Shown here: positions 1-55,804 of the stretch, one piece after another
Numbering within the stretch: the first letter of the stretch is position 1
Layout of the letters: the number at the start of each line of letters is the position of its first letter
Origin: Candidatus Kuenenia hertensis
GTDB taxonomy: Bacteria > Planctomycetota > Brocadiia > Brocadiales > Brocadiaceae
Assembly: GCA_021646465.1 (NCBI GenBank)
Contig: SOET01000029.1
Coordinates: forward strand, 1-55,804
Direction: 5' to 3'
DNA length: 55,804 nucleotides
Translations under genes and position numbers: made by a program
The notes under the pieces: model-generated
What the model saw: only the letters and a program-made list of their open reading frames with translations
The model's database searches: none
Told to the model about the DNA's origin: nothing

Positions 1-56
1 AGGTCACAGACCTGAACCCACCGGGGGGATTTTGCAAAAATTTGGGAATACTCCCT
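1..56 (-). repeat. Dispersed hairpin repeat, copy A (cut by window edge)
   Basis: Read on the minus strand, this segment is a stretch with ATTCCCAAATTTTTGCAAAA followed by a C-run and a hairpin arm GGGTTCAGGTC-TGT-GACCT. The same arrangement recurs at about 21103-21167. The window edge removes the outer end of the hairpin. The repeat supplies the last residues and the stop codon of the DUF4258 gene that overlaps it. Confidence 0.7.
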
Positions 57-222
57 TCTTAACGCTAGCCAGTACCTCTCTTACTGTTAACCCGTCCTCG
101 GACAACTCATCGTATCCGTGTTCGGATATCCGAACATTACCGGCGTGTAGTAAAGCACGTACTCGCTCAACGAACTCACTCAATTCCCAATCTCCATTTA
201 GTAATAATAATTTCATGGACAA
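4..222 (-). CDS. DUF4258-like small protein, C-terminus replaced by a repeat
   Basis: This is a 72-residue protein. Residues 17-55 resemble DUF4258 (an RNase-toxin-like BECR/RelE-related fold), with a pattern of the type R(I/S)EHG..EL..DGLT..EVL. DUF4258 proteins are usually about 80-110 residues, so the C-terminal strands are missing. The tail from about residue 58 and the TGA stop are encoded by a dispersed repeat also seen near 21.1 kb. The gene was therefore probably truncated by the repeat and is likely inactive. The start is uncertain: TTG at 222, ATG at 216, or TTG at 183, which has a GGAG seven bases upstream. No antitoxin partner is visible inside the window. Confidence 0.5.
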   Translation of the reverse strand: MSMKLLLLNGDWELSEFVERVRALLHAGNVRISEHGYDELSEDGLTVREVLASVKKGVFPNFCKIPPVGSGL

Positions 223-343
223 ACGGCATGGCTAGGTTGTGCACGTTTTTAGAGCATATGACATCGATTAAAATATAAGGGATACTAAATCTCTAAATCT
301 TACCGAATTGAAGCACATCAACTTGAGCCGAAAGTCTGCTGTC

Positions 344-1438
344 TTACTTTAGACTTTTAATTTTCTTCTTTAATTTTTTCCTGACTTTTTTATAATAATT
401 TTCCGCATCATTTTTATCGCAAATGACTTTTATTGTCTCATCAGCAAGAACGCTAAATTCTAAAGATAGATTTTGGAAAATTTCTTCAGTATTTAAAAAA
501 GTATCATGATAGTTCTCTTTGAAATTTTCTATTTTGATTGTATCTATAAATTTAATAGTTGGATTTATGTTACTGTAAAAGAATTCGATTGTGTGTTTTG
601 TGTTGACTGATATTATCGATTGTTTCATTTCAAATTTCACAAGATGTAAAGTTCTTTTACCCATAAAAGGTTCTTCTTTTTCCATCTCGAAAATTACTGG
701 TAAATAGATATTATTAATATAAAGTTCGTAAATTATTGGTGTGTTCTTTTGCAATAATTGGAAAAATTTCTTTCTGTATATGTAACCATGTGTGGATTTA
801 TTAATCATGCTTGAAAATAACAAACTCAGTGCTGAATTAGCATTTAAATTAAGTCCAAATTGCACACCTTTAATTTTGTAGGTTTCTTCTTGATCTAAGA
901 ATCTTCTGATTTTTTTTGTTATCTCATTATATGGTTCCAGTTTTATCTTTTTAGGTACATCAACTATATTACTTGAAAAATGATTGATTTTTACAACTGT
1001 ACTATAAAGTAATGAATAAAAATCTAACGCGTATCTTTTTTCACAATAAGTTTCTGATTTTACGCTCGGTGTAATTCCTTTGATTGTTTCATTAATAAAA
1101 AATGATAAAGTGGCAACTTCCTTACTTGCCCCATTAGAAAGATTAACTAATTTCTGAGTTTTGGATTTTATATATGTTAGGTCTTCCTCTGCAACAGGAC
1201 GCTTAATATCCTCTTTACTATTTATCTCTGCAATTATTTCTTTTGTCAATATGAATACTTCTTGATTCGTCTTGTGTAAATCAAAGATTTTTTGTTTTAC
1301 TATATCATCCAATAAAAATTTTTTTAGACCTTTGTTGCCAAAATATATTCCTACGATTATTGCAACAATAGTTACAACATCTTTGATAATAGGTGTAAAT
1401 TTACCAATCTCATTAAGTATAACAGTTAACGTATCCAA
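344..1438 (-). CDS. Hypothetical membrane-anchored protein, AT-rich
   Basis: This 364-residue protein has one clear hydrophobic segment at about residues 17-34 (IKDVVTIVAIIVGIYFG type). A long, charged, Lys-rich soluble part follows and ends in a basic tail. It looks like an N-terminally anchored protein with a large cytoplasmic domain. I recognise no family. Base composition is clearly more AT-rich than the neighbouring porin and caspase genes, which suggests horizontal acquisition. It stands alone, divergent from the FadL-like gene with about 320 bp between them. It could be an accessory or phage-related gene, but nothing in the sequence settles this. Confidence 0.7.
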   Translation of the reverse strand: MDTLTVILNEIGKFTPIIKDVVTIVAIIVGIYFGNKGLKKFLLDDIVKQKIFDLHKTNQEVFILTKEIIAEINSKEDIKRPVAEEDLTYIKSKTQKLVNLSNGASKEVATLSFFINETIKGITPSVKSETYCEKRYALDFYSLLYSTVVKINHFSSNIVDVPKKIKLEPYNEITKKIRRFLDQEETYKIKGVQFGLNLNANSALSLLFSSMINKSTHGYIYRKKFFQLLQKNTPIIYELYINNIYLPVIFEMEKEEPFMGKRTLHLVKFEMKQSIISVNTKHTIEFFYSNINPTIKFIDTIKIENFKENYHDTFLNTEEIFQNLSLEFSVLADETIKVICDKNDAENYYKKVRKKLKKKIKSLK

Positions 1439-1762
1439 TTAGTTACCCTTATTGATTTGAAACAGCTAACATGAATTAACCGTACCAATAACCATCTTGT
1501 TTATGGTTACTTGGGCATATAATAAAGATTGTAAATATTTTGCCGGTAATGTACTTTAGCCATTACAATATTTCAATATTATTTTCCCTCTGTTATGTCC
1601 ATACCTTAATATTTTACATAGAATTGAACAAAAAGAGGCGATAAAAGAAGCCGAAGCTTTTTCAACTAATATTTGCTTGAAAAAGATTACCGCATAGGTT
1701 ACTTTATTTTCCGGTAATAAAGTAATTGAAATATCTTTTGTTCAGTTAGTGTAAAAATCATT
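1439..1762. other. Intergenic region between divergent genes
   Basis: This AT-rich region of about 320 bp separates the divergently transcribed membrane protein and FadL-like gene. A perfect 10-bp inverted repeat (TTACTTTATT, 7-base spacer, AATAAAGTAA) lies at 1699-1725, about 40 bp upstream of the first possible FadL-like start. It could be an operator or a hairpin. No convincing sigma-70 promoter or RNA gene was identified. Confidence 0.45.
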
Positions 1763-3238
1763 TTGTCTATCAAATATAAACACAGGGAAGCAATTGTTCA
1801 TCGTAGTTGGTCTTTTACGACACTGGGGAGAAAAATAACTTTGCGTCCCTTAAGATATTGGCTGCTTTCCGGCGCTGCCGGTGTTTCATTGTTAATGTTG
1901 TATCTGTCATTCTTCATTCATACCGGCTATGCTATCGACAACACGCCTCTCTGGCAGGGTATTGATTTTGATTTCAACCAACCCGGAGCGAGAAGCCGGG
2001 GAATTGGCGGGGCATTTGTCGGATCGGCAGATGACGCTACTGCCGCAGTCGCAAATCCCGCCGGTCTGGCGCAACTCCCCGGCGTTCAATTCACCGTAGA
2101 GGGAAGAACCACTACCTACAACTCAGAAGATGTAAGCTGGGGAGGCAATACGGAGGGAAAGATTAATAATGAAGATATTACCGATTTATCTTTCTTTGCA
2201 GCCTCTTTCCCTGTTCCTATAGGCAAAGATTCTTCACTTGTTGGTGCAGTATTTTTCAACAAGATAGCAAATTCTGATATTTCCATAAATTTGCCTGCTT
2301 TTAAATTTGATCCAAACGAAAAAGTAACGCCGGGCATTACCATTACCGAGGATTTCGATTTTTTCGATTATACTGCGGGAAATGAACTGGAAATTGATGA
2401 ATATGGATTTTCCGCGGGGATGAGTTTCTGGGATGAAAAAATTATGGTGGGGGCGGGTTTAAGTATCCTGCGTCTGGATTTATCAAGCGAGTTCTCCGGC
2501 AGTGCTTCAAAATCAACCGGCTTTGGGTTTGGAGAGGACATTCCTCCTGAATCCATTAGTGCCCATGGCAATTCCCTGGATGTAGCTTACCGTTTTGGCC
2601 TGCTTTTTCATCCCTGTGAAAAACTAAGTATCGGCGGCAATATAAGTATTATGCCGCAACTGGAATATGAAACAAGTTACAATATCTCAGTTTTTGATCA
2701 CACCACCTTCGATGTATCGGATTTTGATTATACCGATCAAACACAAAATCTGAATATTCCCGACTCATATTCAATAGGCGCAACGTATCGCATACGTTCC
2801 GATTGGTACTTCTTTGTCGAAGCAAAATACATAGAGTACGGCGACCTCATGGATGGCTTTCGCGCTCCCTGGGGGGCGGTATTTGATATCGGAGCTTATA
2901 ATCAACCGGGGCGATACGATATTGACGATATCTGGGAATACCACTTAGGGACGGAATATGTATATTTTATGGGGGAAACACCTATCGCATTCAGACTGGG
3001 AACATATTTCGAACCAGCGCATTCTCTTGAATTTAATGCCCCCCCGGAGGAAGATGTCTTTAACCCTGAAGGTGCAAAGATGATGGAAGACTTACTTGAT
3101 GGCGGGGAAGACGCCTGGCATTTTACTTTCGGCCTGGGCACTGTTATTCAAAACAAATATCAGATAGACTTCGCTGCCGATATTACTGACGACCAGGACA
3201 AAAATACTTTTATCCTTTCAGGAGTATATGCATTTTAA
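1763..3238 (+). CDS. FadL/OmpP1-like outer-membrane beta-barrel protein
   Basis: This 491-residue protein has an N-terminal hydrophobic signal segment (about residues 35-58). The segment GARSRGIGGAF.GSADDATA...NPAGLAQL that follows is the hallmark of the FadL/OmpP1/TodX family: a hatch region with the NPAG motif, then many amphipathic strands and a terminal aromatic (VYAF). It should be an outer-membrane channel for hydrophobic compounds or a PorV-like barrel; the substrate is unknown. The 1763 start is TTG without a Shine-Dalgarno. A TTG at 1841 preceded by GGGGAG is a better start and gives a normal-length signal peptide. It lies 100 bp upstream of the caspase-FGE gene on the same strand. 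A paralogue sits at 28.7-30.1 kb beside the second caspase module. Confidence 0.85.
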   Translation: MSIKYKHREAIVHRSWSFTTLGRKITLRPLRYWLLSGAAGVSLLMLYLSFFIHTGYAIDNTPLWQGIDFDFNQPGARSRGIGGAFVGSADDATAAVANPAGLAQLPGVQFTVEGRTTTYNSEDVSWGGNTEGKINNEDITDLSFFAASFPVPIGKDSSLVGAVFFNKIANSDISINLPAFKFDPNEKVTPGITITEDFDFFDYTAGNELEIDEYGFSAGMSFWDEKIMVGAGLSILRLDLSSEFSGSASKSTGFGFGEDIPPESISAHGNSLDVAYRFGLLFHPCEKLSIGGNISIMPQLEYETSYNISVFDHTTFDVSDFDYTDQTQNLNIPDSYSIGATYRIRSDWYFFVEAKYIEYGDLMDGFRAPWGAVFDIGAYNQPGRYDIDDIWEYHLGTEYVYFMGETPIAFRLGTYFEPAHSLEFNAPPEEDVFNPEGAKMMEDLLDGGEDAWHFTFGLGTVIQNKYQIDFAADITDDQDKNTFILSGVYAF

Positions 3239-3339
3239 TTGTTTCGAACACCTCTGAATTTCCCCCGGCACAATGAGAAGTTGCAAATATCGTAGTGTGA
3301 TAACAAACATCAGTCATTTCAAACAAGATATGTGAGATT

Positions 3340-6300
3340 ATGTACAAATCAAGGCATTTACTTCATCTCCCTATCATACTATTTTCTTTGTTTTTTCTCT
3401 TTTCTCACCAATCAGAAGCTGCCGAGAAAGGACAAATCATATCTTTCAAAGAAACTACTGCCGCAAAGAACGTTTTTTACGAAAAAAGCTGGGCGGTGAT
3501 AATCGGCATAAATGAATACGAGCATTGGCCTGAACTTTCTTATGCAATAAATGACGCAAATGATGTAAACGGCATTCTGGAAGAAATGGGTTTTGAAACG
3601 AAAGTATTCCTTAACAAAGAGGCGACCAAGGATTCCATAATGGGCTATTTAATGAACGAACTTCCTCAAAAAACAGGAAAAGATGACCGCCTTATCCTTT
3701 TCTTTTCCGGTCACGGGCACACCACTACATTTAAAACAGGCAACAAGAGGGGTTTCATAATCCCGGTTGATGGTAAAAAGGAACAACCCTATTCCAATAT
3801 ATCAATGAATGATTTACTGAATTTAACCGATATGCTGATCTCAAAACATATCTTTTTTATTTTAGACGCCTGTTTTGCCGGTTCCCTTGTAACCCTTGCG
3901 AGTGAATCCAGAAACAGAGGATACGGTGAGTCTGATTATGATATCGAGTACGTAAAAGAATTGGCGAAAAAGAACGTCTGTCAGATCCTTACCGCTGGCG
4001 GTGATAATCAGAAAGTTATAGAGATAGACGGACACGGCATTTTTACGCAGGAACTTATCAAAGCCCTGAAAGGAGCTGCTGATCATGATCACGACTATTA
4101 TATCACCGGACTACAGCTTGCAAATTATGTAAGGCATCAGGTTGCCCTGCAGAGTAAAACCAGGCAAATGCCTATCTATGGAGAATTTTTTTCTCAGGGT
4201 GGAGATATGATATTTATCCTGCCAAGGACGCTTGATATCGATTATGAAAAAACAAAGGCCATGATACTTCAGGAAACTGATATAGACAGGATATTAACTA
4301 TCTATAACAACTTCTGCAAGAAACATAACGCCGGAGATGCTTATATCGAATTATTGGATAATGACTGCAAGAGAAAAATCGAGGAAATTCAGGCAGGAAA
4401 CCAGATAATACGTATGATACGAAATGTCTCCCACTTTAATAAAGCGGGTGAAATAATGGAAACGTACGGGTCTTTTGCAAAGCAATATCCTGAAAGCGCA
4501 TTTTTAATGAAAATTAATGACGAAATCGGCATTATGACTCAAAAAATCATCCGTTTAAATGAACTGGAATTAAAAATCAAATCTTCAGAATCTATAAACG
4601 AATTGGAAACGATTAAGACTAAAGAAATGGCGGCGTTTCAGGAAGACTATCCCGAATACGAAAATATACCTCCCCCTCTTATGGAGCTATGGAAATCAAA
4701 GAAAAATATGCTTGAAGAGAAGAGGAAAAAGAAAATTACCGTTGCCAAAAAAAGTATTGAAAATGCTGCAAATGCAATGGATATAGAAACAATAAAAAAT
4801 AACTTTCACAACAATGACCTTTGGGAACACTTACTGGAACCAATTGCAAGGCAAAAGGAAAAAGAGCTTGAATATATCGAATCTCAGATGTACAAAGATG
4901 CGCAAGACAAACTGACAAAAGCAAAAAGCGCCTATGATGTTTACCTCATTTATATGGAATTCAATGAACAATTTCCCCGCAGCAAATATCTGGAGTCTCT
5001 TGATGAGACAACAAATCTGAAAAACGCAGAATTAAGAATGAGAGAAGCAAAAACAGTCGGCAACATAAACGCTGTCCTTACCGAATTTTCTGATATTCTT
5101 CAAACTCAAGAGAATAAAAAAATATTAGCAGAAACAGCAAAAGAGGCTTGTAAAAAAATCAGAGACGCCGAAGATGAAGAAATCCGTGAATCTCATCACG
5201 GCAGGATAGCCAGTGCAAAAGACCTTTGCGAGCTAAGCATGATTGAAGAAGAAGTAAACATATATATCCAGGCACATCCTGATTATAAAGATGCCTCTGT
5301 GCTGAAGGAACTGCTAAATGACAAGCGTGAACAACTGAAGACACAAAATCAGTCTGATCTGAACATTGCAAAGAAAGAGCTTGATAATGAATGGGATCCC
5401 GAAGACGTCCTTTTAGTAGCATCAATATTTGGGAAAAAATATACCTGCAGTATTTTTTTAGATGAATTAAATAAGTATGCAAACGCAAGGGTTTCAAAAT
5501 TGGAAAAAATCGCTGAAGAGTATGAATCAATATTGAAAGACATAAGCGAATCAACTGATTTAACATCATTTGCAGCAGTTAAAATGTGTGTGGATAATTT
5601 TTTGATGGAATATAAGGACTACCCCCACGCAGCGATATTGCCCGACAATTTACAAAAAAAACACACCGAACTGAAAGGACAAGAAGAACAGGCATTTGAA
5701 AATGCGAAGAAGAACCTGGGAAAAACGCAAACAACCGGCGATGCCGAACTTGTTTACAGGAATTTTGAAGAAACCTTTTCCTCCAGTAAATTTATTGTGG
5801 CATTAAAGGAATTAACCGAATTGAGGAAGGCAAAGATTTCCATGAAACCTGCAACAGGAGATTCCTGGGAGGATCCTATAACTGGAATTGAATATGTTTA
5901 TATCCCCGGCGGTTCATTTTATATGGGAGACACATTTGGTGACGAAGATGATGAGGAAAAACAGTTAGTAAAAGTGAACATAAAAGGCTTCTGGATGAGC
6001 AGGCATGAAGTAACACAGGGTACGTGGAAACAGATTATGTATAACAATCCATCATATTTTAAAAACGGAGACAGTTTCCCGGTAGAAATGGTAAGCTGGA
6101 ATGATGTTCAGGTTTTTATTAAAGAGCTGAACTCGCTTCATCAGGGCGTTTACACATTTCGGCTCCCAACAGAAGCCGAATGGGAATATGCATGCCGTGA
6201 GGGCGGAAAACAAGTCAGATTTGGAAATGGTGAAAATATTATTGATCCAAAGAAGGTTAATTTTAACGGAGATTCCCGGTTTAAAGAACCGTATTCCATC

Positions 6301-6585
6301 GCAGGAGAATACAGAAAACAAACAACGCCCACAGGAAGTTTCCCCCCCAACAGCCTGGGACTCTATGATATGAGTGGTAATGTATGGGAATGGACGCAGG
6401 ATAACTATAATTTTGAAACAGGCGCAGAAATTTCAAAAACGAATCCTGAGAAATATTATGTGATTCGGGGTGGTTCATGGAACTTCAGGCCCCTGTATTT
6501 ACGTGCGGCGAACAGAACAGGGTTAAAAGGCACAGCACGGCTTTGGGATACCGGATTTCGCGTAGTTCGCCAGACCGGAAATTGA
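3340..6585 (+). CDS. Secreted caspase-like protease (C14) fused to FGE/SUMF1 domain
   Basis: This 1081-residue protein has a signal peptide at residues 1-27 (cleavage near SEA-AEK). The caspase p20-like domain spans about 48-290, with catalytic His125 in SGHGH and Cys178 in LDACFAG. About 540 residues of charged, mostly helical sequence follow, with recurring short repeats resembling tandem alpha-hairpins. The C-terminal FGE/SUMF1-type domain spans about 845-1079 (IPGGSFYMG, RLPTEAEWEYA, GNVWEWTQD, RGGSWN, GFRVVR). FGE-like domains adopt a C-type-lectin-like fold and often act as binding rather than catalytic modules. Both caspase residues are present, so activity is plausible; substrate and location (periplasm or surface) are inferred. 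The stop lies 4 bp from that of the convergent second caspase. Confidence 0.92.
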   Translation: MYKSRHLLHLPIILFSLFFLFSHQSEAAEKGQIISFKETTAAKNVFYEKSWAVIIGINEYEHWPELSYAINDANDVNGILEEMGFETKVFLNKEATKDSIMGYLMNELPQKTGKDDRLILFFSGHGHTTTFKTGNKRGFIIPVDGKKEQPYSNISMNDLLNLTDMLISKHIFFILDACFAGSLVTLASESRNRGYGESDYDIEYVKELAKKNVCQILTAGGDNQKVIEIDGHGIFTQELIKALKGAADHDHDYYITGLQLANYVRHQVALQSKTRQMPIYGEFFSQGGDMIFILPRTLDIDYEKTKAMILQETDIDRILTIYNNFCKKHNAGDAYIELLDNDCKRKIEEIQAGNQIIRMIRNVSHFNKAGEIMETYGSFAKQYPESAFLMKINDEIGIMTQKIIRLNELELKIKSSESINELETIKTKEMAAFQEDYPEYENIPPPLMELWKSKKNMLEEKRKKKITVAKKSIENAANAMDIETIKNNFHNNDLWEHLLEPIARQKEKELEYIESQMYKDAQDKLTKAKSAYDVYLIYMEFNEQFPRSKYLESLDETTNLKNAELRMREAKTVGNINAVLTEFSDILQTQENKKILAETAKEACKKIRDAEDEEIRESHHGRIASAKDLCELSMIEEEVNIYIQAHPDYKDASVLKELLNDKREQLKTQNQSDLNIAKKELDNEWDPEDVLLVASIFGKKYTCSIFLDELNKYANARVSKLEKIAEEYESILKDISESTDLTSFAAVKMCVDNFLMEYKDYPHAAILPDNLQKKHTELKGQEEQAFENAKKNLGKTQTTGDAELVYRNFEETFSSSKFIVALKELTELRKAKISMKPATGDSWEDPITGIEYVYIPGGSFYMGDTFGDEDDEEKQLVKVNIKGFWMSRHEVTQGTWKQIMYNNPSYFKNGDSFPVEMVSWNDVQVFIKELNSLHQGVYTFRLPTEAEWEYACREGGKQVRFGNGENIIDPKKVNFNGDSRFKEPYSIAGEYRKQTTPTGSFPPNSLGLYDMSGNVWEWTQDNYNFETGAEISKTNPEKYYVIRGGSWNFRPLYLRAANRTGLKGTARLWDTGFRVVRQTGN

Positions 6586-6589
6586 TCGG

Positions 6590-7951
6590 TTAATCAATGC
6601 TTTCCAACAAAAATAATTCACCTCTTCCTTCCAACCTGCTGCCATGAGGATTTTGTTTCTGGCGGGTATCTTTCGAAACGTGCGTATGAAGGTATTCCTC
6701 CAACTCCGAACAGAGTATGAAACCGTCATTATTGATGTCCGATTCTCCTTCTAAGGCACGTAATAAATATCTGGTAAAAAGGTCGGTATTATCTGCCGTT
6801 TGAATGTGCTCCCCGGCATTACATGCAGTAATCGCATGAACTATTTTCTCCGGCGCCATTGCTTCAAAGCGGTCAACAACTTGTGGAGAAGCATTTTTCA
6901 GACCACCTGCTTCAGAAACAACCATGCAGGAATCAATAATATAAAGAATGTGTTTTGCCGGAATGCCGTCAGAAATATCTTTTAACTGTTCGATAGAAAT
7001 AACAGAACGCAATAAATCAGCAGATGAGGAATCTGCGGGAACAAGGTAACTGTTTTTTCTTCCTGTAGAAGCATCCTCATTTTGCCCATGTCCTGAGAAG
7101 TAAACAAGCACAAGGTCGTTAACCCCTGCCTTTCCCGTAAGATTGTAGTGAAGTTCGTCAAGAATACGGTCTTTAACTGCCTCTCTGTCCAGCAAGGTGA
7201 CAATCTCGCGAAACCCGATCTCCTCAAGTTTTTGCTTAACAGCAAGTGCATTATTCACTGCATAATTCAAAACAGGCCAATTTTCATAATCATCTATCCC
7301 TATTACGATGGCAAAAGATGTGTTATAAAAATCCGGAATTTTTGTACGTGTTTTTTTCTTCTCTACGGTAAATGAATATCTGGTTTGATTACCAAAAACA
7401 TCCGCCGCCTCAATAACAATTTCATTCAAGCCTGCAACAATAGGAATTCTTTTCTGAAAATTTCCGTTTTCTTCAACAGGCGCGCTCATTTGATTAATCT
7501 TAACCCATGAAATGTTACTGGCATCCTTCAACGTCCCTTTTACCAGGATATCCTTGTGCCTGAACGAAAGCCTGATATCTTTCTGAGCAACTGGCGTAAT
7601 CAGGTTGATTTCAGGTCCTTCTGTGTCCACAGTACTGCCAAGAACTAACCCTTCACTGCGTTTTTCCAGAACTCTGATACAATAGCGAAGTTTTTCATTG
7701 GGAGCATAATCATAATACATCATTCCGATACGAACTTTTTTATCGTCTGGCTCAAGAGAAACCGCCTTTTTGAATAAAACAATCGCCGTTTCATAATCAT
7801 TATTTTTTATTGCCTTTAAACCTTTTTCATAGGTTTTTAATGCCATTGTTATAGCAAAGCCCGTATTGCAATGAAAAATCACAAACACGAAAATGCACAA
7901 GATGAATGGAGAAAGAACCTTTCTTTTTTGAAGAAAATGGGATATATGCAT
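6590..7951 (-). CDS. Secreted TPR/Ig-like/caspase-like protein (C14)
   Basis: This 453-residue protein has a hydrophobic export segment at residues 13-34, possibly with a lipobox-like Cys28. A TPR-like pair spans about 36-72 (YEKGLKAIKNNDYETAIVLFKKA type). A beta-sandwich/Ig-like segment spans about 112-196, in the style IVEAADVFGNQ seen in Bacteroidales/planctomycete Ig repeats. The caspase domain spans about 210-440, with His288 in FSGHG and Cys342 in IIDSC. It resembles the N-terminal half of the lipoprotein at 25.9-28.1 kb joined to a caspase domain. It is convergent with the caspase-FGE gene, so the two are probably controlled separately. No good Shine-Dalgarno precedes the ATG. The proteolytic target is unknown. 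Confidence 0.88.
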   Translation of the reverse strand: MHISHFLQKRKVLSPFILCIFVFVIFHCNTGFAITMALKTYEKGLKAIKNNDYETAIVLFKKAVSLEPDDKKVRIGMMYYDYAPNEKLRYCIRVLEKRSEGLVLGSTVDTEGPEINLITPVAQKDIRLSFRHKDILVKGTLKDASNISWVKINQMSAPVEENGNFQKRIPIVAGLNEIVIEAADVFGNQTRYSFTVEKKKTRTKIPDFYNTSFAIVIGIDDYENWPVLNYAVNNALAVKQKLEEIGFREIVTLLDREAVKDRILDELHYNLTGKAGVNDLVLVYFSGHGQNEDASTGRKNSYLVPADSSSADLLRSVISIEQLKDISDGIPAKHILYIIDSCMVVSEAGGLKNASPQVVDRFEAMAPEKIVHAITACNAGEHIQTADNTDLFTRYLLRALEGESDINNDGFILCSELEEYLHTHVSKDTRQKQNPHGSRLEGRGELFLLESID

Positions 7952-8408
7952 AGGAAATGAAAAAATAAAGTATCATACAATATTGTATCCTTCTTGATGG
8001 GTTATTAGAGCAAATATTAAGCAGAATGCAAGCTTTTTTACTACCTTAGACGGATTAGAATCACAGCGAAAATGAAAACATCAGCACGTCTTTAAAAGGA
8101 CAATTTTTCATACCGGAAGATTCCAAAAAACAATGCATAAATCGGGTGTTATTCAGAGGAGAAACAGAAACGTCTGGCGGCTGGTAAGGAACCGGATGGA
8201 TACTCGCATTAACCGCCCAATCAATGCATACAGGCAACAAGCGGGGAGCATTCCCGATTCTTTGTAAAAAGCGTATTAATTAATGTAGGGCGCGTTTCTT
8301 ACGCGCCGGTTAATATAACAGCATTGTGTCGGGTAAGAAACCCGACCTTCGGTAAGTCAGATGGCAGACATTCTTAAACCCGTCTTTTTCAACTTTCAAC
8401 ATTTTCCA
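7952..8408. other. Intergenic region with palindromic repeat
   Basis: About 450 bp without a credible gene lies between the start of the caspase gene and the end of phoU. The first part is AT-rich and may hold the caspase promoter. The second part carries the palindromic repeat listed separately at 8288-8346. Confidence 0.5.
8288..8346. repeat. Twin-hairpin palindromic repeat
   Basis: There are two hairpins in succession: GGCGCG-TTTCTTA-CGCGCC at 8289-8307 and GTCGGG-TAAGAAA-CCCGAC at 8328-8346. The loops are reverse complements of each other (TTTCTTA / TAAGAAA), so the whole segment is also a larger palindrome. It has the look of a dispersed REP-like element. It lies downstream of phoU and could contribute to transcript ending. 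Confidence 0.6.
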
Positions 8409-9071
8409 TCAATACTTTGATACATTTAATTCTTCCATTTCTCCCGTAACCATATATACCGTTCTTTCCGCAATATTTGTCACCCTATCCGCAATGCGTT
8501 CCAGGTTATGAGAAACCCATGTTAAATATGTTGCAAGATTGATTACCTTTGGGTTACTCATCATCAGCAGCAAAAGTTCGTGATAAATCTGGTCGTGGAG
8601 TGCGTCAACCTTATCATCTTCGTCACAAACGCTCCTTGCCGCCTCTACATCCCTTTCAATAAAAGCCTTGAGAGATTTTTCCAGCATAGCAATACCGATT
8701 TCCCCCATTCTGGGTATGTCGACCAGCGGTTTTATCAGAGGTTCATCACCTATCATAATATTTATCTTTGCGTTCCCCTCAGCGTGATCACCCATACGCT
8801 CCAGGTCGGTTATAATACTCAGGATAGCGGTCAACGTCCTTAAATCAACCGCAAGAGGTTGTTGTGTCGCAATAAGGACAATACATTTTTCCTCGATATC
8901 AAATCGTTTTCTGTTTATCTCCTGATCTTTTTTTATAATTTCCTTGGAAGCCTCTATGTCTCTTGTTTTCAATGCTTCTATGGAATCCCTTATTGCCTGC
9001 GAAACCATTTTCCCCATCTCAAGCACCTCATCCTGCAGGTCTTTCAAGGCTTTGTGATATGCTTCACGCAC
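8409..9071 (-). CDS. phoU: Phosphate transport system regulator PhoU
   Basis: This 220-residue protein is of normal PhoU length, with two PhoU three-helix repeats. The conserved E/D-rich metal-binding motifs fall around residues 79-100 (DLERMGDHAEG) and 183-200 (NLERIADRVTNI). PhoU links the Pst transporter to the PhoR/PhoB system and represses the Pho response when phosphate is ample; it is cytosolic and membrane-associated. The start is GTG with AGGAG eight bases upstream. It is the last gene of the pst block but is separated from pstB by a 190-bp MITE, so co-transcription may be reduced or may depend on read-through of that element. Confidence 0.95.
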   Translation of the reverse strand: MREAYHKALKDLQDEVLEMGKMVSQAIRDSIEALKTRDIEASKEIIKKDQEINRKRFDIEEKCIVLIATQQPLAVDLRTLTAILSIITDLERMGDHAEGNAKINIMIGDEPLIKPLVDIPRMGEIGIAMLEKSLKAFIERDVEAARSVCDEDDKVDALHDQIYHELLLLMMSNPKVINLATYLTWVSHNLERIADRVTNIAERTVYMVTGEMEELNVSKY

Positions 9072-9161
9072 TATAATATCTCCTGCTTTTTCTAAAAGTG
9101 GACAAACACACTGCTTTCAATCATCATAACACGCCTGAATATTTCAGTTACGAAATATATA

Positions 9162-9168
9162 TTATTTT
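9162..9168. repeat. 7-bp target-site duplication, left
   Basis: TTATTTT directly abuts the left end of the MITE, and the same seven bases occur at 9359-9365 directly after its right end. This is the pattern left by a transposition event. Confidence 0.6.
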
Positions 9169-9358
9169 TCAGCGTTGTCCGGTTAGAAATTTGCTGGTCT
9201 TATTTTATTGTGTTTGCGTTGTCATTCCCGCATGTTTTTAGCGGGAATCGAGGAAAACAAGGCACACTGGATACCCGATAAACTTGTCCTCGTAAAAACG
9301 GGGAAGCATTCGGGTATGACAAAGCCTTACAAGCAAATTTCTAACCGGACAACGCTGA
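9169..9358 (+). mobile_element. MITE-like element, copy 1 (190 bp, 27-bp TIRs)
   Basis: The 190-bp element is bounded by perfect 27-bp terminal inverted repeats beginning TCAGCGTTGTCCGGTTAGAA. The internal part contains REP-like inverted segments (CATTCCCGC...GCGGGAAT and ATACCCGA...TCGGGTAT). It encodes no transposase, so it is non-autonomous. By eye it is identical over its full length, in inverted orientation, to 17034-17223. A 7-bp duplication TTATTTT flanks it. It sits between pstB and phoU. Confidence 0.85.
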
Positions 9359-9386
9359 TTATTTTTATAAAGGAAAAACATTTTTT

Positions 9387-10154
9387 TTACCCAAACCTGC
9401 CTGTTATGTAATCCTCCGTCTTTTTTTTCTTTGGCTTCGTAAACAACTCGGTGGTATCGTCATACTCCACAAGTTCCCCCATCATAAAGAAGCCCGTGAA
9501 ATCTGAAACCCTTGCCGCCTGCTGCATATTATGCGTTACGATAACCACCGTGTAATCCTTTTTCAGTTCAACCAGCATATCCTCTATTTTTGCCGTGGCA
9601 ATCGGATCTAGTGCAGAACAGGGTTCATCGAGGAGTACAATTTCGGGTTCCATAGCTATTGCCCTTGCAATACAAACCCTCTGCTGCTGCCCCCCCGATA
9701 TCTCAAGCGCGCTGACGTGAAGGCGGTCTTTTACCTCAGTCCACAATGCCGCCCTTGTAAGCGCCTTTTCGCATATATCATCCAATAGGCTTTTTTTCTT
9801 TATTCCCAATACGCGCGGCCCGTATACCACATTCTCATAGATGGTTTTCGGAAACGGGTTCGGTTTTTGGAATACCATGCCCACTCGTTTTCGGAGTTCT
9901 GTAATGTTCATTGACGGATCGTAGATATCCTGCCCCTTAATCTTTATACACCCTTCAATCCTCACATTTTCTATAAGGTCATTCATACGATTCAGGCATC
10001 GGATTAATGTAGATTTGCCACACCCCGAGGGACCGATAAATGCTGTTATCTTTTTTTCTGAAATATCAAAATTTATCCCCTTCAGGGCAAGGGTATCGCC
10101 ATAATAGAAATTTAAGTCTATGATGTTGACTATCGGTTCAGATTTTTTTTTCAT
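9387..10154 (-). CDS. pstB: Phosphate ABC transporter ATP-binding protein PstB
   Basis: This 255-residue protein is of typical PstB length. It has Walker [10 protein letters not shown] at about residues 43-51, the Q-loop in [12 protein letters not shown] signature SGGQQQR, Walker [14 protein letters not shown], and the H-loop His in [10 protein letters not shown]. It energises phosphate import through the PstC/PstA channel at the cytoplasmic membrane. The GRFG ending is typical of the family. It follows pstA on the same strand after 86 bp. The Shine-Dalgarno is weak (a GAGG about 20 bases upstream). Confidence 0.97.
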
Positions 10155-10240
10155 TTTGCCGTCTGTAATAGCTCACCTCATACTAAAAATATATCATTAT
10201 TACGTCTTTTAAAAAATTCTTTTTTATTATTAATTTACTT

Positions 10241-11839
10241 TTATACTAATGATGTTTTGTATTTCTTTCGCAACTTATTCCTTATTACTATGGCCACTAT
10301 ATTTAACGTGAGCACCGTAAAAACTAACACGAGAGTTGTTGTGTACACCATAGGAATTGCCGCCTCGACATTGGGGGATTGAAACCCCACGTCATAAATA
10401 TGAAAGCCAAGGTGCATAAATTTTCTTTCTAAATGAATAAAGGGGAAGTGGTGATCGATTGGAAGGGAAGGTGCAAGTTTCACGACGCCGGTAATCATCA
10501 GCGGCGCAACCTCACCTGCGGCTCTCGCCATTGCCAGAATTGTGCCGGTAAGTATGCCGGGGGTTGCCTGGGGAAGCACTACTTTCCACAGGGTTTCAAA
10601 TTTTGTGGTGCCAAGCGCATATGAACCTTCCCTGATGGCTCTTGGCACAGAAGATAAAGCCTCTTCTGTGGCAACAACTACAACAGGAACCGTCAATAAC
10701 GCCAGAGTAAGAGACGCCCACAAAATACCACCGGTTCCATAAGTCGGGGTGGGTAATGCCTCGCTGAAGAATATCTTATCAACAGACCCCCCGATAAAAT
10801 AGATAAAAAATCCCAACCCAAATACCCCAAACACTATCGAAGGAACACCCGCTAAGTTATTCACCGCTATTCTTACTATGCGTGATAAAAAATTATCACT
10901 TGCGTATTCTTTTAAATATATCGCCGTCAACACGCCAAGAGGCACAACCGCAATGCTCATAATAAATACCATCATAACCGTGCCAAAAATTGCGGGGAAA
11001 ATACCTCCTTCCGTATTGGCTTCTCTGGGCTCCCCGGAGACATATTCCCATAACTTTGATACGTAAAAACCCATTTTACTAACGATATGCATATTATTGG
11101 GAGTATACATGCGCACCACCTGAAAAACGGGCAGGACCTTTTCACTGTCATCCGCAAGGCGTATAATGAACTCCTTTTTCCTCGCTTCAGTGTATAATTC
11201 AGTAAGTAGCGCTTCTTTTTCAGAATAGGTTTTTTCAAGCGCCTCTATTTTTTCTTTTACTCTGTCTGCTTTCTTCTGTAATTTTTCCGATGGCAGCTGC
11301 ATGATTAAACTTCTTAATTTAATGCGGTTTTTCTCTATCAGATGATTAATATCACCTATTTCTTTTTTTTCTATATGCCGTATCCGTTCGTAAAGCATTT
11401 TGCTTTCTTTAACAAGTTCCCGCGCTTCATCCATGCCAACTACTTCAGTTTTGTTGTCTTTTCTAAGACCCTCTAAAAACCCATACATATTACCCCATTC
11501 ACGTCTCTCAATAGTTATGGCAGACAACGGATAGTCCATTGAAGCAATGTCATCATCATTTATCCATTTAAAATCCAAACCATAAACATCTCTGTTGCCT
11601 ACTTTCAATTTTGACCGGTAAGCATCTTCCTCGTACGGAACGGATTCCCTCTTTACCAATTCTCCCAAAACCACAACATTGTCTTTAAGGCAAATGCTGA
11701 CAATTTTGTGCGGCCAAAACATGCCGAGTCCTTTTATCATAATGAGCATAACAAGACCGCATATCATTAACAGGCAAATAGTCAGTGCACTTGCCGTTAG
11801 CCACACGTAAGGATTCCCGGACTTAAAAAAGTTTTTCAT
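10241..11839 (-). CDS. pstA: Phosphate ABC transporter permease PstA, long form
   Basis: At 532 residues this is well above the usual 280-300. TM1 is at about residues 13-36. A large, mostly extracytoplasmic, coiled-coil-rich insert spans about 45-270 (an EKLQKKADRVKEKIEALEKTY type stretch). The MetI-like permease core spans about 285-525, with the EAA-type loop EGSYALGTTKFETLWKVVLPQATPGI. It forms the membrane channel with PstC. The ATG overlaps the stop of pstC by 4 bp (ATGA), indicating translational coupling. The periplasmic extension matches the long form of PstC next door, so the pair likely evolved together. Confidence 0.93.
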   Translation of the reverse strand: MKNFFKSGNPYVWLTASALTICLLMICGLVMLIMIKGLGMFWPHKIVSICLKDNVVVLGELVKRESVPYEEDAYRSKLKVGNRDVYGLDFKWINDDDIASMDYPLSAITIERREWGNMYGFLEGLRKDNKTEVVGMDEARELVKESKMLYERIRHIEKKEIGDINHLIEKNRIKLRSLIMQLPSEKLQKKADRVKEKIEALEKTYSEKEALLTELYTEARKKEFIIRLADDSEKVLPVFQVVRMYTPNNMHIVSKMGFYVSKLWEYVSGEPREANTEGGIFPAIFGTVMMVFIMSIAVVPLGVLTAIYLKEYASDNFLSRIVRIAVNNLAGVPSIVFGVFGLGFFIYFIGGSVDKIFFSEALPTPTYGTGGILWASLTLALLTVPVVVVATEEALSSVPRAIREGSYALGTTKFETLWKVVLPQATPGILTGTILAMARAAGEVAPLMITGVVKLAPSLPIDHHFPFIHLERKFMHLGFHIYDVGFQSPNVEAAIPMVYTTTLVLVFTVLTLNIVAIVIRNKLRKKYKTSLV

Positions 11840-14112
11840 AGTTTGCTATATTTCTTTTTCATCTTTTGCCGAATCACTTCGGCCAGTGTATTCACAATAA
11901 ACGTTGTTACAAAAAGAATAAGCGAGGCAAGAAAAAGCACCCTGTACAGAGTTCCGCCGAACGGCGCTTCGGGTATTTCCACAGCAATGTTTGCGGCAAG
12001 CGCCCTGAATCCGTTAAATAAATTCCAGTCCATAATAGGCGTATTACCCGTTGCCATAAGGACGATCATGGTCTCCCCCACTGCCCTGCCGAAACCTATC
12101 ATAACAGCAGAAAAAACCGCCGGGCTTGCGGCCGGGAGCACAACCTTTACGGCAGTTTGCCACGGTGTTGCACCAAGCGCCAAAGAAGCAGATACCAGGC
12201 TTTTCGGGACATTGCTCATGGCGTCTTCGGATATGGTAAAAATAAGGGGGATTACCGCAAACCCCATAGCAAAGCCTACTACAACGGCGTTTCTCTGATC
12301 ATAGTGTAGTCCGGTAACGTTTAATAACCATTGCCGGTAATCTCCTCCGAATGCAAACGTTTCAAAAATCCCTGAGAGGCAAATAGACCCGAAAATGGCA
12401 CCGACAATGAATGGTATCAAAACCAACGCTTCCATACCATGTTTGTATCGGCCTTTACCAAAAGCAGGAAGTATTTTCCAAACAAATATGGCAGTGGCAA
12501 TGGAAAGTACAATAAATAACGGCATGATAATCAATGAAGGGAGAATTTTCTCAATCAACGGCGCGAGCCATAATCCTGCAAGAAAACCAAGAATAACACT
12601 CGGAAGCGCCGCCATCAATTCAATAACAGGTTTTACTATTTTTAATGAATAATGAAGAAACTGTGAGGTATAAAGGGCTCCAAATATGCCGATTGGTACG
12701 GCAAAAAGCAAGGCGTAAATGGTGCCTTTAATTGTGCCGAAAATCAAAGGCACAAGGCTTAACTTTGGCTCAAAATCGTCCGTTCCGCCGGTAGACTGCC
12801 AGACATATTCCGGTTTCTCGTAGCCTTCATACCATACCTTTCCAAATAATGTCTTCATGGTAACTTCAGGATGGGGATTTGAAATGTCCCACCGGAATAA
12901 TTTACCCGTTGAATCTGTAACCAAAATACCATTTGCCTTTTGAGAAAAAGCGAGAGCAGTTACAACAGAGTTTATATTTAAGTTCAGCAATGTACGTTCG
13001 GAGGTGGCATGATGGAGATGAATTGAACCATTTGATGATGCGGTAACAAAGCACTTGTTTCTGACAGAGGGTGCAATTGCCGTAACAGGGCCATTATGGG
13101 ATTGAAAGGTATGTATCTTTTTTAACGACCAGCCAAAGGATGATAATTCATCCCTGACCTGCATCCATGTATTTATGTTACCATCAGAATCTCCAACTAC
13201 CAATGAAATGTCACCCAACAAAAAACCCAAAGCCGTTACCGGCTTGTCTGAAACCTTTATTCTTTCCAGGATAACCGGTTCTTCTTTGTCTCTTACATTT
13301 ATATGTATCAATTCACCTGAATTGGCGCCAACATAGAGATTTTCCATAAAATGGTCAAGGACAAGGGATGTTATTACAACCTCATTTTCCGGCAGCGAAT
13401 GGTCTGTGCCTGCCCCTGATGTTGAAGATATGGGTTTGAGTGATTTCTTTAAGAGAGGAGTAATATCTTTTTTAACTTCCCTTTTTTCTCCTTCGCCAAA
13501 AAGGGAGGTTTCTATCTCTGAAGACAAAAGCAGCAACCTTCCATTTTCAGTATGTACTGCTGTTAAGGCAGCATCCTCATCACCCTTTGATGCTATGTGT
13601 TTTATGGCAAAAGGTTCATAATCATTGTCGGCCCCTTCTGCCCGGACTAATTCCTGCAATGAAATATGCGGTACTATAGTCCTTTTCCCATCCTCAAACA
13701 CTTCGGAAAAATGAATGAAGAGTGTTGCAATTTTTCCGTCATCTGTTCCTAAAATATGAAGGTTTTTATGTTTGTCAAAAGAAGTTATATGAGAATTTCC
13801 CAATTCCTGAATATCGTGTTTCCTGATAACACTTCCATCGATCAATGAGAAGAACTCAATACTGCCGTTCCCATAAATGGCATAAGCAATCTCCATGTGT
13901 TCATCTGCACCTATGCAAACGGCTCCCTGGTGAAGGGAAAAGACAGTATTTTTTTTTATTTTAGCGCCTTTTAAGAGGGGAAAGACCTCTAAAAAGATAA
14001 AAATGAATAAGGCAAGTATTACAAATATGGTAGCTACACCGCTGCAGGTAATCAACCAATGGGCGGTTTTATCGGTAAACTTTCTCCTTTTCAGACTTTT
14101 CAGAGTTTTCAT
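11836..14112 (-). CDS. pstC: Phosphate ABC transporter permease PstC with periplasmic beta-propeller-like insert
   Basis: This 758-residue protein compares with about 300-330 for E. coli PstC. TM1 is at about residues 20-45. A large insert of about 400 residues (50-445) then carries WD40-like repeats (for example KKIHTFQSHNGPVTAIAPS and SSNGSIHLHHATSERTLL), consistent with a periplasmic beta-propeller. The permease core at about 460-750 contains the EAA-type loop SASLALGATPWQTAVKVVLPAA. Long PstC proteins of this kind are known from several phyla. It pairs with the long PstA encoded immediately downstream. About 380 bp of repeat-bearing sequence separates it from pstS. Confidence 0.92.
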   Translation of the reverse strand: MKTLKSLKRRKFTDKTAHWLITCSGVATIFVILALFIFIFLEVFPLLKGAKIKKNTVFSLHQGAVCIGADEHMEIAYAIYGNGSIEFFSLIDGSVIRKHDIQELGNSHITSFDKHKNLHILGTDDGKIATLFIHFSEVFEDGKRTIVPHISLQELVRAEGADNDYEPFAIKHIASKGDEDAALTAVHTENGRLLLLSSEIETSLFGEGEKREVKKDITPLLKKSLKPISSTSGAGTDHSLPENEVVITSLVLDHFMENLYVGANSGELIHINVRDKEEPVILERIKVSDKPVTALGFLLGDISLVVGDSDGNINTWMQVRDELSSFGWSLKKIHTFQSHNGPVTAIAPSVRNKCFVTASSNGSIHLHHATSERTLLNLNINSVVTALAFSQKANGILVTDSTGKLFRWDISNPHPEVTMKTLFGKVWYEGYEKPEYVWQSTGGTDDFEPKLSLVPLIFGTIKGTIYALLFAVPIGIFGALYTSQFLHYSLKIVKPVIELMAALPSVILGFLAGLWLAPLIEKILPSLIIMPLFIVLSIATAIFVWKILPAFGKGRYKHGMEALVLIPFIVGAIFGSICLSGIFETFAFGGDYRQWLLNVTGLHYDQRNAVVVGFAMGFAVIPLIFTISEDAMSNVPKSLVSASLALGATPWQTAVKVVLPAASPAVFSAVMIGFGRAVGETMIVLMATGNTPIMDWNLFNGFRALAANIAVEIPEAPFGGTLYRVLFLASLILFVTTFIVNTLAEVIRQKMKKKYSKL

Positions 14113-14492
14113 GGGCTATATTAATTAGATGGCCTTTGGCAGCGACTTTTTTAATTAGGCCTTTGGCTACTTATAATTGCATATTTTCACAATACGGTTG
14201 GTCCACCCCCTTCACCCCCGCCAGCGGGGGACATTTGTTGTCCCCCTCACTGAAGGGGATTAAGGGGGAGGAGAAAACTTTGAAATTCCTAAACATTTAA
14301 TTAGGCCGTCGGCGGCTTTCAACAGAGTAAGGTGGGACATTGCCCACCCTACAAAGATTGAAATTCCTAAACATTAAAATTATGCGGGATAAAAAAACCA
14401 CCCCCTTTTCCCCATCTTTGTACCAAGAAATAAATAAGGAGTGGCTATGAAAATACAAGAGAAACGTAACTATTGATAACAGCAATATGATA
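14113..14492. other. Repeat-rich pstS-pstC spacer
   Basis: No gene is seen in this 380-bp spacer. It holds a C/G-rich hairpin (CCCCCGC-CA-GCGGGGG, 14215-14230) inside a longer strand-asymmetric C- and G-run element. It also has two copies of TTGAAATTCCTAAACATT (14280-14297 and 14358-14375) and several copies of TTAATTAGGCC/ATGGCC-like words. This looks like layered small repeat insertions inside an operon. The hairpins may lower pstC-pstA-pstB expression relative to pstS. Confidence 0.5.
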
Positions 14493-15479
14493 CTATTCTA
14501 TCTTCTGAAGTTCTTTCTTAAGTGCTAACGCCGGCAGGGGCATATATCCGTCTTTAATAGTAACTTCCTGACCGTCTTTACTCAGGATAAATTTAACAAA
14601 TTCCTTTACCAATGGGTCAAGCGGCTGCCCTGGTTTCTTATTAATGTAAATGTAAAGGAACCGCGCCAGTGGGTAACTGCCGTTAATTACGTTTTCCATT
14701 TCCGCTTCAACAAAGTGCCTGCCCTCTTTTTCGGCCAGGGGCACGGCACGAACTCCTGAAGTTCTGTAACCGATTCCGCTGTAACCGATAGCATAACGAT
14801 CCTCAGTAACCCCCTGCACCACAGAGGCTGATCCGGGCTGTTCTTTTACCGTACTTTTATAGTCGCCTTTAAAAAGTGCATGTTCCTTAAAATAACCATA
14901 AGTGCCGGAAGCGGAATTACGCCCGTAAAGACTTATCGGCTTGGATGCCCAATCTGCCGTCAATCCAAGCTGTCCCCATGTAGTAACGTCTTCTTTGTAT
15001 CCGCCTCTTCTTGTCTTTGAAAAAATAGCATCAAGCTGTTGCAAACTCAGACCCTTTACAGGATTGTCTTTGTTCACATATACGGCAAGGGCGTCGAGTG
15101 CCGTCCTTATTTGTGTAGGCTTGTACCCATATTTTTTTTCAAATGCGTCTATTTCTGTTGGTTTCATAGGCCTGCTCATCGGTCCGATTTGCGCCGTACC
15201 CGAAATTACTGCCGGTGGTGCAGTTGTAGAACCTTTTCCCTCTATTTGAACCTTTACACTCGGATACAACCTGTTAAACCCTTCTGCCCAAAACGTCATA
15301 AGGTTATTCATGGTGTCTGAACCGATGCTGTTCAGGTTTCCGGAAACACCACCAACCTTAACGTAGGCTTTAATATCCGGGTCAACCTTTAAAGCCCCTT
15401 CTGCATAAACTGTGCTTACCGCACCAAAACTCAGAATAGCCGATACCAGCCATACTTTTTTGATCATGTTTTTTATCAT
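14493..15479 (-). CDS. pstS: Phosphate ABC transporter substrate-binding protein PstS
   Basis: This 328-residue protein starts at the ATG at 15479, chosen because AAAGGAGA lies about seven bases upstream and a normal signal peptide follows (cleavage near VYA-EGA). Extending to 15620 would overlap the porin gene and precede the signal peptide. Phosphate-binding motifs are seen: the GSDTMNNL loop, KGSTTAPPAVISGTAQIGPMSRP, and LYGRNSASGTYGYF. It binds periplasmic phosphate and delivers it to PstC/PstA. It follows the porin by 82 bp on the same strand. Confidence 0.96.
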   Translation of the reverse strand: MIKNMIKKVWLVSAILSFGAVSTVYAEGALKVDPDIKAYVKVGGVSGNLNSIGSDTMNNLMTFWAEGFNRLYPSVKVQIEGKGSTTAPPAVISGTAQIGPMSRPMKPTEIDAFEKKYGYKPTQIRTALDALAVYVNKDNPVKGLSLQQLDAIFSKTRRGGYKEDVTTWGQLGLTADWASKPISLYGRNSASGTYGYFKEHALFKGDYKSTVKEQPGSASVVQGVTEDRYAIGYSGIGYRTSGVRAVPLAEKEGRHFVEAEMENVINGSYPLARFLYIYINKKPGQPLDPLVKEFVKFILSKDGQEVTIKDGYMPLPALALKKELQKIE

Positions 15480-15561
15480 ACCATCTCCTTTAATTTCTGC
15501 CGCATGTATGTGCGGTATCTTACTAGAATTTATGTTAAAAATCGACTCATTTTTCTCTTTT

Positions 15562-16986
15562 TTAGAACATAATCTGATATAACACCCTGAGCTTGTTTTC
15601 ATTTTCATCCTCTTCTTCACCCTCCGTCACAAAATGACCGAAGTCTGTTTGCACCTTTGAACGGTGGCCGCGAAAGTAATAGTTAACTCCAACAGTATAT
15701 TCCCTTTGCGTATCATTTGATATATCATCATCGGGATCAATCATCGCATAGCGGCCTGCAAGCTCCAGTTTCTTCGGGAGAATAAAATAACCTAGCTGCG
15801 TGTGAAAACCTTCTGATTCCAAAGATTCACCCCCTGATTCCAGGTCTCTTGACATAAAATAATATTCGTTGTTCCACGAAATCCCTTTATATACTAACCC
15901 GCAATCAATAGTCCCGGTAATATTATCATAATCTTCCTCTTTCACATCTTTCCGCTTACCATTAAAAGCAACGGACGCGCCAATGGTTGCTTTTAATGTA
16001 TCGGAATACGCCAAATCCGTTTCATCATAATAGTTATATTCCCCAAACGGATTATAGCGTGCATGCAGGACAAACATAAGCTCATTATCAAAATTTTCAT
16101 CGCCCTGAAACCAGTCTGCCTGATCCTCTCCTGCCCCCTGAAACATCGCCACGTGATATTCCATATGCCCGTCAAAGGGTTTTCCATATAAATCTACCCC
16201 GTAATCACGGTCCTGGTCAAAGAACTCGCTGGCAATAGACCTGTCCTGAAGCAAAAGAGATGAAGAGGATGATACTCTCTGCCTGTTAAACGGCACCTTA
16301 AAATACCCGATTTTGGTATTTAATTCATCAAAGGGCGTCCAGTATACGTAAAAATCCCTTACCCCTACGTCGAACTTATCCCCGTCAATCTCAACAAAAT
16401 AATGCAGGTCTTTGCTGTAGATATTCCCGCCAAAGTTAAGCCTTGCACGGCGGACGTCGATATTTTGCGTATCCGACTCTCCGAAATCATCGTCCTTATC
16501 CTTGTATTGATATTGCATCTGCAATCGACTGCCAATATTAAGGGAATATCTGCCGTCGGGCGTTCTGATACTCAAAGCAGACTTTTTATGTTCCGGCGTA
16601 TATTCAACGATCATATTCGGCATACCAACTCCCAGAATTTCCCTTGCTTCGTCTGTGGAAAGATATTCCTGCACCGCCTGTTTTGTCTCTTCCTTCACCG
16701 CAACCTTCGTCGCTTCGTCCGTAGATAAATATTCCTTTACTGCCTGCTTTGTCTCTTCCTTCACAACAACCTTTGTTTCCATACTTATTGCTTCTATCCG
16801 ATTTCTTAACGCCTCCATTTGTTCCTGCTGTCGTGCAAACGCCTCTTCCATCTGCTTCAACTGCCATTTTAAATCATCAATTTCTCCGGCAGACACGGTT
16901 TTGCTTTGAACCATATTTCCAATACAAACACTGAAAGGTATCAGTGCCACCAAAAATGAATATTTCACCCATTTTTTACCTCTCAT
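15562..16986 (-). CDS. Phosphate-selective porin (OprO/OprP family)
   Basis: This 474-residue protein starts at the ATG at 16986, with AAAGGAG seven bases upstream and a signal peptide (KKWVKYSFLVALIPF...VSA). The frame stays open upstream into a MITE, but that extension is element-derived. After the signal comes a coiled-coil-like segment containing a two-unit 22-residue repeat. The OprO/P barrel follows (SLNIGSRLQMQY, VRRARLNFGGNIYSKDLHYFVEIDG, RDYGVDLYGK) and ends in an aromatic (QIMF). It should form an anion/phosphate-preferring outer-membrane channel supplying PstS. A 190-bp MITE lies 47 bp upstream of the start codon. Confidence 0.92.
   Translation of the reverse strand: MRGKKWVKYSFLVALIPFSVCIGNMVQSKTVSAGEIDDLKWQLKQMEEAFARQQEQMEALRNRIEAISMETKVVVKEETKQAVKEYLSTDEATKVAVKEETKQAVQEYLSTDEAREILGVGMPNMIVEYTPEHKKSALSIRTPDGRYSLNIGSRLQMQYQYKDKDDDFGESDTQNIDVRRARLNFGGNIYSKDLHYFVEIDGDKFDVGVRDFYVYWTPFDELNTKIGYFKVPFNRQRVSSSSSLLLQDRSIASEFFDQDRDYGVDLYGKPFDGHMEYHVAMFQGAGEDQADWFQGDENFDNELMFVLHARYNPFGEYNYYDETDLAYSDTLKATIGASVAFNGKRKDVKEEDYDNITGTIDCGLVYKGISWNNEYYFMSRDLESGGESLESEGFHTQLGYFILPKKLELAGRYAMIDPDDDISNDTQREYTVGVNYYFRGHRSKVQTDFGHFVTEGEEEDENENKLRVLYQIMF
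16642..16773 (-). repeat. Two tandem 66-bp units within the porin gene
   Basis: The porin encodes two successive 22-residue units of pattern K-V-x-V-KEETKQAV-x-EYLSTDEA, at 16708-16773 and 16642-16707. They differ at only a few residues. They lie in the predicted helical/coiled-coil neck before the barrel, so unit number would change neck length. Confidence 0.8.
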
Positions 16987-17033
16987 TAAAAAGCTCCTTT
17001 TTTTCAAAAAGTGTTCAATACTACTACCCGGTT

Positions 17034-17223
17034 TCAGCGTTGTCCGGTTAGAAATTTGCTTGTAAGGCTTTGTCATACCCGAATGCTTCCCCGTTTTTAC
17101 GAGGACAAGTTTATCGGGTATCCAGTGTGCCTTGTTTTCCTCGATTCCCGCTAAAAACATGCGGGAATGACAACGCAAACACAATAAAATAAGACCAGCA
17201 AATTTCTAACCGGACAACGCTGA
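17034..17223 (-). mobile_element. MITE-like element, copy 2 (190 bp, inverted)
   Basis: This is the exact reverse complement of 9169-9358 by eye, with the same 27-bp terminal inverted repeats. No clear target duplication is visible here: the left flank is CCCGGTT and the right flank is GGATACT. It lies between the DUF3562 gene and the porin, separating the porin from the upstream Pho-box-like promoter of psiE. The element contains an ATG-initiated frame that runs into the porin gene. Confidence 0.85.
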
Positions 17224-17249
17224 GGATACTTAGCCCTCTTTAGATATTT

Positions 17250-17516
17250 TTATTTCTCTGATCTAAGGGGATTGACGATTCCGTAAAAACTTTTCGATTT
17301 TTTCCTTTTTAAGAATATCTCTTTCACTTCTTTCCTGACAATAACAGGCAAATAATCTTTCACTGTGGTGTTCCCTTTATATCTTTTTAATACTGTTTCA
17401 TAATATATGCCTACGTCCTCTTCCGGGATTTTTATTTCCTCTGCAAGTAAATGAATGCTATCTAAATGTCGTTTTTCTTCTTTCTCACTTTCACATGTAA
17501 GAGTTAAACTTTTCAT
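17250..17516 (-). CDS. Small DUF3562-like protein
   Basis: This 88-residue soluble protein has the pattern IHLLAEE...VGIYYE..L.RY.....VKDYLPVIVRKEVKEIF. It resembles DUF3562, whose members are short, helical and of unknown function. It starts 26 bp after psiE on the same strand, so the two are probably co-transcribed. The C-terminus is basic (KRKKSKSF). A role in phosphate starvation is inferred only from position. Confidence 0.7.
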   Translation of the reverse strand: MKSLTLTCESEKEEKRHLDSIHLLAEEIKIPEEDVGIYYETVLKRYKGNTTVKDYLPVIVRKEVKEIFLKRKKSKSFYGIVNPLRSEK

Positions 17517-17542
17517 ACTTTTTTCCTCGATTATTAAAAAAA

Positions 17543-18004
17543 TTATTGAGACGAATGTTTAATACTTGGAGAATACTTAACGGCAAATATCCTCATAATG
17601 CACAATATCAACACCAGGAATGCCATCATTCCCATTTTATAGAGATCAAATTCTTTGAACCAGCAAGCCATAATTTCAGTGAGTATCACCACGGTTACGG
17701 TATCAATAATATACGTTACTTTTACACGCCCTTCGGAAAAATAGGCAAGCGTCGTTCTGAATATCTCAAGCACCGCAAGAATCATAAGAACATCGATAAT
17801 AATTGTTCGCAATGCATGCTCTATGTCCATAGCAAACAACAATCGCAGGTGCATTATTGTTATGACAACACCTCCAAACATACTTAACAGAATCGCGAAG
17901 ATTAAAGCACTCAGTATCCATTGCGCCAATCTTTCAAATAAAAGTGAAGGTTTAAACTCAACCCATTTGCTTTTTAAAAACCCGTTTAATACGTTTGTTT
18001 GCAT
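17543..18004 (-). CDS. psiE: PsiE-like phosphate-starvation-inducible membrane protein
   Basis: This 153-residue protein starts at the ATG at 18004 (AAAGGAAT about seven bases upstream), preferred over the GTG at 18037. It has four predicted transmembrane segments with the PsiE-family pattern, including a His/Asp/Glu-bearing middle (LRTIIIDVLMILAVLEIFRT). The biochemical function is unknown; E. coli psiE is induced by phosphate limitation. It is the first gene after a four-unit Pho-box-like array and heads the block DUF3562 - porin - pst. It could also be called a DUF/PsiE-superfamily membrane protein if homology is distant. Confidence 0.82.
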   Translation of the reverse strand: MQTNVLNGFLKSKWVEFKPSLLFERLAQWILSALIFAILLSMFGGVVITIMHLRLLFAMDIEHALRTIIIDVLMILAVLEIFRTTLAYFSEGRVKVTYIIDTVTVVILTEIMACWFKEFDLYKMGMMAFLVLILCIMRIFAVKYSPSIKHSSQ

Positions 18005-18112
18005 TGCAATTCCTTTAAATAAATGACGTGTATTCACTTCGTATTTAAGGTTTATCTCATCAGATCATCTATGCAAATTGTTCATGTATTTGCTTTCACA
18101 CTATTCAACAAA

Positions 18113-18156
18113 ATTATTGTTAAGAAATTATTAAGGAATTGTTAATTTTGAGTTAA
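18113..18156 (-). promoter_or_regulatory. Four-unit 11-bp Pho-box-like array
   Basis: On the minus strand, four contiguous 11-mers each begin with TTAA: TTAACTCAAAA, TTAACAATTCC, TTAATAATTTC, TTAACAATAAT. PhoB/PhoP-type response regulators bind direct repeats with 11-bp period (TTAACC in cyanobacteria, TGTCA in E. coli). The array lies about 110 bp upstream of the psiE start and points at the phosphate genes. No PhoB/PhoR gene lies in this window. Confidence 0.7.
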
Positions 18157-18168
18157 GTATTTACAACT

Positions 18169-18261
18169 ATTCAGCGTAAATATTACACGGCTCATTCCCA
18201 AACCCCTGTTTGGGAATGAGTTGCGCTTTGCGTGCCGTGAGTTTAATAATTTGCGCTGAAT
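18169..18261. repeat. 93-bp imperfect palindrome
   Basis: The inner stem is perfect over 13 bp (CTCATTCCCAAAC at 18191-18203 and its complement at 18208-18220, four-base loop). Outer arms also pair (ATTCAGCG..AAAT / ATT..GCGCTGAAT, and ACGGC / GCCGT with extra bases on one side). It resembles a small foldback/MITE element. It sits downstream of the SLC13 gene and behind the Pho-box array, and could act as a terminator for the transporter. Confidence 0.6.
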
Positions 18262-18283
18262 GGTTACAGATATTTTTCGGTAA

Positions 18284-20059
18284 TCAGAATTTCCAGAAAA
18301 ATGGGATCAATACGACAGCCATAATCCAAAGCAGCAGATTCAGCGGCCCGCCAATTCTTAAGAAATCGGTAAACCGATACCCTCCCGGCCCGTAAACCAT
18401 CATATTCGTCTGGTAACCAATAGGCGTCATAAAGCTTGCAGATGCAGACAAAATCAGAGCAACAAGAAAAGGACGAGGACTTGTATCATAGAGCCTTGCG
18501 GTTTCAAGGCAAAATGGAAAGAGTAAAACAGCCACAGCATTATTGGTAATAGCTTCGGTCATGAGCGATCCGAGGAGGTAAAAAATAGCCAATGCCACAA
18601 TTGGGCCGTATGGCTTTGTAGTTTCAACAAGAAGTGTTGCAACAGTTGTAGCCAGCCCTGAGTTTTGCAAGGCAGCGCCGACGCCGAATGAAGAAGCTAT
18701 GGTAATAAGCACCTTCCATTCAATGCTTTGCCGTGCGTCTCCGGCGGATATACACCCGAGACCCACCATGAAGAGAGCCGTAAGGATGGATACGATATGA
18801 ACAGGAATCCATCCTGTTGTCATAAATCCTATTAATACAAGAAATAAAGACACGGAAATCCATGCCCTATCCCTGCGCAGCGGTCGCCATCCCTCAACAT
18901 TGCTGACAAGGTAAAATGCAGGGTCGTTTCGGTGTGCCCTCAAAAAATGCGGCCTCACTTGCAGGAGGAGGGTATCTCCCGGCTGCAGGCGTATATCGCC
19001 AATCTTTTTTTCAACACGCCTGCTGCCCCGATGAACAGCTACCACCGCAGCGCCATACGAGGCACGGAAATCAGCATTACGGATGGTTTTTCCTATGAGG
19101 GGAGAATTTTCAGAAATTACTGCTTCGCACAAACGGCGCCTGCGCTGCTGTTTTGGAGAAACCTCATAGGCGGTATCTGCATTTGGTATAATGCCGGGAA
19201 TTTTTTCCAGCTCAATAATACTGCTTACCACCCCCGTGAAAACCAACTGGTCATTTGCCTCTATCACATCATCCGGACTCACCGGGCTAATAATCGTGCC
19301 GGCGCGGTCAATCTCTATAAGGAACAACCCCGGAAGTTTTCTTAGCCCTGCCTGCTCAACCGTTTTCCCGATCAATTTACACCCGGACTGCACCATCATT
19401 TCCACTAAATATTCTCTCCTGGTCTCGCCAAGCTGTTCAAGAAATTCTTTACGGTCGGGAAGCAACTTTAAACCTGCAAAGAACAGATACACAAAGCCTG
19501 CAAGGGCATAGGGAAGTCCTGCCATCCCAATCTCAAAGAGGTGCATTCCGGATAACCCATGCTTGATCATTAAACCCTGTACGACAAGATTGGTCGATGT
19601 ACCAATCAGCGTACACGTTCCGCCAAGAATCGCTAAAAAGGAGAGCGGGATCAATAATTTTGAGGGAGACACCAGATGTTTTCTGCACCAATCCAATACA
19701 ACCGGCACGAACATTGCAACGATGGGAGTATTATTCAAAAAGGCTGACATTGGAAGCACTACCACTGCCAATCTCCCCAAGACGCTTTTTTCTGTCGTTG
19801 CTTTCCCGAGAACATGGTGTCCGATGTAATCCAGCACCCCGGTTTCACGCAGTCCGGCAGCCACTACAAATAAAGCGGCTACGGTTAACATGCCTGAATT
19901 TGAAAATCCGGCAAAAGCCTCTGCCGGCGTAATAATGCCAAGCGCCGCCAGACTCGCTGTAGCCCCTAAAAATAACAGGTCTGGCGGTGCAAGATTCCTG
20001 ATAAGACAAACAAAAATGCCCACAACTACCGATAAGGTTATCCACGCTTCGTAACTCAT
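18284..20059 (-). CDS. SLC13-family permease with two TrkA-C (RCK_C) domains
   Basis: This 591-residue membrane protein has two transmembrane halves (about residues 1-190 and 395-590). They are separated by two RCK_C/TrkA-C-like domains (about 205-290 and 300-385; motifs LIGKTVEQAGLR and LIGKTIRNADFR). SLC13/DASS hallmarks are seen: SAFLNNTPIVAMF, GTSTNLVVQGL, and EAITNNAVAVLLFPF in the second half. Relatives carry sulfate, dicarboxylates or other anions, usually with Na+. The substrate here is not determined; the Rrf2 gene immediately upstream hints at sulfur or redox control. A 31-bp palindrome precedes the gene. Confidence 0.9.
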   Translation of the reverse strand: MSYEAWITLSVVVGIFVCLIRNLAPPDLLFLGATASLAALGIITPAEAFAGFSNSGMLTVAALFVVAAGLRETGVLDYIGHHVLGKATTEKSVLGRLAVVVLPMSAFLNNTPIVAMFVPVVLDWCRKHLVSPSKLLIPLSFLAILGGTCTLIGTSTNLVVQGLMIKHGLSGMHLFEIGMAGLPYALAGFVYLFFAGLKLLPDRKEFLEQLGETRREYLVEMMVQSGCKLIGKTVEQAGLRKLPGLFLIEIDRAGTIISPVSPDDVIEANDQLVFTGVVSSIIELEKIPGIIPNADTAYEVSPKQQRRRRLCEAVISENSPLIGKTIRNADFRASYGAAVVAVHRGSRRVEKKIGDIRLQPGDTLLLQVRPHFLRAHRNDPAFYLVSNVEGWRPLRRDRAWISVSLFLVLIGFMTTGWIPVHIVSILTALFMVGLGCISAGDARQSIEWKVLITIASSFGVGAALQNSGLATTVATLLVETTKPYGPIVALAIFYLLGSLMTEAITNNAVAVLLFPFCLETARLYDTSPRPFLVALILSASASFMTPIGYQTNMMVYGPGGYRFTDFLRIGGPLNLLLWIMAVVLIPFFWKF

Positions 20060-20081
20060 ACAATAATCCCTCCTTTATGAA

Positions 20082-20112
20082 AATATAGTCTATAGAACTA
20101 ATAGACTATATT
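20082..20112. promoter_or_regulatory. Rrf2-type operator upstream of the SLC13 gene
   Basis: There are perfect 12-bp arms AATATAGTCTAT and ATAGACTATATT with a 7-base centre. The palindrome is in the 64-bp gap between the regulator and transporter genes, about 25 bp upstream of the transporter start. A related palindrome precedes the regulator gene itself. Confidence 0.7.
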
Positions 20113-20123
20113 GCCAAAAATTT

Positions 20124-20564
20124 TTATCGCTTTTTTTTCTCTAATTTTGATTCCCTCCGGATAATCTCACTCAGGGTTGCTGCCTTCAGCAATTCAACTG
20201 TTTCGTCTCGCACTTCTTTAAAAACTTCACGAATGCCGCATGTCTCCTCATCTTTACACTCTTCACACCGCTCATAATATTGATATGTAACACACGGTAA
20301 AAGTGCTATTGCACCATCAAACAACCGGATAATTGTAGCCAGATTTACTTCGTCAGGACTTTTTAACAAATAATACCCCCCACCCTTTCCCTTTTTGCTG
20401 GCAAGAATGCCGGCATGCTTAAGGTCGCTCAGAATCGTCTCTAAAAATTTTTGAGGGATCTTTTCACTTTCTGCAATGTCTCTTATGAGTATGGGACCCT
20501 TATTGTATTCTCTTGCTAATTTAACAAGCGCAATAATAGCGTATTTAACCTTTTTTGAAATCAT
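20124..20564 (-). CDS. Rrf2-family transcriptional regulator, cysteine-containing
   Basis: This 146-residue protein has the winged-helix domain at about 1-65 (ALVKLA, IRDIAESEKIPQKFLETILSDLKHAGI, SKKGKGGGYYL). The family's regulatory region carries Cys91, Cys100, Cys103 and Cys109, spaced much like the Fe-S ligands of IscR/NsrR-type members. It probably senses redox, iron-sulfur, NO or sulfur status. Near-identical palindromes in front of this gene and of the SLC13 gene suggest autoregulation and direct control of the transporter. A CymR-like non-cluster regulator is the alternative. Confidence 0.92.
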   Translation of the reverse strand: MISKKVKYAIIALVKLAREYNKGPILIRDIAESEKIPQKFLETILSDLKHAGILASKKGKGGGYYLLKSPDEVNLATIIRLFDGAIALLPCVTYQYYERCEECKDEETCGIREVFKEVRDETVELLKAATLSEIIRRESKLEKKKR

Positions 20565-20599
20565 CGTATTTACACATCGTAATGGACAATAATTCTATT

Positions 20600-20622
20600 T
20601 AGTCTATAAGATTTATAGATTA
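20600..20622. promoter_or_regulatory. Rrf2-type operator upstream of the regulator gene
   Basis: TAGTCTATAA-GAT-TTATAGATTA is an inverted repeat with one mismatch. Aligned from AGTCTATA it has the same half-site spacing as the operator at 20082-20112. It begins about 36 bp upstream of the Rrf2 start codon, consistent with autoregulation. Confidence 0.65.
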
Positions 20623-21102
20623 TATAGAAATTTATTTTCATTTCAAATATTTTTTATTAATACTCTAACCAAAAGAAGCCGGAATTACATATTAAAACGC
20701 TTTTGCAGAAGATCTTCACCTTGTTTTGGGTCGAAACTGTCGTGGTTTGGCGATACGTTTAACCTGTTCCTTTTATCTCTGGATATCATTTCGTGGTTTA
20801 AGTTGCTGTTCCATACGGAGCAGATAAAGTATTACCCACAATCGCAGCATCACTTGAAATAAAAAGAGGATGTAAAGAAAGAGATATTATTTTTTTCACG
20901 TATGCTTTCACTCTCCTTTAACAAACACCTTTTGAACTCTTTGTATGAAATGCCCGAAAAGGGCCGCGTGCGCTTACAACCTCCAACACCCCTTTTGCAG
21001 TAGGCCTTTTTTTGGCTTATTTTTTTCGAAATAGTAAAAAGATTTTCGCACAACTTATGTGTAATCTAATTTGTATTAGGGCAGTGCCGTGCTCTACTCA
21101 TT
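20623..21102. other. Intergenic, no gene seen
   Basis: About 480 bp. Six-frame reading gives only short frames with no recognisable family. The region is AT-rich with a more GC-rich patch near 20950-21010. No tRNA or riboswitch-like structure was convincing. Confidence 0.4.
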
Positions 21103-21350
21103 TGGAGGCATTCCCAAATTTTTGCAAAATTCTCCCCCAGGCGGGTTCAGGTCTGTGACCTGAACCCCACGTTTCATACGTGGTAATTTAGCCATGAAAT
21201 GTATATATCGCTATTAATCACATAAACTATTGGGTTCAGATTACAAATCTGAACCTGCAAGGGGCTTTCTTCGCAATTGTGTTCTCAAGCAGGAACTTGA
21301 AAATAAGAATGATGGATTCATAAAAATTTGGGGACGCTCCCACTCATTTT
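21103..21350 (+). repeat. Dispersed hairpin-repeat cassette, copy B
   Basis: In order: ATTCCCAAATTTTTGCAAAA with a C-run; an 11-bp hairpin GGGTTCAGGTC-TGT-GACCTGAACCC (21143-21167); a second hairpin GGTTCAGATT-ACA-AATCTGAACC (21233-21255); CAATTGTGTTCTCAAGCAGG with partner AACTTGAAAA; and AAAAATTTGGGGACGCTCCC. Parts recur at 1-56 and at about 40303-40450. It looks like a family of small structured repeats inserted next to one another. Confidence 0.65.
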
Positions 21351-21358
21351 CTTATATG

Positions 21359-21387
21359 TGATGTGTGTCATAAAGGGTTGTTATAAT
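21359..21387 (+). promoter_or_regulatory. Candidate Crp/Fnr-type site and -10 element
   Basis: TGATGTGTGTCA (21359-21370) resembles the near-palindromes at 34635 and 34735. It is followed by TATAAT at 21382-21387. No good -35 is visible, as expected of an activated promoter. It could serve the small secreted protein and cyclase operon about 200-400 bp downstream, but this is weak evidence. Confidence 0.3.
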
Positions 21388-21596
21388 GTTTTGTAAAATA
21401 ACGCTCAAGGGTTACAAGAAACATAGGAATTTTATGAAATCAACCGATATGCTTTATTATCTTCTTGAATATAAGTGAAAATCTATTGCATTGCGACTCG
21501 TCCTTAACGCCTTATTATATTTTGACTTCGCAGTGCCGAAGTGATACAGTAACCGGATATTTTCTTTGTTATCGCACCAATAGGGGAGGCTGTTTA

Positions 21597-21797
21597 GTGA
21601 AGCATTTCTTTTCACACTATCCAATCCATACGTCTGTTTCAGAAAAGGGACACCTGTTTCTTTTTCATACTGACCCATTATGCGTTATTTTAGTTGTTTT
21701 TCTTTCTGCGTTTCATCCGGTGTTACTCCTGGCAATTGATAGTGATGGGGTTATATATTTTGGCGAAGAAAAAGAAGAAATAAGTAGTTATTTTTGA
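21597..21797 (+). CDS. Possible small secreted protein before the cyclase
   Basis: A GTG at 21597 with GGGGAG eight bases upstream opens a 66-residue frame. It has one strongly hydrophobic stretch (PLCVILVVFLSAFHPVLLLA) followed by IDSDGVIYFGEE, which recalls the start of DUF4124-type periplasmic domains. It ends six bases before the ATG of the CHASE2 cyclase, so translation could be coupled. It has no recognised homologue in my memory and could be chance. Confidence 0.35.
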   Translation: MKHFFSHYPIHTSVSEKGHLFLFHTDPLCVILVVFLSAFHPVLLLAIDSDGVIYFGEEKEEISSYF

Positions 21798-21802
21798 CTG
21801 CC

Positions 21803-23644
21803 ATGTTGAAGCATAAATTAAAATATTATACCAGCATAATAGTTATCGGTTTATTGTGCGGCAGTATCATGGCAGCCATACAGTACAGTAACTTTCTTAA
21901 GAATATTGAACGCAAGACCTATGATTTCAGGTTTCTCGTCAGAGGTCCGATTCAGGTAAGTGATAAGATTGTTATTATCGGCACTGATGAGAAGGCGCTT
22001 GATGAAATTGAAGACCCCTTTGTATTCTGGAATCCTTATTTTGCTAAAATCATTAAAGCGGTAGCCGGTGGAGGTGCCACGGCAATAGGGATTGATTTTT
22101 TACAAACGATTTCCTTAAAAGATAAAGTTGCCGGAACAGATCACGACGGCATAATGGCTGACGCATTAATGGAAGCGGAAAATGTAATTATGATTAATTT
22201 ACTACGTTGGGATACTACTATAAATGGATTGAAGGCGCTGAACCCCCTGCCACGCTATTTATACGCAGCAGATCCCGATAATGTTGGGTTTTCAAATCTG
22301 ACCATTGACCGTGACGGATGCGTACGCAGGCAGATTCTGCTGATGAGCGATACAGAAAATAATGTATATGGGTATATCGGGTTAAAAGTGATCGCAAAGG
22401 CGCTGAATAGTCCCATAGAAAAAAAAGGAAACCACCTCATCGTAGGCGACTATACAATTCCGGTAAATGAATACAATGAAATGCGCATTAATTTTGCCGG
22501 ACCAAGCGGAACCTTTCCCATGCTGTCATTCTATGAGGTTTGGAAAATGGCTTCTCTCGAAAACGGGGATTTTTTCAGAGAACACTTTCAGGGAAAGATT
22601 GTTTTGATAGGTCCCGGAAACATATACAGTCAGGATTTCAAACCGACTCCTTATTACCGTTCAAGGTATTATTCAGGCACTCCGCAAACATTGGGTGTGG
22701 AAATTATTGCGAATACCATTAATACGATAGTGCAGCAAAATTTCATTATTCCCCTGGAAGAATGGCAAACAATGCTCATTATTTTATTCCTTGGAATCAT
22801 GACGAGTTATATATCTTTTCGGTTGCCACCTGTTATAGGTGGTATCGCATCATTTTCCTTATTAGGAATTTACGTTTTCATCTGCATTGCGCTATTTGCT
22901 TATTATAACATTTTTTTACAGCTTATTTGCCCCATAGGAAGCATTCCGCTTGTCTATACTGCGGTGTTTGCCTATCGCTACACAATCGAGGACAAAGAAA
23001 AGCGGATGGTGAAAAAAATATTTAAGAGGTATGTGAGCAGAGAGGTAGTAGATGAAATATTAAAATCTCCTGAATCATTACGGCTTGGCGGAAACCGCGT
23101 ACATGTTTCAATACTGTTTGCAGACATCAGAGGCTTTACTTCGTTATCCGAGAATAAGGATCCGCAATACATTGTTTCTTTATTGAATTCATATTTTTCC
23201 ATAATGGCCGATATTATTTTAAAGAACAAGGGTACATTGGATAAGTATCTGGGGGATGGTATTCTTGCTTTTTTCGGAGCGCCGGTGGAAAGGGATGATC
23301 ACGCTGAATCAGCAGTGCGTTCTGCCATAGAAATGATTGCAGGACTTGATAAGCTAAACAAAGATCAAAATATAGTACCGCCCCTAAAAATCGGAATAGG
23401 TATCCATTCCGGGTCTGCCGTTGTAGGAAATGTCGGTTCGGAACTTAAAATGGAATATACTGTCATTGGCGATACAGTAAATACCGCCTCCCGCATTGAA
23501 GGCCTCACGAAGGAATTAAAGGCAAGCATTCTGATAACGGAAGCAACGTATTCTCAATTAAAAAACAACTACAATATTGTCCCGGAGAAAGAAGTTCTCC
23601 TCAGGGGAAAAACGAAACCCATTAAACTGTATCGAATAGAATAA
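21803..23644 (+). CDS. CHASE2-domain adenylate/guanylate cyclase (class III)
   Basis: This protein of about 613 residues (ATG at 21803; TTG at 21794 possible) has TM1 at about 11-30 and an extracytoplasmic CHASE2 sensor at about 35-315 (FDFRFLVRG, FVFWNP, GIDFLQ, FKGKIVLIG-type ending). Two to three transmembrane helices follow at about 320-395, then a short linker and the class III cyclase domain at about 430-600. Metal ligands are in FADIRGFTSLSE and YLGDGILAFFG. The Lys in GTLDKYLGDG and Asp in VIGDTVNTASRIE agree with ATP use. It would turn an outside signal into cAMP. It precedes the secreted caspase gene on the same strand by about 90 bp. Confidence 0.93.
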   Translation: MLKHKLKYYTSIIVIGLLCGSIMAAIQYSNFLKNIERKTYDFRFLVRGPIQVSDKIVIIGTDEKALDEIEDPFVFWNPYFAKIIKAVAGGGATAIGIDFLQTISLKDKVAGTDHDGIMADALMEAENVIMINLLRWDTTINGLKALNPLPRYLYAADPDNVGFSNLTIDRDGCVRRQILLMSDTENNVYGYIGLKVIAKALNSPIEKKGNHLIVGDYTIPVNEYNEMRINFAGPSGTFPMLSFYEVWKMASLENGDFFREHFQGKIVLIGPGNIYSQDFKPTPYYRSRYYSGTPQTLGVEIIANTINTIVQQNFIIPLEEWQTMLIILFLGIMTSYISFRLPPVIGGIASFSLLGIYVFICIALFAYYNIFLQLICPIGSIPLVYTAVFAYRYTIEDKEKRMVKKIFKRYVSREVVDEILKSPESLRLGGNRVHVSILFADIRGFTSLSENKDPQYIVSLLNSYFSIMADIILKNKGTLDKYLGDGILAFFGAPVERDDHAESAVRSAIEMIAGLDKLNKDQNIVPPLKIGIGIHSGSAVVGNVGSELKMEYTVIGDTVNTASRIEGLTKELKASILITEATYSQLKNNYNIVPEKEVLLRGKTKPIKLYRIE

Positions 23645-23731
23645 AACTTGAAAAACAACCCTGTCAGTGTTAATTGCGCAATCCCTGCCGCAAATAATAT
23701 CCTTAAACTTTTGTTTGGAGGTATGGAAACA

Positions 23732-25891
23732 ATGAAGGTGCCTGTGCCAAAAATGGCTATTATGGTTAATCTGGTAGTATTTCTTTTTTCTCTTGTTTTT
23801 TTGCCATTGTCGTATTCAGAAGGGAATGTAGTCGGTATGATACGGAAATCATCCGGAAAGGTCTGGCTGCTGAGAGAAGGAAGCAAGTTGGAAGCCCAAA
23901 AGGCCATGGAGTTGCAAAAAGGCGATATGCTGGAAGTGGAAGACGGAGCGAATACCGTGATTGTTTACTACGATGGCGGCAGAAAAGAGGAATATGCCTC
24001 AAAATCACTTATCGAAATCGGTAATAATAGCAGTACTATACTGGAGGGAAGCGCGGTAACCGCGCAGAAAAAGAAAGAAAAGAAAATTATACTTGATATG
24101 AAAGACAATACGTTGAACTTGCCCGACAGGGATATTGCCCATGCGGGCGGCCAATTTATTCGCGGTATACTTCCCCCGAAAAAATACTTTGAAGCAAATA
24201 ACATACAACGGTACGCCGTGGTAATTGGTATATCAGACTATAAAGACCCGAAAATACCGGACCTTAAATATGCCGACAAAGACGCCCAGGCCTTTTATGA
24301 TTTTATAACGAGCACCGAAGGAGGCGATTTTAATAAAGAAAATGTTTTACTGTTAAAAAATGAACAGGCAACACTTAAAAACGTAAAGCTCGCTCTTACA
24401 AACTTTCTTAAAAAAGCGATTGATACCGATTATGTTGTCATATTTATGGCATGCCATGGCGAACCGGAACCAGACCGTCCCAGTAATCTCTATTTGCTAA
24501 CCCATGACTCGGAACTTGCGAGTTTATCTGCAACGGCATACCACATGGAAAACGTAAATGCGGATATGAAACGATACATATTGGCGAAGCGGTTGATTTT
24601 TCTTGCTGATGCATGCCATAGTGCGGGGCTGACTGAAGGATCCGTTGGAACAAGGGGATTTTCAAATACCATTAATGTCGCCATCTCCGAACTTAAATCC
24701 ACGCGGGAAGGATGGGGAATAGTAAGTTCCTGCAGGGCTGGCGAGGTGTCCATGGAATCAGAAAAATGGGGCGGCGGACATGGGGCGTTTACCTATTATT
24801 TGCTGGAGGCTTTAAAGGGAGACGCGGACAAGGCGGGGAATAACAATGGTATCGTAACACTCGCAGAAACGTATGACTTTTTAGAAGAAAAAGTGAAACG
24901 GGCAACTCAAAGTGCTCAGCACCCTGATATAACGGGTAATTTCGATAACAATCTCCCTCTGGGCTTTCCTGGTACAGACGTTCCGAAGGCAGAAAAAGGC
25001 AAGGGCGCTCCCAAACCTCGTTTGGGAACGGTACAAATAGACACTACCCCTGAAGGAGCCTCAGTGCTGATTGGAGGAAGCGATATTAACGCTGTTACAC
25101 CGGCAACCGTAAAACTCGCTGCGGGCACATATCCTGTTACTATTAAAAAGCAGGGTTTTGAAGATGTGACAAATACGGTGTTCATTAACCCTTCGGAAAA
25201 TACGGATGTGTATTTCGATCTTATAAGCAGAGGAACAAAAGAAAATACAACCGGAGCAGCCATCCAGAATGTTCAGCAGGAATACGCGGAAATGTCCGCC
25301 GGCAATAAAGAATCGTTAGAACACAAGGAGATGCTGAAAGACAACATTGACGCATTAATCAAAGAATTAGAATCTATTGCAAAAGAACAGGCAAAAGATG
25401 ATATAGTCACTGACAAAAAACCGCAGAAAAAGATACAGGAAGTTGTCGCAGCGGAACCGACGGTCCCCGTATCAATAAAAGAATTTTCAGTAAAAATGGG
25501 CGCCCTATCCAATAAGCGAAATATGGAGAGGCTACGGCAGAAAATAATAGACGCCCTGATCAGTGAGAAGGGATTAAGTGTCGTCGAGAGAGACCTGGAG
25601 TTTCAGGAAGAAATATTGCGGGAACAAAGGCTCAGCGGTTCGGTGCTTGCCGATGAAATGTACAGGATAAGTTTGGGGAAAATACAAGGGGCGCAATTTT
25701 TATGTTTCAGCGGGGTTGCTCCCGGCGACTCGCCCGAACAACTTACATTGCGGATGGAAATTGTAGATACTGCTACTACACAAGTGGATACGCTGGAACA
25801 TGTGTTTAATACCGAAGATAATTTCAGGGCTATTGCTAGCACCGTGGCTTCGAAAATCAGAGAAAAGATTTCAACAAAACGGAAGTTATAA
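23732..25891 (+). CDS. Secreted FecR-like/caspase/PEGA/CsgG-like protein
   Basis: This 719-residue protein starts at the ATG at 23732, 10 bases after GGAGG; an ATG at 23723 is too close to it. A signal peptide ends near SYS-EGN. The FecR-like beta domain spans about 30-100. The caspase domain spans about 158-400, with His242 in MACHGE (instead of SGHG) and Cys295 in LADACHSAG. The PEGA domain spans about 438-512 (IDTTPEGASVLIGG...GFEDVT). A charged linker leads to a CsgG/FlgO-like domain at about 565-715 (VVERDLEFQEEILREQ, GKIQGAQF, IVDTATTQV). The neighbouring lipoprotein shares that last domain. Two bases separate it from the next gene. A cell-envelope surveillance or regulated-death role is inferred. 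Confidence 0.9.
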   Translation: MKVPVPKMAIMVNLVVFLFSLVFLPLSYSEGNVVGMIRKSSGKVWLLREGSKLEAQKAMELQKGDMLEVEDGANTVIVYYDGGRKEEYASKSLIEIGNNSSTILEGSAVTAQKKKEKKIILDMKDNTLNLPDRDIAHAGGQFIRGILPPKKYFEANNIQRYAVVIGISDYKDPKIPDLKYADKDAQAFYDFITSTEGGDFNKENVLLLKNEQATLKNVKLALTNFLKKAIDTDYVVIFMACHGEPEPDRPSNLYLLTHDSELASLSATAYHMENVNADMKRYILAKRLIFLADACHSAGLTEGSVGTRGFSNTINVAISELKSTREGWGIVSSCRAGEVSMESEKWGGGHGAFTYYLLEALKGDADKAGNNNGIVTLAETYDFLEEKVKRATQSAQHPDITGNFDNNLPLGFPGTDVPKAEKGKGAPKPRLGTVQIDTTPEGASVLIGGSDINAVTPATVKLAAGTYPVTIKKQGFEDVTNTVFINPSENTDVYFDLISRGTKENTTGAAIQNVQQEYAEMSAGNKESLEHKEMLKDNIDALIKELESIAKEQAKDDIVTDKKPQKKIQEVVAAEPTVPVSIKEFSVKMGALSNKRNMERLRQKIIDALISEKGLSVVERDLEFQEEILREQRLSGSVLADEMYRISLGKIQGAQFLCFSGVAPGDSPEQLTLRMEIVDTATTQVDTLEHVFNTEDNFRAIASTVASKIREKISTKRKL

Positions 25892-25893
25892 TT

Positions 25894-28089
25894 ATGAAAA
25901 ACAAAGCGATAAAACTTACCATCATTTCCATTACCTTATTCGTTATAAGTATTGGCTGTGCTGCCACAACGCCTGTTGCCACCGATAGCTGGCGTGAATA
26001 TTTTAAACCGGGGCGCACAAAAGAAGAAATTACGAAAGAATTTAATCTCTACAGAGGCAAATGGTGGAACTATTACACAAGAGGCAGGTGGTATGCAGAG
26101 GGTGGATTTTACGAAGAGGCTATTGGAGATTTTAAAAAGGCTATCGAAATCAGAAGCAAAGACCGGCGCGCCGCAAGAAGCTATGGTTTGCATTTCTGGG
26201 ATTATTTTGGCCACCGTGAACTGGGTATTGCCTTCTATGAATTAAAACAATATGAACAGGCAAAGCAGGAACTGGAAACGTCCCTTGCGACTGCCGATTC
26301 CGCAAGGGCAAAGTTTTATTTGAACAAATGCAATGAGGAAATTTTAAAGACAACAAAGGCTGACCAACTGCCACCACACATTAAAGTAACTTCACATACT
26401 GACGGAGAGATTGTGAATACGCCGGTAGTAAATCTTTCCGGTACTGTGATGGACGATTATTTCGTCAGGGATGTTACTATACAGGGACAAAGGCAATTCA
26501 TTGAACTTGCGGAAAAAGACCTGAAATTTACGGAAAAGGTTAACCTTGGAATAGGAGAAAACACACTAAATTTAGTTTCCACAGACCTGATAGGGAAAAT
26601 TGCTCAGTTAAAGTTCAAACTTACCCTGGATATGCGTCCACCGTTCATTTATCTGGATGATATAGAAGTACAAAGGAAAAACGGAAAGAATGTTGCCATT
26701 GTGAAAGGAACGGTTACGGATGACTATGGTATCAGGAGTTTCAGCATAAACGACACTACTGTTCAACATGCTCAGAATAAAGAAGTGCATTTTGAACAGG
26801 AAATTGTTTTGGCAGAAGGAAACAAAATATCATTCAGGGTGACAGACATTGCGGGGAATGAAACAAATGGTGAACAGAAGGTGACGGTAAAAGCTTCGCT
26901 TTGGCCTGAAGATAAATGGAATGAGATAAAATTTACACACAACACCACGATAAACAAACCTGTTCTACTTGCCGCAACCAGACTGAATGGTTCACTTATC
27001 AATACGTTTCTCGCATCTCTAACTGCCGATGTTTCCGGTACAAACAAAAATAAAAGGGAAAAAACAACACAAAACAAAGGAGAAGATATTTCTGCACCGA
27101 TTATTCGCAGCGGGATAAAATCGTGTATCGTGTATGATAAAAACTTTTTCTTCAGCGGAGAAGCGCATGATGACAATGGTATTGAAAAATTATTTGTTAA
27201 CCAGGAAGCCATTGATATAAGGCCGGGGAAACACGTTTTCTTCAATTATTTCCTAAAACTGAATGACGGGAAAAACACCATTACGGTGAAGGCTATTGAT
27301 GCGGAAGGCAATGAAGCACAACTTTCGCCAATTGAAGTCGAGAAAAAGACCTTTGAATTATTCGATACGGAAGCACGGTTTACCATTTCCCTGCTCCCGT
27401 TGAGAACGTTTTCTGAAGAATCGAGGTATTCTGTGGCTTTATTGCCGTTACAATCATCAATGACAAACAAAGGAATTTCGGCAGAACGTCTTTACGCCAA
27501 ACTGCTCAATGCCTTTGATGAAGACCCGAAGAGGTTCAATTTCGTGGAAAGGGATCAGGCAAAACTTCTGGAAATTCTGAAGGAACAAAAAATCAGCAAC
27601 TCCGAACTGGCGTCCCCTGATACCGCTATTAAGATCGGGAAAATACAGGCGGCGGAAGGTATGTTGTTTGGTTCGGTTGAAGAGGATGATAAGGGAATAA
27701 ATGTCACATTACGGCTTGTGGATACGGAAACAACACAAATACTTGCAAATACCGATGTGTACGATGAAGATAAAAGCAATAAAAATATTGACTGGCTCAT
27801 GTACGGTTTGACTCTGAAGATGAAACAACAGTTTCCGATGGCGCAGGGTGATGTTATCCACGTATCAGGAAAAGGATTTCACATTAACGTTGGCGCAAAT
27901 CACGGGTTGTCGGTTGGGATGAAATTGCTGGTATTCCGAGAAATAAATCTGGGAAATTTCAGGATAAAAGAACCGGTCGATGTAATTGCGCGTATTGTCC
28001 AGGTACAGCCGGACACTTCATTTGTCAAAATTACCAGCGTAAAAGATTCCGAAAATATAGCGAATAATGATATGGTGATAACGAAATAA
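25894..28089 (+). CDS. TPR/Ig-like/CsgG-like lipoprotein
   Basis: This 731-residue protein has a lipoprotein signal with Cys22 in ISIGC. TPR units span about 68-150 (WYAEGGFYEEAIGDFKKAIEIR). Three beta-sandwich Ig-like repeats follow at about 160-500, in the style DDYFVRDVTIQG / DDYGIRSFSIND / DDNGIEKLFVNQ, each followed by a G..N.I...A.D..GN motif. The C-terminal CsgG-like domain spans about 510-650 (VALLPLQSS, FNFVERDQ, GKIQAAEGMLFG, LVDTETTQI), and a final beta domain follows. It has no caspase domain. Its first half resembles the N-terminus of the caspase protein at 6.6-8.0 kb. GGAAG lies eight bases upstream of the ATG, and only 2 bp separate it from the caspase gene, so they form an operon. 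Confidence 0.9.
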   Translation: MKNKAIKLTIISITLFVISIGCAATTPVATDSWREYFKPGRTKEEITKEFNLYRGKWWNYYTRGRWYAEGGFYEEAIGDFKKAIEIRSKDRRAARSYGLHFWDYFGHRELGIAFYELKQYEQAKQELETSLATADSARAKFYLNKCNEEILKTTKADQLPPHIKVTSHTDGEIVNTPVVNLSGTVMDDYFVRDVTIQGQRQFIELAEKDLKFTEKVNLGIGENTLNLVSTDLIGKIAQLKFKLTLDMRPPFIYLDDIEVQRKNGKNVAIVKGTVTDDYGIRSFSINDTTVQHAQNKEVHFEQEIVLAEGNKISFRVTDIAGNETNGEQKVTVKASLWPEDKWNEIKFTHNTTINKPVLLAATRLNGSLINTFLASLTADVSGTNKNKREKTTQNKGEDISAPIIRSGIKSCIVYDKNFFFSGEAHDDNGIEKLFVNQEAIDIRPGKHVFFNYFLKLNDGKNTITVKAIDAEGNEAQLSPIEVEKKTFELFDTEARFTISLLPLRTFSEESRYSVALLPLQSSMTNKGISAERLYAKLLNAFDEDPKRFNFVERDQAKLLEILKEQKISNSELASPDTAIKIGKIQAAEGMLFGSVEEDDKGINVTLRLVDTETTQILANTDVYDEDKSNKNIDWLMYGLTLKMKQQFPMAQGDVIHVSGKGFHINVGANHGLSVGMKLLVFREINLGNFRIKEPVDVIARIVQVQPDTSFVKITSVKDSENIANNDMVITK

Positions 28090-28170
28090 AACGGCGTTCA
28101 ATTGTGCAGCGATCCTGGTAAAAAATCTACATTAATAAAGAGGAAAGAAGGGGATTGTTTCAATAATCAT

Positions 28171-28556
28171 CTCGTTCCCACGCTCTGCGTGGGAATGTGA
28201 AGTAAGACGCTCTGCGTCAACCAGTACCACTTAAATAATGAGAAGCCGATATAAGCATTTTCATGACCAAAGCCCTTATTTTATTACCTGTACAACGGTT
28301 AATTGGATTCCTGTTTTTACCTCACGTGCGAGATTCGACATGATAGTAGAATGTCTTCAATTCCTGAGAAGTATAGAATATATCCATAATAATCCTGTCA
28401 GGAGAGGGTATGTTGATGAACCGGCACATTGGATTTATTCAAGCGCCAGAAATTATTTGAATGACGATCATTCGGTATTATTAATAGATACGATGGAGTT
28501 ATGGTAAGACGCAGAGCGTCATATTGGTGCGTTCCCACGTGGAACATGGGAACGAG
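28171..28556 (+). mobile_element. Non-autonomous REP-transposase (RAYT) derivative
   Basis: The element is bounded by perfect 10-bp inverted ends CTCGTTCCCA / TGGGAACGAG. Each end carries REP-like hairpins: TTCCCACGC-TCT-GCGTGGGAA and GACGCTCTGCGTC on the left; GACGCAGAGCGTC and GTTCCCA...TGGGAAC on the right. The payload is an internally deleted transposase. Further related hairpins continue to about 28635. It lies between the caspase operon and the second FadL-like gene. Confidence 0.75.
28238..28507 (+). pseudogene. Internally deleted REP-associated tyrosine transposase (Y1_Tnp)
   Basis: The 89-residue frame joins the first about 44 residues of a RAYT (YFITCTTVNWIPVFTSRARFD, IVECLQFLR) directly to its last about 45 (IEYIHNNPVRRGYVDEPAHW.YSSARNY). 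The middle, which in this family contains the HxH metal site (MPNHxH) and the catalytic Tyr, is absent. The reading frame remains open across the junction near 28370, so a short protein could still be made, but it cannot be an active transposase. Confidence 0.8.
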
Positions 28557-28731
28557 GTAATGTTCAGCAAAAAATTGTCCAACTGTAAGCGTACCACGTG
28601 GGAACGGGCAATGTGAGGCTCTGCCTCATTAGGAACATCTGAGCTTGCGGATTGTTATGCCAGTTATATATGAACGCCATGGTTATACATTTCCGTGTGG
28701 AAACCGAAAGGTGAAAAATGAGGATTGTTTA

Positions 28732-30072
28732 ATGAAGCTAAAAAAAATATTTTTTGTGATAATAGGAAGTATTTTATCTCTGTCGCTATCTCAGGTCTCT
28801 TTCGCGCAATTTTCTCTCTCACCGCCCAATATCAACGCTGTTCCGCTTCCCACTGGTTCAGGTGCAAGGGCTATCGCACAGGGAAGCGCTTTTATTGCCG
28901 TCGCAGACGATGCCACTGCCGCTTCATGGAATCCGGGCGCATTGATACAACTGGAAAAACCGGAACTTTCCGTAGTGAGTTCATTTCTGGTAACCGACCA
29001 GGATTTTGATCCGGGTTTTACCGGCCTCTCCCTTGGTAATGAATCCGTATCACGCGACGATCTGAATTATGCCAGCGCTGCTTATCCTTTCAGAATTTTC
29101 GGGAAAAACATGGTTGCCGCCTTAAACTATCAGCAAATATACGATTTCCATATGGATCTCGACTTTGGTTTGTCTATAGATGAACCCTCCCCTCCCTCCT
29201 TAAACTATAAGCAAAAGATAGAATTTGAATCAAAAGGTGGAATCGGGGCGCTGACTCCTGCTCTCTCAGTACTTGTTACCCCAAAAATATCCGTTGGTAT
29301 TGCGGTAAATATTTTTACGGATGAATTTTTTGGTGATTACGCGTGGAAACAAACCACGGAAGCAAACGGCAGCGGCAACCTTGACGGAATGGATATTACT
29401 ACGACCTACAACTCGGAAACAAAATTTGAGGATTTCCAGGCAATTAACCTTACCTTTGGTGTGTTATGGGACATCTGGGAGAGAGAGGATAAACTTCTTA
29501 CCTTCGGAGCAGTATTTGATACTCCTTACACGGCGGACGTGGATCGCGTTACGAACACAACATCCATCACTAACCCATTAGGACAGTCTAAGCTTCACAA
29601 CCGTGAAGAAATGGAAATTGATTATCCCATGTCCTTCGGCGCGGGGTTCGGTTTTCGTTATAACGACGCCTTATCCTTTTCATTCGACGTAACGTGGACC
29701 GACTGGTCAACCTTTGAACAGGAAGACGAAGCAGGGAATGAATCACGCCCGTTGGGAGGTGCATCCACCGACCGGGAAATCGATGATACCCTTGCCGTAA
29801 GAACCGGCGTGGAGTATTTGATTTTCCGGAAAAAAATCATTATACCCATTCGCGGAGGTCTTTTTTATGATCCCCGTCCTTCCCTTGGCAACCCCACCGA
29901 TGTGTACGGTTTTAGTATTGGAAGCGGTGTTTCCACGAAACGATTCAGCCTTGATGCTGCCTATCAGTTCAGATGGGCAAATGAAGTTGACGGCGAAGAT
30001 TTTGGCCTGTCGGATACCCACTTCGAGTTCAATGAACACATGTTTCTTACCTCACTTATTGTTTATTTTTAA
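28732..30072 (+). CDS. FadL/OmpP1-like outer-membrane beta-barrel protein, second copy
   Basis: This 446-residue protein starts at the ATG at 28732 (GAGG eight bases upstream), followed by a clear signal peptide ending SFA-QFS. The hatch-like motif GARAIAQGSAFIAVADDATAASWNPGALIQL parallels that of the 1.8-3.2 kb porin. Alternating strands and a terminal aromatic residue (LIVYF) are also seen. It is likely an outer-membrane channel for hydrophobic or small substrates; ligand unknown. It follows the caspase/lipoprotein operon, separated only by the RAYT-derived element and hairpins. It was probably once directly adjacent to that operon, as the first porin is to the caspase-FGE gene. Confidence 0.85.
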   Translation: MKLKKIFFVIIGSILSLSLSQVSFAQFSLSPPNINAVPLPTGSGARAIAQGSAFIAVADDATAASWNPGALIQLEKPELSVVSSFLVTDQDFDPGFTGLSLGNESVSRDDLNYASAAYPFRIFGKNMVAALNYQQIYDFHMDLDFGLSIDEPSPPSLNYKQKIEFESKGGIGALTPALSVLVTPKISVGIAVNIFTDEFFGDYAWKQTTEANGSGNLDGMDITTTYNSETKFEDFQAINLTFGVLWDIWEREDKLLTFGAVFDTPYTADVDRVTNTTSITNPLGQSKLHNREEMEIDYPMSFGAGFGFRYNDALSFSFDVTWTDWSTFEQEDEAGNESRPLGGASTDREIDDTLAVRTGVEYLIFRKKIIIPIRGGLFYDPRPSLGNPTDVYGFSIGSGVSTKRFSLDAAYQFRWANEVDGEDFGLSDTHFEFNEHMFLTSLIVYF

Positions 30073-30203
30073 TCCTATCGTAATTATTAACGCGTTGGGA
30101 GCATTCTTAATTTTTTGCCACTCGTTATTTATTATGCTTCGTCTCCCGGTGAAATTGATGGTGCTTTTCAGATGTTTTCCGCTTATTACGGAGAGATAAA
30201 ACA

Positions 30204-30231
30204 TTGACATAAACGATTAAGATTGTAGAAT
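30204..30231 (+). promoter_or_regulatory. Sigma-70-type promoter for fbp-fba
   Basis: TTGACA (30204-30209), a 16-bp spacer and TAGAAT (30226-30231). It is the best canonical promoter in the window and lies about 50 bp upstream of the fbp start codon. Confidence 0.6.
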
Positions 30232-30282
30232 ATCGCTACATTAATAATATAATCCAGTTAGCAATTCGGGGGGACTGTCAGG

Positions 30283-31299
30283 ATGTCAGCAAGTAAAATT
30301 GTTACCGTACAGAGACATATCATTGAACAGGAGAGGGAACATCCGGAGGCTACAGGGGAGCTTACGGGGCTCCTGTGGGATTTAACCATTGCCGCAAAAA
30401 CCATTTCCCGGGAAGTGAACCGCGCGGGTCTTGCCGATATTCTTGGTCTTACAGGCGAAGAAAACATTCACGGAGAACAAGTAAAAAAACTGGATGAGTA
30501 TGCCAATGAAGTGATTATTAAATCCATGGATCATGGAGGCCATCTTTGTGTTATGGCGTCAGAAGAGAATGAAAATATTATCCCCATATCTGAACAATAT
30601 CCCAAAGGCAAATACGTACTCATGTTTGACCCACTCGATGGCTCTTCGAATATCGATGCGAACGTTAGCGTCGGTACCATATTTTCCATCTATCAAAGAA
30701 AGACAACCGGTGGCAACGGAACACTTGAAGATTGTTTGAGAAAGGGCGTGGAACAGGTTGCCGCTGGTTATATTGTGTATGGCTCCAGCACCATGCTGGT
30801 ATATACCGCCGGGCATGGTTCACATGGATTCACCCTTGACCCGGGCATCGGAGAGTTTTTGCTCTCCCACGAAAACATTCAGATCCCTTCAAGGGGCAAA
30901 ATTTACAGTATTAATGAGGGAAATGCGAATACGTGGGATGAAGGAACAAGGAAATACATTAATAGCCTGAAAATGGGATGCCCTGAGACGGGACAAAAGC
31001 CCTACTCCCTCCGATACATTGGCTCACTGGTAGCAGATTTTCACCGAAATCTTTTATATGGCGGCATTTTTCTGTATCCTGCCGATTATAAAGATCCCAA
31101 CAAACCGAAGCCAAAACTCAGATTGCTCTATGAAGCCGCACCCCTTGCCTTCATTGTTGAACAGGCAGGAGGCAAGGCTTCTACAGGTGATACGCCTATC
31201 ATGGAGATAACCGCTGAACAGCTCCACCAGAAGGTGCCCCTTATTATCGGGAGCAAAGAAGACGTGGAGAAATATGAAGGGTATTTCAAAAATAAATAA
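30283..31299 (+). CDS. fbp: Class I fructose-1,6-bisphosphatase
   Basis: This 338-residue protein is of normal class I FBPase length. The metal/substrate site [10 protein letters not shown] is present, as are ASEEN and [17 protein letters not shown] near the C-terminal substrate site. It hydrolyses fructose-1,6-bisphosphate to fructose-6-phosphate in the cytosol, the committed gluconeogenic step. A G-run lies about ten bases upstream of the ATG. It sits 26 bp before the aldolase gene, so the two form an operon. For an acetyl-CoA-pathway autotroph this is the route from fixed carbon to hexoses. Confidence 0.97.
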
Positions 31300-31325
31300 A
31301 TACTAAGAAAGGGAGTAAATCACTT

Positions 31326-32717
31326 ATGCTCTACGCTGCAAAAGAAGACTTATTAAATGATATCAAAGGAATTATCGATATTCAAAAAGACGGAACTGTT
31401 TCTATAACCAATATGGAAGCATTAAGAAATAAGGCAATAGATAAAATCGTTTACAATGCGGTTTTTAATAGTGATAACAATCTGAAGGATATTTCACGGT
31501 GGTTGATCAGGGCGGCCAGCAATGCTTTAGGCAATGCCTCATCGTCCATCCAATCGCTTTACGACGCAATGGGACGGAGAGAATACAAGGGATTCACAGT
31601 ACCCGCCATCAACATTCGGGGCCTTACCTATGATGTTGCCCGCGCCGTGTTTCGTGCCGCGAAGAAGAATAACGCCACCGCAATAATATTTGAGATTGCA
31701 CGGTCGGAAATCGGGTATACCAGCCAGCGTCCTGTCGAATACACAACGGCAGTCCTTGCGGCGGCCATCAGGGAAGGGCATGAAGGCCCTGTTTTCATAC
31801 AGGGCGACCACTTCCAGATCAATCTCAAGAAATATCAGGCAAATAAAGAAGCAGAACTCACAACGGTAAGAAATCTCATTAAAGAAGCCATCGATGGAGG
31901 TTTCTACAATATTGATATCGATACCTCAACCCTTGTTGACTTAAGCAAACCCAACCTTACCGAGCAGCAGCGCCTCAATTTCGAATATGCATCTGAACTT
32001 ACCGCCTATATACGATCTCTGGAACCAAAGGGAATTACCATATCCGTTGGCGGTGAAATCGGCGAAGTGGGAAAGAAGAACAGCACTATCGAAGAATTGC
32101 GTGCGTTCATGGACGGATACAACAAAACCCTGAAAACAAAGGGCAACGGACTAAAAGGTATCAGCAAGATCAGCATACAGACAGGCACTTCCCATGGCGG
32201 TGTAGTGCTTCCCGACGGAACCATTGCCGATGTGAAACTGGATTTTGGAACCTTAAAAACCTTGTCAAATGCCGCGAAAGACGAATATGGAATGAGCGGC
32301 GCGGTGCAGCACGGAGCTTCTACGCTTCCGAGCGACGCGTTCGGTAAATTTCCCGAAACGGATACCGCCGAAGTGCACCTTGCCACGGAATTCCAGAACA
32401 TGGTTTACGACAACTCCATCTTCCCCGCTGATTTTAAGAAAGAAATCTACGAACTCCTCAAAGAAAAATGCCGTGACGAATGGAAAGAAGGTCAGACAGA
32501 AGAGCAATTCATTTACAAGACCAGAAAAATGGGATTCGGCCCTTTCAAGCAGAAATTCTGGGACTTACCAGAAAATATCAGGGGAAAAATCGGACAAGAC
32601 CTCGAAGACAAATTTGACTTCCTTTTCAAAAAACTGAACATAGTCAATTCAAAAGAAATCATCAAAAAAACAATTCAACCGGTAAAAGTAGAACTGCCAA
32701 CACCCCAAGGTTTGTAA
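31326..32717 (+). CDS. fba: Class II fructose-bisphosphate aldolase, long form
   Basis: This 463-residue protein has zinc-site and substrate motifs of class II aldolases: QGDHFQIN, SVGGEIGEVG, the glycine-rich QTGTSHGG..LPDG, and VQHGASTLPSD. It is longer than the common 280-360 residues, with an N-terminal extension of about 90 residues and a helical C-terminus, as in some environmental-phylum aldolases. It condenses dihydroxyacetone phosphate and glyceraldehyde-3-phosphate. AAGGGAG precedes the ATG by nine bases. It is co-transcribed with fbp. Confidence 0.93.
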   Translation: MLYAAKEDLLNDIKGIIDIQKDGTVSITNMEALRNKAIDKIVYNAVFNSDNNLKDISRWLIRAASNALGNASSSIQSLYDAMGRREYKGFTVPAINIRGLTYDVARAVFRAAKKNNATAIIFEIARSEIGYTSQRPVEYTTAVLAAAIREGHEGPVFIQGDHFQINLKKYQANKEAELTTVRNLIKEAIDGGFYNIDIDTSTLVDLSKPNLTEQQRLNFEYASELTAYIRSLEPKGITISVGGEIGEVGKKNSTIEELRAFMDGYNKTLKTKGNGLKGISKISIQTGTSHGGVVLPDGTIADVKLDFGTLKTLSNAAKDEYGMSGAVQHGASTLPSDAFGKFPETDTAEVHLATEFQNMVYDNSIFPADFKKEIYELLKEKCRDEWKEGQTEEQFIYKTRKMGFGPFKQKFWDLPENIRGKIGQDLEDKFDFLFKKLNIVNSKEIIKKTIQPVKVELPTPQGL

Positions 32718-32934
32718 TAAAAGTTTTACAAAATAATATTAGAATAACGAACATATACTCAAGATGTTCATAAAAGGTGATTTTTAAATTGATAATAGGG
32801 TGGCATGGACTGTAGAGACGCATAGCAATGCGTCTCTATGTTTGTTTGTCCGTGTTGAACTTGTACGATATTGTCTATAAATCACAAATTGTGAGCCTAT
32901 TGATCATAGATACGTTATAAATGAAGGTTGCATA
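32718..32934. other. Intergenic, no clear terminator
   Basis: About 220 bp between the aldolase and a decayed antitoxin gene. Apart from the hairpin at 32813-32838, nothing is recognised. Confidence 0.4.
32813..32838. repeat. GAGACGCAT palindromic repeat
   Basis: An 11-bp stem TAGAGACGCAT with loop AGCA and its complement. This word (GTAGAGACGCA...TGCGTCTCTAC) is a frequent dispersed palindrome in several phyla. It is not followed by a clean T-run in either direction, so it is not a strong terminator, though it is the only hairpin after fba. Confidence 0.6.
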
Positions 32935-33154
32935 ATGCCGCATATTGAGAACGTATATAATTCTGATTCAACAATTTTACTTGGCAAACCGGTAGTAAAA
33001 GGAGCCCGCTTATCGGTGAATTTATTCTAGCTTTTTTGCCGAAGGGTGGATGAAAGAAAAAATTATCGAAAACTATTTCACGTGAACAAAAGAATCTTTG
33101 CGGGAAGACGTTGCTTTTTCTGTAGATTGTATGCTGAAGAATCTTTACACGTAA
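32935..33154 (+). pseudogene. Decayed DUF433 antitoxin-like gene
   Basis: The first frame gives MPHIENVYNSDSTILLGKPVVKGARLSV and then stops. In shifted frames the rest of a DUF433 domain can be read: AEGWMKEKIIENYFT, a TGA, then TKESLREDVAFSVDCMLKNLYT and a stop. GKPVVKGARLSV and EGW..E.I.ENY match the DUF433 pattern (winged-helix-like antitoxins usually paired with DUF5615 toxins). At least one frameshift and one nonsense change make it non-functional. Confidence 0.75.
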
Positions 33155-33179
33155 CTTCATCCGGAAAGGATATGGATTG

Positions 33180-33305
33180 ATGGAATTTTATGTAAATGAA
33201 AACTTTCCATTGATCAATATGCACCTTCTATCAAAAGAGGACGAGTACGTCAGAATACGCTTCAAAACGTTAGAATGGGTAACTATTACACTTATTTTTT
33301 TCTAA
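33180..33305 (+). pseudogene. Remnant of a DUF5615 (PIN-like) toxin
   Basis: The frame begins MEFYVNENFPLINMHLL, matching the N-terminus of DUF5615 PIN-like toxins (xFxxDENxPxxLxxxL, with the catalytic Asp replaced by Asn6 here). After about 17 residues it diverges and stops at residue 41. It directly follows the decayed DUF433 gene, the standard partner order. It is a dead toxin-antitoxin pair. Confidence 0.6.
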
Positions 33306-33407
33306 TTATTGAATAAAATAATTGATATTTGACATAATTAACAAAACAGGAACAAGAATAGGAAAAGCTCATGTTATTTTAGAATCTGATGAAAAAGAAG
33401 TTCTAGA

Positions 33408-33653
33408 ATGGGGGGACATATATGCGGTTCAATGCTAAAGAATTATGAAGATGCCAATTTATTAGGGATAGCTGCAAAGGAGTTAGAACAGTTCGCTGCA
33501 AAAAGAGGAATAAAACGGATCAGATATGTTCGTCCTGAAGACTTTAAGATATCTATTGATGCATGTAAGATAGCGGGTGCCAAAGTTACTGGTGAATATT
33601 TAGATTCTAAGGGAGTAAAAAATATTGTTATGGAAAATAACTACAAGAAATAG
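33408..33653 (+). CDS. Hypothetical small protein
   Basis: This 81-residue soluble, charged protein (ELEQFAAKRGIKRIRYVRPEDFKISIDACKIAGAKV) may start at the Met at 33432 instead. I recognise no family. A short open frame just upstream (about 33333-33434) overlaps it in another frame, so this may be the tail of a broken longer gene. It sits within a strip of decayed genes. Confidence 0.4.
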   Translation: MGGHICGSMLKNYEDANLLGIAAKELEQFAAKRGIKRIRYVRPEDFKISIDACKIAGAKVTGEYLDSKGVKNIVMENNYKK

Positions 33654-33990
33654 ATGAGCAACATAACTTATTATTCAACCTTATTGAGAAGCTAGGCACA
33701 AAGGTAATATCAATATACCGTATTTATTTCTATGCTTTGTGCCTGTAACCACGAAATAACTGAAAATTGTGTCAGAAGTTAGATGCGATTATCACAAAAA
33801 AGAGTATAGGATAACTAGGGTCATCGACCGTTTTTAGGAAAATAGTAGTAATTATGGTTAGTGATAGTTTTTCTTGTGTTCCAGATTTTCAGATTATTTA
33901 AAGCGCTGTATATTTTAAAAATGCGATAATTGGGTTCATTACTTAAGATAAAAAACTCTAAAAAAAATTTCACAAAAAATCATATAACAA
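33654..33990. other. Intergenic with long inverted repeat
   Basis: AT-rich, about 340 bp, no gene seen. A 10-bp inverted repeat AGGCACAAAG / CTTTGTGCCT (33694-33703 and 33735-33744, about 31-base spacer) is the only structure noticed. Confidence 0.45.
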
Positions 33991-34035
33991 AAAAAGCCTG
34001 ATACGGATGTTATGAATAAACGTATCAGGCTTTTT
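33991..34035 (-). terminator. Strong intrinsic terminator, bidirectional
   Basis: A perfect 15-bp stem AAAAAGCCTGATACG (33991-34005) with CGTATCAGGCTTTTT (34021-34035) and a 15-base loop. The A-run and T-run within the stem make it work in both directions. It ends the small secreted protein gene on the minus strand. Confidence 0.85.
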
Positions 34036-34054
34036 ATTTATAAATCGCCAGTAA

Positions 34055-34486
34055 TTAATCCTGTTTTATCTTCAAGATATCCCTTCCGATCATGTTGTAT
34101 TCTGGAAATTCTATTACTACAGGAAATATACGTGTGTTTTCTCCCCATTCAGAACCATCAAACGTTTCAAACTTAAGATAGTAAAAGCCGGAACCCTGAT
34201 TATTGAACTCTGTTATTTCCACTGCCGCACCGCCGGGAGGGACTATTTGTGCATTCGTCTTTGTGGAAAAATGCTCTTCTTCTAAAAAATCAACGGCGTT
34301 TCCGTTAAAGCTGACGAAAACAACCGCGTTGGCATGTTCAAGTGACGGCGCCTTGGAACCCTCGGCATTAACAGTAAGTTGATTGGCAAAATTACCACTT
34401 GGTTCCGCAGATACTTTGCTGCTATACAGTGTAAAGAGCGTTAAAAACAGACCGGCTATCAGACCAAAAAACATTTTTCTCAACAT
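34055..34486 (-). CDS. Small secreted protein of unknown function
   Basis: This 143-residue protein has a clear signal peptide (FFGLIAGLFLTLFTLYSSKVSA-EPS). The mature part of about 115 residues is rich in beta pattern and acidic and aromatic residues, with no Cys, and ends VIEFPEYNMIGRDILKIKQD. I recognise no family; an Ig-like/beta-sandwich periplasmic protein is plausible. It has its own strong terminator and a long upstream region with two Crp/Fnr-like near-palindromes 100 bp apart, so it appears to be a separately regulated gene. A SD-like AAGGAG lies just upstream of the start. Confidence 0.75.
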   Translation of the reverse strand: MLRKMFFGLIAGLFLTLFTLYSSKVSAEPSGNFANQLTVNAEGSKAPSLEHANAVVFVSFNGNAVDFLEEEHFSTKTNAQIVPPGGAAVEITEFNNQGSGFYYLKFETFDGSEWGENTRIFPVVIEFPEYNMIGRDILKIKQD

Positions 34487-34634
34487 GACACACTCCTTAA
34501 AAAAAATTTAAAATACGACACTATAACACCAGTAACACATACTATTAAACTCCTGATTTTCCCTCCTTTCATTAGAAATATTAAATGTATTACAATTATA
34601 AATAGACTATATCAGTTTTTTTAATCTTGCGTTA

Positions 34635-34746
34635 TGACATGTGTCACATAAATAAAAAAATATTTATTTTTTCTGTTAATCCAGTAAAATCGCATTCTGC
34701 AAGGAACTATACCATTATTTTCAAATTCCAAATATGATATGAGTCA
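34635..34746 (-). promoter_or_regulatory. Paired Crp/Fnr-like sites
   Basis: TGACATGTGTCA (34635-34646, perfect palindrome) and TGATATGAGTCA (34735-34746) are spaced exactly 100 bp apart upstream of the small secreted protein. A TATAAT-like element on the minus strand near 34592-34600 lies between them and the gene. The TGAC-N4-GTCA core resembles sites of DNR/NnrR/HcpR-type members of the Crp/Fnr family. Confidence 0.4.
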
Positions 34747-34835
34747 CACATTGAAAAATATTTTCTTATTGAGGTGATGTGTATTTATATAACCCCAATC
34801 AAAAGAAATAGAATGATAATTTTCAGGTGGAGTGA

Positions 34836-35051
34836 ATGAAAATATATACTTACTCTCAGGCGTGAGTAAAATTAGCAGGCATTCTTGAAAAATCGGAAAA
34901 AGAAGAAATTGTTATACGTCGCCGCAAAGGTGATATATTTTCCATCGTACCGAAGACACCTTCTCGCCGTTCTCCCTTTGATGTGCCAGGTTTGGGCAAA
35001 AAAATTAACCGAAAGGAAATATTAGAAGTAATACGTGAATCCAGAAAATGA
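34836..35051 (+). pseudogene. Phd/YefM-like antitoxin gene with in-frame stop
   Basis: The frame is MKIYTYSQA-stop-VKLAGILEKSEKEEIVIRR, continuing with KGDIFSIVPKTP, SPFDVPGLGKKINRKEILEVIRESRK. This is a full-length small Phd-type antitoxin (72 codons). A single TGA at codon 10 (34863-34865) probably replaced an Arg/Gln-type codon. No intact toxin follows. A GGTGGAG lies a few bases upstream of the ATG, so it was once a normal gene. Confidence 0.65.
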
Positions 35052-35516
35052 CATGTCAGCACTTGCAAGGATAATCTTTTGGGAAGGCCATTACAAACAT
35101 CGATTAAATTGTAACGCTATACCCAAAAGACTATTGAATTCCATGCACACAGTTGGTGGTGGGGTTCTCTTTCGTTCAGTTTATTCTCCATCCCTTATTA
35201 TCACACTTTTATTCAAATTCTTCGAAACTCCGTGTCTTCGTGCGAGAAAACTGAATGACTTTTTTTCTTAAATACAGAAATTATTATCTAAGAGCGGATA
35301 GAGAATACAAGGCAATTAATACATCTATCTTTTACAAACAGGTGGGCTGCCATGTATCAAACCAAGAATAACAAAAGAGGGCAGTACATACAAGAATTTG
35401 AGAAATTATAACCACTAATCAAGGTTTGACGGAGTATACTTCCAAGAAAATATTGTCTAATGTCCAGATGCGCCCCCCCTGTGCCCTAAACTCCTAATAT
35501 TAAAACTATGATAAAT
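35052..35516. other. Intergenic, no gene seen
   Basis: About 465 bp between the dead antitoxin and the 3' end of the methyltransferase/ATPase operon. Only low-quality short frames occur. A C-run (CGCCCCCCCTG) is present near 35470. No hairpin-T-run terminator for the operon was seen. Confidence 0.4.
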
Positions 35517-36470
35517 CTAAAGGAAAGAGTACCGCCACGAATTCCAGCAGCTATTCGTTGTCACTTTCTCATACATTTCAGGTAAGGGATAAACAACTCT
35601 AACATCCGGATAATTAAGCGCAAATAAGCAAGCTCCTAAAGCCATGGGTTTGGTACCTAGCGGTGCAATGTTAATAAATGATTTTCCATTTTCATTTTTA
35701 ATGCCTTCGAGAATATTAAATACCTCAAAAGGATTATTTGCCCTACTGAATTTGACTTTAATATCTCTATCACTTGTAAGCTTCTCATTTGCGACTAAGC
35801 TTATATCTTTAAATTTTGGAGAATAGCTTGGAAAACCATTTATTACCAATGTTTCTGATGGAGAAATATCTTCGTTTATTTCTTTGGATAAATCGCCGTC
35901 AAAACCTAATAAAATAACCAAAACCCTTCTATCCCCTCTTGATTCATAACCTGAAAACCCTGGAATTTCTAAAATTGTAAGGGGACCGGTACTTGAACGA
36001 TATGCGCTAGAAATTCCACCTGGAAATAGATAAAATTGAGGTTCAGTATAAAAAACACTTATGGAATCGATCTTAAATCTTTCTTTAAAAAGTTTGAGCA
36101 GATAAAAGAAGTATGGTTTTGTAAAACAAGAAATATCTAATGCAATTTTGGGGGCAGTTGTAGATAAAAATTCAGCTTCCAAAGGAATTAAATCTTGCAG
36201 ACAAGAATTTGGATCTCTAATAGAACATTTAATAGGTAAAATATTATTGAAACCAATTGTTTGATATTCAAAATAAGGGTCACTTTTATCAATATCTCGA
36301 ACCCGTTCATAAAAATCAAAAAGTAATATCTTATTAATTGCGGTATCTTTGGATTTCATCTTTCTTAATACTTCATAAGCCCTATAATCAGAACCTCCAG
36401 ACAGAAGAAAGAAATCATGGTCATTTATTTCGCCAGAAATTAAATCCATTTGATAAACCAACTTTCTCAT
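35517..36470 (-). CDS. CARF/Rossmann-like protein in a conflict-system operon
   Basis: This 317-residue protein was not confidently recognised. The C-terminal half contains FINIAPLGTKPMALGACLFAL..PDVRVVYPLP, reminiscent of the (T/S/L)GTKPMA signature of CARF-type nucleotide-sensing domains. The N-terminus (HDFFLLSGGSDYRAYEVL) and middle (ALDISCFTKPYFFYLLKLF) also show Rossmann-like strand-loop patterns, so it may be a duplicated Rossmann protein. No nuclease motif is seen. It is the last gene of the four-gene operon, 6 bp after the ATPase gene. A sensor or regulatory role is inferred. Confidence 0.7.
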   Translation of the reverse strand: MRKLVYQMDLISGEINDHDFFLLSGGSDYRAYEVLRKMKSKDTAINKILLFDFYERVRDIDKSDPYFEYQTIGFNNILPIKCSIRDPNSCLQDLIPLEAEFLSTTAPKIALDISCFTKPYFFYLLKLFKERFKIDSISVFYTEPQFYLFPGGISSAYRSSTGPLTILEIPGFSGYESRGDRRVLVILLGFDGDLSKEINEDISPSETLVINGFPSYSPKFKDISLVANEKLTSDRDIKVKFSRANNPFEVFNILEGIKNENGKSFINIAPLGTKPMALGACLFALNYPDVRVVYPLPEMYEKVTTNSCWNSWRYSFL

Positions 36471-36476
36471 ATTGAA

Positions 36477-38441
36477 TCAAACAAACAGTTTTTTTTGTAT
36501 AAATTTTTTTCCTGATTCATCATTCATTTGTTTAAGATAATCTTTTGAACTAACATTTTCTTCACTCATTAATTTTATAATATCCGATGCAGTCAACTTT
36601 ACTGAATGCCCTCCTCGTGTCCTATAAGAAATTTGGAAGCTTGGTGAAAAAATTCTGTTAATGGTGTAAATATCTTCTAAGTACTTTCCAGGAGAAGATT
36701 GTTGAAGGTTAGGTTTCTTCTGAATTACACTCCATCTTATAGCAGCCTTCATTGCATCTTTAAATTTTTGGTCAGGCAAGTTATCAATGTCTGCCGAAAA
36801 TTGATTTGTCTCAGGATATCTAATACCTTTGTCTTTATGAAAATCCCTAAAAATATTTCCAATATTATTTATGAATTTATATATAATTCCTCCAAACTTT
36901 TCGATCCTATTTATCTGTTGCAATTCAGCCGCAGAAAAATCTGATGCAGCCTTTGTTTGTTGCTCATTAGATATTTTCCCTTCTTTGATTAAAAGGTCTT
37001 TATTTTCGAATTCAGCATACTGAAAAGACCTTCTACATAGTTCAATAAAATTTCCTACTATTCCAGATGATAAAAAAGAGAAGGTATTAAAGCTGTAATA
37101 TTTTTTATGTTTTCGATAAATGGAGCATAGCAAAAACATTAAAGACAATTTGTATTTATCTACATAATCCATATGATACTTTTTTTCATTTTTCCCAGTT
37201 TTATTACCATTTAGATAATCTTCCATAGCATTTTTAACTTCATCTACTTTAACACCTCTGAGTACCCATAAAATATTTAAAAGTTCTAATAAAGGATTTT
37301 CCTTATAGGTAATAGCATCAATATCAGAAGCTGTAAGAAATTTTTTAAAATGATCAAAGTGTTTCCCAGGGTTTTTGGAAACTAATTCTAATGCCTCTTC
37401 TTCGAGGTTCTCAGTTTTTGATAAAAATTCAGCTATATCTATCTTCCCATTTTCCTTAAAAATGGATACCGATTCCAATCGCTTTTTAGATACCTCCTTC
37501 AGGAAATGATAATAGCCTTCGTCTTTTATAAGAACTTCTTCAAAAATAACTTTTCTATACTCTCTTCCTTCCTTAATAAAATCATCTTCGGAAATCATAT
37601 TAAAAGTTCTAAATCCCTCTAATCTCATCCCTATTCGGAACCTGATTTCATTCTTTGAAAATCTTAATAAGGTATTTATTACGCGTTGTTGGGGCTCAAG
37701 GTAATTTTCATATTCATCTATCAGTAATATAAAATTTATTGATTCCTTTAATTCGGAAATTGTTTTTTTTGCGATTTCAGGGATACCAAAGCTTAAACAT
37801 TGTGAGGCAAATCCACCTTTGGAGGGAATAAAATCATTCTTGAAAAATGGGATATTTCCACGAAACCTGTCGACTTCTTTAATTCTATTATCAAATTCAC
37901 TTAAAAGTGCTTCTAACGATTGGATTTGTGGTTCATTAATAATTTGCCTTACTTCTGGTATGAATTGATCTTCTATTTCGTCCCTTTTTAGGTTCTCTAA
38001 ATCGTAAAGCTTTTTAATTGCTTCAATATAATTTCTTCCCACAATAAGTTCAAAGTAATGCGTGAAAATAGAATTCCATTTCTTGGTATCTATTCCAAAA
38101 CCATCAAATGACCTTAGAACTGGACCATCTATTCTGATATAGAATCCAAGTCCTTTTTTTTCTTTAAAATAGTCTATTATCCTCTTGGCTTTGTTATTTG
38201 CTTTATTTTGACAAGCTAACTTCAATTGAACGGGAAATGACCAATATCTTAAAAACATTGTTTTCCCCGTACTTCTACCACCCATAAAAACAATATTACT
38301 AGGATCCTCGTAAATGTCTGTCTCTTTAATCTCAGAGAAAAGACGATAAACAAAAGGGCTACACCAATAATCCAAAATGGCTTGGTCATCAAGAGTTACT
38401 GCATTAATTCCACTAAATGGATTTCTATAAGAATTTTTCAT
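36477..38441 (-). CDS. ORC/Cdc6-like AAA+ ATPase of a conflict system
   Basis: This 654-residue protein has Walker A MGGRSTGKT at about residues 53-61 and Walker B FILLIDEYENY at about 239-249. The sensor-like segment IRFRIGMRLEG follows, then a long helical C-terminal region. The layout fits the ORC-CDC6-like ATPases that comparative genomics places in prokaryotic conflict systems beside a PRTase-like protein. It probably uses ATP to recognise or remodel DNA and switch an effector. It overlaps the upstream PRTase-like gene by 17 bp, implying translational coupling. Composition is AT-rich relative to the chromosome. Confidence 0.8.
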   Translation of the reverse strand: MKNSYRNPFSGINAVTLDDQAILDYWCSPFVYRLFSEIKETDIYEDPSNIVFMGGRSTGKTMFLRYWSFPVQLKLACQNKANNKAKRIIDYFKEKKGLGFYIRIDGPVLRSFDGFGIDTKKWNSIFTHYFELIVGRNYIEAIKKLYDLENLKRDEIEDQFIPEVRQIINEPQIQSLEALLSEFDNRIKEVDRFRGNIPFFKNDFIPSKGGFASQCLSFGIPEIAKKTISELKESINFILLIDEYENYLEPQQRVINTLLRFSKNEIRFRIGMRLEGFRTFNMISEDDFIKEGREYRKVIFEEVLIKDEGYYHFLKEVSKKRLESVSIFKENGKIDIAEFLSKTENLEEEALELVSKNPGKHFDHFKKFLTASDIDAITYKENPLLELLNILWVLRGVKVDEVKNAMEDYLNGNKTGKNEKKYHMDYVDKYKLSLMFLLCSIYRKHKKYYSFNTFSFLSSGIVGNFIELCRRSFQYAEFENKDLLIKEGKISNEQQTKAASDFSAAELQQINRIEKFGGIIYKFINNIGNIFRDFHKDKGIRYPETNQFSADIDNLPDQKFKDAMKAAIRWSVIQKKPNLQQSSPGKYLEDIYTINRIFSPSFQISYRTRGGHSVKLTASDIIKLMSEENVSSKDYLKQMNDESGKKFIQKKLFV

Positions 38442-39345
38442 TTATTGCTAATTCTCTTCTTTTATAATTCTTATCGTACCTTTTAAATATTGGATACCAA
38501 CCATTGCCTGTTCCCCAAAATATAGGCAATGTATTATCCGGGGTATTATAAAAAAAACCAAAAGCATATTCGCCCTTCTCATAACCTAAAGGCCAATTAC
38601 TATCAATTTTATTGCCATAATGCAATACAAAATTTTTACATATTATCCTATACCTTGAATAAGTATGGAAAATATCAGAAACAGGACTAAAGCATTTGTT
38701 TCTATTATCTAAAATAATTGTTGTAACAACCTCTACTCCAATCTTTTTTAACTCCGTAATCGCAACTTCGCTTGCAATTAAAGTTAAAAGGATAATTTTT
38801 TTATTTGGATAATCTGATTTTATTTTTTTAAGTTTCCTGTAAGCCTGTCCACTTTTGCCTGCTGTTAAGGTGACATCATCAATATAAACCAAATTATCAA
38901 CTGAATCAGTATCACCTTTTTTTGAGAAAATGAAATAGGAAATATGAAGGTCATTAATTCGTCTAAAATGATACAAAATATATCCACCACTCTCGCTAGC
39001 TTCCCCAAGGGCTAAAAAACGAGTTCTTGCAATTATTTCAGCTAAATCATTATCAATTTTATCTTGTATGGTATTCGCATCAATCAAGATTTTATGAATA
39101 AAATCTCTCATTAAAACCTTGCAAAGATGAATGACTTCATCATCATTGTAATATACAAAATTTGATAACAGCCATAATGCAAGTACCTTTTCCTCATCTG
39201 CCGTTAAAACCTCTCCATTAAAATTATTTAACCATCTATCAATTTCCTTTTCGGTAATTTCATACTTCCATACGGTTGCACTCGTATGCATTATGAGTTT
39301 TTTTAGTTCTATGATTGAAGGAAAAACTTGTAATATTTTATTCAT
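38425..39345 (-). CDS. Phosphoribosyltransferase-like protein (conflict-system type)
   Basis: This 306-residue protein has the PRPP-binding loop of type I PRTases, VYIDDVTLTAGKSG, at about residues 152-165. A C-terminal motif FFYNTPDNTLPIFW......PIFKR follows, which I associate with the PRTase family found in prokaryotic conflict operons. An N-terminal helical region (about 1-100) has no clear assignment. It could transfer ribose phosphate to a nucleobase or make a modified nucleotide, or be a catalytically inactive nucleotide sensor. It lies 7 bp after the methyltransferase gene and overlaps the ATPase gene. Confidence 0.8.
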   Translation of the reverse strand: MNKILQVFPSIIELKKLIMHTSATVWKYEITEKEIDRWLNNFNGEVLTADEEKVLALWLLSNFVYYNDDEVIHLCKVLMRDFIHKILIDANTIQDKIDNDLAEIIARTRFLALGEASESGGYILYHFRRINDLHISYFIFSKKGDTDSVDNLVYIDDVTLTAGKSGQAYRKLKKIKSDYPNKKIILLTLIASEVAITELKKIGVEVVTTIILDNRNKCFSPVSDIFHTYSRYRIICKNFVLHYGNKIDSNWPLGYEKGEYAFGFFYNTPDNTLPIFWGTGNGWYPIFKRYDKNYKRRELAINEKFL

Positions 39346-39352
39346 GATTCAG

Positions 39353-40246
39353 TTAAATTTTAAAGCGCCCTTCTGATCCTTTAATATACGATTCATTTAT
39401 TTCTACTGAAATCCATTTTCTTTTTAATTTCTCAGCAACACAACCGGTAGTATTACTGCCACCAAAAGGATCAAAAACTAAATCGCCGGGGTCTGTTAAA
39501 AATTTTATAAAAAAATCAGGAATGAATTCTGGCATTCTGGCAGGGTGTAGTTCTATTTTATTCCTTTTACAATGTTCAATATATTTTGATGTTGCGTTTG
39601 TATTTGCTCCAATTAAGACATTCGGTGGGATTGCACCATTATTATCTTTCAAAAACGATTTCTCTCCTATTGAATGCTCCGATGGTCTTCGCCCCGAGTT
39701 GTACTTTTTTTTATTAAGAAGTTTTTTCATCGATTCGCTGTATTCTTCAAGTACATTTCGATTGTTTGCTTTAGGATGTGGCGTTTTACTTAACCACCAT
39801 ATATGAGTAAAAGCATCTTTGACTCTAACTCTTTCTACATTTACCCATTGAACAGGACTGGGAAGTCTGGCAGTATTAAACCATATAAAATGTTGACATA
39901 AAAAATACTTTCCTTTTTCTTGAAATTCCAATAAAGCTCTTAAAGGCAGCGTAGACATTATTGGCCTATTTGCTTCCCAAGCATTACCAAGCTCAATGAC
40001 TATAGAGCCATCTTTTGTAAGAAAATCTCTAAAACCCAAAGCTAATCCAGACAGCCAACTTGTGTATTCTTTTCCATTAAAATTACCATATTTTTTCTTT
40101 CGGTTTAATGGAAAAGGAGGAGACGTAAAAATTAGATTAACCTTCTTTTTATATCTGGCAAAAGCTTTTGACTTCAATATTTCACCAATATCACATTGAT
40201 AGAAAAGCCCTAATTTTGTTTTATATGCTGTTTTAATTTGAGCCAT
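39353..40246 (-). CDS. Site-specific DNA methyltransferase, N4-cytosine type (beta class)
   Basis: This 297-residue protein has catalytic motif IV TSPPF at about residues 41-45 (LIFTSPPFPLNRKKKYGN). The AdoMet-binding motif I DPFGGSNTTG lies near the C-terminus (about 265-274). The order IV before I is that of beta-class methyltransferases, and TSPPF is typical of N4-cytosine enzymes such as PvuII-like ones. It modifies a specific DNA sequence; the target is unknown. It is the first gene of the four-gene operon with no restriction-enzyme gene beside it. It probably marks host DNA as self. Confidence 0.92.
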   Translation of the reverse strand: MAQIKTAYKTKLGLFYQCDIGEILKSKAFARYKKKVNLIFTSPPFPLNRKKKYGNFNGKEYTSWLSGLALGFRDFLTKDGSIVIELGNAWEANRPIMSTLPLRALLEFQEKGKYFLCQHFIWFNTARLPSPVQWVNVERVRVKDAFTHIWWLSKTPHPKANNRNVLEEYSESMKKLLNKKKYNSGRRPSEHSIGEKSFLKDNNGAIPPNVLIGANTNATSKYIEHCKRNKIELHPARMPEFIPDFFIKFLTDPGDLVFDPFGGSNTTGCVAEKLKRKWISVEINESYIKGSEGRFKI

Positions 40247-40697
40247 AAATTTTAGACCGTTTTAAAATTCGTATATAATATCAAACAAAATTTTTTAACT
40301 CATTCCAAAGCTCCGGCTTTGGAACGTAATTGCTTTAGAAGCTTTGCTTCTAATAAGAGGAAGCATGAGCTTCCTTCACAATTGTGTTCCCAAGCAGGAA
40401 CTTGGGAACAAGAAGAGTGGATTTGCAAAAATTTGAGAATGCTCCCTTATCCTTATACCACTCATTCTGAACGGTACAAGATAAAACAGGGACTATTTTT
40501 TATTTTACGATTCTCATACATAGAAATATTGACCAAGCATATTCAATGATGACTGAAAAAAGATACTTGTTTCGCATAAAAAGATCAAGGGAAAAGTATG
40601 GGAAAGGAATAGGAGATAAGGCATAAGATAACTCTATCTTTTATCATACCGATATCGGTCGGCAACAGAATGCAAATGAAGGGAAACAAAGGCTATT
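40247..40697. other. Intergenic, upstream of the conflict operon
   Basis: 450 bp between the methyltransferase start and the end of polB. The part nearest the operon (about 40250-40300) is AT-rich and should hold the promoter. The middle carries the hairpin-repeat cassette listed separately. The remainder shows no gene. Confidence 0.45.
40303..40450 (+). repeat. Dispersed hairpin-repeat cassette, copy C
   Basis: Hairpins TTCCAAAGC-TCCG-GCTTTGGAA (40303-40324), GAAGCTTTGCTTC, GGAAGC-ATGA-GCTTCC, and GTTCCCAAG-CAGGAA-CTTGGGAAC (40386-40409). Then comes GATTTGCAAAAATTTGAGAA with GCTCCC. The last two parts match copy B (21.27-21.34 kb), and the final word matches copy A (window start). It lies in the gap upstream of the conflict operon. 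Confidence 0.65.
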
Positions 40698-43016
40698 TTA
40701 CGATGAAAACAAAGAAAGCTGTCGTGCGCCATAAATGGCGTCAAAGGATTTTCCTAGGAGAGGCAGTACCGAATCGGCAATGGGGCGTATCTGTTTATCA
40801 ATATAATGGACATAATCAATGTCTTTGTGATCCAGTTGAACGGGAACGGGGCCTCTCATTGTCATGATGTAATAGACCTCTCCGACTTCCTTGCTCAGCA
40901 TGTGCGCCGCTTTTACGTGAGGCGGTTTCGTCTTTGTGTATTCACGGACATTTTTTCGAAGTCTTTTGTAGTAAATAAGGTCATTGTCATACCTCCCCTT
41001 TTTCAAATCGCTGATGTAGTCCTTAACGAAGGTTTCTATTTCCTGATTATTAAAAAGTCTTTCGTAGAGTTGATATTGAAAGTTTTTTGCCAGTTCCGTC
41101 CAGTCGGAACGCACATATTCCATCCCGACAAAATGGAGTTTCTCCCCTTGAGAATCTTTCACCCTTCCCACGTATCTCTTTTTCGCACCGCCCTGAAACC
41201 CCCGTGCCATGGGAAGGCAGAGTTTTTCGAAATACATTTCGAACTCTATTTCCAGAAACGATTCTACATGAAAATTCTCTTTTAATCGTTTTCTCCAATA
41301 TTCATTGAGGTCCTTCGCCAGGCGTGAGGAAACGTCTGCATACTCTCCGGATTGATGTTTCTTCAACTGCACGAATACCGAATCGGTATCCCCGTAAAGA
41401 ACCTTATAATCCAATGATTCCAGATATCGTGCGGTTTCCGTCAAAAGGAACCTTCCCGTAGAAGTGATGCTGTTCGGCAAGTCGGGATGATAGAAGCGGC
41501 AGCCGTATGAACCCATGACGCCATAGAAACTGTTCATTAATATTTTTATTGCCTGGCTCATGGGCATGTTTTTCTCTCTTTTCGCCTGTTCTCTCTTTTG
41601 CATTAAAACATCGATAAACTCGGGAAGGATGTGCTCCTTTGAAGAGAAGGCGTGACCTGATGGAATGGTATGGGACTCTTTTCTTTCTTCACCGATCAAC
41701 CTCGATAACGGATCAATTTTAAATGTTCTGATAATGGATGGGTACAGGCTTTTGAAATCAAAAACCACCACATGATCATAGATCCCGGCAACGGGTTCTA
41801 TAACGTGTCCTCCCCCTGATTGCTCCCCTTGTTCTACATCGCTACAATCATGAGCGACAAATCCCTTGCGGTGTATCCGGGGAAGGTAGAAATGGTCGAA
41901 CGCCCTGGCCGTCATACCTATTTTATCCATTAACAGCCCGGATACTTTTGTTCGTTCCACAATCATGGGAATGAGACTGGTTTTTTTGAAGATGTCCGTC
42001 ACAAGCACGCAGTCCTGAATATTGTATCGCGCTAACGCGGCCTTATCTTCTTTAAACATCCTGTTGATTTCGGTTATTTTATCCTCCTCATTGTCTATTG
42101 CTTTGCCTGTCCCCAGGAGTTTTCTGGCTACGGTTTCCAGCTTATAATTTTCGAATGTGTAAAAATTATTTCTCAACGCAGACGGCCCGTCAATGACCAC
42201 CCTTCCGTCAATGTGGGCAAAATACCCAGCCCCTTTCTTTTCCTCAATTTTTACCGGACGATTCCCCCTGCCAAGGGTAAAGGGTATTTTGTAATAACGA
42301 AATTTCTTCTCCAAAAACAGGAGATCAAACCCTACTACATACCATCCGATTATCAGGTCGGGATCAAAGGAATGAAACGCAGAGAGGAATGTCTTCACTA
42401 CCTCCTTTTCTGAAGGGACAAAATGCACATATTCCTCATTCGCAACGTTACCCGCCTGGTCTCCCTGCATAATAACGATCTTTTGCTCCTTATCGTTTTC
42501 TACCATATGAAGGGCGATAGAATAGAGTTCTCCGGTATGAGCGTTTGTTTCGATATCCAGCGACAGGACTTTAAACGTGGGAGTGTAGTCAGTGGTCTTG
42601 ATTTCCGGGTTGACCATTCTTCTCAATACACCGTTTTCCCTCACTTCTCCTTTTACCCCGATAGAGCCATTTATAAACCTTTCCATTAGAAAACGATCTT
42701 CCGGCCTGATATCTGATTCATAGCATTGAATACCGTTTGATTTGAGCAAATGTCTTGCCTGCAACATCTCGTGATGGGAGTGAAAGTAAAGCGCATCCGC
42801 ATTTTCACGGGAAAAGGTACGCAACTTCAGTACTTTCCTTTCGAGATATTTAATGTTTGGAGGCAACTGGCAGTTGGAGGAAACAAAAAAGAGCGGTTTG
42901 TTTCTGATAAAAATTTCTACCGGTCCAGGGTCGCTGGCACAGAGGAGCTGTATATAATTTTGATTTCCCTCGTCCTCATTATGTGCCGTTAGTATAAAGG
43001 CATTTATTGTTTCCAT
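40698..43016 (-). CDS. polB: DNA polymerase II (family B)
   Basis: This 772-residue protein (ATG at 43016) has exonuclease motif DIET at about 150-160 (LSLDIETN). Polymerase motifs follow: A FDFKSLYPSIIRTFKIDP, B KILMNSFYGVMG, C YGDTDSVF, and the KKRY box. The length fits bacterial Pol II, used in damage tolerance and restart. It follows the thioesterase by 12 bp without a Shine-Dalgarno, suggesting coupled translation. It is functionally unrelated to the acs genes upstream. Confidence 0.96.
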   Translation of the reverse strand: METINAFILTAHNEDEGNQNYIQLLCASDPGPVEIFIRNKPLFFVSSNCQLPPNIKYLERKVLKLRTFSRENADALYFHSHHEMLQARHLLKSNGIQCYESDIRPEDRFLMERFINGSIGVKGEVRENGVLRRMVNPEIKTTDYTPTFKVLSLDIETNAHTGELYSIALHMVENDKEQKIVIMQGDQAGNVANEEYVHFVPSEKEVVKTFLSAFHSFDPDLIIGWYVVGFDLLFLEKKFRYYKIPFTLGRGNRPVKIEEKKGAGYFAHIDGRVVIDGPSALRNNFYTFENYKLETVARKLLGTGKAIDNEEDKITEINRMFKEDKAALARYNIQDCVLVTDIFKKTSLIPMIVERTKVSGLLMDKIGMTARAFDHFYLPRIHRKGFVAHDCSDVEQGEQSGGGHVIEPVAGIYDHVVVFDFKSLYPSIIRTFKIDPLSRLIGEERKESHTIPSGHAFSSKEHILPEFIDVLMQKREQAKREKNMPMSQAIKILMNSFYGVMGSYGCRFYHPDLPNSITSTGRFLLTETARYLESLDYKVLYGDTDSVFVQLKKHQSGEYADVSSRLAKDLNEYWRKRLKENFHVESFLEIEFEMYFEKLCLPMARGFQGGAKKRYVGRVKDSQGEKLHFVGMEYVRSDWTELAKNFQYQLYERLFNNQEIETFVKDYISDLKKGRYDNDLIYYKRLRKNVREYTKTKPPHVKAAHMLSKEVGEVYYIMTMRGPVPVQLDHKDIDYVHYIDKQIRPIADSVLPLLGKSFDAIYGARQLSLFSS

Positions 43017-43028
43017 CAATTTGTGCTG

Positions 43029-43424
43029 CTACTGCAATAATTTTCGCAATTTGTCCGGTATGGCAGCGGGTTTTCGACTTGCGTTAAGGCATGCGAGTTT
43101 GGTGTAACCTTCAGCGACCAATTTATCACTCCCTTCCCTGAATATTTTATAACTAAATTGGACCGTTGCATGTTTTAATTCGGAAACCCATGTTTGGATA
43201 ATGAGCACGTCGTCATAATACGCAGGGGAGCGGAAATTACAGTGTGCTTCCGCCACGGGGAAATAGATGTGTTCCTTTTCCATTTCCGAGTAAGGCAATC
43301 CGTATTGCCTCAAATATTCAGTGCGTCCCATTTCAAAGAAAACAAAGAAATTCGCGTAGTAAACAATCCCCATCTGATCTGTTTCCTGATATCGTATGCG
43401 TGTTTTGATTTCGTGTATTTTCAT
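43029..43424 (-). CDS. YbgC/FcbC-type acyl-CoA thioesterase (hot-dog fold)
   Basis: This 131-residue protein has the conserved ETDQMGIVYYANFFVFFEMGRTEYLR segment near residues 14-40; the Asp of D-Q-M-G-x-V-Y-Y is the catalytic residue of 4-hydroxybenzoyl-CoA thioesterase-type enzymes. It hydrolyses short acyl-CoA or aryl-CoA esters; the natural substrate is unknown. The start codon immediately follows the T-tract of a predicted terminator, so no ribosome-binding site is apparent. Confidence 0.93.
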   Translation of the reverse strand: MKIHEIKTRIRYQETDQMGIVYYANFFVFFEMGRTEYLRQYGLPYSEMEKEHIYFPVAEAHCNFRSPAYYDDVLIIQTWVSELKHATVQFSYKIFREGSDKLVAEGYTKLACLNASRKPAAIPDKLRKLLQ

Positions 43425-43425
43425 A

Positions 43426-43459
43426 AAAAGAAAAGGGCACGGTTTTTAACGTCGTGCCC
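43426..43459 (-). terminator. Terminator after acsE
   Basis: On the minus strand: GGGCACG (43453-43459) pairing with CGTGCCC (43435-43441), followed by TTTTCTTTTT. It closes the acsC-RACo-cooC-acsD-acsE transcription unit and abuts the thioesterase start codon. Confidence 0.75.
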
Positions 43460-43484
43460 CCATTTTAAAATAACAAGGAAGTTA

Positions 43485-44270
43485 CTATTTCCTGAACGCA
43501 GTGAGATAAGAGTCGCTGTAAACATTTTTGTTCATAATAATTTCAGCCGTAATTGCCGCGTCCATCAGGTCTTTATCAAGCACATCCATTACTGCGGCAT
43601 TCAACCCATATGCAATTCCCATCGTTAAGAAGGTACGGGCAAGAAGCCTTTTTTCCTTTGTTCCCTGGGAAAAATTGCTTAATCCCACATTTCTCTGAGG
43701 CGCCGGGTCGGAAATCATTTGTATTTGGCTGAAAATATCAAACATGAGTGCGGGTTGTTTTTGGTCTACATTGATGGGAAACAACACAGGATCAATAAGA
43801 ATTTTTTCCATAGGAAAATTATGTTCAACGGCTTTCTCTACAATCTGCATTACGAATTCCATACGCTTTTCCACGTCCTGCGGAATACCGTGTTTGTCCA
43901 TGGTCAGGCATATGAGGGCTGCATTATGGTCTTTCGCGATGTTCATATATTTATCCAGTTCTTCAGGATCGCTCTTTGTGGAATTGATTAACACGTCATT
44001 TTTTATTACCGACAAACCGGCTTCCACTATGTCCCATTTTTGACTGTCAATGGCAATGGGAGTCTTAACGGCGTCCTGAATAACCTCAATCAGCCATTTC
44101 ATGGCATCAGCAGGATCGGTTGCGGCGGGCCCCACATTTACATCCAGGTACGTAGCCCCTGCGTCCGTCTGCTTTTTCGCCAGTTCCTGTATGGCCTTCG
44201 GATCTTTATTTTTAATACTCTCCCTTACATCTTTAAACATACCATTGATACGTTCACCGATAGAAATCAT
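43485..44270 (-). CDS. acsE: Methyl-tetrahydrofolate:corrinoid/Fe-S protein methyltransferase
   Basis: This 261-residue TIM-barrel starts at the ATG at 44270 (AAGGGGA about ten bases upstream); a TTG further up would lengthen it without reason. Pterin-binding-family motifs are present: GERIN at the start, AGATYLDVNVG, PIAIDSQ, and NVGLSNFSQG. It transfers the methyl group from CH3-H4folate to the cobalt of the corrinoid iron-sulfur protein AcsCD. It is the last gene of the acs unit. Confidence 0.95.
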   Translation of the reverse strand: MISIGERINGMFKDVRESIKNKDPKAIQELAKKQTDAGATYLDVNVGPAATDPADAMKWLIEVIQDAVKTPIAIDSQKWDIVEAGLSVIKNDVLINSTKSDPEELDKYMNIAKDHNAALICLTMDKHGIPQDVEKRMEFVMQIVEKAVEHNFPMEKILIDPVLFPINVDQKQPALMFDIFSQIQMISDPAPQRNVGLSNFSQGTKEKRLLARTFLTMGIAYGLNAAVMDVLDKDLMDAAITAEIIMNKNVYSDSYLTAFRK

Positions 44271-44301
44271 CGTATGTTTTCCCCTTTTTAAAATCGTAAT
44301 T

Positions 44302-45258
44302 TTAGTATAAACGGTCAATACATTTTTTTACTGCGGCTACGGCTTTTGGGTGATTCATCCTGATAATATCCACCCCTGATTGCAAAAGACTCATTGCCGT
44401 AATAGTTTCCCACATGGGACCCCTTTCCTCCCTCGGGCCCCATTGCGGTGCATCGCTGTCTTCAGATTTTGCTTCTTTCGCCCTCCATGCTTCATGGCCG
44501 ACATCACAGATCACCGGCATTGCCATTAATTTATCACCGGTTAAAGCGGCGATTCTTTCACGTTCCTGTATGGAGTATGTGTATTCCATTCCGTACCCAA
44601 GCGCACCTGTTGTCTGAAACATAACAATGCGGTTGAGGGGAAAATCCATTTCTGAAACGAGGATGTTTACCTGTTTCGCAATATTAATATCTACCGGAGA
44701 AAGGGTAATAATGCTATGCCCGTCCGCAAGGCAGGTAACGGTAAGGGTTTTGTAATTGTCCTGGGTTACTACTCCCATAAGGCAATTTTCACCTTTCACC
44801 GCCTGACTTACTTTTGGTAAAACCTCATTATCCTTTTCATCATGTTCACAACCCCAAATGATTAAGGGAACGCCTACGGCGGCAAGGATAGCCTTCGTGA
44901 TATCTGCGGTTTCTGCCGCAGACTTGTTTCCTTTATCAGGATGAATGCCCTCCAGTTTCAAACAGATTAAATCCGCTCCATACTCAACACATTTTTTTGC
45001 CCACTGCGCCGGATCGTTCAGCACGTCAGCAAAAGGTTTTATTAACGTCTCAGGCCAACCATCAGGCGGTGTGTCATAGACATCCATTGCGATTACCGGT
45101 TTGTGGCCATGACTCCCGTCAAAGTCCATAAAAGGAATACATTTTGAACCCCCGATAGTAATCGTTTTCTCTCTTGTTCCGCCTTTTTCTTTTGTTGCTC
45201 CGATAGTAATTTCGTTTACACTACTTGTCCACTTCTCAGCTACATTTGGTATTTCCAT
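44302..45258 (-). CDS. acsD: Corrinoid/Fe-S protein small subunit
   Basis: This 318-residue TIM-barrel subunit of CFeSP (CODH/ACS delta) has family motifs such as VAMDVYDTPPDGWPE, CVEYGADLICLKLEGIHP and TGALGYGMEY. It pairs with AcsC to hold the cobamide and present it to methyltransferase and acetyl-CoA synthase. A good AGGAG lies eight bases upstream. It sits between cooC and acsE on the same strand with gaps of about 30-40 bp. Confidence 0.96.
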   Translation of the reverse strand: MEIPNVAEKWTSSVNEITIGATKEKGGTREKTITIGGSKCIPFMDFDGSHGHKPVIAMDVYDTPPDGWPETLIKPFADVLNDPAQWAKKCVEYGADLICLKLEGIHPDKGNKSAAETADITKAILAAVGVPLIIWGCEHDEKDNEVLPKVSQAVKGENCLMGVVTQDNYKTLTVTCLADGHSIITLSPVDINIAKQVNILVSEMDFPLNRIVMFQTTGALGYGMEYTYSIQERERIAALTGDKLMAMPVICDVGHEAWRAKEAKSEDSDAPQWGPREERGPMWETITAMSLLQSGVDIIRMNHPKAVAAVKKCIDRLY

Positions 45259-45295
45259 GAATCGTTCTCCTACTTATCCAAGTCTAATGAAAAAA

Positions 45296-46090
45296 TCATA
45301 TTTTGCCGGCAGTGCTTCTTTCTAATGCAGACGCCGGCAAATGTTGCCGTAAAAAATCCCCCAATTTCCGATAAAATTTACTCTCCCGTGAAATCTCAAA
45401 AACGGAAACACCACATGCGGCAGAGTTATATATTTCCTGGTCGAATGGGAGTATGGCAGCGATTTTAATTCCCAAACTATCCAGTTTCTGTTGCAGATTT
45501 TCATGAATACCATCTTCCGGCACACGATTTAACACGCAAAATTTCTCCTTAATTGTTATAGGAAGGGAATCTGCCAGCTTAATGATACGCTGCATAGTTA
45601 ATGCGCCTACAACAGTAGGTTCGCTGACTATCATCAAAAAATCAATATTATTTGTTGTTCTGCGGGAAAGATGCTCCATCCCCGCTTCATTGTCCAGTAC
45701 AACAAAAGGATATGTCGTACCTACTTTATCAAGATATTTTCGAAGGAGATTGTTGACGTAACAATAACATTTTGGTCCCTCTGGCCTGCCCATGGTCAAA
45801 AGATCAAATTTATCTCTTTCGATAATCGATTCTTCGATACTATACTCTATGTATCTGTCCTTTGACATTCCAGGGGGAAAATCTACCTTTTTTTCAACAA
45901 TATCTTCCCGTATGTCGGCAATAGTGTTTTCGATGTGTAAACCAAGCAATGGGCCTAAAGAAGAATTTGGGTCTGCATCAACCGCTGAAACGGTTTGGTT
46001 TAATTCTTCTGTAATGTATCGTATGATGAGTGCGGAAATAGTAGATTTTCCCGTACCACCTTTTCCCGCAACCGCAATGTTATATGACAT
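45296..46090 (-). CDS. cooC: CooC/AcsF-like nickel-insertion ATPase, first copy
   Basis: This 264-residue P-loop ATPase of the MinD/SIMIBI type has the deviant Walker A GKGGTGKST at about 8-16 and the pattern VDADPNSSLGPLLGL. A metal-binding CxC (KCYCYVN) lies at about residue 110. CooC/AcsF dimers use ATP to help load nickel into CODH or ACS. Placed within the acsC-RACo-acsD run, it more likely serves the ACS A-cluster (AcsF-like), while the second copy upstream of acsA may serve CODH. That split is inferred from position. Confidence 0.92.
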   Translation of the reverse strand: MSYNIAVAGKGGTGKSTISALIIRYITEELNQTVSAVDADPNSSLGPLLGLHIENTIADIREDIVEKKVDFPPGMSKDRYIEYSIEESIIERDKFDLLTMGRPEGPKCYCYVNNLLRKYLDKVGTTYPFVVLDNEAGMEHLSRRTTNNIDFLMIVSEPTVVGALTMQRIIKLADSLPITIKEKFCVLNRVPEDGIHENLQQKLDSLGIKIAAILPFDQEIYNSAACGVSVFEISRESKFYRKLGDFLRQHLPASALERSTAGKI

Positions 46091-46113
46091 AATATTATGT
46101 ATCCTTTATTTTT

Positions 46114-48042
46114 TTACTTAACTGCTAATTCTTCTGCTACGGATGGAAATTTTTCGATATTCGTGTGAGGAAGAAAATTTGCTGATACATATTCTTCCAT
46201 ATATTTATTGTTGGACATAAGATCAATGTATGTCATTTTCGCACCGATTTCTTTTGCCACTTCATGGGCTTCTGTGGAGAATAAAGTCATTTTAGCTCCG
46301 ATTATTGAAGTGTTGCCGACAAAGTGTACTTTTGAGATTGAAATATCGGGGAGCATTCCAATTGTAATTGCACTTCTTGTATCGAGATAATTTCCGAAAC
46401 CGCCCGCAAGGTATACTTGTTCTATACTTTCCACATCCATACCCATAGATTCCAGCAACGTGGAAATTGCAGAATAAATGGCAGCCTTAGACCGAATGAG
46501 GTTCTGTATATCTGCCTGCGTAATAACGATGTCTTTGTCTTTTGCAGTTTCTTTCCTGTCTACAAGAAGAAATTCCTGCCCGTCATCTGTGGATCGTAAT
46601 CTTTTTGTATTTATTCCTTTTTGAAAATTTCCCGTTCTGTCAATGACTCCGCTTCTTACCAGATTTGCCAGGCACTCCAAAAGCCCGGAACCACAGATTC
46701 CAGTTGGGGGAACATTTCCAATCGTTTTGTATGCAACTTCAAAATCAGGCAAAATAGTAATCTTTTCAATAGCGCCTTTCGCTGCACGCATACCGCAGGC
46801 AATCCCGCTTCCTTCAAAGGATGGGCCTGCAGAAGCAGAACAACATACCAGCCAGTCCTTGTTTCCCAGCACGATTTCACCATTCGTGCCAATGTCGATG
46901 AGCAATGATAATGCTTCTGTTGTATCTAATCTTATGGATAAAACACCGGAAGATATGTCTCCGCCTACATAAGCCCCGACACAAGGCATCGTGTAAAGTA
47001 AACCGTGATTATTAATCCTCACACCAATTTCACTTGCACGTATCGGCGCCACAAAATTAGCTGCCGGAAGATACGGTTCTTTTCTTATATTTGTTGGGTC
47101 GAGGCCAAGGAGGAAGTGGGTCATTACCGTATTGCCTGCGCAAACAATGGCATTAACATCATGAATATTTAATGAATTTCTTTTTACCAGAGTGGAAATG
47201 AGGTGATTAATATCCTCCGTCAGCATTTCTTGCATCATTTCCATGGCATTGTTTTGGGATGCGTACATAATTCTCTGTATGTAATCATCCCCGTATCTGA
47301 TTTGTGAATTATACGTGGCTTCTGCGTCAATGGTTTCCATAGTTGACAAATTAATCAGGTGCGCTACAACTGTTGTGGTTCCAACATCAACAGCTACTCC
47401 ATAATTGTGTGCGCTTACATCACCCGCCTGTACCTCGATTATTTCAAACAATGATCCTCTGCTACCAAGGGTTACCGTTATATTCCAATTGCAGCTCCTC
47501 AACAAAGCTGGTAATTGTTTTAAGACAGAGAAATTTATGGTTAATTTCTCTGAAGGTATCTTCGTTTTCGAGGAGATGTTCTGACAGAGTCGTTCAAAAT
47601 CGGCCATATTGTCATCCATGGTCGGAGGTGGCAATTCGAAGTAATATTTGTTAACAAGTGGAGAATGTTTAAACTGTTCTATCCCCGGGCTGACTGCTGC
47701 CTGAGAACCGGAAAACTGAGGGAAATGTCCCACAAGTATCTGGCTTTTGTCCAGCCTTGACTCTTCCGGAATAAAAACCTCAAGATCATTTTCTATTATT
47801 GTTTTGCATGCCAGCACATATCCTTTTTTGGCTTCTTCTTCTGAAATATGCGAAGATGGGATGACTTGCTCCCTCCCGGACTGAAGAATTACTTTACATT
47901 TACCGCAGGTACCATCTCCACCACATAAGGCATTAATGAAAAGATCTCCTTTGTATGATGCATCCAGTACCGTCTTGCCCTCTTCTATTTCGACAGTAAC
48001 ATCGTTAGGGAGAAAATGTATTTTAAAGCGTGAATTTTCCAT
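46114..48042 (-). CDS. Reductive activator of corrinoid/Fe-S protein (RACo)
   Basis: This 642-residue protein has an N-terminal [2Fe-2S] ferredoxin domain (CGGDGTCGKC at about 40-49 plus Cys77). A linker and middle domain follow, then the ASKHA/DUF4445 region at about 200-610 (AVDVGTTTVVAHL, LLIDIGTNGEIVL, AGGFGNYLD). RACo uses ATP to re-reduce cob(II)amide that has fallen out of the catalytic cycle. It is encoded directly between acsC and cooC, as in acetogens (acsV-like). Confidence 0.95.
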   Translation of the reverse strand: MENSRFKIHFLPNDVTVEIEEGKTVLDASYKGDLFINALCGGDGTCGKCKVILQSGREQVIPSSHISEEEAKKGYVLACKTIIENDLEVFIPEESRLDKSQILVGHFPQFSGSQAAVSPGIEQFKHSPLVNKYYFELPPPTMDDNMADFERLCQNISSKTKIPSEKLTINFSVLKQLPALLRSCNWNITVTLGSRGSLFEIIEVQAGDVSAHNYGVAVDVGTTTVVAHLINLSTMETIDAEATYNSQIRYGDDYIQRIMYASQNNAMEMMQEMLTEDINHLISTLVKRNSLNIHDVNAIVCAGNTVMTHFLLGLDPTNIRKEPYLPAANFVAPIRASEIGVRINNHGLLYTMPCVGAYVGGDISSGVLSIRLDTTEALSLLIDIGTNGEIVLGNKDWLVCCSASAGPSFEGSGIACGMRAAKGAIEKITILPDFEVAYKTIGNVPPTGICGSGLLECLANLVRSGVIDRTGNFQKGINTKRLRSTDDGQEFLLVDRKETAKDKDIVITQADIQNLIRSKAAIYSAISTLLESMGMDVESIEQVYLAGGFGNYLDTRSAITIGMLPDISISKVHFVGNTSIIGAKMTLFSTEAHEVAKEIGAKMTYIDLMSNNKYMEEYVSANFLPHTNIEKFPSVAEELAVK

Positions 48043-48081
48043 TTATATTGTCGCAGATTCTTCTATTTATTATAGATGATG

Positions 48082-49422
48082 TCAATTATGCCACTCGTTC
48101 TTCAGGTAAGAAGGTAATCCGGAAGCTTCTCTGGGTCCAACAAGTATTTCCCACCCAAGAGTTTCCTGCAATTTTCCTGACATTGCAGCAACAAGCCCGG
48201 GAATAATTAACTTCTTGTGCTTAACCTTGGAGGCAACCTGGCAGTCTTCCATAGCTTTTGCTACGGTTTTGTCATTCAACTTGTCACCCGAGTAAGCAGT
48301 TAACACAGAAGTTCCGCCTGTATCAACAGACAGTATATACGCAGGAACACGGCTCGACTCCACTTCACCTTGTACCGTATAATAGGTAAGAGAGAAGTTG
48401 GTAGTGAACATAACGGGCGAATTGTCTTTTACGTCTCCGATGCTATATAACTTTGGCTCAACCTGGATCGGCTTTTGCGGATCAGTATATAAATTAGTCC
48501 TGACGGTAAGCAAGGGCATAATTCCCCAAGGCTCGCAATTATTCACCACCACAACACCGGCATACTTTGCTAAGTATGTGGCTGCTAATGAAATTTCCTG
48601 GAATGGATCTTCTTCGGAAACGATCGTGATAGCAGGGAATCCGATGGCACGGAAGTTCTTCTTGAGAGCGGCACGCCTGATTTTTGTTAATTTCTGCAAC
48701 ACCTCTTTGGGGTTATTGCCGCTTACGTCCAGGACAATTTCCTCTACACCAGCTTTTTTTGCACATTCGGCTAGATCAGCAAGTTCTTCGACTGTCGGAG
48801 CGGTTACTGTCATCGGACATTTTTTTTCAACGGCCAATGCCGCCATCGATTCACAATTTTGAGCGTTTGCACCATGCAACAAAGGTCTTTTTTCCGCACA
48901 GGTCGCCAGGGCCGCTTTCATATTATCTACGGAGGTACTACTTAAAATAATACTAAGATGAGAGCTATCGTTTATTTTTTTTGCTGCTTCGGTAAATTTT
49001 TCTGCACTATTGCTTTTATTAATAAGAGTAACCAGATTAATTTCTATCTCGGTACCGACTCTTGTGAGTTTCATGTCATTAATCTTTTTCAGACGTTCGT
49101 CAAATTCTTCTTTGCTTAAATCATCATTAATGGTAATTCCTATACCGGTAGGGTGGTAAAATTTTTCATCATGCCTAAATAATACGTTTTCCTCTCCCAC
49201 TTGTACCTTTTTATCATTTACCCCAATGGTAACCAGTTTTATTGGGGGAGCAGATGCAGCGCCTAACGTATTTTTTGCCTCTTCACTTACGTCAGGGCAA
49301 TCTGAAAGATTTGCCTTCTTCTGTGCCAACTGCATGGCAAAGGCAAGACATGTCGGCCTCCCACATTTTTTGCAATTTGTTTTTGGAAGCAACTTATAAA
49401 TATCTAGTCCGGTTAAAGCCAT
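48082..49422 (-). CDS. acsC: Corrinoid/Fe-S protein large subunit
   Basis: This 446-residue protein has an N-terminal [4Fe-4S] domain with Cys ligands in NCKKCGRPTC...DCP (about residues 17-42). A TIM barrel and the C-terminal cobamide-binding Rossmann-like domain follow. With AcsD it carries the methyl group on cobalt to ACS. It is the first gene after a terminator that follows clpP, so it probably has its own promoter in the 147-bp gap. Confidence 0.95.
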   Translation of the reverse strand: MALTGLDIYKLLPKTNCKKCGRPTCLAFAMQLAQKKANLSDCPDVSEEAKNTLGAASAPPIKLVTIGVNDKKVQVGEENVLFRHDEKFYHPTGIGITINDDLSKEEFDERLKKINDMKLTRVGTEIEINLVTLINKSNSAEKFTEAAKKINDSSHLSIILSSTSVDNMKAALATCAEKRPLLHGANAQNCESMAALAVEKKCPMTVTAPTVEELADLAECAKKAGVEEIVLDVSGNNPKEVLQKLTKIRRAALKKNFRAIGFPAITIVSEEDPFQEISLAATYLAKYAGVVVVNNCEPWGIMPLLTVRTNLYTDPQKPIQVEPKLYSIGDVKDNSPVMFTTNFSLTYYTVQGEVESSRVPAYILSVDTGGTSVLTAYSGDKLNDKTVAKAMEDCQVASKVKHKKLIIPGLVAAMSGKLQETLGWEILVGPREASGLPSYLKNEWHN

Positions 49423-49463
49423 TCTTTACTATCCTTTCGATAACAAGTTAGCAATTTCTTATA

Positions 49464-49509
49464 TAAAAAAATACCCCTTTGCCATTGTTCAACTATAAGG
49501 AAAAGGGGT
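49464..49509 (-). terminator. Intrinsic terminator after clpP
   Basis: On the minus strand: ACCCCTTT (49502-49509) pairs with AAAGGGGT (49473-49480), followed by ATTTTTTT. It ends the clpP transcript before acsC. Confidence 0.8.
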
Positions 49510-49569
49510 TAATATTCTATACGGGATTACTTAAAATATCAAGTAATTACCCATATGTATTTTAATGGG

Positions 49570-50187
49570 CTATATTTTTAAGTCGTCACTGGAAGATATG
49601 ATTTTATTGACCAAACCATACTGCAGTGCTTCTTCGGCTGACATCCAAAAATTTCTCTTCGTGTCTGTTTCTACTTTTTCTATTGTTTGACCCGTTTCCT
49701 CGGAAATCAAACGATTAATTTTTTCCCTGCATTTAAGTATTTCGTTCGCCTCAATTTGAATGTCAGAGGCAGTTCCATGAATACCTGTTGATGGTTGATG
49801 GATAAGGATACGTGAACTTGGCAAGCTATAACGATCCTCTTTTTTTGCCCCCAATAGTATTATAACTGCTGCGCTGGCAACTACCCCGGCACAAATAGCT
49901 TTAACTTTCGGTTTAACAAATCGTATCATATCGTACATAGCAAAACCGGCATCGGCATCTCCACCCGGCGAATTAATGAAAATTTTAATGTCGTCATTAT
50001 TATCCGCTTCGAGGAGTAAGAGTTGCGTTATCACCCTTTCTGCCATTTTTTTATTTACTTCATCTGTTACAATAATCGTACGTGTCTTCAGTAATTTTGC
50101 AATTAAATCTCCTCCGCCACGTTTTTTTTCTTTCTCCTCTTCTTCGCTATCACACTTGGTGATTAAAAATGGCATTTTAAAAGTCAT
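49570..50187 (-). CDS. clpP: ClpP-family serine protease subunit
   Basis: This 205-residue protein starts at the ATG at 50187 (GGAG eight bases upstream); the frame extends further without good cause. ClpP motifs are present: INSPGGDADAGFAMYDMI, catalytic Ser in GVVASAAVIIL (not the usual AASMG), His in SRILIHQPSTG, and Asp in DTKRNFWMSAEEALQYGLV. An unusually charged N-terminus (SEEEEKEKKRGGG) precedes the core. It would form the proteolytic chamber with a Clp ATPase; none is encoded nearby. It sits inside the acs cluster but is bounded by its own terminator, so it is probably a separate unit. Confidence 0.93.
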   Translation of the reverse strand: MTFKMPFLITKCDSEEEEKEKKRGGGDLIAKLLKTRTIIVTDEVNKKMAERVITQLLLLEADNNDDIKIFINSPGGDADAGFAMYDMIRFVKPKVKAICAGVVASAAVIILLGAKKEDRYSLPSSRILIHQPSTGIHGTASDIQIEANEILKCREKINRLISEETGQTIEKVETDTKRNFWMSAEEALQYGLVNKIISSSDDLKI

Positions 50188-50395
50188 ACATTGAACTCCA
50201 CGGTAAAATCCTAAAATAAGATATAAATAATGGTTCACCGCCGAAAACGGCACAAGCGGAGAACGCAGAGAAAAAAACGGAAGAAATATGTATAACTTTC
50301 CTGTCTTTTAACCTCTGATAATCGTTACGGTTTCTCAGCGTTTTCTGCGGCAAGCTGAACTGCTAACCCGACACGTTCCCAAACTCCTGTTTCGT

Positions 50396-52579
50396 TCAGA
50401 ACATTGGATCCATGGACAAAGCAGGGTGATTTACTTTCTGCATATATTCCAATACTTCTTCTTCCGTCTGAGCTACGGTCTCATCGGCAATTTTATTCAG
50501 GAAATATTCCAAACCCAGTTCATTAGCCGTTTTTTCAAGTTGTTCAGAAAGTTCTTCTTTGAGTGCTTTCGGCATCCATACTACGCGTCCCAAACCGCCG
50601 TCAGCAGAAATAAACTTTTTGCTTCCTAAATAAAATTTACTATGCCCCATAAAACCGGGAGTTTGAAGCCCACCCCCTACGGTACCTGCCATTGTGGAGA
50701 ATTTCATGCCGCTTGGGGTCATTTCCGTAAAATCACGGTCTACCACCATAATCCCGTTTGTCATTGGCAGCATAGCAGAAATACATTCAAAACACCCGCA
50801 GCTTGTCATTGGGTCAGTCATTATGCTGTAAAGACTCACCTTGTCAAGCGCCCGATTCGAACTGTTATATAAGAATTCATTTGTGCCGTCCCACTGACCC
50901 AGTTTGTCATCTATCACTTTTCCCTTTTCTATAGGTTGATTTGGTCCTGTCGGATTTATTTCATAACCCGCTTTCCCGTCAAGCCAACTGACGGAACCGC
51001 ACAAACCTGAACGTTCAGGGGTAACAATACAGACATGCGAGGGGGCAAAACTCTGGCAAAGCGTGCAACTGTAAAAGAGATTTGCGGAATCATCCGTCAT
51101 ACCCTCTAAACGTGCGTCACGTTCCGCAAATGCAGCACGAACTTCATTTAACTTTCCTTCCACATCTTCTTTTTTTGTATACAGGGTTACTTGCACCTTA
51201 TCGATAATGGCGCCGAATTCCCCGTGAAATTTAGCATGAATAATTTTTCCGATATGTTTCAGCCGTAAACCCGCATTAAATGCGTCTTTGCTTATACGGT
51301 GACGAATAATGTCCCTCTGCCCCATATGGAAAATACCCTGCGCCTCACCAAGGAAACGATGCATTTGGCGTTCAAAAATGGGTTCAAAGTCAGGCTGCAT
51401 TTTTCTGCCGGCTACCTCTGCCATAATACCGAGAGATACTCCTGGCCCTTGCGGAATATCGTCGAGATCAGGACCCACCACTTGTACTTTGCCGTCCTCA
51501 ACCTCATTGCTTTCCTTTGTGCAGACAAATTCAAAAGCGGGAACTCCCGGTCCTCCAATTTCTATCTGCATGTCATCTTTTCTTATACGCTCTCCCTCAA
51601 AGGCAGGGCCGTACGCAACCGGAATATCAACCTTGTGGACGGAAATTTTCAAACCGCGCACTTCGATACACTTTTCCACAATCTTATCGACAGGCACCCT
51701 TGACACCACATGTTCGTAAGTACACACCCCCGTAGGTAAAATTTCAGGTATATCGATATTGGTAATAGTTGGAAAACCATAGTTAATTGCCCCTGCTGCA
51801 TTTGCATATTGTTCATCCGTTACTTCTGTTCCCAGCGCCAGAACAAAAGCAAAAATCCGGTTTTTATTATAAAGGAGATTCCTTCGTGCCTCACCCGGTG
51901 GTACATTTCCAAAAGAAAGGGCTGCCCTGTTTGCGAATCCCAGTGAATAGACAGCAGCGGATGTTTCCTTTCCGAAAGGTACCAGCCTTGTATCCCATCC
52001 CATTTGGACACCTTTTTCTTCCAGTTGTTCGGCAAACGAAGTACCTAAATTGTCTGATTGCATGAATACATACAGATTTTTTTCCTGAAGTTCCCTGGCT
52101 ATTTTTACCGCGGTATCGGAATCAGGAGCGCAGCCGACGATTGCAGCAAATCCAGGCGCCGTGCCATCTACAAATTCAATCCCTCTTTCACGCATTATAA
52201 TATCGTTCGCGGCGCCCAACCAGATTCCATCAACAGGCGGAGGCCCTATCAAATATTTACACGCCTCATAAACTTCTTCGGCAAAAAGTGTCGCCATACC
52301 TGCATCCAGCGTATGCCCCAGATAGGGAACCCAATGTTTTTCTGCAGGTAACGGTGGCAGCATGCTCCTTGCCATACCTATAATATGAACACAATCTTCC
52401 AGTGTTTTTACAGAAATACCCGTCATGGAATATATGATAGGCAAATAATAAGCGGTATTAGGAAACTCAACTTTACAATCGCGCCCTTTTTGTTCGATTG
52501 CTTCGGAAAGCTTTTTGTCAGCTTTATCTACGATTTGATATGCTCCGCGTATTGCGGCAGAACAAATTATCTTTGACAT
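50396..52579 (-). CDS. acsB: CO-methylating acetyl-CoA synthase, catalytic subunit
   Basis: This 727-residue protein is of the usual bacterial AcsB length. The N-terminal domain meets CODH. The C-terminal domain binds the A-cluster (Ni-Ni-[4Fe-4S]) through CTLCQSFAPSHVC, GLCGSV and CGCFECI (about 505-600). It condenses CO from AcsA, the methyl from the corrinoid protein, and CoA into acetyl-CoA. It begins 26 bp after acsA and is surely co-transcribed with it. Confidence 0.97.
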   Translation of the reverse strand: MSKIICSAAIRGAYQIVDKADKKLSEAIEQKGRDCKVEFPNTAYYLPIIYSMTGISVKTLEDCVHIIGMARSMLPPLPAEKHWVPYLGHTLDAGMATLFAEEVYEACKYLIGPPPVDGIWLGAANDIIMRERGIEFVDGTAPGFAAIVGCAPDSDTAVKIARELQEKNLYVFMQSDNLGTSFAEQLEEKGVQMGWDTRLVPFGKETSAAVYSLGFANRAALSFGNVPPGEARRNLLYNKNRIFAFVLALGTEVTDEQYANAAGAINYGFPTITNIDIPEILPTGVCTYEHVVSRVPVDKIVEKCIEVRGLKISVHKVDIPVAYGPAFEGERIRKDDMQIEIGGPGVPAFEFVCTKESNEVEDGKVQVVGPDLDDIPQGPGVSLGIMAEVAGRKMQPDFEPIFERQMHRFLGEAQGIFHMGQRDIIRHRISKDAFNAGLRLKHIGKIIHAKFHGEFGAIIDKVQVTLYTKKEDVEGKLNEVRAAFAERDARLEGMTDDSANLFYSCTLCQSFAPSHVCIVTPERSGLCGSVSWLDGKAGYEINPTGPNQPIEKGKVIDDKLGQWDGTNEFLYNSSNRALDKVSLYSIMTDPMTSCGCFECISAMLPMTNGIMVVDRDFTEMTPSGMKFSTMAGTVGGGLQTPGFMGHSKFYLGSKKFISADGGLGRVVWMPKALKEELSEQLEKTANELGLEYFLNKIADETVAQTEEEVLEYMQKVNHPALSMDPMF

Positions 52580-52605
52580 ATAACAACGCCCCTTTAATCC
52601 ATTTT

Positions 52606-54567
52606 TTAATGATGCCCTGCAGGTTTACATTCCCGCTCCAACGCTCTTCTTTCAGCCATATCGTAAAGCTTCCTTTCTTTCTTTACGTTTATACCGAGAG
52701 CCTCTCTTTTCATTTCGATATGATCCATTAACATCTTCCCGATCTTTTTGATATCAGGCTCGAAATCCCATCTCGCACCTACCTGTTCTTCCAATTCTTT
52801 AGTAAGTAATCTTTGCATGTCAGGGGCCCCTGCCACCGGAGAATTCATTCCAAATACCGTATAAATCCCGGATGCAACCAAATATTGGCCAATAGCAATA
52901 GCCTTTTCACTCATCCACTCCAGACATGCACCTGCAACAGGCAAGTCACTGATATCATTACCCAATCCGCCTTCTTTTGCCATTTCAGAACAGGCAATAA
53001 GAATGCGGCTGTTATCTACACATGCACCGGAATGTAAAACCGGAGGTATGCCAACCGCCTCGCAAACTTCTTTTAATCCCGCACCGCACTGATCTTTGAG
53101 TTCCGGAAGCATCAGACCGCCGGAAGCGCATTGACCCGCTGCGCATCCCGTTGCAACAACCAGGAAATTGTTTGCGATGAGTTCTTTCGCCATCTCAACA
53201 TACGATTGGGTGCATTCGCCAGCTTTCGGGCTTGTGCAACCTGCAATCCCAACAACTCCCCTGATTCTTCCGTTTATGATATTATCATTTAATGGTCTGT
53301 AACTTGCGCGATATCTCCCGCCCAACATATATTTAATTGTTTCATGGCTAAACCCTGCAATAAGGTTAGGTTCGGAAGCGCTTGGAATAAATACTTTTTT
53401 GTTATCACGGTTTTTGTAATTATCTATCGCCATTAAAATAATTTTTTTGGCGGACTCTAATGCACTTTCATCCTCAAATTCAACATGTTCAGCACCTGCA
53501 ATTTTTGCTTTTGATAACGTAGTTATAAGCTTCGTGTGGAAATGTTTTGCCGTCTCGGCAAGCGCCTGCATTACGCATTGAATATCAACAACCATTAACT
53601 CCACCGCACCGGTTGCCATAGCTCCTTCCTGTATGGTCATATGCCCGGCCATGGGGATTCCATGGCGAACAAGAAGTTCGTTCGCGGTACAACAGAGGCC
53701 TGCAATAACAAGACCTTTCGCCCCCGATGCGGATACCGCTTTTTCTACGTCAGGATCGCTTGATGCAAGAACAATTGCTTCGGCAAGCTGAGGTTCATGA
53801 CCATGAACAATGATGTTTACATGATCCTTTTTTATTACGCCAAGATTTGATCTTCCCTGTACCGGCTTCGGCGTCCCGAACATAATATCTTGCAATTCGG
53901 TGGCAATCATGCAGCCTCCCCATCCATCTGCCAGTGAAACACGCATGGCCTGCTTTGTAAGATTTCTATAGTCCTGATCCCCCCCCATGCCGGTCCGGTG
54001 CAGGCTTTCAGTTACCTCCCGATCAATTGCACGGGATGCTATTCCCAATTTTTCCCATATTTTTTGACGCGCCTCAGGAGCTCGTTTGAGAAACAAAAGC
54101 GTTCCGTAAGGTTTGCCAAATTCCATCAATGCCATCTCACCAACCTCTTCGGCAATCTCATTTATTTCTCGGCCCTTGGTTTCTACACCAAAGCACTCGG
54201 CTACCATTTTGAGTTTTTCTATGTCTTTTATACGATAGCCCGGAGCCTCGCCTCTTGCAGTCGACACCAAAAGATGAGCTGCAGCACGGGCATGATCGGA
54301 ATGACAAGCCGTTCCGGCTCCGCACATACGAAGGAAATGTCTTGCGGCAAAAGTGTTTGCATCCGCACCGCAAACACCCCTTTTCGGCCCTGGGCCGAAA
54401 GGGTCAATATTGCATGGTCCATAGTTGCAATGTCTGCAGCATAATGCAAGGCTTCCATAGCCACACTGTGGTAGCTGCGCCTTATATCTATCATAGATCG
54501 TTTCCACTTTCGTTTCACGCATTTTATCAAGCATTATTTGATCTGTTGTCTTCTGCTTTTCTTCCAT
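52606..54567 (-). CDS. acsA: Anaerobic Ni-Fe carbon-monoxide dehydrogenase, catalytic subunit
   Basis: This 653-residue protein has an N-terminal Cys-rich region QCGYGSLALCCRHCNYGPC...GVCGADANTFAARHFLRMCGAG (D- and B-clusters). C-cluster ligands lie in later segments such as HSGACVDNSR and GCAAGQCASGG. It reduces CO2 to CO, which travels through a tunnel to AcsB. The His-rich C-terminus (KPAGHH) may bind metal. It precedes acsB by 26 bp and lies 172 bp after a cooC gene. Confidence 0.97.
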   Translation of the reverse strand: MEEKQKTTDQIMLDKMRETKVETIYDRYKAQLPQCGYGSLALCCRHCNYGPCNIDPFGPGPKRGVCGADANTFAARHFLRMCGAGTACHSDHARAAAHLLVSTARGEAPGYRIKDIEKLKMVAECFGVETKGREINEIAEEVGEMALMEFGKPYGTLLFLKRAPEARQKIWEKLGIASRAIDREVTESLHRTGMGGDQDYRNLTKQAMRVSLADGWGGCMIATELQDIMFGTPKPVQGRSNLGVIKKDHVNIIVHGHEPQLAEAIVLASSDPDVEKAVSASGAKGLVIAGLCCTANELLVRHGIPMAGHMTIQEGAMATGAVELMVVDIQCVMQALAETAKHFHTKLITTLSKAKIAGAEHVEFEDESALESAKKIILMAIDNYKNRDNKKVFIPSASEPNLIAGFSHETIKYMLGGRYRASYRPLNDNIINGRIRGVVGIAGCTSPKAGECTQSYVEMAKELIANNFLVVATGCAAGQCASGGLMLPELKDQCGAGLKEVCEAVGIPPVLHSGACVDNSRILIACSEMAKEGGLGNDISDLPVAGACLEWMSEKAIAIGQYLVASGIYTVFGMNSPVAGAPDMQRLLTKELEEQVGARWDFEPDIKKIGKMLMDHIEMKREALGINVKKERKLYDMAERRALERECKPAGHH

Positions 54568-54739
54568 GACACATTCTCCAATCTTTTTGTTGATAATAAA
54601 ACACAGTTCGATCGGATAATTTTTACTAAGTAATTATCCTGCCGTACTGTCCGTTTCTTCTTCGTTGCCGAGAAGAAATAGAAACGTCAATTATAATGGT
54701 TCAGTTATTGAAATCAAGTGAAAATACAATACAATTTTC

Positions 54740-55513
54740 TTACTTCGTCTTAACAGTCTCTTCTACCTTATTTTTAATTTGTCTGACTTCTTCCAATAAT
54801 GTGCTATTTTCACTGAAAGCAGCTATTCCCTTAATATCTGATTCGAGTATTTTATCATTGTATGAGATAAATCCCAAAACAGGAATACCATCAAGTCCTT
54901 TTTGAATTAAAGCCTTATGTTCTTCAGAAGATACTTTGTTACCAACCACATAAATCGATTTGAGGCCAATATCATCTGCCAATTTTTTTATCTGAAAAGC
55001 TGTTTGAATACTTTTAGAACCTGGTTCTACAATTACAATTAATGCATCTACAGCTTTTACGGTAGCCCGCCCCAAATGTTCAACTCCTGCTTCCATATCC
55101 ACAAGGACAACCTCGTCTCTTTGCACTATTAAATGGCTCAGAAGTGTTCTTAAAAAAGCACTTTCCGGGCAAGCACATCCGCTGCCACCTCGTTTTATGG
55201 CGCCTAAGACCATTAGTTTGATTCCATCCTGTTCCAGAGAAAGTTTATCGGGCAAATCGGAAACAGTAGGATTTAATTTAAAAAACTTTCCATATTCGTC
55301 TGATGCTCCTGTACGTTCTTTTATCAAATCCTTCATTTGACTAATGGGGATAATTTCAGAGACATTCTTAAAACCAAGTGTTACTGCAAGGTTAGAGACG
55401 GGATCAGCATCAATGGTAATTACTTTCTTTCCGTTTTCTTTAAAAACCTTCGCTAATGTTGCAACGAAAGTTGTTTTTCCTACCCCGCCTTTTCCCGATA
55501 TTGCAATTTTCAT
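54740..55513 (-). CDS. cooC: CooC-like CODH nickel-insertion ATPase, second copy
   Basis: This 257-residue MinD/SIMIBI ATPase has Walker A SGKGGVGKTT at about 6-15 and TIDADPVSNLAVTLGF. The metal-binding motif CACPES lies at about 115-120, and VLVDMEAGVEHLGRAT is also present. It should load nickel into the CODH C-cluster. It is located directly upstream of acsA in transcription order. It differs from the 45.3-46.1 kb copy in the metal motif (CxC in a different context), which suggests separate clients. Confidence 0.94.
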   Translation of the reverse strand: MKIAISGKGGVGKTTFVATLAKVFKENGKKVITIDADPVSNLAVTLGFKNVSEIIPISQMKDLIKERTGASDEYGKFFKLNPTVSDLPDKLSLEQDGIKLMVLGAIKRGGSGCACPESAFLRTLLSHLIVQRDEVVLVDMEAGVEHLGRATVKAVDALIVIVEPGSKSIQTAFQIKKLADDIGLKSIYVVGNKVSSEEHKALIQKGLDGIPVLGFISYNDKILESDIKGIAAFSENSTLLEEVRQIKNKVEETVKTK

Positions 55514-55748
55514 AAAATACTATCCTTAATTAATCTGCTAAAACCTGTTTTCATTAAAAACCAAAGTCCATTGAAACTAAATACCAAAAACCTATTTTTG
55601 GCCGTAATCATTACAGATTAGAAACAACTACAAGATAAATTTTAGCAAATAATTTGTTTAATTACCAAACAAAATTCAAAATACAAATCTTTCTGTATTT
55701 TACCGGCATTTGCACGACCTGAATAAGTTTTAAGGTGTATCAATCCGG
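55514..55748. other. Intergenic, AT-rich
   Basis: 235 bp upstream of cooC. A CCAAAAA..TTTTTGG inverted repeat near 55587-55605 is a weak candidate terminator for the gene that ends at 55749. Nothing else was seen. Confidence 0.4.
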
Positions 55749-55804
55749 TTACATCCTTTCGACCTTAACGGCGCATACCTTATACTCCGGCGTCAACGCA
55801 AGGG
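55749..55804 (-). CDS. 3' end of a probable formate dehydrogenase/molybdopterin oxidoreductase
   Basis: The last 17 codons before a TAA stop read LALTPEYKVCAVKVERM. The TPEYK.CAV.V ending is typical of the C-terminus of molybdopterin-dependent formate dehydrogenase alpha subunits. Formate dehydrogenase supplies the first step of the methyl branch, which fits its place next to the CODH/ACS genes. The fragment is too short for certainty; the gene continues beyond the window. Confidence 0.5.
   Translation of the reverse strand, partial: LALTPEYKVCAVKVERM

Follow-up and report, generated by a model that had tools for sequence, protein, structure and literature searches.

The DNA analysed here, referred to as the window, is 55,804 nucleotides long and makes up the whole of one contig (C16) of a 4.17-Mb genome assembled in 89 contigs. 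The genome encodes the hydrazine synthase alpha domain, which was found in none of 14 control genomes, and therefore belongs to an anammox planctomycete. In the window, the gene of an Rrf2-family regulator is followed, 64 bp downstream and on the same strand, by that of an SLC13-type transporter, and the pair is accompanied by two palindromes. The features of the locus are:

18284..20059, minus strand, SLC13/DASS-type anion transporter of 591 aa with two TrkA_C stretches (Pfam)
20068..20075, minus strand, ribosome-binding site of the SLC13 gene, AAGGAGGG (read from the sequence)
20082..20112, no strand, putative operator 1, with perfect 12-bp arms and a 7-bp spacer, between Rrf2 and SLC13
20124..20564, minus strand, Rrf2-family regulator of 146 aa (Pfam PF02082), with cysteines 91, 100, 103 and 109
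20600..20622, no strand, putative operator 2, upstream of Rrf2 and overlapping its -10 box
20619..20646, minus strand, sigma-70-like Rrf2 promoter, TTGAAA-16-TATAAT (11/12 consensus matches)

The regulator is a member of the Rrf2 family, scoring 118.2 bits against PF02082 (cut-off 30) over residues 2-136. The transporter exceeds the Pfam cut-offs of both CitMHS (244.7 bits, cut-off 31.9) and Na_sulph_symp (48.8 bits, cut-off 27), its TrkA_C match reaches 88.7 bits, and it remains below the cut-off of NCBIfam TIGR00785 dass (106.3 bits against 198.6). Downstream of it, genes for Porin_O_P, PstS, PstA, PstB and PhoU occupy positions 8409-17184, in an order kept in the related genome G002, with PstC (11836-14112) assigned from gene order and with PsiE-like and DUF3562 genes between SLC13 and the porin. 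Elsewhere in the window, genes for a CARF6-type protein, an ORC-CDC6-like protein, a PRTase-CE / PRTase_III-A protein and a DNA methylase lie in a row on the minus strand (35517-40246), an arrangement reminiscent of a defence or conflict module linked to CARF. A family B DNA polymerase gene (40698-43019), located here on a bacterial contig, adjoins genes of the acetyl-CoA pathway (CdhD, RACo).

The two palindromes, for which the earlier note had claimed a shared sequence and an equal spacing at 20082-20112 and 20600-20622, do follow a single pattern. The core of operator 1 (20086-20108) reads TAGTCTAT-N7-ATAGACTA with no mismatch and operator 2 departs from it at one position with the same spacing. 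When the window was shuffled 100 times with its dinucleotides preserved, the pattern, at up to three mismatches, matched 0.12 times on average, and 0/100 shuffles had two matches. Their placement is also as had been described, since one site precedes the transporter, ending 27 bp from its start codon (20059), and the other precedes the cysteine-bearing regulator, ending 36 bp from its start codon (20564). The genome search with the palindrome that had been proposed as a check found no site in the 4.17 Mb besides these two when up to two mismatches were allowed; at up to three mismatches there are 13 places (11 of them at exactly three) against 45 for the reversed control pattern. A relaxed pattern gave three matches in the same genome against two for its reversed control, the third being a weak place at C42:91536; a wider regulon is thus rejected, and the regulon predicted here consists of two sites. 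The contigs that carry PAPS-reductase-family genes (C59 and C62) hold no site at up to three mismatches.

The proposed extension of the regulon to a small secreted protein, based on a half-site at about 34605, does not stand. A single arm, ATAGACTATAT, is present at 34602-34612, no second dyad arm was found there, and a weight-matrix scan of the window (score of at least 7) lists the two operators and a weak match at 45122 but not the half-site, which is therefore rejected as a third operator. The 10-mer of the half-site is expected 0.07 times under a Markov model, and neither G001 nor G002, the two further genomes of the genus, has a match to the secreted protein downstream of it.

Operator 2 covers the last 4 bp of the TATAAT box of the Rrf2 promoter and should therefore cover the transcription start as well. 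No strong promoter was found beside operator 1, which counts against the circuit discussed below; no terminator-like signal was found between Rrf2 and SLC13 either, so that read-through from the first gene into the second is possible.

Three genomes of the genus were searched, namely that of the window (G000), G001 and G002. In G002, where the Rrf2 and SLC13 proteins are 94% and 90% identical to those of the window, both operators are kept, with 30/32 identical positions in the arms (16/16 in operator 1 and 14/16 in operator 2) and 7/14 in the spacers (Fisher p = 0.0016), and both hexamers of the Rrf2 promoter are unchanged. A dispersed repeat of about 0.5 kb lies in G002 between operator 1 and the SLC13 start, so operator 1 does not stand there at the start codon of the transporter, and this counts against the circuit. 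This repeat (L041:3376-3870) is one of the dispersed intergenic repeats of the genus, and its pieces have matches at 86 places of G000, 125 of G002 and 57 of G001. An aldo/keto reductase remnant, suspected from G002, was not found upstream of the Rrf2 gene in the window. G001 has no match to the window Rrf2, no site at up to one mismatch and just a 44% identical relative of the SLC13 protein. The closest relatives of the transporter that were found belong to the planctomycetes G010 (73%) and G046 (74%), which have no match to the window Rrf2 and no operator at up to three mismatches around their SLC13 genes; these absences, like those in G001, speak for the circuit.

The association of the motif with the regulator was followed across phyla in the best 80 loci of the matches listed, a sample chosen by Rrf2 similarity alone. 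With the window consensus at up to two mismatches, 19 of 20 sites lay no more than 300 bp from the Rrf2 gene, a zone that amounts to 47,551 of 880,827 bases (5.4%), and no such site arose in three runs of simulated sequence with matched dinucleotide composition. The 19 sites are spread over 18/80 loci, and the other 62 have no such site beside Rrf2, which counts against the circuit. A weight matrix at a score of 12 found 40 near sites in 35/80 loci against three far sites, leaving 45/80 with no site, again a point against; since near sites were among the 22 used to train the matrix, its enrichment is partly circular, whereas the 19/20 count was obtained solely with the window consensus. SLC13 lies beside Rrf2 in 11 loci, ten of which have a site (score of at least 12) between the two genes, two of these sites standing before an intervening gene; the site of L106 overlaps the called SLC13 start, and L108 has no site. 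The distance to the SLC13 start codon is 26-28 bp in six loci, compared with 27 in the window, and in L074, L077, L078 and L115 another site stands immediately before Rrf2, reproducing the two-site layout of the window. The earlier note had named absence of the motif upstream of orthologous genes as grounds for abandoning the idea; it is instead present both in G002 and beside many Bacteroidota relatives. A match in G061 was set aside as chance, as it falls inside an ORF that by eye resembles a site-specific recombinase.

The sites of these relatives also have a recurrent position with respect to promoters. In the 67 of the 80 loci that were taken as Bacteroidota (the other 13 were judged non-Bacteroidota), 20 of 24 sites near Rrf2 at up to three mismatches had within 22 bp a TAnnTTTG box, which we take to be the Bacteroidota -7 element; these boxes point away from the site, and in the same flanks the background is 4.1% of positions. 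The site therefore lies between or over promoter elements, as does operator 2 in the window, and the Rrf2 protein is on this sequence evidence probably a repressor, blocking of RNA polymerase being the simplest reading of the overlap.

The nearest Rrf2 proteins among the matches listed are those of Bacteroidota, up to 74% identical. A tree built from 110 proteins places the Rrf2 proteins of the window and of G002 inside a set of 29 rows, 27 of them Bacteroidota (support 95/91), a nesting which suggests that the regulator was acquired by transfer from Bacteroidota. The transporter does not share this pattern, as the window SLC13 protein has only about 35% identity with those adjoining the Bacteroidota Rrf2 genes.

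In the same anammox family, the other genomes mostly have a single matched Rrf2, about 45% identical, and in 5 of 28 fetched loci of these diverged genes a related site (up to three mismatches) follows the Rrf2 gene; in one of the five, L020, the next gene encodes an SsuA-family sulfonate-binding protein, scoring above cut-off. Elsewhere in the order, Rrf2 genes are accompanied by variant dyads with a CTAC-N7-GTAG core and the same 7-bp spacing (L022:1968, L032:1434, L029:1438, L033:1438, L034:1967, L037:1443 and L039:1951), which are perhaps operators of a diverged sister group.

In the clade of the window regulator (the best 80 loci with G000 and G002), the cysteines follow the pattern C-x8-C-x2-C-x5-C and are conserved in 82, 82, 81 and 82 of 82 proteins, respectively; the diverged proteins of the order, 28 in number, lack the third of the four and keep three. 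The AlphaFold model of the window Rrf2 has a mean pLDDT of 87, low in the cysteine loop, which is the loop that holds the cluster cysteines of IscR, RirA, NsrR and RsrR. The structures of IscR, NsrR and RsrR share the predicted fold; unlike these regulators and RirA, however, the window protein has an extra cysteine and different neighbour genes, and it remains below the cut-offs for IscR (TIGR02010, 73.8 bits against 207.55), NsrR (26.8 against 182) and RirA (44.6 against 193; both NCBIfam). Among solved structures, that of CymR, the Rrf2-family regulator of cysteine metabolism in Bacillus and Staphylococcus, is the nearest both by sequence (2y75) and by predicted fold (Z 17.2, 1.7 A over 126 residues), although the window protein remains below the CymR cut-off as well (NF047409, 76.2 bits against 195). 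CymR regulates sulfur genes, according to PMC2940859 and PMC2869319, and binds no iron-sulfur cluster, according to PMC9338935, whereas the clade described here has four conserved cysteines; in fold and gene context the window regulator is therefore CymR-like and in its cysteines IscR-like. The transporter resembles the SLT/SAC1-like sulfate transporters, whose membrane part, according to PMC8780407, is of the SLC13 type and carries TrkA-C domains in a loop; the SLT proteins named there are algal.

The neighbours of the Rrf2 relatives bear on the signal. NCBIfam or Pfam identified among them CysD, CysN, CysH, CysT, CysA and a sulfate-binding protein, together with Porin_O_P and an AhpC-type peroxiredoxin, and the operator precedes cysH by 51-73 bp in loci of the Chitinophaga type. 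By our own clustering of the best 80 loci, only 27/80 have a sulfate-type neighbour, or 41/80 when peroxiredoxin is counted as well, which counts against the circuit favoured below, and 39/80 have neither. As the Cys, sulfate-binding and SsuA-family neighbours serve sulfate assimilation and sulfate or sulfonate uptake, sulfur status is, from gene context, more likely to be the signal than NO or iron.

The same autoregulatory circuit could instead respond to iron, Fe-S status, NO or redox, with the transporter as a side target. This is possible but unlikely: the three cysteines of the Brocadiaceae Rrf2 proteins each have an aligned counterpart among the four, the IscR and NsrR structures are close to the modelled fold, and a peroxiredoxin gene lies nearby in 15/80 of the best loci, in several of them with the operator 12-40 bp upstream, but the characterised functions near the relatives are mostly those of sulfur acquisition, the IscR, RirA and NsrR cut-offs are missed by wide margins, and none of the neighbours that were annotated, a part of the total, was recognised as an isc or suf gene. 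Because the Rrf2-SLC13 pair adjoins pstSCAB-phoU, it must also be considered that the transporter carries phosphate and that the circuit serves phosphate supply. PhoB, not Rrf2, is the usual regulator of Pst operons, and the other annotated relatives have sulfate or sulfonate genes as neighbours, so this reading is less probable still, even though the Porin_O_P gene and pstSCAB-phoU follow SLC13 in G000 and G002 alike, an operator precedes a PstS-PstC-PstB-like operon in L083, and phosphate carriers occur among DASS members, as PMC5840216 reports.

That the palindromes have nothing to do with the regulator, being dispersed repeats, terminators or products of chance, is very improbable. Dispersed intergenic repeats are abundant in the genus, but the palindrome has just two copies in the genome at up to two mismatches, shows no terminator signature, is not reproduced as a pair by shuffles of the window and is tied to Rrf2 across phyla.

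We therefore favour, with a probability of roughly 0.77, a local autoregulatory circuit in which an Rrf2 repressor controls itself and the SLC13 transporter, the signal being most likely sulfur or cysteine status and the substrate a sulfate-like anion. The central claim of the earlier note, an Rrf2 autoregulatory circuit with this transporter, is in this way supported, at the level of sequence comparison, by the retention of the operator beside orthologues and Bacteroidota relatives. In the circuit that we infer, an Rrf2 dimer would bind the palindrome, covering at its own promoter the last part of the -10 box together with the presumed transcription start, and blocking at operator 1 transcription into the SLC13 gene; sulfur or cysteine status would be read through the four-cysteine loop, by a bound cluster or by a thiol/persulfide switch, zinc binding being another candidate, and with the signal state lost both genes would be derepressed, the transporter then importing sulfate or a related anion.

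Local control of this kind is standard for Rrf2 proteins, while the operator and the cysteine pattern are apparently new. In the accessible open-licence literature, the only trace found of an operator or a sulfur role for this clade is the annotation of a Rhodococcus Rrf2 protein to sulfate assimilation, which is similar to the role proposed here; the entry, as available, gives neither operator nor cysteine pattern, and the two proteins are set side by side by annotation. Since the search covered mostly papers outside subscription, the novelty is provisional.

More broadly, and tentatively, at somewhat less than even odds, these data may outline a clade of four-cysteine Rrf2 sulfur sensors, in Bacteroidota and several other phyla, that uses one operator to control sulfur acquisition and a peroxiredoxin; an anammox lineage would have received regulator and operator code from Bacteroidota and placed a different, planctomycete-type transporter under their control. 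The result provides a testable operator for a widespread and apparently uncharacterised Rrf2 group, with which sulfur regulons may be read directly from the DNA in Bacteroidota and other phyla. It would also be a case of a regulator crossing phyla with its DNA code fixed while the regulated transporter is of another type, and it suggests that an anion importer is under regulation in anammox bacteria.

Follow-up and report, generated by a model that had tools for sequence, protein, structure and literature searches.

The window analysed here, a stretch of 55,804 nucleotides from Candidatus Kuenenia hertensis, carries on its minus strand an operon of four genes in the order DNA methyltransferase (MTase), PRTase-CE, ORC-CDC6-like ATPase and, last, a tandem CARF protein:

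39353-40246, minus strand: DNA amino-methyltransferase (N4/N6), 297 aa; PF01555 (1.2e-36), PADLOC MTase_II (5.5e-89), SPPF motif at 40123-40112
38425-39345, minus strand: PRTase-CE protein, 306 aa; PF24390 (2.7e-50), PADLOC PRTase_III-A (1.8e-36)
36477-38441, minus strand: ORC-CDC6-like AAA+ ATPase, 654 aa; PF24389 (3.7e-88), Walker residues invariant
35517-36470, minus strand: tandem CARF protein, CARF6 family, 317 aa; no additional effector domain recognised

From the MTase to the CARF gene, neighbours are separated by 7, -17 (an overlap) and 6 bases. The catalytic motifs of PRTase, ATPase and MTase are all intact; the ATPase has its Walker A (GGRSTGKT, 38282-38259) and Walker B (IDEYEN, 37721-37704) segments, and the PRTase-CE protein has a PRPP-type loop, NLVYIDDVTLTAGKS (38895-38851), containing IDDVTLTAGKS, with D156 and D157 invariant in the alignment of homologues. 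Both family assignments exceed a curated cut-off of 27 bits, scoring 297 bits for the ATPase against PF24389 and 172 bits for the PRTase against PF24390. The AlphaFold2 model of the PRTase-CE protein is of low confidence (pLDDT 53.5), and its VIA-align assignment to the type I PRTase fold is to be read as fold class only.

The CARF gene is an intact 317-codon ORF lying exactly at 35517-36470, and the plus strand over these positions is stop-rich. The sequence-only reading had placed a 317-residue protein here, and both motif segments that it quoted are found in the product. Its description of the protein as unrecognised has to be given up: PADLOC CARF6 model PDLC01922 matches residues 7-315 (E=1.4e-87), ten other CARF6 models also match (each E <=1e-4), and the Pfam model CARF_Card1 scores 22.4 bits (E=1.3e-4), just below its cut-off of 24.6. 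As the same PADLOC CARF6 models are matched by 18-19 of 20 homologues, the ORF is more than a chance one. Membership of the product in the CARF6 family is solid. An NCBIfam search with the protein returned no match, solved structures searched by sequence with the protein and its profile returned no CARF match, and hhalign found no match to the host's own Csm6-like protein. A weak fimbrial match among the solved structures was discarded as chance, summed over repeats. Makarova et al. (2020, NAR) presumably describe CARF6 among their CARF families. The likeness to it is a full-length match and a tandem CARF without recognised effector domain; the PADLOC name (CARF6--CARF_CARF_CARF) gives three CARF units whereas two are seen here, and nothing in this difference excludes membership.

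Predicted structure agrees with this assignment. The AlphaFold2 model, built from an alignment of five rows only and of medium confidence (pLDDT 65.8, pTM 0.75), has two alpha/beta halves at about residues 18-144 and 183-300, in keeping with the two Rossmann-like halves proposed from the letters. Foldseek alone gave a mixed list and no strong CARF match, with Csm6 and Csa3 at probability 0.99-1.00 and E 2e-3 to 1e-2 (top Csm6 E=2e-3, probability 1.00). On realignment with VIA-align 2, the 17 top rows were all CARF proteins, led by Can1, Card1, Csm6 and Can2 at Z about 10.9, so the suggestion of a CARF type held up under an AlphaFold model and structural search. Can1 (PDB 6sce), which has two CARFs per chain, aligns over 233 residues spanning 17-302 (Z 10.9, rmsd 4.1) and covers both halves. 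As judged from this model, the protein is a tandem CARF fold, the fine detail of a medium-confidence prediction not being trustworthy. Its likeness to Can1 and Card1/Can2 is one of fold; unlike them, it has neither a nuclease domain nor an adjoining type III locus. SAVED proteins such as Cap5 and CalpL likewise have two CARF-like halves per chain, but they score below the CARF rows (Z 6.5-7.5 over 190-200 residues), and family models assign our protein to CARF6.

The two halves can be compared through 14 homologues, each from a separate locus:

36381-36383, minus strand: Arg30, after N-half strand 1; identical in 14/14 homologues and in 20/20 of a wider set
36114-36137, minus strand: N-half strand-4 motif DISCFTKP, residues 112-119; D/E112 and S/T114 in 14/14, K118 in 2/14
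35631-35672, minus strand: C-half strand-4 loop NIAPLGTKPMALGA, residues 267-280; K274 and P275 in 14/14, G272 in 12/14

The CARF signature after strand 4 is [DN]X[ST]XXX[RK] (PMC4012209). The N-half meets it literally with DISCFTK (residues 112-118), while the C-half retains the conserved K274 within GTKP in a loop longer by one residue than the signature. The GTKP segment, taken in the sequence-only reading for a CARF ligand loop, is indeed the strand-4 loop. The same reading saw in DISCFTKP a second, degenerate copy; it is the N-half counterpart, yet not simply degenerate, since R30, D112 and S/T114 are among the best-conserved positions even though the basic residue 118 is lost in most homologues. 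CARF domains are expected to carry a Ser/Thr by strand 1; the protein has S24 there, which is not kept in homologues, whereas R30 is. Further conserved residues are Y141, E143 and Y147. That the two halves are conserved differently suggests that together they would form one asymmetric pocket.

Such conservation could also serve a different role, in which the CARF protein is an off-switch, either degrading a nucleotide signal in the manner of a ring nuclease or keeping the PRTase inactive as an antitoxin would. There is no effector domain fused to the CARF, and Y141, E143, Y147, K274 and R30 could, from their conservation, be catalytic; against this, the cassette has no signal synthase, and residue conservation alone does not separate a sensor from a nuclease. 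We consider an off-switch unlikely and prefer a sensor.

Related loci were picked by their likeness to the CARF or the ORC protein rather than drawn at random. The CARF-based set has genomes of the host's phylum and a Cloacimonadota MAG as well as plasmids and a phage-labelled record; ATPase similarity added three viral contigs. Viral contigs scanned with the CARF protein gave no match, nor did two of the ORC subsets. At all 16 loci with a CARF better than 1e-20, the ATPase adjoins the CARF gene and an MTase lies beside the cassette, and PRTase-CE is present at 15. These best-scoring loci span the host's phylum, Proteobacteria, plasmids, viral contigs and the Cloacimonadota MAG. A CARF-like protein beside a PRTase, which had been flagged as notable, is the usual arrangement here: the cassette recurs with ORC-CDC6-like and DNA methyltransferase genes, and it is of an already catalogued kind, predicted to be antiphage, to which the CARF protein contributes one of the four parts. 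The same Pfam families are adjacent, with PRTase and HD effector variants, in the predicted PRTase-CE / HD-CE / ORC-CDC6-like immune systems (PF24389-PF24391). These families presumably stem from the survey of nucleotide-targeting effectors by Nicastro et al. (2023, NAR).

In 14 of these loci, each encoding the whole set of four, the divergence of the CARF protein is correlated with that of the ATPase (Mantel r=0.91), and so is that of the remaining protein pairs, including those with the MTase (0.73-0.84). The cassette MTases at these loci all have an amino-MTase motif and fall into dissimilar groups, of the SPPF/SPPY and the NPPF type. An MTase that is always there and stably inherited with the cassette would suit a restriction-modification-like system in which unmethylated DNA is the direct target of ATPase and PRTase, the CARF having a purely structural part. 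The CARF motifs, however, are among the best-conserved positions, and a CARF serving purely as scaffold would have no use for them; we hold such a system to be quite improbable compared with a CARF that senses.

Variation among the cassettes is informative as to the role of the PRTase. In the variant of genome G137 (L055, 5044-11470), HD-CE occupies the PRTase slot alongside an ORC-CDC6-like protein, a CARF-like protein and ThyX, and the MTase slot holds a C5 DNA methylase fused to an HhH-GPD glycosylase. A PRTase-less cassette (G378, L056) has an HD_3/YfbR-like 5'-deoxynucleotidase gene nearby, and at another locus (L054) ORC and CARF-like genes are combined with a wHTH-Calcineurin_assc protein. 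Replacement of PRTase-CE by HD-domain proteins speaks for the PRTase being the effector. ThyX recurs as an extra gene at L016-L018, L055 and L057, and dUTPase at L019, L021 and L053; together with the nucleotidase-like genes, they point to nucleotide metabolism as target or trigger. Defence-type domains among the cassette neighbours include an HsdR-like helicase, a PLD nuclease, a GIY-YIG type nuclease, SIR2 and TIR. An apparent PRTase-ORC gene fusion (L002, 3492-6362) was rejected: the reading frame shifts at a stretch of seven T, either by sequencing error or by a real frameshift. One copy, beside a Thy1 gene in G122 (L057, 7410-9771), is decayed, with a split CARF and internal stops in the ATPase.

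A related four-gene cassette lies on plasmid pKPHS2 (L020, 4641-9717), annotated as hypothetical proteins and a DNA methylase. Its ATPase is found at >=95% identity in 142 records, about 130 of them from Klebsiella and the rest from Serratia, Enterobacter and E. coli, and most of the matching plasmids are typed as conjugative. The E. coli records are of strains C600 and J53, whose plasmids were apparently transferred. This frequency on plasmids, together with weak matches to ORC subunits obtained with the ATPase profile, might be taken to indicate a module for DNA maintenance or replication control, built on an ORC-CDC6 initiator and a methyltransferase, rather than defence. The cassette also occurs on chromosomes and viral contigs, exchanges PRTase-CE for HD effectors and keeps defence-type neighbours, and the Klebsiella plasmid examined carries its own RepA; we find a replication function highly unlikely and retain defence as the preferred function.

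CARF proteins are best known for sensing the signals of type III CRISPR systems. The sequence-only reading had noted that no CRISPR or cyclic-nucleotide system is present. This stands for the window, where no CRISPR-like repeat array was found. The genome does have a type III-A locus, on contig C3 (L076, 202-11687), which encodes Cas10 (TIGR02578, 9e-192), Csm3, Csm5 and a Csm6-type protein beside a repeat array. No cas genes were seen beside the cassette; of the adjacent SMODS-type nucleotidyltransferase that marks CBASS, none was seen in the operon, and the host genome gave no PF18144 match. With a III-A Cas10, array and Csm6-type protein in the host, and cOA-binding CARFs as the top structural matches, the CARF protein might be a type III accessory that senses the cyclic oligoadenylate of the host Cas10 and signals to the ATPase and PRTase. 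However, the III-A locus is on a different contig, with no cas gene adjoining the cassette. Moreover, the Cas10 palm had no match in the cassette-bearing genomes G359, G369, G048 and G137 (89-100% complete), nor in MAG G392, drafts in which absence is not proof; G392 carries the closest cassette, and G048 and G137 carry divergent versions. Only one of eleven genome assemblies checked (G122) has SMODS. Hence, an accessory of this kind seems rather improbable. As several cassette genomes have no detectable Cas10 or SMODS, the CARF ligand need not be Cas10's cyclic oligoadenylate, although in this host it could come from Cas10. For a cassette so widespread in such genomes, a different trigger, or none, would be expected.

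Taken together, these findings lead us to favour, with moderate confidence, a sensory role for the CARF protein within a predicted antiphage system of four genes, MTase, PRTase-CE, ORC-CDC6-like ATPase and tandem CARF. This predicted system would most probably work by abortive infection, with the CARF sensing a nucleotide and the effector attacking nucleotides. The methyltransferase would mark the cell's own DNA, while the ORC-CDC6-like AAA+ protein would monitor DNA or replication and act as an ATP-driven switch. The asymmetric pocket of the fused CARF halves may bind an infection-derived, nucleotide-type ligand, upon which the CARF would release or drive the ATPase-effector complex. The PRTase-like enzyme would then attack cellular nucleotides or PRPP-linked metabolism, and phage growth would be halted through dormancy or death of the cell. 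We infer a sensor, switch, effector and self-mark, a reading that uses every conserved part.

As regards the effector, DprA-PRTase, the type III retron PRTase and the DS32_1 antiphage PRTase share with the present system a PRTase-like antiphage effector. The PADLOC model PRTase_III-A we take, by its name, to describe the type III-A retron effector; NF053875 is matched weakly by the PRTase at 38425-39345 (E=1.1e-4). DprA-PRTase protects against T7 and lambda (PMC9122126), and PRTase effectors belong to type III retrons (PMC12548924). The partners differ, being DprA or a retron in those systems and CARF and ORC-CDC6 here.

It is tempting to speculate on the ligand. The operon shows no enzyme that would make one, and the papers searched held no experiments on this cassette and no report of a CARF ligand for this cassette type. 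One tentative possibility is that the tandem CARF responds not to cyclic oligoadenylate but, for instance, to a modified or dU/dT-type nucleotide or to a DNA breakdown product arising during infection, which would tie the methylation self-mark to thymidylate and nucleotide metabolism through the ThyX, dUTPase and nucleotidase partners. The CARF protein is a known kind but an unstudied member, and about 130 Klebsiella plasmid records hold related copies annotated as hypothetical proteins. Since the matching plasmids are mostly typed conjugative, standard laboratory strains of E. coli would serve to address the question of the trigger.

The cassette itself looks to have been acquired horizontally. 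It is present in single copy in the host genome and absent from two same-genus genomes, and its GC content is about 0.30-0.33, while the coding flanks have 0.41-0.49; the low GC and the absence from these two relatives indicate horizontal gain. No clean empty site was found in relatives because the cassette flanks lie apart there. Interspersed repeats of ~150 bases occur at 40299-40446, just upstream of the cassette, and at 32754-32903; the former has about 50 full or partial copies in its own genome and many in the two same-genus genomes. That the cassette is flanked by two copies of one repeat was considered and rejected, repeats being near both ends with a common family not demonstrated. 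Elsewhere in the window lie three caspase-domain (Peptidase_C14) proteins (3340-6585, 6590-7951 and 23648-25891), one with a sulfatase-modifying-factor domain and one with PEGA.
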